From: a virus
Virus record (IMG/VR): IMGVR_UViG_3300032249_000097
Location: 1-27,387 of that record
Length of the DNA stretch: 27,387 bases
Direction: 5' to 3' (one strand)
The position numbers and the translations under genes were made by a program. Numbering within the stretch: the stretch's first letter is position 1; each line of letters begins with the position of its first letter. Below the pieces are notes generated by a model that saw only the letters and a list, made by a program, of their open reading frames with translations, was not told the DNA's origin and made no database searches. Shown in pieces: positions 1 to 27,387 of the stretch.

Positions 1-1
1 C

Positions 2-58
2 ATTCCGTTGGCGGCTGACGGTGGTGCGCACCGTCGTTATGGGTTAGCGAAGAACTAA
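2..58 (+). CDS. 3' end of an unidentified gene (partial)
   Basis: One frame is open from the left edge to a TAA at 56-58 and encodes 18 residues ending in RRYGLAKN. Its stop codon directly abuts the GGAG ribosome binding site of the next gene. The same stop-on-SD arrangement occurs at other junctions in this window, which is the main reason for choosing this frame over the other two. One alternative frame stops at 18 and the other at 45. Too little is visible to name a product. The coding call rests on spacing only. Confidence 0.4.
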   Translation: MPLAADGGAHRRYGLAKN

Positions 59-62
59 GGAG
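57..62 (+). promoter_or_regulatory. Shine-Dalgarno site fixing a TTG start
   Basis: AAGGAG lies six bases before TTG at 69-71 and overlaps the TAA stop of the preceding frame. No ATG in the same frame is as well placed, so this site decides the start of the metallopeptidase-like gene. Confidence 0.6.
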
Positions 63-68
63 AAGAGA

Positions 69-371
69 TTGAACATACCGAAGAAAATTAAAGTTGGTGA
101 CAAGTGGTACAGCGTTGACGTGGTTGAGTCCATGAAACACAAAGGCCACATGGGTCACATCGACTACGAAGCCAAGACCATCGAGGTCAGCCGCAAGAGC
201 AACACCACAGGGCGTGCTTACAAAGAGTGCGACGTACGGGATTCGTTCTGGCATGAGTTGGTTCACGCCATACTCAAGGACATGGGGCACGAGCGCCTCA
301 ACAGGAACGAGCAGTTCGTCTCACGGTTTGCTAACCGCCTCTCATCAGCAATAGACTCAGCAAGGTTTTAA
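69..371 (+). CDS. Small HExxH metallopeptidase-like protein
   Basis: This encodes 100 residues starting with TTG at 69, six bases after an AAGGAG Shine-Dalgarno sequence at 57-62. A GxIDY segment and a beta-rich N-terminal half precede the helix HELVHAIL, which gives H62, E63 and H66 as a zinc-binding HExxH motif. E81, in a following NEQFVSRFANRL helix, is a plausible third ligand, the layout of ImmA/SprT-like gluzincins often found as small phage proteins. The stop TAA is immediately followed by the ATG of the nuclease gene, so the two are probably co-translated. The fold is inferred from the motif and spacing. The substrate is unknown; it could be a phage or host protein. It has no signal peptide, so it probably acts in the cytoplasm. 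Confidence 0.7.
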   Translation: MNIPKKIKVGDKWYSVDVVESMKHKGHMGHIDYEAKTIEVSRKSNTTGRAYKECDVRDSFWHELVHAILKDMGHERLNRNEQFVSRFANRLSSAIDSARF

Positions 372-1040
372 ATGACACACAAGGTTGTATGGAGCCACAG
401 CGCTCTCAAAGATTACGAAAGCTGCGCACTCAAGTACAAAGAGGTTCGCGTCCTGAAGAACTACAAGTTCACAGAGACAGAGGCCACTAAGTATGGGACG
501 CTGTTGCACTCCGCAGCCGAGGTGTACATCAAAGACGGCACACCGATACCCAAAGAGTTTGAGTTCATCAAAGAAACGCTCGATGCTTTGAACAAGAAGC
601 CCGGACGCAAACTGTGTGAGCACAAGATGGCGCTGACGATTGACCTTGAGCCTTGCGGTTGGGTTGGTCCAGAGGTGTGGGTACGAGGCATCGCTGACTT
701 GCTAATCGTTGACGACGAGAACTTGACTGCGTGGGTAGTTGACTACAAGACAGGCAACAACAAATACCCCGATCGTGAGCAGTTAAAACTCATGGCGCTC
801 ATGGTGTTCAAGCACTTCCCACATATCCGAAAGGTCAACGCAGCGTTGCTGTTCGTGGTCAAGAATGATATGGTTAAGACCAGCATGACGGTGGACCAAG
901 CCGATGCTGAATGGTGGCACTACCGTCAGCGCATCGCTCGTATCGAGCAAGCACATGAGACCGATGTGTGGAACGCCAAACCCTCCCCTCTCTGCCCGTG
1001 GTGTCCTGTCACTACGTGCGTGCATCATCCCAAACACTAG
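372..1040 (+). CDS. PD-(D/E)XK exonuclease with Cas4/AddB-like iron-sulfur cysteines
   Basis: This is a 222-aa nuclease of the RecB/Cas4-like superfamily. An N-terminal SHSALKDYESCALKY segment resembles the family's SxSxLxxyxxCPxxy start. H46 sits in GTLLHSAAE, D109 in RGIADLL, and D124 and K126 form the DYK of the catalytic D-x(n)-D-x-K core. The QLKLMAL helix (Q137) corresponds to the QxxxY motif. C18 together with C208, C211 and C216 near the C-terminus matches the 1+3 cysteine pattern that holds a 4Fe-4S cluster in Cas4 and AddB. The length is close to stand-alone Cas4-like phage nucleases. It follows the metallopeptidase gene with no gap and precedes HNH and helicase genes, suggesting DNA end processing or recombination. 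No CRISPR array or other cas gene is present, so a CRISPR role is not supported. Confidence 0.85.
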   Translation: MTHKVVWSHSALKDYESCALKYKEVRVLKNYKFTETEATKYGTLLHSAAEVYIKDGTPIPKEFEFIKETLDALNKKPGRKLCEHKMALTIDLEPCGWVGPEVWVRGIADLLIVDDENLTAWVVDYKTGNNKYPDREQLKLMALMVFKHFPHIRKVNAALLFVVKNDMVKTSMTVDQADAEWWHYRQRIARIEQAHETDVWNAKPSPLCPWCPVTTCVHHPKH

Positions 1041-1048
1041 GAAAAATC

Positions 1049-1285
1049 ATGGCAACTAAACCACGCGACTACAAAAAAGAATACACCGAGTACCAAGGCA
1101 CACCTGAACAAATCGCCAACCGTGCGGAGCGTGTGAAAGCACGACGCATCATGGAGAAGACAGGCGCTGCGAAGAAAGGTGACGGCAAAGATGTTGACCA
1201 CATCAAACCGTTGAAGAGCGGAGGAACTTCAGCAAAGACCAACCTGCGTATGCGAAGTAAGTCCGCGAATCGCGGCGACAAATAA
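1049..1285 (+). CDS. Small HNH-type endonuclease-like protein
   Basis: The best start is ATG at 1049, eight bases after the nuclease stop and just after an AGGA. The frame is open further upstream, but that part overlaps the nuclease gene. The product has 78 residues and is very basic. Its C-terminal half reads DVDHIKPL, then a GG turn, then TNLRMRS and a final SANRGDK, the betabeta-alpha-metal layout of HNH nucleases. The candidate key residues are D50-H51, N65 and N74, with N replacing the last H as in many HNN variants. The N-terminal 45 residues are a charged helix, perhaps for DNA binding. Phages use such proteins in packaging, homing or recombination. Which applies here cannot be told, although the position between an exonuclease and a helicase favours DNA metabolism. 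Confidence 0.7.
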   Translation: MATKPRDYKKEYTEYQGTPEQIANRAERVKARRIMEKTGAAKKGDGKDVDHIKPLKSGGTSAKTNLRMRSKSANRGDK

Positions 1286-1299
1286 AAACGGAGAAGCAA

Positions 1300-2862
1300 A
1301 TGCAAATCGTGGAAGACAAGGCGCTGGTATTCCGAACGCGCACCCCCGGTAAGTACAACATCATTCCCAAGCACAAGGTCGTCAGCGATGATGGCCAAGG
1401 CGGTTTTGAAATCGCAGTGTATTGGGGGCTTGATGAGGTACGTGTTCTTAAAAACCTAGGCGTCAAAGACGTACCCTCGCCGATTACTCGGCGCTATAAC
1501 TGGCCCGGCAAATACAAACCTATGGCGCATCAGATCGAGACGGCAGCGTTCTTGACTATGCACCGCAAAGCGTTCGTGTTCTCTGAGCCGGGCACGGGCA
1601 AGACACTCTCTGCTCTGTGGGCTGCCGACTACCTAATGCAGCGCGGCGAAGTCAGGCGTTGTTTGATTCTGTGTCCTCTCTCCATCATGCACAGCGCGTG
1701 GCTCGGAGACTTGAACAACAGCATCATCCATCGCTCTGCCGTTGTGGCGCACCATGCTCAGGCTAGTCGCCGTATCGAGATGGTTCAGCAAGACTACGAG
1801 TTCGTCATCGCCAACTACGACGGGTTGAATCTGATCGCTAGTGAGATCGTCAACGACGGGCGCTTTGATCTGGTGATTGTTGATGAAGCCAACGCATACA
1901 AAACCATGTCAACTAAACGATGGAAAGCATTGAAGTCAATCCTCGGACCTGAGACACACCTGTGGATGATGACGGGCACACCTGCTGCACAGTCTCCTGC
2001 CGATGCGTACGGCCTAGCCAAACTGGTAAACCCGCAAGGCGTACCTCAGTTCTTTACTGCGTGGCGTGACTCGGTTATGAACAAGATCACGCAGTTTAAG
2101 TGGGCACCCAAAGCCAACGCGCATGAGCAGGTTCATGAAGCGCTGCAACCAGCGATCCGTTTTACAAAAGAGCAGTGCTTGGATTTACCTCCAGTCATTA
2201 CCATGACCCGCGAAGTTCCGTTGACCCCGCAGCAAGCCAAGTACTACAACCTGTTGAAAGACCAGATGCTGGTGCAAGCAGCAGGAGAAACCATTACGGC
2301 GGTCAACGCTGCGGCTGGCGTATCCAAGTTGTTGCAGATCAGTTGCGGTGCTGCGTACACGGACGACAAGGAAGTGGTTGAGTTTGATTCAGCGCCTCGT
2401 CTGCACGTGCTGGAAGAAATACTAGAAGAGACAAGCCGCAAAGTTCTGATCTTTGCTTTGTTCCGTAGCACCATCGACACAGTGCAGCAACACCTGCTCA
2501 AGAAGAACATTGGCGTTGAGTGCATCCACGGCGGTATCACCGCAGGTAAACGCGCTGACACTATCCGACGCTTCCAAAACGAACCCGACACTCGCGTGTT
2601 GGTGATGCAGCCACAAGCCTCAGCGCACGGCATCACGTTGACGGCAGCGGACACGGTTATTTTCTACGGCCCCTTGATGTCGGTTGAGCAGTACGTTCAG
2701 TGTATTGCGCGGTCAGATCGCAAGGGTCAGGACTCGGACAAGGTGACGGTCATCCACATCCAAGGCTCGCCAATAGAAAAGAAAATGTTTAAAGCATTGG
2801 AGGGTAAGGTAAGTGACCACTCACTACTTACTCAACTTTTTGACACCGAAATAAATTCTTGA
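1300..2862 (+). CDS. SNF2-like superfamily II DNA helicase/translocase
   Basis: This 520-aa ATPase starts at ATG 1300, preceded by a GGAG. Motif I (Walker A) is EPGTGKT at residues 96-102, motif II is DEAN at 195-198, motif III is TGTP at 225-228, and motif VI is ARSDRKGQ at about 470-477. The RxxRxGQ form of motif VI and the wording of motif III are typical of SNF2-type translocases rather than RecQ or DEAD-box enzymes. A KPMAHQIETAAF segment before motif I is the expected Q-like motif. Two RecA-like lobes are covered (about 75-290 and 320-500) and no extra domain is visible. The enzyme should use ATP to move along duplex DNA, perhaps in branch migration, replication restart or recombination together with the upstream nuclease. 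Confidence 0.9.
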   Translation: MQIVEDKALVFRTRTPGKYNIIPKHKVVSDDGQGGFEIAVYWGLDEVRVLKNLGVKDVPSPITRRYNWPGKYKPMAHQIETAAFLTMHRKAFVFSEPGTGKTLSALWAADYLMQRGEVRRCLILCPLSIMHSAWLGDLNNSIIHRSAVVAHHAQASRRIEMVQQDYEFVIANYDGLNLIASEIVNDGRFDLVIVDEANAYKTMSTKRWKALKSILGPETHLWMMTGTPAAQSPADAYGLAKLVNPQGVPQFFTAWRDSVMNKITQFKWAPKANAHEQVHEALQPAIRFTKEQCLDLPPVITMTREVPLTPQQAKYYNLLKDQMLVQAAGETITAVNAAAGVSKLLQISCGAAYTDDKEVVEFDSAPRLHVLEEILEETSRKVLIFALFRSTIDTVQQHLLKKNIGVECIHGGITAGKRADTIRRFQNEPDTRVLVMQPQASAHGITLTAADTVIFYGPLMSVEQYVQCIARSDRKGQDSDKVTVIHIQGSPIEKKMFKALEGKVSDHSLLTQLFDTEINS

Positions 2863-2930
2863 AAGGAACTACCAAAAGCCAAATTTTTATGTACACTGTC
2901 CAACCTTAGACAAAACAACAGGAGAATCAA

Positions 2931-3344
2931 ATGAGTGAAATTACTGAAGCTACCGTACCCCTCGACAAACTCGCTAGGGTTTATCGTAAGATCAAAACGC
3001 AGATCGACACCTTGACGCAGGAGTACGACACACAAGTCGAAGCTCTCAAAGCGCAGCAAGACCAGATCAAATTTGCAATGAAGGACACGATGAAGGCGCT
3101 TGGCGTCAGCACTGTCCGCACCGAGTTCGGAACGGTGTCATTGGTCACCAAGAAACGCTACTACACGCAAGACTGGGACTCATTCAAGAAGTTTATTCTT
3201 GAGCACGAAGTCGTAGACCTGCTGGAGAAGCGTATCTCGCAGACCAACATGGCCAACTTCCTAGACGAGAATCCCGGCGTTCTACCACCGGGCCTAAACG
3301 CGAGCACAGAGTTTGACATCTCTGTCCGCAAACCAACCAACTAA
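2931..3344 (+). CDS. Coiled-coil phage protein of unknown function (Gam-like layout)
   Basis: This 137-residue protein follows a good AGGAG at a normal distance. Residues about 10-55 form a long charged helix, likely a coiled coil. A short strand segment TEFGTVSLVTKKRYY comes next, then a DWDSFKKFILEHEVVDLLEKR helix and a C-terminal GLNASTEFDISVRK strand. The layout of coiled coil, then FGTVSL strand, then closing strand loosely resembles Mu Gam/Gp157-type proteins that bind DNA ends, but I do not see enough to claim homology. It sits between the helicase and the ssDNA-binding candidate, so a recombination or replication accessory role is reasonable. The 68 nt before it is the longest gap in the left block. 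Confidence 0.6.
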   Translation: MSEITEATVPLDKLARVYRKIKTQIDTLTQEYDTQVEALKAQQDQIKFAMKDTMKALGVSTVRTEFGTVSLVTKKRYYTQDWDSFKKFILEHEVVDLLEKRISQTNMANFLDENPGVLPPGLNASTEFDISVRKPTN

Positions 3345-3363
3345 GCACCTTTAAGGAAACATC

Positions 3364-4332
3364 ATGAGTAACATTTCAATTTTCAATCCCGCCAATGTCC
3401 CCGCGTTCGCACGCAACAACGAACTGTCCGAAACAGCCCGCGCCCTAACAGGTGGCGGTGTCAACAGCAGCAAGCGTATCTCTATCAAGGGCGGTGTGTT
3501 CCGTCTCTTGGCCGGTGGTAAAGAGATCGCCGCTATTGACGAGCGTTATTTGGACGTCATCATTGTGAAGGCTGCCCCCAAGGTCAGCCGTGTGTTCTAC
3601 GCCAAGTCATATGACGGTGAAAATGTTACGGGTCCCGACTGTTCAAGCACGGACGGCGAGCGCCCAGACAACCACATCAAAGCGCCACAGAACAGTGCTT
3701 GCCACAACTGCCCACAAAACATTGCGGGTTCAGGTACAGGTAACACCCGCGCTTGCCGCTACCAACAGCGCCTCGCTGTGGTCTTGGAGAACAACCCAGA
3801 AGGCGACATCTTGCAGTTGACCCTGCCAGCTACGTCAGTGTTCGGTAAGGAAGAAGGCGACAAGCGCCCCTTGCAAGCCTACGCCCGTTACCTCGCGGTG
3901 CAGAACCCTCCGATTAACCCCGAACAGATTGTTACCCGCATGAAGTTCGACACGAAAGCCGAAGCGCCCAAGCTGCACTTCGCTGCGACGCGCTGGTTGA
4001 CCGAAGACGAGTACGCGATCATCAAGACCCAAGGCGACAGCGACGAAGCTCGCCGCGCTCTGCAACAGACCCCTTCTCAAACCGATGGCGTACGCGCTGC
4101 TCCTTTGAAGCTCGAAGGCAAGGCTCCCACTTCAACCGTCACGGATGAGGACGAAGACCTTGAGACAGCGCCCGCGCCTAAAGCAACGAAAGCCAAAGCT
4201 ACCAAGGCTAAGGCAGACCCCGTTGACGTAGACGAGGAGCCTGAAATCCGCAAGGAAGCGGCCAAGGTTAGCTCCGTGCCAGCAAGCAAAGGCAAGCTGG
4301 CTGACATCGTGTCTGATTGGGATGACGAGTAA
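3364..4332 (+). CDS. Possible single-stranded DNA-binding protein
   Basis: This 322-aa protein has an AAGGAA ribosome binding site 9 nt upstream. The core (about 35-230) is beta-rich and contains a cysteine cluster, C93, C113, C116 and C131 (CxxC in the middle), suggesting a zinc ribbon. From about 235 the chain is low complexity, rich in Ala, Lys, Glu and Pro (KATKAKATKAKA). It ends in an acidic tip, SDWDDE. A structured core with a disordered linker and an acidic aromatic C-terminus is the general plan of SSB proteins such as T7 gp2.5 and bacterial SSB, and T4 gp32 also carries zinc. The neighbours are replication genes. The SSB call is inference from layout, not sequence recognition. It is otherwise a conserved phage protein of unknown role. 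A hairpin follows its stop codon. Confidence 0.45.
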   Translation: MSNISIFNPANVPAFARNNELSETARALTGGGVNSSKRISIKGGVFRLLAGGKEIAAIDERYLDVIIVKAAPKVSRVFYAKSYDGENVTGPDCSSTDGERPDNHIKAPQNSACHNCPQNIAGSGTGNTRACRYQQRLAVVLENNPEGDILQLTLPATSVFGKEEGDKRPLQAYARYLAVQNPPINPEQIVTRMKFDTKAEAPKLHFAATRWLTEDEYAIIKTQGDSDEARRALQQTPSQTDGVRAAPLKLEGKAPTSTVTDEDEDLETAPAPKATKAKATKAKADPVDVDEEPEIRKEAAKVSSVPASKGKLADIVSDWDDE

Positions 4333-4338
4333 TTAACT

Positions 4339-4356
4339 AGGGGGCTTCGGCCCCCT
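4339..4356 (+). terminator. UUCG-tetraloop hairpin after the SSB-like gene
   Basis: AGGGGGC and GCCCCCT form a perfect 7-bp GC-rich stem closed by a TTCG loop, seven bases after the TAA at 4330-4332. Only TTCAGG follows instead of a U-run, so it may be a weak terminator, an attenuator or an mRNA 3'-end stabiliser. It separates the highly expressed-looking SSB candidate from the rest of the operon. Confidence 0.55.
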
Positions 4357-4364
4357 TCAGGACT

Positions 4365-4643
4365 ATGGCCTACTCACAAAAAATCATTGACCTTGTGAAC
4401 TCGTCACCGAAGACGCCGGGCAATCAGCTTGGGCGTTGGGCGATTTACTTGGACTTCCCTGTCACCAAGATTGCATATGCGTTGGGCGTAACCCGCCAGA
4501 CCGTGTACAACTGGTTCGAGGGCAAGGACGTGTTCATTGCATACCAAGATCGCGTCAACCTACTTTTAAAAATAATGTCTTCGTCTGCTACGGCGGACGA
4601 GGCGTGGAGAAAAATATGCAAGCTGTACAACCTCGAAGCCTGA
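4365..4643 (+). CDS. Small helix-turn-helix DNA-binding protein
   Basis: This 92-aa protein begins nine bases after the UUCG hairpin. Residues about 32-52 read FPVTKIAYALGVTRQTVYNW, a clear helix-turn-helix with the turn at LGVT and a recognition helix RQTVYNWF, as in XRE/phage-regulator-like proteins. The rest is helical. Its ribosome binding site (AGGA at 4359-4362) is unusually close to ATG 4365, so initiation may be inefficient or coupled to the hairpin. Its last 28 bases overlap the next gene. It may regulate the middle genes of the phage or help load the downstream primase-helicase at an origin. Neither is shown by the sequence. Confidence 0.7.
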   Translation: MAYSQKIIDLVNSSPKTPGNQLGRWAIYLDFPVTKIAYALGVTRQTVYNWFEGKDVFIAYQDRVNLLLKIMSSSATADEAWRKICKLYNLEA

Positions 4644-4810
4644 ACAACGAAGAGCTAATCAGGTATTGCGCGATGCTTCTCGACTCCGCCCAAGGTTTGC
4701 CTACCGAGTGGCAGACTGAACTGCTGCGCCGTTTCATGGCACTGGCTCCTCTCGACGAGTTTCCTGCTAAAGACCCTGCGCAGCTCGACCTGTTCATCGA
4801 CGCAAAATAA
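4616..4810 (+). CDS. Small phage protein, overlapping the HTH gene
   Basis: This encodes 64 residues from ATG 4616, with GGAG at 4606-4609 giving a six-base spacing. The upstream extension of the frame is opposed by the HTH gene and has no matching signal. The sequence is helical and acidic: LNNEELIRYCAMLLDSAQ, then LPTEWQTELLRRFMALAP, then a DPAQLDLFIDAK tail. It overlaps the HTH gene by 28 nt and ends 15 nt before the primase-helicase gene. I do not recognise the family. Co-translation with its neighbours points to a small replication or regulatory partner. The final QLDLFI segment resembles a clamp-binding motif (QxxLF type), which is only a suggestion. Confidence 0.6.
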   Translation: MQAVQPRSLNNEELIRYCAMLLDSAQGLPTEWQTELLRRFMALAPLDEFPAKDPAQLDLFIDAK

Positions 4811-4825
4811 AAACCAAGGACGACT

Positions 4826-7780
4826 ATGGAACCGCTTGAGTTTCTAGCGGAGGTTTTGCCGCCGCCCGGTCACGGGTACTACTGCGTGGCAGAGCTGACT
4901 AAGAAGAAAGAGCACGTCTATGTGGAGACGCTTGAAGAAGCGCAACCAGTCATTGACAAATGGAATCGGCTCGGTTACGACATCTACTTCGGTTTAAGCA
5001 CGTTTGGAAAGTCTGGCTCTCGCGTAGCCGCGAACGTACATATGTGCAAGGTCATTGCAGTGGACGTGGACTGCAACCATCCAAAAGACTTGCCGGACGA
5101 GCACGGTGTTATCAAGCAGAAAGCCTACCCATCCCCCAAGGCTGCGGCCCAAGCAATCATGCAGTTCTCGGAAGAGACAGGGCTGGCTGCGCTGGGCAAT
5201 CCTTGGTTGGTGGCATCAGGCGGCGGAGTGCACGCATACTGGCCGCTCAAGGAAGCGACGTTCATTGACGAGTGGAAACCTGTGGCCGAGGCGTTCAAGC
5301 GCTTGTGCTTTCAGAAGAAGCTCGACATTGACCCGACCGTGACTGCTGATGCAGCACGTGTGTTGCGCATCCCTGCTTCGGTCAACACGGGGATCAAAGG
5401 CAAGAACCGCGTTCGTGAGCAGACCAACGTCACGTTCAAGAACCAAGGCGACTTCTTTGATCTGGATGACATCCGCGCTGTACTGGAGCGAGAGCTGGTC
5501 GGTACGCCCTACGAGGCCAAGACTGCACCCGTGCCTACTCTGCAACTGGAGGGGAAGCGCCCAACACAGGAGCTGTCGCCGACTACGTTGAAATTGTTTG
5601 AGAACAGCGTCACCAAGTTCGGCATCATTTACAAGAAGACCAAGGCGGGTGAAGGCTGCGGGCAACTCCGACACTACATAGAGAACGCAAGCGACGACGG
5701 CATGGAGCCACTATGGCGAGGGCTGTTGAGCTATGCGCAGAAGTGTGATGATGGAGAGAAAGCTGCGCTGTGGCTCAGTGGCCTACACCCATACGACGAA
5801 GACCGCATGCGTACAAAGCTGTCTGAGATCAAAGGCCCATACCCATGCACGAAGATGGACTCGGAGAACCCCGGCGTCTGTGTGAGCTGCAAGCATTGGG
5901 GCAAGATCACCAACCCCCTAATCCTCGGGCGCGAGACGGCAGTCGTCACGCAAGAGACAGTCATCGAAGTGGAGCAACCCCGCGGACAAAAGGAGGGAGT
6001 GAAGCGCCCCGAAGCGCCACGCGGGTACGCATATGGACAGCGCGGGGGCGTGTTCATGGAGAAAGAAGACGAGGATGCCAACGGCACTAAGGTAGTGAAG
6101 CAGGTGATGCTGCTGCCGTATGACCTGTTCCCCGTAGACATCCTCAACACCAATGGTGAGCACACCATTCACATGCTGGCCCTGCGCCCAACGGGGGTGC
6201 AGACAGTAACCCTGCCGCAAAGAGCGGTAGTAACTAAGGACGAAACTATGAAACAACTGGCAAATCAAAACATCATCGCCTCATTTGGCGCTGGTAACGA
6301 CAACAACCTTTTTGGATACATCCGTTCAGTAGTGGAAAAAATGTCAACAGAAAAAGCACCAATCACAGTACCGACCAGCTATGGCTGGCAAGAAGACGAC
6401 AGCTTCGTATTCGCTGGCGCTATCTACCGAACAGGGCAAGAACCTGCCAAGGTCCCGATGGCTGGCCTTGAGAACATCGTGATGAACACACAACCCACGG
6501 GCACACTGGAGGCATGGGGTAAGTTCATCAACATGCTCGTGTCCAAGGGGATGTGGGACCACCTCGCTGTTATCTTGGCAAGCGCTGGCTCACCGCTGAT
6601 GCGCTTCACGGGTCTGCACGGCATGACGATTCACTGCGCGTCAACTGAGTCAGGCACAGGTAAGACACTAGCGTTGGACGGAGCTGCTTCGATCTGGGGC
6701 CACCCCATCCACTACCGCACAGGCGCTGGCACTTCTCCTGTTGCGATGCAACAACGCTTGGGTCTGCTGCACAGCACGCCTTTGATTACAGACGAGATCA
6801 CAACAAAGAACCGCGACACCTTTGAGTGGTTTCCATCTTTCCTGCTTAGTATGAGTGAGGGACGCGGCAAAGAACGTATGGAGTCGGGCACGAACAAAGA
6901 GCGCTTGAACCTGTCTACTTGGTCAGCGATGGCGATCATGTCTTCCAATACCCACGCGGTGGACTACATGACCGGTGCACGTAAGCACTCATCCGAAGGT
7001 GAGCTGCGTCGCTTGATTGAGTACATCATGGACGAGAAGCTGTCATGGACTGCCGAAGAGATCGAGATCATCAAGTCTCTCCAAGACAACTACGCGGTAG
7101 CGGGCGATGCCCTAGTCCGATACTGGGTCAACAACTTTGCTGCAACCGAAGCGCTGGTCAAGCAGACCGTACGCAAGATGTACGAAGCATACGATGCCCC
7201 TAACGACGAGCGCTTTTGGATGTCGGGTATAGGCGCTGCGATTGCCGCCGGCATCATGTTCGGTTCAAACTTTGCAAACATTGCGGAGATTCCACTGGAG
7301 CCAATCATCAAGAGCTTTGGCAAACGCATCGCTGCACACCGCATCTCTATTAGCGGAGGTAAGCGCAAAGCGGAAGACGTCCTCAACGAGTACGTGCAGG
7401 AACACTACGGCCACTTCGTCATCGTTCACTACGGCGAGAAGGCTGGGCCATTGGCCCACTTGGGCAACGACGCGGCGGTCGATCGCGCTACTACCCGCTC
7501 GGAAGTCATGGGACGAATTGAACACGGCGTGTCTGCGGGGTACTCGGACTTCTTCATTGAGGAGCGCTTACTCAAAGCGTATTGCTCGAACAGAAGTTTT
7601 GGCTACTCTACGTTGAAGCAGCAGCTTGAAGAGCAGTTCGTTGTCAGCTACCAAGCACGTAAAGACATGATGGCCAAGACCAACGGCCCCGCTATGCGAG
7701 TCAACGTCATTAAGATCAGCCGCAGAACCGAGGAAGTTGATGAAGACCGTTTGCGTGCATTGGCCTTGGAGCAGAGTTAA
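4826..7780 (+). CDS. Primase-helicase: AEP-like primase fused to DUF927-type ATPase
   Basis: This 984-aa protein has an AAGGA ribosome binding site before ATG 4826. The N-terminal part (about 1-240) looks like an archaeo-eukaryotic primase/PrimPol: DVD at 80-82 as metal-binding acidic residues, SGGGVH at 131-136 as the sxH motif, and D176, R178 and R181 in DAARVLRIPASVN as motif III. C341, C352, C355 and H357 form a likely zinc site. The C-terminal half is a DUF927-like SF3/AAA-type helicase: Walker A ESGTGKT at 608-614, Walker B ITDEI with D656 and E657, and a sensor-1 MSSN ending at N708. Such fusions prime and unwind DNA at phage or plasmid origins. It is the last gene of the block and ends at the convergent junction. 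No separate DNA polymerase is seen in the window. Confidence 0.85.
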   Translation: MEPLEFLAEVLPPPGHGYYCVAELTKKKEHVYVETLEEAQPVIDKWNRLGYDIYFGLSTFGKSGSRVAANVHMCKVIAVDVDCNHPKDLPDEHGVIKQKAYPSPKAAAQAIMQFSEETGLAALGNPWLVASGGGVHAYWPLKEATFIDEWKPVAEAFKRLCFQKKLDIDPTVTADAARVLRIPASVNTGIKGKNRVREQTNVTFKNQGDFFDLDDIRAVLERELVGTPYEAKTAPVPTLQLEGKRPTQELSPTTLKLFENSVTKFGIIYKKTKAGEGCGQLRHYIENASDDGMEPLWRGLLSYAQKCDDGEKAALWLSGLHPYDEDRMRTKLSEIKGPYPCTKMDSENPGVCVSCKHWGKITNPLILGRETAVVTQETVIEVEQPRGQKEGVKRPEAPRGYAYGQRGGVFMEKEDEDANGTKVVKQVMLLPYDLFPVDILNTNGEHTIHMLALRPTGVQTVTLPQRAVVTKDETMKQLANQNIIASFGAGNDNNLFGYIRSVVEKMSTEKAPITVPTSYGWQEDDSFVFAGAIYRTGQEPAKVPMAGLENIVMNTQPTGTLEAWGKFINMLVSKGMWDHLAVILASAGSPLMRFTGLHGMTIHCASTESGTGKTLALDGAASIWGHPIHYRTGAGTSPVAMQQRLGLLHSTPLITDEITTKNRDTFEWFPSFLLSMSEGRGKERMESGTNKERLNLSTWSAMAIMSSNTHAVDYMTGARKHSSEGELRRLIEYIMDEKLSWTAEEIEIIKSLQDNYAVAGDALVRYWVNNFAATEALVKQTVRKMYEAYDAPNDERFWMSGIGAAIAAGIMFGSNFANIAEIPLEPIIKSFGKRIAAHRISISGGKRKAEDVLNEYVQEHYGHFVIVHYGEKAGPLAHLGNDAAVDRATTRSEVMGRIEHGVSAGYSDFFIEERLLKAYCSNRSFGYSTLKQQLEEQFVVSYQARKDMMAKTNGPAMRVNVIKISRRTEEVDEDRLRALALEQS

Positions 7781-7784
7781 AACA

Positions 7785-7810
7785 GGGGAGGGGTTTTTTG
7801 TCCCCTCCCT
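7785..7810. terminator. Hairpin 1 of the convergent junction
   Basis: GGGAGGGG (7786-7793) pairs with CCCCTCCC (7802-7809), with a G-T closing pair outside and an eight-base TTTTTTGT loop. It begins five bases after the primase-helicase stop. The T-run is in the loop rather than after the stem on the + strand. On the - strand the stem is followed by TGTTTTAA. It could act in either direction. Confidence 0.6.
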
Positions 7811-7834
7811 AGATACCGAAGCCACCAAGAAAGA

Positions 7835-7860
7835 GGGACTGAGCGCTGCGCTCAGGTCCC
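7835..7860. terminator. Hairpin 2 of the convergent junction
   Basis: GGGACTGAGCG pairs with CGCTCA-G-GTCCC: 11 bp, one bulged G at 7855 and a CTG loop. Read on the - strand the stem is followed by TCTTTCTT, which makes it the best intrinsic terminator for the virion operon. On the + strand it is followed by GTGTGTTT. Confidence 0.65.
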
Positions 7861-7868
7861 GTGTGTTT

Positions 7869-7913
7869 AACGCCAAGGCCCGTGTTGGAATCCAGCAGGG
7901 TCTTATTGGCGTT
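7869..7913. other. Hairpin 3: long 19-bp structured element
   Basis: Three stacked stems are visible: AACGCCAA/TTGGCGTT (7869-7876 with 7906-7913), GGCCC/GGGTC (7877-7881 with 7898-7902) and TGTTGG/CCAGCA (7883-7888 with 7892-7897). The loop is AAT, with one bulged base (7882) and a three-base bulge (7903-7905). It ends eight bases before the stop of the giant gene. No U-run follows on the - strand, so besides termination it may serve as an RNase III-type processing site or a 3'-end stabiliser. It does not fold as a tRNA. Confidence 0.5.
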
Positions 7914-7920
7914 TGGTTCT

Positions 7921-10900
7921 TTAGAGGAGCTTACGGTAGCTCTCAGCAATTTTGATACGCATGCCTTGCAGCCTGTCCAACAGCGCGCGCTTCTTGTCGG
8001 GCTCCATGTTCGACGCTTTCACGGCGTTCATGGCCTTGGTTATTTCGCCGAGGTGCTGACGGGCATTACCTGCTACGGCTGCCCCCGCCATTTCTTTGGC
8101 GTGTTCTTGGTAGAACCCTTGAGCTTCTGCCATACGACCATCACGAACTAAGTCTTCAAAAGTCTTTTGGTGTTGGCGCAAATCTTCCATGCGGTCGTAG
8201 GTAGCGTTGACAATACCCGCCGCGTCGGTTGGTTGGAACATCCCGCCGATCACTGGCACATCGGTAATGCGCTTGGTTGCTTCTTCAGGACCGCCGGTAG
8301 TTGGGATTGCCATGTTCAGCGATTGGGCCAGCGCCACACCCATCGTGCCTGTGTAGCCACGGATAAGGTTCTCGACTTTTATAGGCGATACATCAAATGT
8401 TTTGCCGACTAGCTTTGCCACTTCGGATGTGTTACTGCGGTAGCGGTAGGCGGGCAGCATAGCTTCTTCTTGGGTGGACTCCAACGAGCGCCCCGTGAAG
8501 AATGAATAGTTAGTTACGTTTTCAACGATTGGCTTTATGCCAGCCGGTAAGAACAGAGATGTGCCGCCGGGCACAGTTTGAATAGCGATGGACTTGAACG
8601 CCTTGTACGCTTCTTCGCTGCCCTTCTCGTTGGCCATGATGTTGACCATAGCTTCGGGAATACCTTTGAAGATGTAACCAATTTCAAACGGCACGGGGAA
8701 ACGCAAAGGCTCTTTCAAACCGGGCACAGAGATAAAGAAGTTGCCGTACTTCTCTTCTGGGTTGGCGTTCTTATACGCTTCGTCGTCTTGCATCATCATG
8801 GCGTATCCGACTGCGGTCATGGCTAGTAACGAACCGCGGCGCAGCAGCTTACCTTGGATGTCCAAGCGCTCGTTCATTGGCATCTTACCCGTCAGGGCGC
8901 GATACAGCACATCCATACTCTGGACCTGCGCGTTAAAGAACGGAATCACCGTGGACAAGAAGTGCATCGAAGGAGATAAACCGCGACGGTTAAAGTTCAT
9001 GGCTTCCAACGACATCAGCGTAGCTTCCATCTCGGACAAGCCTTGCTGAATATAGGACTCATACTGGGCGCGACGAGTAGAAGCATCGGCCTCCATTGCA
9101 ATCGCTTCAGCCTTGGCAATGAACTGTCCCAACCCAACGCGACCTTCTTGTAAGTCTTTGAGGATGCGTGTCAAGTCTTGGTTGGTGCCGGTGAACACCT
9201 GACCGCCTGTGATACCGCGGGCTTCTAGTTTTGTCTTGGTGGCCGACTTGCCCAGTTGTCTGAGTGCGCCCAGAACCGGAATGAAGTCAGCGCCTGATGC
9301 CATTGGCGCAGCAAACGAGTCGCGGAACAACTGTTTGACTGGGTACATCGGGTTCAACATTACGCCCTTACGCACGCCTTGAGCAGCAGCGCCCATGAGT
9401 TTGACCAACGCGCTGTTATTGACGGGGATGCCTTCCATGCCTTTTACCAGCAAGTCAGCAGGGATGCCAATTGCATCAGTTTTTACGCGCACATACCTGT
9501 CGACACCGTGGTCTTTAAACGAAACAATGTCCGGGCCGCTTGGGTTACCGCCAAGGAACTGGGCCAGTTGCATCTCGGCCAAATTGAACATGGCGTTCTT
9601 GGCGGCAATGTTGCGTAAGCCAGCGTCCATAATCATCGAGGTGTTCTGCACAGAGCTGGTCATAAAGTCCAGCACCTTTTCTTCACCGCCAACCAGCTCC
9701 CTGAGCTGCGGCTGCTCCTTCAAGTTACCAACGCGGAACACGCCTTCACCGCCAATCAACAGCTCGACGTTGCCACCACGCTCACGGTAGTAAGGAATGT
9801 AGTCGTTGGTACTGGCTAACTGGTCAGCAATCTCAGGGGAAAGAACGCCCGTGTCTTTCAAGAACTTCATCAAGTCGCGGTTGTAGCTGTTGTACTCTGT
9901 CTGAGCACGTTTAAACACAGCCGCCAACTCCTTGTTGCTTTCGATCTGCGCTACGGCAGTTTTGATCTTGCCAGAGTCCACTTTAAAGTTGAGCTTGTCG
10001 TAACCTACGCGCTCGGCACGTTTGCCCAGCAAGTACATGGTGAACAACTGGTTGGCCGCCTCAGCGTTCATGTTAGGCGCATCCTTGAGTATCTTCACAA
10101 CGCCGGCCAAGTTAGCGCCGTCTTTACCTTCGATCAGGTACTCGGTCTGGCCATCTTTACGCTTGTACGCGGTGCGTTGTGGAACGCCGTGGCCAACAGC
10201 CTGCTGCACGTAAGACATCTTCTGGTCAGCCATGCGGAGGTAGTACATCATCTGCGTACCGATCAGCGAGTCCTTCATCACGTTGTGCGCAATGTGTTCC
10301 AGCGGGGCCAAGCGGTCGATAAACTGCGTGCGGCCTTCCAAACCGAGGTTGGCTTTGACCTGCTGGCCGATAGTCTTAGGTGACGCAATGAGTGAGTTGG
10401 CTGTGTTCAGCGCTTCTTCCATGCCCGGCGCTGTGGCTTTGCGTGCGTACACGCGTGGCTCAATCGGGGCTTCGCCGTTCTTAGGTTCCGGTGCTGGCTC
10501 CGCAGCAATCATGCTTGGTGCAATAACTTCTGCTGTAAAAGACTTAAACTTTTTGTAGTCTTCTTCAGGTTCAAGCGCTTCGTTAAACATGTCAACAACC
10601 AACTTGTTTGCTTGGTTAGCGTCTTCTGCCCATGTGCCCACCATTTTGGCAAAGTTGTCGTAGTAGTCTAGGGCTAGTGTCGTATCGGTCATTTCCAACT
10701 CGGTACTATTCATCAACGTGCGGTACATGTCTTTTGGCAAGATGCGTTTTGCTGCACCGTTTAAACGAGATATAAACAAGTTGTTAAAAGCCAAGAAAAC
10801 TTTTAAGTCATCGTCCGACAACACGCCCTCTTGCATACGTGTTTCCGAGTCACTAAGATCAAGGTTTATTTTCTTTGCGTGCTCCCGCATTAAAGAACGT

Positions 10901-13900
10901 GCGCGAAGGCCCAAACGGTCCATTGTTTTTTCAGAGTTTTGGTCAATATTGACAAACTTGGCGTCGGGTAAAAACACGTGCAGCCCGGATTCAACTGTGC
11001 GCATTCGTAACTCGCGGATTGTTTTAGCGCCGTTTACTTGCAAATACGATTGATTAACTGGGCGAATCAAATCAACAACTGCCGTAGAAGGCAAAGTTAA
11101 AACGGTTGGCCTGTCCTTATTACTGTTAAATACAACTACATCAGGTACGTAGTTCAACGCGGGGAGACTGAGTTCCCCTCCAAACATGTGCACGCTGCTT
11201 ATGCGTTCAAGTGCGGGGAGCACGGCTTGTTTTTTTCCGTAAGACGACATACTTATCTCTTTAGCGCCTTTAAGTTCGTCTACAGGTATCGTAAAATCTT
11301 TGTTGTTAAAGCGACCTTCAGCAGTTGCAGATTTGTCGTTAGCGTCTACGTCGTCAGCAAAGAAGTAACCGTTTGCATACGCTTTTTCTCCGGCAGCTAA
11401 AAACTTTTGCGCAAAAAACTCACGCACTTCTGGGTCTGGTTCCGGACGCCCGACATACCCGTCCAAGTTCTTAAACGCCAACATGCGGTCCATAGCGCGT
11501 GTGTCCAACTTTCCGTCGTCGCTAATTAACCGTGGGTTTGCAAAAAGCGTGTCCAGAGAAAAATCTTTCTCTCCTTTGGCTACAGCAATCAAATCACGTT
11601 TCTTGTTGATTTCGTCAACGTATACTTGCGCACCTTCAAAATTACGCTCCGTCAAAAACTGTTCGGCAATCGCTTGCTGGTCAGCCGTAAGTGCTTGGTT
11701 GGGAGAGTTTCCTCGGACCTCGCCAATTTTTTCTGTGCCGTCCATGCGCACGGCTACTTCTGGGTTACCGTTCTGGTAGTAAACGTAGAAGTCACCATTC
11801 TCAATTTGGTGACGTGCAGTGGTAACCGTAGCCCCCGTACACCAAGGAGTGCCTGCGCAAGCGGCGTTCAACTTAATTGCTGCTTGCTCTAGGTTCGTGC
11901 TGTCCTTGTATTTTTTAGGTGCGCGTCCGGGTTCGCGTTCCCCGCTTGTATTACGTTCAGCGGTTGTTTGGTCAAACTTGTACCACCCGTTTCGGGTTTC
12001 GTTGAGTTTGGCGTTGCGGTTAGCGTTCTTTTGCATACCCTCCAAGAAAGCAGCTTTAAGGGATTTGCCTGCACGCAACTCTTCAATAATTGCTGCTGCG
12101 TCTTTAGAACTGACCACGGCCACGCTGTGACGGTTGTTTGGTTCGATTGATGCCAGCTTGAGTCTGCCTGTTTTATCCGAAAGCACCGCATACTTAGATG
12201 CAGCTTTGGCAACAAGTGCCTGCTCCACAAACGTAAACTCCGGGGTTTCCATCATGTTCTTGATGAGGGATCGCAAGTCTTTCTTGCGGCTCATAGAAAT
12301 AGATAGCGCTTCGCGTTGACGCAACGCAGGGTCTTCTTGTGCTTTCAAGTTAGCGTATGTGGCGGCCTCTGCTTCGACATAGTGCAACGGGTTTTCCGCT
12401 GTATATTCTTTGCCGTCAGACATGCGTGCAGAGTAGTCCAACTTGCTTTCTTCTGCTTCAGCCACGTAATCCATTGGCTTAGCGTACATGTCGTCCAAGT
12501 AGTCTCGGCCGATGCGGTTGGCATCCTCGACGGTGCGGTCTTTCTGTTTGATCTCAGTCGTTCCAAACTGTTCAGCAAACTGCTTCATCGAGTTACTACC
12601 GTCATGCAGCGCGGCAATGTCTTTCTGAGACAGGCGACGAGACACGGGTTTTTCAGTGCCTCTAGTCTCCACGCTTGACGGCATCATCAGTGCATCAACA
12701 GATTGGAGCGCAGCACCCAGCATAGTTTCTGGACGTTCAATACCCAGCATGCGCAAGATGGTGCTCTTAAATCCTTCCCAAGCATCTGAAAGTTTCCACT
12801 TCTTCTCGCGCATCTGCTCTTGCAAGTTGCGGTTGGACATGACTTCGGCCACAAACTCAGACAGGCTGGACTTGGCGTTCACGCTGGTAAAGCGTGGGTC
12901 ATTCTTAACAGAAGCGTGGAGCGCCATCAGTTCGCGCTTGGCAATCAGTTGTTGACGGGTCAGCAAGTTCTCATCCATCTGGATGACGCGTTCGGTTGCG
13001 GCGTGCGTACCTTCGTGCAGCAAAATTTCCTGAGACAAGCCGCCGTTGCGGTTGAGTTCAATGTTCTTACTTGTAGCGCTGCCCAGTACTTCGTTGCCGT
13101 CTTCGTCAACAACCGTGTCCTTAATCTCGACGTTAGTAGCGCCCAGCAACGCGGCGAGGCGAGCGGATACTACTTGGTTGAGCTTGGATGCGTTCTTGTC
13201 GTTGGCCAGATCGTCCAACGCTTTGGTGATATTGTTTTTTTCTAACGCTGCAACTTGTGCATCAGACAGGTTAGGGCTTTCAACCTCAACGCCACGCGCC
13301 CACTTGGGGGTAGTGCCTGTCTTTTCGGCACGTTTCATCTCATCAGTAATACGGCGCTGCTCAAGGGAACCGAGGGCTTTGCGTGTAGCTTTGTCCTCGG
13401 CAGCAATACCTTCTTGCACCTTACGTGCTTTATCCACGCGTTGTTCAGCGCGGGCTTTTTGTTTTGCCAGACCTGCGGGTACCGGCTTGTTGTTTTCTTC
13501 CAAGTAACTTACGCGGCGGTCAAGCTCGGACAGCTCCGCACGGCGGGCCAGCAACGCATTGGTAACCACGTTTGCTCGACCCACCAAATCTTTGCGCTTA
13601 CCACTTTGCGTAGTCTTACCTGTACGGACGTCTTTTTCAATCGGTCCTTTAATGGGTGCAGGCAACCCGCCCGTGATGCCCAGTTTCTTGTTTAGCTTGC
13701 GAGCGTTGGCAATCTGCTCTGCTTCAAACGCAATGTCTGCGTCAGTCTTTTCACCCAAGCGCTTGCGCTGGACGGGGGCTTTCTCAGGCAACGCCGCAAG
13801 TTCAGCTTCTGTTGCGTCAATCTTTTCCTGAATCTCAGCTTTCTTTTTAGCGCTCTTAACCTTAGTCAACTGGTCTTCCAGCGAACCGATCTTGCTACGC

Positions 13901-16900
13901 AGCTCTTGCTCTTCCTGTGCCAAACCAGAAGTGTCACGCTCAATGCGTTCGCCCTCAAGTCCCAGACCTTCGCGGCCTGCTTGGGCAGCTTTCTTGTAGC
14001 GCTCATTAGATACGGCTGTAGTTTCATCCGGGGCAGCTTCGGCTTTGATCTCGGCCTCGCGCTCCTTACGATACGCAGCTTGGGCTTCGCGCAACCGCTT
14101 GGTTGCAGACTCGACTTCACCTGCGGCCTTCTTGGCTTGGCGATCAATCGAGCGACGCAGTACCACGTCCTGTTGGTAGGACGTCATTAAACTGTCCAGC
14201 TTCTCACGAGCGTTGTCAATGAGGCTGGCTGCACGTTTGACCAAGCCGTCGAGCTTTTCAATCTCGGCGGTGAGGGACGCTGGGTCTTTGGCTGCCTTAA
14301 TAATGTCGTTGAAGTTTTGAAGAGTGTCAGGAGCGCCAGCACTTTGTTTGGCTGCTTCAGCAAGCTGTACCAAGTCGGCACGATCTTTTGCGTTCAAGCC
14401 CCTTAGACCACGCTGAATATCCCGCAATGCTTCCAAGCGCATAGGTACGCCCGTCAACACGGACTCAAGTTCTACCACTTGGCGCACGGCAGGGGCGTAC
14501 CACTTGGGCTCTTTACGCTGTTCCGCGGCAGACTCGGATAGAGTTTCTGCTTTGGCCTTGGCTTCGTTTAGCGCTGTGGTTGCAGCACGCAGCTCTTTAT
14601 TTACGCTTGGTACGTACTTACTTATCTGTTCCAGCGCAGCTTGGTTATCTGCCTTGGCTTGAGCCAGCGACTCGCGCATCCCTTGGATGTCCTTGGAGTC
14701 GAGCATCTTTTGGAAGTTGGCGGGGGTGGCACGTTGCACCTGTACCGCAGCTTCGGGAAACAAGTCTTTCTGTGGTTGAGCGCTAGTGCGTTGCAACTCT
14801 TCTGGCGTAGCGCCGGGGCGAGTCTCGCTGCGACCGGCTGCTTCGTGCGCCTTCATCATTTCGTCCAGATCACGGACGTCGTACTCACTAGGCAAGTTGC
14901 CCTCAGCAATCCGCTGCGCTGTCTCACGCGCAAGGCTTACAAACTCAGGGTCGTTGTTGGTGCGCAGTCCTTTGCGCAAGTTGTCCAACAAACCAACAGT
15001 GGCTTCGTTAAGGTCAACTTCTTTACCGCCTGTCTTGGCTTGCTTGAACAACGTGGCAATACTGGCCAGATCGCCCACACGGGCGGAGGGCTTCTCGGTT
15101 GTCGTTGGCTCAACGCGGGTACGCCCCTTGGTCTCGACTTGGCTCAACACCTGTTCGATAAACTGCTTGGCAGCATCGGCATCAGTCGCAGCAATGTTGG
15201 GCGTGGATTTAAGCGTTAGCTCTTTTGGTCCTGCAATACGGGGGCCGGTCTGACGTGGGGTCTCCATCGTCTTGCCCTCGATGCGGTTGCCTTCTTGGTC
15301 TTCGTAGTAATACTTCTGCCCGGCTGGCGCTTGCAGTTTTGGTGTCAACGTGTCTTGTTGCTCGGTCTGCTTACGCTGAACCGCCTTGTACAAGTTTTGG
15401 TACACCGCCTCGCGGGTAATATTCTGCAAAGCCTTAACGCTAATCACTTTGTCAACAAACTGGTCCCAGTTGTTGGTCAGGGTATTCAAGCCCTCTAGCG
15501 CACGGGCACGAGCTTCGGCAATCTCCCAATCGGCCATAGGCGGCAGACCAAACGCTTTACGGCGAGCTTCAATCTCAGCAGCGTGTTGGGCAATGTACTT
15601 TTCCTTAGCGTCTCTGAGAATAGCTTCGCGCTTCTCAGGCAGCATGATTGTTTTTGACGCCAGCGTACGGGCCATACCCAGCAAAGTGTTACGCTGGCTG
15701 CTTGCGTGTTTATCAGCTTCCGCCTCATTGACGCGCATTTCGGGCAGTTTGCTACGGCTGATGTATTCGGCAGCAGTCTTGCCGCCCTTAGTGCCCAAAC
15801 CGCCTTCAGTGGGGATAGCGCGTTTCTCATCGAGCTGGCGCTTGATTTCGTTTTGCTGGTCGCGGTCACGTGTCAGACGGGCAATAGCTAACTGCGCTTG
15901 AAGATCGCGCACGTCTTGCTTACGGGTTCCAAGACCTAAGTACACATCGCCGGGGGAGATCGTACGGTCCGCAATTGGAAACGCTTCAACGAGCTTGTTA
16001 ATCAGCGGGTCTTCGCCCAACTGGGTTTCTTCTTCAGACAAAGGTTCCTGCGCAGAACCAATACGCTCAGATATTTTCTTAGGCTCACCGCGATAGGCAG
16101 GGAGATTTTCAGGGCGTCCCAACCCACGAACTGCCAAAATTTCAGGAGCCACGCGGCGTTCTGTTTCGGCTTCGCCACTCAAGCGTTTTTCTTCGTCGCG
16201 CTGTGCTTGCAGAGCTTGACGCTCTTCTTCTTCCACTGTGCCCAAGCGAAGTTTAGCTAACCCAGTAGCGGCTGCACCCGCCGCAACATTCTTCTGGCGT
16301 TCGCGTTTAGCGTCCAGCTCCAGTTTGCTGCGCAGCGTCTCAATAATTCGGTTGCTTTGTTTGTCGGTCATGCCCGGCATGGGCGTAGCCGTCTTCACTA
16401 TCAACATTGCTTGTTGGGGGTCGGCTGCCAAATACTCAACGTAATCGCTTAAACCTGCGTTTGGAACTCGGTCACGTGCCAGCGCAATTTGCTGTGCTGC
16501 GTAGCCTGCAACGGGGTTCTCTGGCTTGATGTCGTAGCCTAGACCTTGCAGTTCAGCGTTAAGTTCTTCTTGTGTTGCACCTTGGCGCGGCGCTTTACCG
16601 GCACGGCCTTGCATTTGCTCGGCGGCGTATTCTTCAGGGGATAAGTTTTTGACACGCTCGTACTCGGCTTGCTCGGCAGCACGTTGCTGCGCCTGTGCCT
16701 CATACTGCTTGAGGTATGCAGCTTGGTCTTTTTCTTGTTGCTTGACGGCACGTTGCTGTTGTTTAGTCAGCGGTGCAATCGCTGCGCCAAGTTTCTCGGC
16801 TTCTTCAACAGGCTCACCACGCAATGTGGGTTCGGGAGCTTGTTCCGTAGCTGTAAGGTCAGATGGCTGTTGTTGCGGCTGTACAAAATCTGCCTGTGCT

Positions 16901-17802
16901 GCTTGGCGCTTTGCTCCAGCACGTTCTCCAAAACGACCCACAGGGGCCAGCACACCGCCAAGGACAGCACCGCCGAGAAAGTTGTCAAGGTATTCTTGTT
17001 TGGCTTCGTTGTCGGTCAGATTCAAACCGGCTTGCAAACGCTCAAACACTTGTTGCGCAGCTTCGGTCAAACCTTCTACGCCAGCGACTTTGCCTGTAGT
17101 CAGAGCGTAGTCTTGGAGCGTTTTGCTCAAGCCTTGTTGAGCAATAGCTTTGGCTTGTTCGGTTGTCAGCTTTTCGCCAGCAGCGCCAGCAATCTTGTTG
17201 ATGCCGGGAATCATGCGAAGCGCTAAGTTGTCCAACAACGCTTGCGGTAACGCTGCGCCAACAGCGCTACGTAAATCTGTTTCAGCCAGCGTCTTGCCGG
17301 TATCTGTTTGCCGAGACAAGTTACTGCCCGCAAACTGCAAAAGACTTGTTCCAGTACGTGCAATAGCCGCAGCACCAATACCCGCGACAGTAGCTTGAGG
17401 AGCGAGTGCGCCAGCAACAACGGGGGCCACCATATAGGGGATAGACCCGCCAGCAAGTTCGCCGATTTTTGTAAGGGGGGCTTGGGTCCAACTTTCTTGA
17501 GTTGGCTGGAAGATAGCGCGGGCTTTTTCTTCTTGTGCTTTCTGGTACTGTTCGGCTTTGTTGATGTCCATCAACCCCGTGCGACCCGCCAACGCGCCAA
17601 CATTGCCCTTGAGCGATTCGTAGCTAGCTTCCATCGCTGGCATAAAGCCAGATTTAGGCGCTGTCTTTGGCGTTACTTCTTCCAAACCGGGGGGAGCTGT
17701 TGCCAGCATCCCCTGTGCAATCCTAGCCAGTTCTCTTGCTGCTTCTACATCGCCTGCGGCGTCTGCGTTTTCTAGAGCTTTAAGTACTTGGCTGATGTCC
17801 AT
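7921..17802 (-). CDS. Giant 3293-aa internal virion protein (polyvalent, LPD38-like)
   Basis: This is one uninterrupted 3293-codon frame and the last gene of the virion operon. Visible parts from the N-terminus: hydrophobic segments at about 121-148 and 273-288; long charged Gln/Ala/Glu-rich helices to about 1500; a metallopeptidase-like site HEGTH at 1596-1600 with a following SEFVAE (E1649 or E1653 as third ligand); a GTPWCTG segment around W1987/C1988, resembling PcfJ-like proteins; an LRR-like stretch at about 2173-2288; and a C-terminal region (about 2930-3160) that I recognise as LPD38-like, common at the end of giant phage proteins. The start ATG lies four bases after the transglycosylase stop with only a weak GGG signal, so translation is probably coupled. 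By position it matches T7 gp16, an ejected core protein, and is inferred to enter the host with the DNA. The enzymatic parts are motif calls. Confidence 0.85.
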   Translation of the reverse strand: MDISQVLKALENADAAGDVEAARELARIAQGMLATAPPGLEEVTPKTAPKSGFMPAMEASYESLKGNVGALAGRTGLMDINKAEQYQKAQEEKARAIFQPTQESWTQAPLTKIGELAGGSIPYMVAPVVAGALAPQATVAGIGAAAIARTGTSLLQFAGSNLSRQTDTGKTLAETDLRSAVGAALPQALLDNLALRMIPGINKIAGAAGEKLTTEQAKAIAQQGLSKTLQDYALTTGKVAGVEGLTEAAQQVFERLQAGLNLTDNEAKQEYLDNFLGGAVLGGVLAPVGRFGERAGAKRQAAQADFVQPQQQPSDLTATEQAPEPTLRGEPVEEAEKLGAAIAPLTKQQQRAVKQQEKDQAAYLKQYEAQAQQRAAEQAEYERVKNLSPEEYAAEQMQGRAGKAPRQGATQEELNAELQGLGYDIKPENPVAGYAAQQIALARDRVPNAGLSDYVEYLAADPQQAMLIVKTATPMPGMTDKQSNRIIETLRSKLELDAKRERQKNVAAGAAATGLAKLRLGTVEEEERQALQAQRDEEKRLSGEAETERRVAPEILAVRGLGRPENLPAYRGEPKKISERIGSAQEPLSEEETQLGEDPLINKLVEAFPIADRTISPGDVYLGLGTRKQDVRDLQAQLAIARLTRDRDQQNEIKRQLDEKRAIPTEGGLGTKGGKTAAEYISRSKLPEMRVNEAEADKHASSQRNTLLGMARTLASKTIMLPEKREAILRDAKEKYIAQHAAEIEARRKAFGLPPMADWEIAEARARALEGLNTLTNNWDQFVDKVISVKALQNITREAVYQNLYKAVQRKQTEQQDTLTPKLQAPAGQKYYYEDQEGNRIEGKTMETPRQTGPRIAGPKELTLKSTPNIAATDADAAKQFIEQVLSQVETKGRTRVEPTTTEKPSARVGDLASIATLFKQAKTGGKEVDLNEATVGLLDNLRKGLRTNNDPEFVSLARETAQRIAEGNLPSEYDVRDLDEMMKAHEAAGRSETRPGATPEELQRTSAQPQKDLFPEAAVQVQRATPANFQKMLDSKDIQGMRESLAQAKADNQAALEQISKYVPSVNKELRAATTALNEAKAKAETLSESAAEQRKEPKWYAPAVRQVVELESVLTGVPMRLEALRDIQRGLRGLNAKDRADLVQLAEAAKQSAGAPDTLQNFNDIIKAAKDPASLTAEIEKLDGLVKRAASLIDNAREKLDSLMTSYQQDVVLRRSIDRQAKKAAGEVESATKRLREAQAAYRKEREAEIKAEAAPDETTAVSNERYKKAAQAGREGLGLEGERIERDTSGLAQEEQELRSKIGSLEDQLTKVKSAKKKAEIQEKIDATEAELAALPEKAPVQRKRLGEKTDADIAFEAEQIANARKLNKKLGITGGLPAPIKGPIEKDVRTGKTTQSGKRKDLVGRANVVTNALLARRAELSELDRRVSYLEENNKPVPAGLAKQKARAEQRVDKARKVQEGIAAEDKATRKALGSLEQRRITDEMKRAEKTGTTPKWARGVEVESPNLSDAQVAALEKNNITKALDDLANDKNASKLNQVVSARLAALLGATNVEIKDTVVDEDGNEVLGSATSKNIELNRNGGLSQEILLHEGTHAATERVIQMDENLLTRQQLIAKRELMALHASVKNDPRFTSVNAKSSLSEFVAEVMSNRNLQEQMREKKWKLSDAWEGFKSTILRMLGIERPETMLGAALQSVDALMMPSSVETRGTEKPVSRRLSQKDIAALHDGSNSMKQFAEQFGTTEIKQKDRTVEDANRIGRDYLDDMYAKPMDYVAEAEESKLDYSARMSDGKEYTAENPLHYVEAEAATYANLKAQEDPALRQREALSISMSRKKDLRSLIKNMMETPEFTFVEQALVAKAASKYAVLSDKTGRLKLASIEPNNRHSVAVVSSKDAAAIIEELRAGKSLKAAFLEGMQKNANRNAKLNETRNGWYKFDQTTAERNTSGEREPGRAPKKYKDSTNLEQAAIKLNAACAGTPWCTGATVTTARHQIENGDFYVYYQNGNPEVAVRMDGTEKIGEVRGNSPNQALTADQQAIAEQFLTERNFEGAQVYVDEINKKRDLIAVAKGEKDFSLDTLFANPRLISDDGKLDTRAMDRMLAFKNLDGYVGRPEPDPEVREFFAQKFLAAGEKAYANGYFFADDVDANDKSATAEGRFNNKDFTIPVDELKGAKEISMSSYGKKQAVLPALERISSVHMFGGELSLPALNYVPDVVVFNSNKDRPTVLTLPSTAVVDLIRPVNQSYLQVNGAKTIRELRMRTVESGLHVFLPDAKFVNIDQNSEKTMDRLGLRARSLMREHAKKINLDLSDSETRMQEGVLSDDDLKVFLAFNNLFISRLNGAAKRILPKDMYRTLMNSTELEMTDTTLALDYYDNFAKMVGTWAEDANQANKLVVDMFNEALEPEEDYKKFKSFTAEVIAPSMIAAEPAPEPKNGEAPIEPRVYARKATAPGMEEALNTANSLIASPKTIGQQVKANLGLEGRTQFIDRLAPLEHIAHNVMKDSLIGTQMMYYLRMADQKMSYVQQAVGHGVPQRTAYKRKDGQTEYLIEGKDGANLAGVVKILKDAPNMNAEAANQLFTMYLLGKRAERVGYDKLNFKVDSGKIKTAVAQIESNKELAAVFKRAQTEYNSYNRDLMKFLKDTGVLSPEIADQLASTNDYIPYYRERGGNVELLIGGEGVFRVGNLKEQPQLRELVGGEEKVLDFMTSSVQNTSMIMDAGLRNIAAKNAMFNLAEMQLAQFLGGNPSGPDIVSFKDHGVDRYVRVKTDAIGIPADLLVKGMEGIPVNNSALVKLMGAAAQGVRKGVMLNPMYPVKQLFRDSFAAPMASGADFIPVLGALRQLGKSATKTKLEARGITGGQVFTGTNQDLTRILKDLQEGRVGLGQFIAKAEAIAMEADASTRRAQYESYIQQGLSEMEATLMSLEAMNFNRRGLSPSMHFLSTVIPFFNAQVQSMDVLYRALTGKMPMNERLDIQGKLLRRGSLLAMTAVGYAMMMQDDEAYKNANPEEKYGNFFISVPGLKEPLRFPVPFEIGYIFKGIPEAMVNIMANEKGSEEAYKAFKSIAIQTVPGGTSLFLPAGIKPIVENVTNYSFFTGRSLESTQEEAMLPAYRYRSNTSEVAKLVGKTFDVSPIKVENLIRGYTGTMGVALAQSLNMAIPTTGGPEEATKRITDVPVIGGMFQPTDAAGIVNATYDRMEDLRQHQKTFEDLVRDGRMAEAQGFYQEHAKEMAGAAVAGNARQHLGEITKAMNAVKASNMEPDKKRALLDRLQGMRIKIAESYRKLL
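8320..9010 (-). other. LPD38-like C-terminal region of the giant protein
   Basis: Residues about 2930-3160 contain NFNRRGLSPSMHFLSTVIPF, a hydrophobic MTAVGYAMMM helix and RFPVPFEIGYIFKGIPEA. I recognise this pattern from large polyvalent-protein domain 38 at the end of very long phage proteins. Its biochemical role is not known. The name is from memory of the family and was not checked by a profile search. Confidence 0.55.
10940..11285 (-). other. LRR-like segment inside the giant protein
   Basis: Residues about 2173-2288 alternate short strands with L/V at regular spacing: LPALERISSVHMFG, LSLPALNYVPDVVVF, VLTLPSTAVVDLI and YLQVNGAKTIRELRM. This suggests a leucine-rich-repeat or related solenoid, usually a binding surface. 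The repeats are degenerate. Base composition here is lower in GC than on both sides. Confidence 0.4.
11640..11990 (-). other. GTxWCTG (PcfJ-like) segment inside the giant protein
   Basis: The order is GWYKF, then AGTPWCTGA (W1987, C1988), ENGDFYVYYQNGNPEVAVRM and KIGEVRGNSPN. The GTxWCT core followed by a y-v-y-NGxPxVAvR strand pair and an evrG-x-xN end recurs in phage and plasmid proteins including PcfJ. The function of that fold is unknown to me. Only motif similarity is claimed. Confidence 0.4.
12840..13120 (-). other. HEGTH metallopeptidase-like domain inside the giant protein
   Basis: The ILLHEGTHAATERVI helix (H1596, E1597, H1600) is an HExxH zinc motif. About 50 residues later SEFVAEVMSN offers E1649 or E1653 as the third ligand. 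This is the layout of the metallopeptidase domains often embedded in phage polyvalent proteins. It could cleave the virion protein itself or a host target after ejection. Confidence 0.6.
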
Positions 17803-17806
17803 TGTG

Positions 17807-19963
17807 TTACCCGGTATATTTTTGGATCAGTGACATTTGATCCGGACTAAGTTTTGGGGCTGTTATGCCCGACTGACCGCTCATTGCGGTTTCCGCCATT
17901 CTAAGGTAATCGTCGAGTTTTGGATACTGCATTTGCAAAAATGGGCTAGCCATCCATTGCTTGGCAACCGTCTCACGGGTTTGAGGCTCACGGTCCAGTT
18001 CTTTCATTCTGGCGTATGCGGCTGCGATCTTGGGGTCTTGCAGGGCGTTCAAACGCTGAATAATTGGATCAACACCGTAGTTTTTGGCCAACGCGGTTTT
18101 GTACAGCGTGTCAACTTCTTGTTTCTCGCGTTCACGTTTGGCACCAATAGCACCAATACCGGCTTGACCAGCGGATGCCAAGAGATCACCAAACTTGTTA
18201 CCGGTGCCGGGTTTGTTGTTGGCCATCATGCCAAGACCCAACATGAGCAAGTCGTCGTCACTGAAACGGCTGTTAGGGCTTTTGCCTGTGGCAGCTTTCT
18301 CCGTTTCTTTGTCGCCTTTGCCAGACGCGGGGTTAAAACCACCGCCAACATCAATATTGTCTGGAGCGTTGGGGTCGCCCATCATTTTGTTAAGCGCTGT
18401 CTCGCCTGTTGGTTCTGGCTGCACGTACGTGCCTGCTGTGGCTGCGGGAGAAGCGGCGGCTGCAATACCTTGTGCACGAGCCAACTCCGCGTTGCGGGTA
18501 ATAATTTCCGGGCGGGTGCTTTCCGTTCCCTGCGAGGCTTTGCCTGACAGGACGGTGTCACGCCATGCTTTGGCTTCGTCAATGTCCGCTAACTGGCGTG
18601 CAACGGCTGCACCGTTTTTAACGGGTGGTTGGCCACGGCCTTGCACCATTGTCTCTGCTGAACCGGGACCGGCCAAGCGTGGGGTCTCCGCCATGCGTGT
18701 TTTTTGAGCAGCCAAGGCTTCAAGCTCAGAAGCAGGGATACCCGCACGGCCTTGTTTGGGAGACAGGTTGCCCATGTGCGCCAAGTAGGGCGGAATCTTC
18801 AGGTCTTCAAGCGTTTTGGCAAACCCTTCTGACACAGCGCGGCCACCTTCGGTGCGCGGTTCATACGTGACTTGGCCAGCTTTCTCACGGAAAGAACGCT
18901 CCATCTCGGCACGGTCGGCACCTTTGCCAGACAAGATGTTGGGCACTTGCCCGAGCACAGCAGCACCGCCAGCGGTTGGGATGGCTGCAAGACCCGTCAT
19001 GTACTGCAACGCTGTCTCACCTGCGCCGATTAAGCCTTGGTTGCCTGTGATAGCACGACGGGGTTCACTAGTCTGCGCTTGTGGCGCGGCTTGGTTTGGC
19101 ACCTCACCTGCGACAGCACTGGGGATCAACGCGCCGGTCACGCCTTCGGCAACGCGGCGTACGGTTTTGTTCAGGTAGTTCTGAGGCTCGACGCTGAGCT
19201 TGGCCGGTACTATTTGGCCTTGGTTCTCGCGCAGATGACGGTCAAGGTAAGGCTCACCTTGGTTATATGCAACAGCCATCTTGGATTTGTCACCGCCGTA
19301 CTTTTTGTTCAAGTCCGTCATAAAACGCAGAGAAGCGTCGATGTTTTTGTAGGGGTCAGTGCGCTCTTTGGGGTCAAGACCATAGGCTTTAGCCGTGGCC
19401 TTTGTCAACTGGCCGATGCCAACAGGGCCGGTAGGCGACTTAGCGTCGTGCTTGTAGCGAGACTCGGTGTTAAACACGCTGTCAACAAACATCGGGTCAA
19501 GACCTAACTCTTCGGCACGCTTCAAAGCGTATGCACGGTATTGTTCTGGGGAGCCTTGCACAGCGCCCCTATCTGCAAAACGTGCAACCCCGCCCTCGGC
19601 CATACGGATCACAGGCTCGTTGTTGTACGCAATCTGTTCAGAAGAATCTTCTCCGTAGCCAGCAATACCGCCGTCAGCCATGTTCTGCATATTAGGAGCA
19701 GGAAGAGCGCCGATGCCCCGTTGTTCTGGGAGCTGGTCTTGTGCGGCCATACCCATCACCGCTTGGTCGGCAACTGTTGGTTGCTTCTGGCCCGCCATCT
19801 GCGCTTGTTGGGAAGCACGCAGTGCTTTGCGGTCGTTGCTCTCCGCTACCGCTAGGGATAACACGTACGGGTTGGTCTTGTGCATTGCAGCATATTGCTG
19901 CAACTGCTGGTCGGGCATGTTGCGTAGCGTTGACGTAATCTGATTGACGTTTGGGATTGCCAT
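17807..19963 (-). CDS. Virion-associated lytic transglycosylase
   Basis: This 718-aa protein has a clear AAGGAA ribosome binding site. Residues about 138-245 form an SLT-type lysozyme-like domain: catalytic E167 in NTESRY, the GPVGIGQLTKATAKAYGLD loop at 179-197, and AYNQGE at 232-237. It cleaves the glycan strands of peptidoglycan, and being inside a virion operon it probably opens the wall locally during DNA ejection, like the N-terminal domain of T7 gp16. Before the domain lie two copies of a short GG motif, MADGGIAGY (95-103) and MAEGGVARF (121-129). After it come a Gly/Ala-rich hydrophobic stretch (about 310-345), low-complexity linkers and a helical C-terminus. In T7 the transglycosylase and the giant C-terminal part are one protein; here they are two adjacent genes four bases apart. 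Confidence 0.85.
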   Translation of the reverse strand: MAIPNVNQITSTLRNMPDQQLQQYAAMHKTNPYVLSLAVAESNDRKALRASQQAQMAGQKQPTVADQAVMGMAAQDQLPEQRGIGALPAPNMQNMADGGIAGYGEDSSEQIAYNNEPVIRMAEGGVARFADRGAVQGSPEQYRAYALKRAEELGLDPMFVDSVFNTESRYKHDAKSPTGPVGIGQLTKATAKAYGLDPKERTDPYKNIDASLRFMTDLNKKYGGDKSKMAVAYNQGEPYLDRHLRENQGQIVPAKLSVEPQNYLNKTVRRVAEGVTGALIPSAVAGEVPNQAAPQAQTSEPRRAITGNQGLIGAGETALQYMTGLAAIPTAGGAAVLGQVPNILSGKGADRAEMERSFREKAGQVTYEPRTEGGRAVSEGFAKTLEDLKIPPYLAHMGNLSPKQGRAGIPASELEALAAQKTRMAETPRLAGPGSAETMVQGRGQPPVKNGAAVARQLADIDEAKAWRDTVLSGKASQGTESTRPEIITRNAELARAQGIAAAASPAATAGTYVQPEPTGETALNKMMGDPNAPDNIDVGGGFNPASGKGDKETEKAATGKSPNSRFSDDDLLMLGLGMMANNKPGTGNKFGDLLASAGQAGIGAIGAKREREKQEVDTLYKTALAKNYGVDPIIQRLNALQDPKIAAAYARMKELDREPQTRETVAKQWMASPFLQMQYPKLDDYLRMAETAMSGQSGITAPKLSPDQMSLIQKYTG

Positions 19964-19972
19964 TTTTGTTCC

Positions 19973-20932
19973 TTATGCCATCTTTGCCATAGCTAAACCA
20001 GCCAGACCGTCAGACTTTACATGACCCCCGTCTTTGTAAAGACCAAGCGCTTTGCCGGTAATACCAGCGCCAGCTACTTGAGACAGCGTGCTTGGCGGTT
20101 GTTGGTATACCTGCGAGGTCTGATTGGTCATGGGCAAGCCGCGTAGCAAGTTGGACATAAAGCTCAACTGTTGGTATGGGTGGTTCAGGTTGTTCAAATA
20201 GTCTTGGTACTGCGTGTTCATCAAGTTCTGGACTTGCTGTTGCTGCTGACCGCCGTACTGGTTCTGCATCTGGTTGATGCCCATGTTTTGCTGGTACTGG
20301 TTCTGGCCAATGTTAGCCAAATTGGACGCCGCTTGGTTGGCAGTCTGCAAACCTTGAAGGCCAAGCCCCGCGCCAAACTGTTGCTGTTGAGCGTTCAGTT
20401 GGTTCTGTGTGTTGTACTGCTGCTGCGCTTGATTAAATGCGTTGTACTGGTTCTGCCCTAAATTGCGTTGCAACTCAGCGTTGCCTTGACTGCGCATGAT
20501 TGCATCGCGGCCACCACCGAAGGCTCCAGCATTGGCCGCTTGAGCGGCTTGCGCCTGTTGAGAAATCCCTGCATTGCGCCGCGCTGCCGTATCCATGACG
20601 TCCAAATACGGATTCATCATGCTTCTAGCGGTATCGCCAGTGAAGTTAGACGGCTGGAATGTGTACTGCGTGTTCAATGCGCCGAGGCCAGCCATACCGG
20701 CCATAGCGGAAGCATCTCGTAACTGAGGCGCAGCCTGCATCAATCCAGCGTTTTGGTACGCCTGTTGTTGAAGAGGCGTGAACTGGGCAACGCGCTCCCC
20801 CTGATATTGCATGTAGGGGTTTTGGTTAATGTCTGTCAGCGCTTGACCTTGGCCTAGCATCGACTCGACGTACGGTTTTGCGTAGTCGGGGATGCTGGTC
20901 TGCGTAACATTGGTTTGGGTTGCGTCAGCCAT
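19973..20932 (-). CDS. Gln/Asn-rich internal or tail virion protein
   Basis: This 319-aa protein has AAGGAG seven bases before its ATG; that signal also carries the stop of the upstream gene. The N-terminus, IPDYAKPYVESMLGQGQ, resembles a start seen in many environmental phage virion proteins. Residues about 125-260 are dominated by Q, N, A and Y with runs such as NAQQQQF and GGQQQQQVQN, apparently a long polar helix or disordered segment. The C-terminus carries YKDGGHV (D301-G303) and LAGLAMAKMA. By position (before the transglycosylase and the giant protein) and composition it is the analogue of T7 gp14 or a related ejection protein. No enzymatic motif is present and the assignment is by context. 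Confidence 0.65.
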   Translation of the reverse strand: MADATQTNVTQTSIPDYAKPYVESMLGQGQALTDINQNPYMQYQGERVAQFTPLQQQAYQNAGLMQAAPQLRDASAMAGMAGLGALNTQYTFQPSNFTGDTARSMMNPYLDVMDTAARRNAGISQQAQAAQAANAGAFGGGRDAIMRSQGNAELQRNLGQNQYNAFNQAQQQYNTQNQLNAQQQQFGAGLGLQGLQTANQAASNLANIGQNQYQQNMGINQMQNQYGGQQQQQVQNLMNTQYQDYLNNLNHPYQQLSFMSNLLRGLPMTNQTSQVYQQPPSTLSQVAGAGITGKALGLYKDGGHVKSDGLAGLAMAKMA

Positions 20933-20941
20933 GTCGGCTCC

Positions 20942-23791
20942 TTATGCTGGGAGGTATTTGTCGGAGCGGCTGTTGGCAGCCACCTTGCCTTTGCCGGTGG
21001 TTTTACCACGGGCCTTTTGGACACGGTCCATCATTTGGTACAGCTTTCGTGCGCCAGCATCAGTGGATCCGTTGCCAAGTTCCGAAACGATACGGGCAGG
21101 AACCACGAACTCGCCGTCAGCCAAACGGGCTGGCTGCTTGTCGCCAATTGAAGCGGGGATGCTATCCGACACGCCGTCACCCGGGCCTTTGAGCAAACTG
21201 CCGCCATCAGAGTAGCCGCCGAGGTTGTAGCCCTGACCGCCACCGGCCAAAGCGGTGATACCCCCGTTGGCAAAAGAACCGTTGTCGTTTTCTACGGGGG
21301 TTTCTTTAACGGGCACATCCGCTTTAGCAGGGAAACGCTTCTTGGCTTCAGCCACCGAAATACCCAAAGACGCCGCAAGTTGCTCGTAAGAGACGTTGTT
21401 TTGCGCCATCCATACAGGGCGATCGAGTAAGCCTTCTTTGAGTTGTTGAACGAGGGAACCAATGAAACCTGTTGTGGCTGTTGGTGTAACCAAGTTGGCG
21501 GGGTCCGCCACAAACGCTCTCAGCTCGTCTTTGTTCATGCCGCGAGTGGTCTGACCCGTGTCTCGATTGAAGTTGAACGGTTTGTAATCTGGGTTAGCTT
21601 CGTAGCTGCGTGTTGCGGGGTTAAAGCGTTGTGCAAAGCGTGTGTTGTCTGCTGGAACGCCAAGCACGGACTCAGAGTACGGTTTCATAACTTCGCCAGT
21701 CTTCGTGTATGGCTTAGTTGGATACTCGCCCGACCCCATCAAGTAGTCGTACGCTGCGCGAGAACCGCTGGTCTGCTTATCAAATAGCTGCGCATGTTCT
21801 GCCGCAGTTTTGGGCGTGTATGGTGTGTAGCCTGTGCTGCCGCCACCAGCGGTGTACGCATCTGTGACTTGGCCAATCCCAGTAAAACCACCATAAGGAC
21901 GACCGGGAATATTAGGCGTAACTGTCTTTGAACCGTCGGGGTTTAGCGTGATGTCGCCGGGGTTGATGTAGTTACCGTATGGGTTACTTGTGCCGGGGGG
22001 CGCGTACGTTTTCGGGGTAGTTGTTTCTCCGCCTGTGTATGTATCTTTTGTTGTACCACCACCACCACCGGGAGTAGGGAGAGTAATGGTTGGTTTAATA
22101 ATCGGCTTTTCTTTAGCTGCGTCATAGCGGCGCTGCACTTCTGCCTCAGTCAGACCTGTGGCAATGGAAATGTCTTTAACAGTTAAGGTGTTGTTGTCCA
22201 TAAACTTCACCCAGTCTTTGTCAGAAGGGGTTACTTTATCTGTCAACGGGTCAAATTTCAAAACCTTGTCCGCTACATCGTACGCACGCGATACGGTGCC
22301 TTGGTTCCAGTAGCCCTTGCCCCAGTTAGGGTCGTTAGCCCGCATTGCTGTGGCAAATTCGCCCGCAGTCATGCCTTGGCCTGTCAGGTTTTGGAAAGTG
22401 TTCAGTGTGCCTGAACCACGCTGCGTGCTGGTCGGGTCGTAGTAGCCTTGGGCTAAACCAGAAATGTATTGGTTTACCGCATTGGGGTTGGCGTTGAACT
22501 GCGCAATAGCGTCGTTTACATTTACGTTTGCGTTCTTGGGGTCAGAGAAGTAGCTACCCATTTGCTCGTTGGTGTAGCTTGTGTACGGGTTGAACGTCGC
22601 TGAGTTAATGCCTGCATTGGAGAAGTAGTCGTTAATCTGACCCGCGTCGTAGCTTGTAGCGCGGTCAATATCTGCTGCGGAAACGCCGTACTGTTGTGCA
22701 GCGGCAGCAATAGCTGCGGGGTCATCCCGATTCGCCTCTACAAACGAAGCAATCTCTGCATCGGACACACCACCGCCCTCATCATAGTGCTGCACACCAC
22801 CGCCATTAGCTAAGGCCACGATGCCGCCATCGGCTGCATTAAAACTGCGACTGCCAAACTGATCCGCTGGGATGGGAGTCTGCGCTGTGTAGCGCTGACC
22901 GTATGGGTCGTAGTTGAATGGGCGGATATAGCCGGGGGACTGTTTAGCGTTGCTAAAGTCTTTCTTTTCGTCAAACAAACCACTGCCTAATGCTCCAGCA
23001 GCCGCAAAACCTGCGCCCCCCAACACACTAGAAGGACCGCCCATAGAAGATGCAGCATTAGTTTTCATCTGAGCGCTCAAAGCGTCCAAACCGCCCTTGC
23101 TTGTGGCGCGGTCAAAACCAGCACCAATTTTGTCAAAGTAGCTAGGTTGTGCAATAGGCGGTGCTTGTGTGATTGTCTGAACAGTTTGCCCTGTCTGCGC
23201 GGCATTGATTGGGGACACAGACGGGGGCAGTCCGTACTGTGCCGCAGCATCTTGCGCGGCTTTCAGTTGGGCCCCTGTGGTAGTCTCGGAAATGCCAGCG
23301 TTTGCCAGATTTGTTGCTGCGTTTGCTTGGTTTGCGGCAAAGGCTTGATCGGCAGCCAAGTCTGTCCCACTCAACGCCGCTTCCCCCGCTGCTTTTTCTG
23401 TCAATGCCTGTCCACCCAAACCTGCTAAGCCTTCGCCCAAACCAAAGCCGCCGTAAGCGCCTAAACCCGCCATCAAACCTTGCTGCAAGTTGCCGGTGGC
23501 CAAAGCAGTTACACCGCCCACCATAAGACCCGCGCCCATAGCAGTAGACGCCAAGCCAATACCCGCAGGTCCGAGCATAGCGCCAAGAGCAACGGGGGCG
23601 GCCACCTTAACTAATTCCTTCAGGCCAAACGCTTCAGGCAGACCTGTATCGGGGTTGATTGTTAGTGTAGTTCCGTGCTTTTCCGCAAGGGCTTGCAGCC
23701 CGTGCACTTCGCTTGGGGTCATGTGAACAAGCATCGAGTCGCCATTACGGCCGTACGATGACATGTGTTGTGCAATAGCTGGAAGGCTCAT
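20942..23791 (-). CDS. Large Gly-rich virion protein with DGEFVVPA C-terminal motif
   Basis: This 949-aa protein has an AGAGG ribosome binding site. Near the N-terminus is MLVHMTPSEVHGLQALAEKHG followed by LTINPDTGLPEA, a segment common at the start of environmental phage tail or core proteins. Residues about 55-120 are glycine-rich and hydrophobic (GIGLASTAMGAGLMVGG and further) and could insert into membrane. Two GG motifs occur, AADGGIVAL (D321-V325) and FANGGITAL (N842-T846), with more GGG turns around them. The middle (about 340-800) is disordered, rich in Asn, Tyr, Pro and Thr. The C-terminus has LADGEFVVPARIV (892-899 core), a motif widespread at the end of tape-measure and core proteins. 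It is inferred to be an ejected core or tail-internal protein. Its exact role is unknown. Confidence 0.65.
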   Translation of the reverse strand: MSLPAIAQHMSSYGRNGDSMLVHMTPSEVHGLQALAEKHGTTLTINPDTGLPEAFGLKELVKVAAPVALGAMLGPAGIGLASTAMGAGLMVGGVTALATGNLQQGLMAGLGAYGGFGLGEGLAGLGGQALTEKAAGEAALSGTDLAADQAFAANQANAATNLANAGISETTTGAQLKAAQDAAAQYGLPPSVSPINAAQTGQTVQTITQAPPIAQPSYFDKIGAGFDRATSKGGLDALSAQMKTNAASSMGGPSSVLGGAGFAAAGALGSGLFDEKKDFSNAKQSPGYIRPFNYDPYGQRYTAQTPIPADQFGSRSFNAADGGIVALANGGGVQHYDEGGGVSDAEIASFVEANRDDPAAIAAAAQQYGVSAADIDRATSYDAGQINDYFSNAGINSATFNPYTSYTNEQMGSYFSDPKNANVNVNDAIAQFNANPNAVNQYISGLAQGYYDPTSTQRGSGTLNTFQNLTGQGMTAGEFATAMRANDPNWGKGYWNQGTVSRAYDVADKVLKFDPLTDKVTPSDKDWVKFMDNNTLTVKDISIATGLTEAEVQRRYDAAKEKPIIKPTITLPTPGGGGGTTKDTYTGGETTTPKTYAPPGTSNPYGNYINPGDITLNPDGSKTVTPNIPGRPYGGFTGIGQVTDAYTAGGGSTGYTPYTPKTAAEHAQLFDKQTSGSRAAYDYLMGSGEYPTKPYTKTGEVMKPYSESVLGVPADNTRFAQRFNPATRSYEANPDYKPFNFNRDTGQTTRGMNKDELRAFVADPANLVTPTATTGFIGSLVQQLKEGLLDRPVWMAQNNVSYEQLAASLGISVAEAKKRFPAKADVPVKETPVENDNGSFANGGITALAGGGQGYNLGGYSDGGSLLKGPGDGVSDSIPASIGDKQPARLADGEFVVPARIVSELGNGSTDAGARKLYQMMDRVQKARGKTTGKGKVAANSRSDKYLPA

Positions 23792-23825
23792 AGCTGCCTC
23801 TTTGTTGGGGGGTTGATCGAGTTTA

Positions 23826-24098
23826 TCATGTAGCGGTCTTTATGCGAAGCACTTGGCTGTTGGCTGTGGCTCCAGTTGTCGTATCTCGGAACACGTCTCC
23901 GGGCCGCAATGTGGCAATGTCAGCATCCGTTGGCAGGTACGCCAAGTCCAAATACAGCGTTGTGCCGCCAGACGCTCCGGGCGTAGCCACTTGGGAAAAG
24001 AACAAACGCAAGACGTTGTTAAGCTGGTCTTGATACCGGCGCTCGTATTCGTCGGGGGCCAGCGGTAAGTTGGGTGGGGTTAAGCCAAGCTGTGACAT
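23826..24098 (-). CDS. Small conserved virion protein
   Basis: This 90-aa protein has an ATG that shares its A with the TAA of the upstream tail gene (TAATG at 24096-24100), so translation is coupled. It starts with a proline-rich arm, then an amphipathic helix DEYERRYQDQLNNVLRLFFSQV, then two short beta segments, TTLYLDLAYLP and PGDVFRDTT. I recognise the DEYERRYQDQLNNVLRLFF pattern from small genes beside tail proteins in environmental podoviruses, but know no function. It may be a connector or assembly factor for the tail nozzle. Confidence 0.65.
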   Translation of the reverse strand: MSQLGLTPPNLPLAPDEYERRYQDQLNNVLRLFFSQVATPGASGGTTLYLDLAYLPTDADIATLRPGDVFRDTTTGATANSQVLRIKTAT

Positions 24099-26497
24099 TA
24101 GCGGCGTCCATCTGGGCGGATGTCAATACGAGGAGCGCCAAGCTGCCAAGAAGTATTGATCTGGTTGGAGGATATTTTGAAGATTAACTGACGACCGCGC
24201 ACTCGGGTGTAGACGATGCCCGTGAACTCTTCAGTGATGTTGTACGCAGCAATTTTGTTGACTGCGGCTGAAGCCGAAGACCCTGCGCCAGAACCTGAGT
24301 TGGCCAACGGGTACAGCGTCATTGTTACTTGCGGCTGCGCACCTGTCGTTGGCTCAGTGGTTGAGTTACTAAAAGTCAAGTCGGGCAGCACGCGCCAGAT
24401 GTAGCCAAAGTTGTGGCCGTCACCAATGTCAAACTCAGACGAAGAGATATAGGCATCAATAGCTGTAGCCGTGCCGCTCACGTTGTCGTTGAGTCCAACT
24501 TCGTGGTTAACAATATTGTTACTGTACGTAGCCGCAATCGGGTAGTTATTGGTTCCTGAGTCCAGCCAAGCTGTCCGCGCCATCGTACCGTAATACCAGA
24601 TTTTCTCTGCGTAGTTGTAGACAACATAGCGGTCAACGGTTGTGTTCTGGTTTGTCAGGTTGTTGTTAGTCCCTGTCGGTCCGGTTTCGGAGCAGTAGAA
24701 CCACCAGACCTCATTGAAGCCTTCGTTTGTGCTGGAGAAAAACTGATCGTTTTGCAGCATGTTGATGTCATTAAACACATAGCGGCGCAGGTCACAGTTG
24801 AGTGTCTGCACGCGACCATCGTAAGCGTAGAACTTGTCCACGCCCATCCAGTACACAACACCTGAAGCAAGGGATGCTGCGTTAGGGCTTGCAATAGAAA
24901 TGTTGTCGCCCAACAACTGTGTTGTCCAGATGTACGGAGGTCCGGCATACTGCATCGAGTACGCGCTGGAGTCGGTCAGAACAAAAATTTCTTGGCGTGT
25001 TTGGATTGCCGTAACAATCTCTGAGCCGTGGGACAACCGGATAAAACCTGCTTGGTTTGTGACGTCTGGAGACCAGATGAAAGGATTTTCTTGGTCAGAC
25101 CAACGGATTAGCATCGGGTCTTGTGTGGACGAGCCATAGTCATTTGCACCAAACGACAACACAATGCGTGAAGCATCTGACACCATGATGAAGTTTTGTA
25201 TTGTGGGGATGTCCACAATCAGCGAGATGTAGGCGTTGACAATGCCCGTCTGTGAGACGGAACCCACATTACCAAAGGCTTGATTGCCAGACAATGCCAC
25301 AAGTGTAGACGCCGCCGTTACAGAACCAACCGCACCAATCGCAATGGTGCTCGTCAGAGCTGCGGAATTTGCACCTACTGTGCCGACGCTACCGCTTGCA
25401 ACCACGCCACCCAACGTCAAATTACTGACCGATAGCGATCCAACACCGCCTGAAGCCTCTACACCCGTTACCGCTGGAGCGGCTACCGTGCTGGCCGTAA
25501 CATTACCGACACCGCCAACAGCAACAACGCCTTTTAACGGTGGGACTATAGACGTACTAACTAAATTACCGTTAGCATCAAGCAAGTTAAATGACAGCCC
25601 GTTGGCGTTAAAAACGTAGTACGTAGTGTTGTTAGACATTCCAGCGGGTAAATCCCCGCCAAACTGCAACGCTGTGCCATCCGTAAAAACTTTTGTCGCG
25701 GTGACTAGCGTAGGCGTACCTAGCGTAATAGTTACATCACCCCCCAACGAGTTCAGCGCTACTCCACGAGTGGTTAGGCCGTTAGCCTGCTGCCAATAGT
25801 AAAGACCGCCGCCACGGGGACTGAACAGTAAGTTCTGCCCAAAATTAGACTGGCTCCACAGGCGCAACGGGTTGGCCGCAGAAGTGTTGCCCCACGACCC
25901 GTTACCCCAACTGCCAGCACCCCAGCCTTGCAGGGCGGTTTGAATTGCCGGTCCTGTGTTGATTTGGTACGCAGCATAGACTGCGGAGCCACCAGTGGGG
26001 CCAGTAGCCACAGTACCACCAACAATAATTTTGTAGTTGTTGGCATCAGTAATCGAAACAATCTGTTGTTCGCCATTCAACAAGCTGGCGTAAGCCCCGG
26101 TGGCCCCCGTAAAGGTGACAAAATCGTTGGCTATTGCGCCGTGTGAAGGGGAGTAGACTGAAACAATCGCAGACGCCTCACCCGTAAAAGGGTTCGTTGA
26201 CAGCAGGTTTGTTGCACGGATAGGCGTAATGTCATTGTAGATACCGCCGTTTTCAATGTAGAACTTTAGGTTTGTGCCTACACCAAGGTACTTAAAACCA
26301 GAAAGCGACAGCCAGTTCCACAAAGAACGGCAGATACCCTGATACGTGTTTGCAGAAATACGGTTCCACCCACCAATAACTTCGGGGTTGCCTTGGCGAA
26401 AGCGCACCTTGTCGCACTCATACCAGCCGCCTTCGGTTGTGTAGCGAGTGTTCTCGCGATTAACGCCGGGCTTAAATAAGATTTTTTGTAATGGCAT
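24098..26497 (-). CDS. Tail structural protein (nozzle/stabilisation type) with GxVGxV repeats
   Basis: This 799-aa protein begins MPLQKILFKPGVNRENTRYT, then GGWYECDKVRFRQGNPEVIGGW, a signature start of podovirus tail proteins comparable in plan to P22 gp10 or T7 tail tubular protein B. The chain is almost all beta, with many WxxD-like and Gly/Asn turns (SWGNGSWGNTS, WSQSNFGQNLLFS, DGRVQTLNCDLRRYVF), as in a beta-propeller nozzle. Residues about 323-414 are replaced by a tandem repeat. The C-terminus reads ITEEFTGIVYTRVRGRQL, then WQLGAPRIDIRPDGR. The assignment as a tail tube or nozzle protein is family knowledge plus context and is not certain. The stop overlaps the next start by one base. 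Confidence 0.65.
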   Translation of the reverse strand: MPLQKILFKPGVNRENTRYTTEGGWYECDKVRFRQGNPEVIGGWNRISANTYQGICRSLWNWLSLSGFKYLGVGTNLKFYIENGGIYNDITPIRATNLLSTNPFTGEASAIVSVYSPSHGAIANDFVTFTGATGAYASLLNGEQQIVSITDANNYKIIVGGTVATGPTGGSAVYAAYQINTGPAIQTALQGWGAGSWGNGSWGNTSAANPLRLWSQSNFGQNLLFSPRGGGLYYWQQANGLTTRGVALNSLGGDVTITLGTPTLVTATKVFTDGTALQFGGDLPAGMSNNTTYYVFNANGLSFNLLDANGNLVSTSIVPPLKGVVAVGGVGNVTASTVAAPAVTGVEASGGVGSLSVSNLTLGGVVASGSVGTVGANSAALTSTIAIGAVGSVTAASTLVALSGNQAFGNVGSVSQTGIVNAYISLIVDIPTIQNFIMVSDASRIVLSFGANDYGSSTQDPMLIRWSDQENPFIWSPDVTNQAGFIRLSHGSEIVTAIQTRQEIFVLTDSSAYSMQYAGPPYIWTTQLLGDNISIASPNAASLASGVVYWMGVDKFYAYDGRVQTLNCDLRRYVFNDINMLQNDQFFSSTNEGFNEVWWFYCSETGPTGTNNNLTNQNTTVDRYVVYNYAEKIWYYGTMARTAWLDSGTNNYPIAATYSNNIVNHEVGLNDNVSGTATAIDAYISSSEFDIGDGHNFGYIWRVLPDLTFSNSTTEPTTGAQPQVTMTLYPLANSGSGAGSSASAAVNKIAAYNITEEFTGIVYTRVRGRQLIFKISSNQINTSWQLGAPRIDIRPDGRR
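25256..25516 (-). repeat. Tandem GxVGxV repeats in the tail protein
   Basis: Five cores of the form G-x-VG-x-V/L start at residues 328, 350, 369, 388 and 409, spaced 22, 19, 19 and 21 residues. Linkers are rich in Ala, Ser, Thr and Val (for example TASTVAAPAVTGVEASG). The units are divergent at DNA level. Similar A-G-x-VG-x-V arrays occur in environmental phage virion proteins and probably form a repeated beta strand layer. Confidence 0.7.
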
Positions 26498-26527
26498 GGC
26501 TTATTGTCCCATCAAACGATCAGGCTA

Positions 26528-26995
26528 TCAAGCGTGCAGGCCGGGCAGGTATACAGTTTTACCGTCTTGTTTTACCGCTGTCAATGTCTGGCACTTTAAG
26601 TTAGCTGGGTCGTAGGACACGTGCACCCATCCGCTATCGGGAATACCCTGTGTGTAGAACTCCAGAATGACCTGAGTGAACTTGTAGTTCTGGGCAATGT
26701 ACTCAGCCAGCTCATGGTTTGGTACGCCGGGGATTTCAATGTCCGCAGCTTGACCCTTGCAGTGGTCAGATGTTTTAGACCCGCCGACCTTAGCGTTGAC
26801 TTCTGGGTGACGAAAGCCTGAGTTGACCTTAACACCTTTACCGTAGTGGTCACGAATCTTTTGCAGGACTTCGCCCGCCAGCGTGGTCAGGTTGGCAATC
26901 TCGGTAGGGCCGGGTTCATTTGGCATGTCAAAGCGCAGGGCAGTCTCGCTCTTGGTAAGTTCGTGCAGGGAGAAATTGGCTGTGAGTTGTGTCAT
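26528..26995 (-). CDS. Endolysin, peptidase M15 family
   Basis: This 155-aa zinc peptidase is of the D-Ala-D-Ala carboxypeptidase/L-alanyl-D-Glu endopeptidase type. The family motif SxHxxGxAxD appears as SDHCKGQAAD with H78 and D85, and the third ligand H125 lies in WVHVSY. VNSGFRHPEVN at about 58-68 is the expected substrate-side loop and the E112 region is a candidate catalytic acid. It cuts the peptide part of peptidoglycan at the end of infection. It has no signal peptide, so it needs the holin encoded just upstream. Its ATG overlaps the holin stop (ATGA at 26992-26995), which couples their translation. The length is normal for phage M15 endolysins. Confidence 0.88.
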   Translation of the reverse strand: MTQLTANFSLHELTKSETALRFDMPNEPGPTEIANLTTLAGEVLQKIRDHYGKGVKVNSGFRHPEVNAKVGGSKTSDHCKGQAADIEIPGVPNHELAEYIAQNYKFTQVILEFYTQGIPDSGWVHVSYDPANLKCQTLTAVKQDGKTVYLPGLHA

Positions 26996-27387
26996 TTTTT
27001 AGCTACCTTGTCTGCAATTTTTTCCATAGTCCGACCACCAAAGTAGAAAGACATAACCAACATACCCCACTGCCCAAGCAGCTCTACATATGCACCCCGA
27101 GTTTCGTGTCCAAATATAGAGGCAACGGCAAACCCGCTGTAAGCCAACAAGAGGAAGATCAACGTCGCTGGACGGATGTTCTTAGACAGCCAAGAGTCAG
27201 AAGACATGTCTGCCTTCAAGCGCTCGGTCAGGTTGTTCTGCTCTGTCTTGTAGTACTCCAGCTCCATCTCTTGGAGCTTTTGAGCAGCGGCTGGGTCGCC
27301 TGCAATGGCTTTAGCCACGGCTTCAACGCTATCTCCAACCCCAAGACGACTAGCAATAGCAGATACGGCAGCGCCCCCAAGAGGACC
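26992..27387 (-). CDS. 3TM (GTA-type) holin, 5' end outside the window
   Basis: The frame is open to the right edge and 131 codons are visible. A possible GTG at 27318 would give 108 aa, but the 23 codons before it (PLGGAAVSAIASRLGVGDSV) also look like holin sequence, so the true start is probably outside. An amphipathic EMELEYYKTEQNNLTERLKAD helix precedes SDSWLSKNIRPATLIFLLLAYSG and a second hydrophobic span around YVELLGQWGMLVMSFYFGGR. The WxxKNIRP-(hydrophobic)-YFGGRxxEK pattern fits the GTA_holin_3TM family. It should form the membrane lesion that releases the M15 endolysin, whose gene overlaps it by four bases. Confidence 0.82.
   Translation of the reverse strand, partial: GPLGGAAVSAIASRLGVGDSVEAVAKAIAGDPAAAQKLQEMELEYYKTEQNNLTERLKADMSSDSWLSKNIRPATLIFLLLAYSGFAVASIFGHETRGAYVELLGQWGMLVMSFYFGGRTMEKIADKVAKK

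What the first reader, a model, noticed from the sequence alone, without database searches (positions are those of the whole stretch)
7921..17802. A 3293-residue mosaic virion protein fills over a third of the window
One uninterrupted frame joins hydrophobic segments, long charged helices, a metallopeptidase site, a GTxWCTG segment, an LRR-like segment and an LPD38-like end. If it is packaged and ejected like T7 gp16, the phage delivers a multi-activity effector with its DNA. Seen: frame and motifs. Known: gp14-16 ejection in T7-like phages, LPD domains in giant phage proteins. Inferred: ejection and effector role.
Basis: partly seen in the sequence, partly recalled or inferred. Interest (0 to 1): 0.65.

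Follow-up and report, generated by a model that had tools for sequence, protein, structure and literature searches.

The report
Mosaic giant phage ejection protein
A third of this phage fragment is one 3293-residue protein of a kind other phages pack into the particle and probably inject into the bacterium; its parts are swapped between phages, and one part is shared with bacterial proteins that hypermutate their own recognition end.

Summary
The frame is real: minus strand, 17802 to 7921, 3293 aa, 361 kDa, starting 4 nt after a transglycosylase gene. Relatives keep it (84 dereplicated complete giants, 2086-3672 aa). It is a phage-type "polyvalent protein": N-block, long helical middle, zincin metallopeptidase, optional cassette, ~840-aa LPD38 C-terminus.

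Packaging is inferred. JC1 gp69, a relative of the LPD38 end, was found in purified virions by mass spectrometry. In JC1 the transglycosylase domain is fused to that giant; here it lies in the adjacent upstream gene in 81 of 97 loci. The LPD38 end shows no detectable sequence relation to T7 gp16.

New points: (1) The metallopeptidase is related by profile to N4 virion RNA polymerase (E 2e-6) and to the PhiM1 ejectosome protein TEP (E 5e-6), in the stretch its authors called endolysin/exotransglycosidase-like. (2) The slot between peptidase and C-terminus is exchangeable: nothing, ADP-ribosyltransferase-like, or (here) a GTxWCTG domain plus solenoid. (3) The GTxWCTG domain has no hit in the libraries searched but occurs in >200 bacterial loci (Patescibacteria, gut Bacilli), before retroelement-hypermutated ends or tandem repeats: perhaps a recognition-guided effector.

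Packaging, ejection and effector activity are untested in this phage.

The parts
7921..17802 (-). 3293-aa giant polyvalent/ejection-type protein, 361.5 kDa
   Evidence: conserved giants
16753..17802 (-). N-terminal block (res 1-350), with one hydrophobic stretch 116-134; detected in 37 of 84 giants
13351..16752 (-). charged, poorly conserved middle (res 351-1484); its two halves match only 7-8 of 84 giants
12613..13350 (-). zincin metallopeptidase domain (res 1485-1730), HExxH 1596-1600, downstream invariant Glu 1649 and 1653
11608..12423 (-). 'WC' domain (res 1794-2065), GTPWCTG 1984-1990, invariant Cys 1988; weak GNAT-like fold match
10942..11367 (-). beta-solenoid/LRR-like segment (res 2146-2287), the fastest-evolving part of the cassette
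10438..10941 (-). mostly helical linker (res 2288-2455)
7924..10437 (-). C-terminal domain (res 2456-3293), present in all 84 giants, includes LPD38 (8248-8784)
17807..19963 (-). 718-aa protein with SLT transglycosylase domain (T7 gp16 type), directly upstream (4-nt gap)
19973..20932 (-). 319-aa protein, PHROG 4287 'DNA ejection protein'
20942..23791 (-). 949-aa protein of the virion module, no family
24098..26497 (-). 799-aa virion structural protein, PHROG 3287

Best explanation
It is the last, largest member of a podovirus-type ejection operon: a phage-type polyvalent protein that is packed in the head and leaves with the DNA. Proposed working: (1) the SLT partner encoded just upstream opens peptidoglycan; (2) the helical middle and the conserved ~840-aa LPD38 end form the structural/ejection frame; (3) the zincin before that end is a core ejectosome part that processes the giant or a neighbour around ejection; (4) the exchangeable slot between zincin and C-terminus carries cargo, here a WC domain plus a fast-evolving solenoid whose bacterial relatives put the same domain in front of hypermutated or repeat recognition modules, so it most likely binds and modifies a host component. 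Shown here by computation: frame, domain order, homologies, synteny, cassette exchange. Inferred: packaging in this phage, ejection, peptidase activity, and effector activity of the WC-solenoid cassette.
For: LPD38 E=3e-32. The C-terminal profile finds JC1 gp69 (hmmsearch 1.8e-17; hhalign E 2e-10, colinear to the C-terminus), and JC1 gp69 was detected in CsCl virions (51 unique peptides, PMC9144972). SLT gene directly upstream in 81 of 97 loci; the same SLT domain stands at the N-terminus of JC1 gp69 and of T7 gp16. PHROG 4287 'DNA ejection protein' in the same operon. Zincin: 36/36 invariant HExxH plus Glu; structure match to zincins of the lethal-factor/PPEP fold, Z 6-7, about 130-165 residues; profile match to the N4 vRNAP family (score 55.5, null max 29.2) and the PhiM1 TEP family (51.6, null max 31.6). 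A peptidase motif precedes the C-terminus in about 82 of 84 giants (69 by motif within 900 aa, shuffled control 0; 14 more, all WC types, by profile further upstream; L014's motif is doubtful). Cassette classes: WC+solenoid 30, ART-like 16, other/none 38. L064 is 70% identical at the C-terminus yet has neither the HExxH-type peptidase nor WC. WC family in bacteria: hhalign E 1.6e-27.
Against: No direct virion data for this phage. The C-terminal domain has no detectable sequence relation to T7 gp16, PhiM1 TEP or the N4 C-terminal domain, and its structural match to the PhiM1 ejectosome is within background (Z 6.5). Peptidase and WC activities are untested; the GNAT-like fold match is weak (Z 6.4, 84 residues). 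The giants L011 and probably L014 lack a peptidase directly before the C-terminus.
Confidence: 0.72

Rival explanations
1. It is mainly a structural ejectosome or DNA-organising protein; zincin, WC and solenoid are degenerate or purely architectural, and nothing is delivered as an effector.
For: PhiM1 TEP and N4 vRNAP carry the same zincin inside the ejectosome protein (PMC11440229, PMC12633501); the middle is long charged material with little conservation.
Against: HExxH plus Glu, and the W-C-T, D-F-Y, R, E and R-G residues of the WC domain, are invariant while flanks drift; the cassette is gained, lost and replaced by an ART-like domain.
Confidence: 0.3
2. The WC-solenoid cassette specifically counters host defence: it recognises a defence or surface-associated host protein, as DarB-type polyvalent proteins counter restriction.
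For: Polyvalent proteins are widely tied to conflict (PMC5512222); the solenoid is at most 33% identical between giants that share 60% or more at WC and C-terminus; bacterial WC proteins carry DGR-diversified or repeat ends.
Against: No target known; no methylase/helicase of the DarB kind in the chain.
Confidence: 0.3
3. It is an ordinary T7 gp16 homologue that has grown by insertion.
For: Same position at the end of the ejection operon; gp16-type SLT next door.
Against: No profile similarity of the C-terminus to gp16 or PhiM1 TEP; SLT is in another gene.
Confidence: 0.08

Closest known systems
Burkholderia phage JC1 gp69 (DarB-like, LPD38), Bcep22-like podoviruses
   Same: Homologous C-terminal ~670 residues to the very end, an HExxH motif upstream, last large gene of the virion module, SLT domain associated (fused there); virion-associated by mass spectrometry (PMC9144972).
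   Different: JC1 has methylase-helicase (DarB) cargo and 4515 aa; the window protein has no such domains but a WC-solenoid cassette, and SLT in a separate gene.
Giants of Vibrio phage 1.232.O, Escherichia phage PTXU04, Achromobacter phage CF418P1
   Same: C-terminal domain colinear (hhalign prob 100), HExxxH motif upstream, virion module.
   Different: The cassette profile does not match them; other cargo (e.g. a methylase annotation in Vibrio 1.232.O).
Coliphage N4 virion RNA polymerase gp50
   Same: Giant ejected protein (~3500 aa, 4 +/- 1 copies; PMC12633501) with a zincin before a large helical C-terminal domain; zincin homologous by profile.
   Different: RNA polymerase cargo; its C2 domain is not detectably related to the LPD38 end.
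Pectobacterium phage PhiM1 tetrameric ejection protein (TEP, PDB 8vb2)
   Same: Zincin homologous by profile (E 5e-6) at residues 381-510; HExxH in PhiM1 and all 8 relatives checked.
   Different: Short (1263 aa), no cassette; C-terminal relation unproven. Its authors called this region endolysin/exotransglycosidase-like (PMC11440229).
Bacterial WC-domain proteins (Patescibacteria DGR targets; Bacilli repeat proteins)
   Same: Same domain over 224 aligned columns, same order: WC then recognition/repeat module.
   Different: Free-standing cellular proteins, mostly ~550-930 aa; no LPD38 or peptidase family hit in those scanned.

Membership tests
Phage-type polyvalent protein (Iyer et al. 2017, PMC5512222) | one long chain joining several unrelated domains from the polyvalent set (MPTase, LPD) | tested here: met
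   LPD38; MPTase by structure and profile; WC-solenoid
Phage-type polyvalent protein (Iyer et al. 2017, PMC5512222) | encoded with late/virion genes | tested here: met
   virion structural, ejection-protein and SLT genes on the same strand upstream
Phage-type polyvalent protein (Iyer et al. 2017, PMC5512222) | packaged and delivered with the DNA | not testable with these tools
   only by homology to JC1 gp69, found in virions (PMC9144972)
Zincin metallopeptidase of polyvalent/N4 vRNAP type | HExxH plus downstream Glu on a zincin fold | tested here: met
   36/36 invariant; fold match Z 6-7; profile to N4. Activity not tested.
T7 gp16 ejection protein | N-terminal SLT domain in the same chain | tested here: not met
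   SLT is in the neighbouring gene
T7 gp16 ejection protein | sequence homology over the ejection/channel part | tested here: inconclusive
   hhalign prob 0.1 to T7 gp16, 0.3 to PhiM1 TEP; no detectable relation, absence is not proof
DarB-like antirestriction protein | adenine methylase plus SWI2/SNF2 helicase in the chain | tested here: not met
   only LPD38 in Pfam at E<=0.1
N4-like virion RNA polymerase | single-subunit RNA polymerase domain in the chain | tested here: not met
   no polymerase hit in Pfam, PHROGs or NCBIfam
GNAT acetyltransferase (WC domain) | GNAT fold with CoA-binding motif | tested here: inconclusive
   many GNAT-fold chains among the top 50 for residues 1936-2056, Z at most 6.4 over 84 residues; no family hit

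The most novel reading that the evidence does not exclude
The WC domain is a previously unnamed effector domain of cellular conflict proteins whose target is set by a changeable C-terminal recogniser (DGR-diversified in Patescibacteria, tandem repeats in Bacilli). Phages have captured it with its recogniser into an interchangeable slot of an ejected giant, next to a zincin that is a shared core part of podophage ejectosomes and releases the cargo after entry.
Probability: 0.3. Interest if true: 0.85.

Novelty: new variant of a known kind. Interest (0 to 1): 0.6.

Why it matters
Giant phage proteins with LPD domains are known but their working is not. This locus shows a constant frame (zincin plus LPD38 end) with an exchangeable cargo slot, ties that zincin to two ejection proteins of known structure (N4, PhiM1), and so makes it directly testable whether a protease is a general part of podophage ejectosomes. 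It also links phage ejection proteins with a bacterial domain that sits in front of retroelement-hypermutated recognition modules, which points to a recognition-guided effector.

Tried and rejected
Reading the + strand of the given interval: dozens of stops. tblastn of residues 1-2400 against 50,697 phages: none. phmmer/hmmsearch of the giant, the C-terminal and the peptidase-cassette profiles against PDB sequences: none. Foldseek of both models against PDB: nothing at E<=0.001. The structural match of the C-terminal domain to PhiM1 TEP (8vb2, Z 6.5) looked collinear with the peptidase match but is inside background and the profile comparison is negative, so I do not claim it. 8vb2 and N4 gp50 (9pnt) also appear among the matches of the peptidase model, but the rows give only end points and the 9pnt range does not obviously sit on its HExxH domain, so the N4 and PhiM1 links rest on profile comparison. 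C-terminal domain against N4 C2 and T7 gp16: negative. The first genome scan with the 272-aa WC alignment found nothing because of the patterns chosen; the 114-aa core found 203 relatives. Neighbour proteins (319 aa, 949 aa) against T7 gp13-16 and PhiM1 ejection proteins: no relation. The match of the phage solenoid to the bacterial repeats is only suggestive (best E 0.0016; 41 of 57 above their shuffles). Pfam missed the ART-like domain of relatives; it is called here by motif only.

Full report
OBSERVATION. The frame 7921-17802 is real but on the minus strand (17802 to 7921), 3293 codons, 361.5 kDa, pI 6.4. Its ATG lies 4 nt after the stop of a 718-aa gene. It is no chance frame: 14 viral contigs encode relatives, several over most of its length, and 306 contigs carry its C-terminal part. 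Of 84 dereplicated complete giants the lengths are 2086-3672 aa, median 2966.

SETTING. The window is a whole virus record of 27,387 bases classed as linear, so perhaps a fragment. The minus-strand half is a virion and lysis module: holin-like, M15 peptidase, 799-aa virion structural protein (PHROG 3287), 949-aa protein, 319-aa 'DNA ejection protein' (PHROG 4287), 718-aa protein with an SLT transglycosylase domain, then the giant. The + strand half holds convergent replication-type genes; three of the four tested recur in 113-128 of the relative loci. The SLT gene is immediately upstream of the giant in 81 of 97 loci.

C-TERMINUS. Residues 2456-3293 occur in all 84 giants and contain LPD38. 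The same domain ends the giants of Vibrio phage 1.232.O, PTXU04 and Achromobacter phage CF418P1 (hhalign prob 100) and of Burkholderia phage JC1 gp69 (hmmsearch 1.8e-17, hhalign E 2e-10, three shuffled controls at E 0.14-0.5). JC1 gp69 was found in CsCl-purified virions with 51 unique peptides (PMC9144972). JC1 gp69 also carries an SLT domain at its N-terminus that matches the SLT of the window's neighbour gene (hhalign E 7e-10): fused in one phage, adjacent genes in the other. P1 DarB, another virion-packaged giant, has an N-terminal targeting signal (PMC9024508). This is the case for packaging; it is indirect.

METALLOPEPTIDASE. Residues 1485-1730 hold HExxH (1596) and downstream Glu, invariant in 36 of 36 sequences. 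The predicted structure (mean pLDDT 81) matches zincins of the lethal-factor/PPEP fold at Z 6-7, the fold class named for polyvalent MPTases by Iyer et al. (PMC5512222). This is a likeness of fold, not of function. Foldseek against predicted viral proteins gives a phage 'internal core protein' (E 2e-4) and polyvalent proteins (E 5e-7 and weaker), and at E 0.01 a vRNAP of Vibrio phage SBP1. Profile comparison: against the PhiM1 ejection protein family, score 51.6, E 5e-6, residues 381-510 (120 column-shuffled controls: mean 18.7, max 31.6); against the N4 vRNAP family, score 55.5, E 2e-6 (60 controls: max 29.2); PhiM1 against N4, E 4e-5. The HExxH is present in all nine PhiM1-family members checked. 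In the PhiM1 paper the stretch Asp268-Asp528 of this protein is called endolysin/exotransglycosidase-like (PMC11440229); my reading is that it is a zincin. In N4 the motif was noted (PMC12633501, PMC5512222).

CASSETTE. Between zincin and C-terminus the relatives differ: 25 residues only (median, 15 giants), an ART-like segment (GTWHG..F..FD motif, 16 giants), or WC plus solenoid (30 giants, zincin-to-WC gap median 65). A peptidase motif precedes the C-terminus in 69 of 84 giants within 900 aa, and in none of the shuffled sequences; 14 more, all with WC, have the peptidase further upstream by profile. L011 has none there and the motif of L014 is doubtful, as L011 has no such residues at the same place. 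Modules have separate ancestry: L064 is 70% identical at the C-terminus but has no HExxH-type peptidase and no WC; L066 shares N-block (52%) and C-terminus (68%) and nothing detectable between; L020 shares N-block, peptidase, WC and C-terminus at 60-68% but not the middle.

WC DOMAIN. Residues 1794-2065. No Pfam, PHROG or NCBIfam family. W-C-T, G-D-F-Y, R, E, R-G and Q are invariant in 18 diverse members; the whole giant has only two cysteines, both here. The second half resembles GNAT-fold chains weakly (Z up to 6.4, 84 residues). A second genome scan found 203 bacterial loci, of which 78 were read, mainly gut Bacilli and Patescibacteria; homology extends over 224 columns (hhalign E 1.6e-27). 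In Bacilli the domain is followed by tandem ~21-22-residue LRR-like repeats, in some by DUF4116 repeats. In Patescibacteria a reverse transcriptase (RVT_1) and bAvd gene lie nearby (L174, L178, L183, L230) and the gene's 3' end has a nearby copy differing almost only at adenines of the copy: L166 9/9, L178 10/10, L183 13/13, L237 10/10, L230 12/13, L174 15/23. These look like diversity-generating retroelement targets (DGRs in Patescibacteria: PMC8144416). In the phage giants the segment after WC is 33% identical at most between proteins sharing 60% or more elsewhere. From the common order, WC then a changeable recogniser, I infer an effector guided by recognition. WC also occurs in another kind of giant (L059, L060, L062), where the C-terminal profile of this family was not found.

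LIMITS. No virion data for this phage; no activity tested. The C-terminal model is only moderate (pLDDT 71) and has no convincing structural match. The middle third (351-1484) stays unexplained. Only one structure job covered the cassette, so the WC domain was not searched on its own.

VERDICT. A new variant of a known kind: a phage-type polyvalent protein in an ejection operon, with two links I did not find in the papers read: a shared zincin across three ejection-protein lineages, and a cargo domain shared with hypermutated bacterial proteins.

Noticed in passing
L166, L174, L178, L183, L230, L237: Bacterial (mostly patescibacterial) WC-domain genes look like DGR targets: reverse transcriptase and bAvd nearby (L174, L178, L183, L230), and template/variable copies differing almost only at template adenines.
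   Followed up: partly
L189, L201, L203, L206: In gut Bacilli the WC-repeat gene sits between a gyrase-B/ParE-like and a topoisomerase IV subunit A gene.
   Followed up: no
L144:12198-15986: PhiM1 tetrameric ejection protein: the stretch published as endolysin/exotransglycosidase-like carries a conserved HExxH and is a zincin by profile.
   Followed up: partly
L059, L060, L062: WC domain inside another kind of giant; L059 and L062 also carry HExxxH and HExxH motifs and end in a C-terminus not matched by this family's profile.
   Followed up: no
L063:9293-11332: Free-standing 679-aa WC-domain protein on a contig classed as viral, of the patescibacterial type.
   Followed up: no
window 17807-23791: Short DGG/EGG-type motifs recur in the 718-, 319- and 949-aa virion proteins (e.g. 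NMADGGIAGYG, YKDGGHVKSDG, AADGGIVALANGG).
   Followed up: no
L066, L110, L117, L132 and others: ART-like segment (GTWHG..F..FD...GTYRAQ) after an HExxxH peptidase in related giants; Pfam's ART models miss it.
   Followed up: partly
window 372-7780: Convergent + strand replication-type genes (222 aa, SNF2-type helicase 520 aa, 322 aa, primase-like 984 aa; functions guessed from sequence); the last three recur in 113-128 of the relative loci.
   Followed up: no
L008, L012: Giant split into two frames; frameshift or sequencing error not resolved.
   Followed up: no
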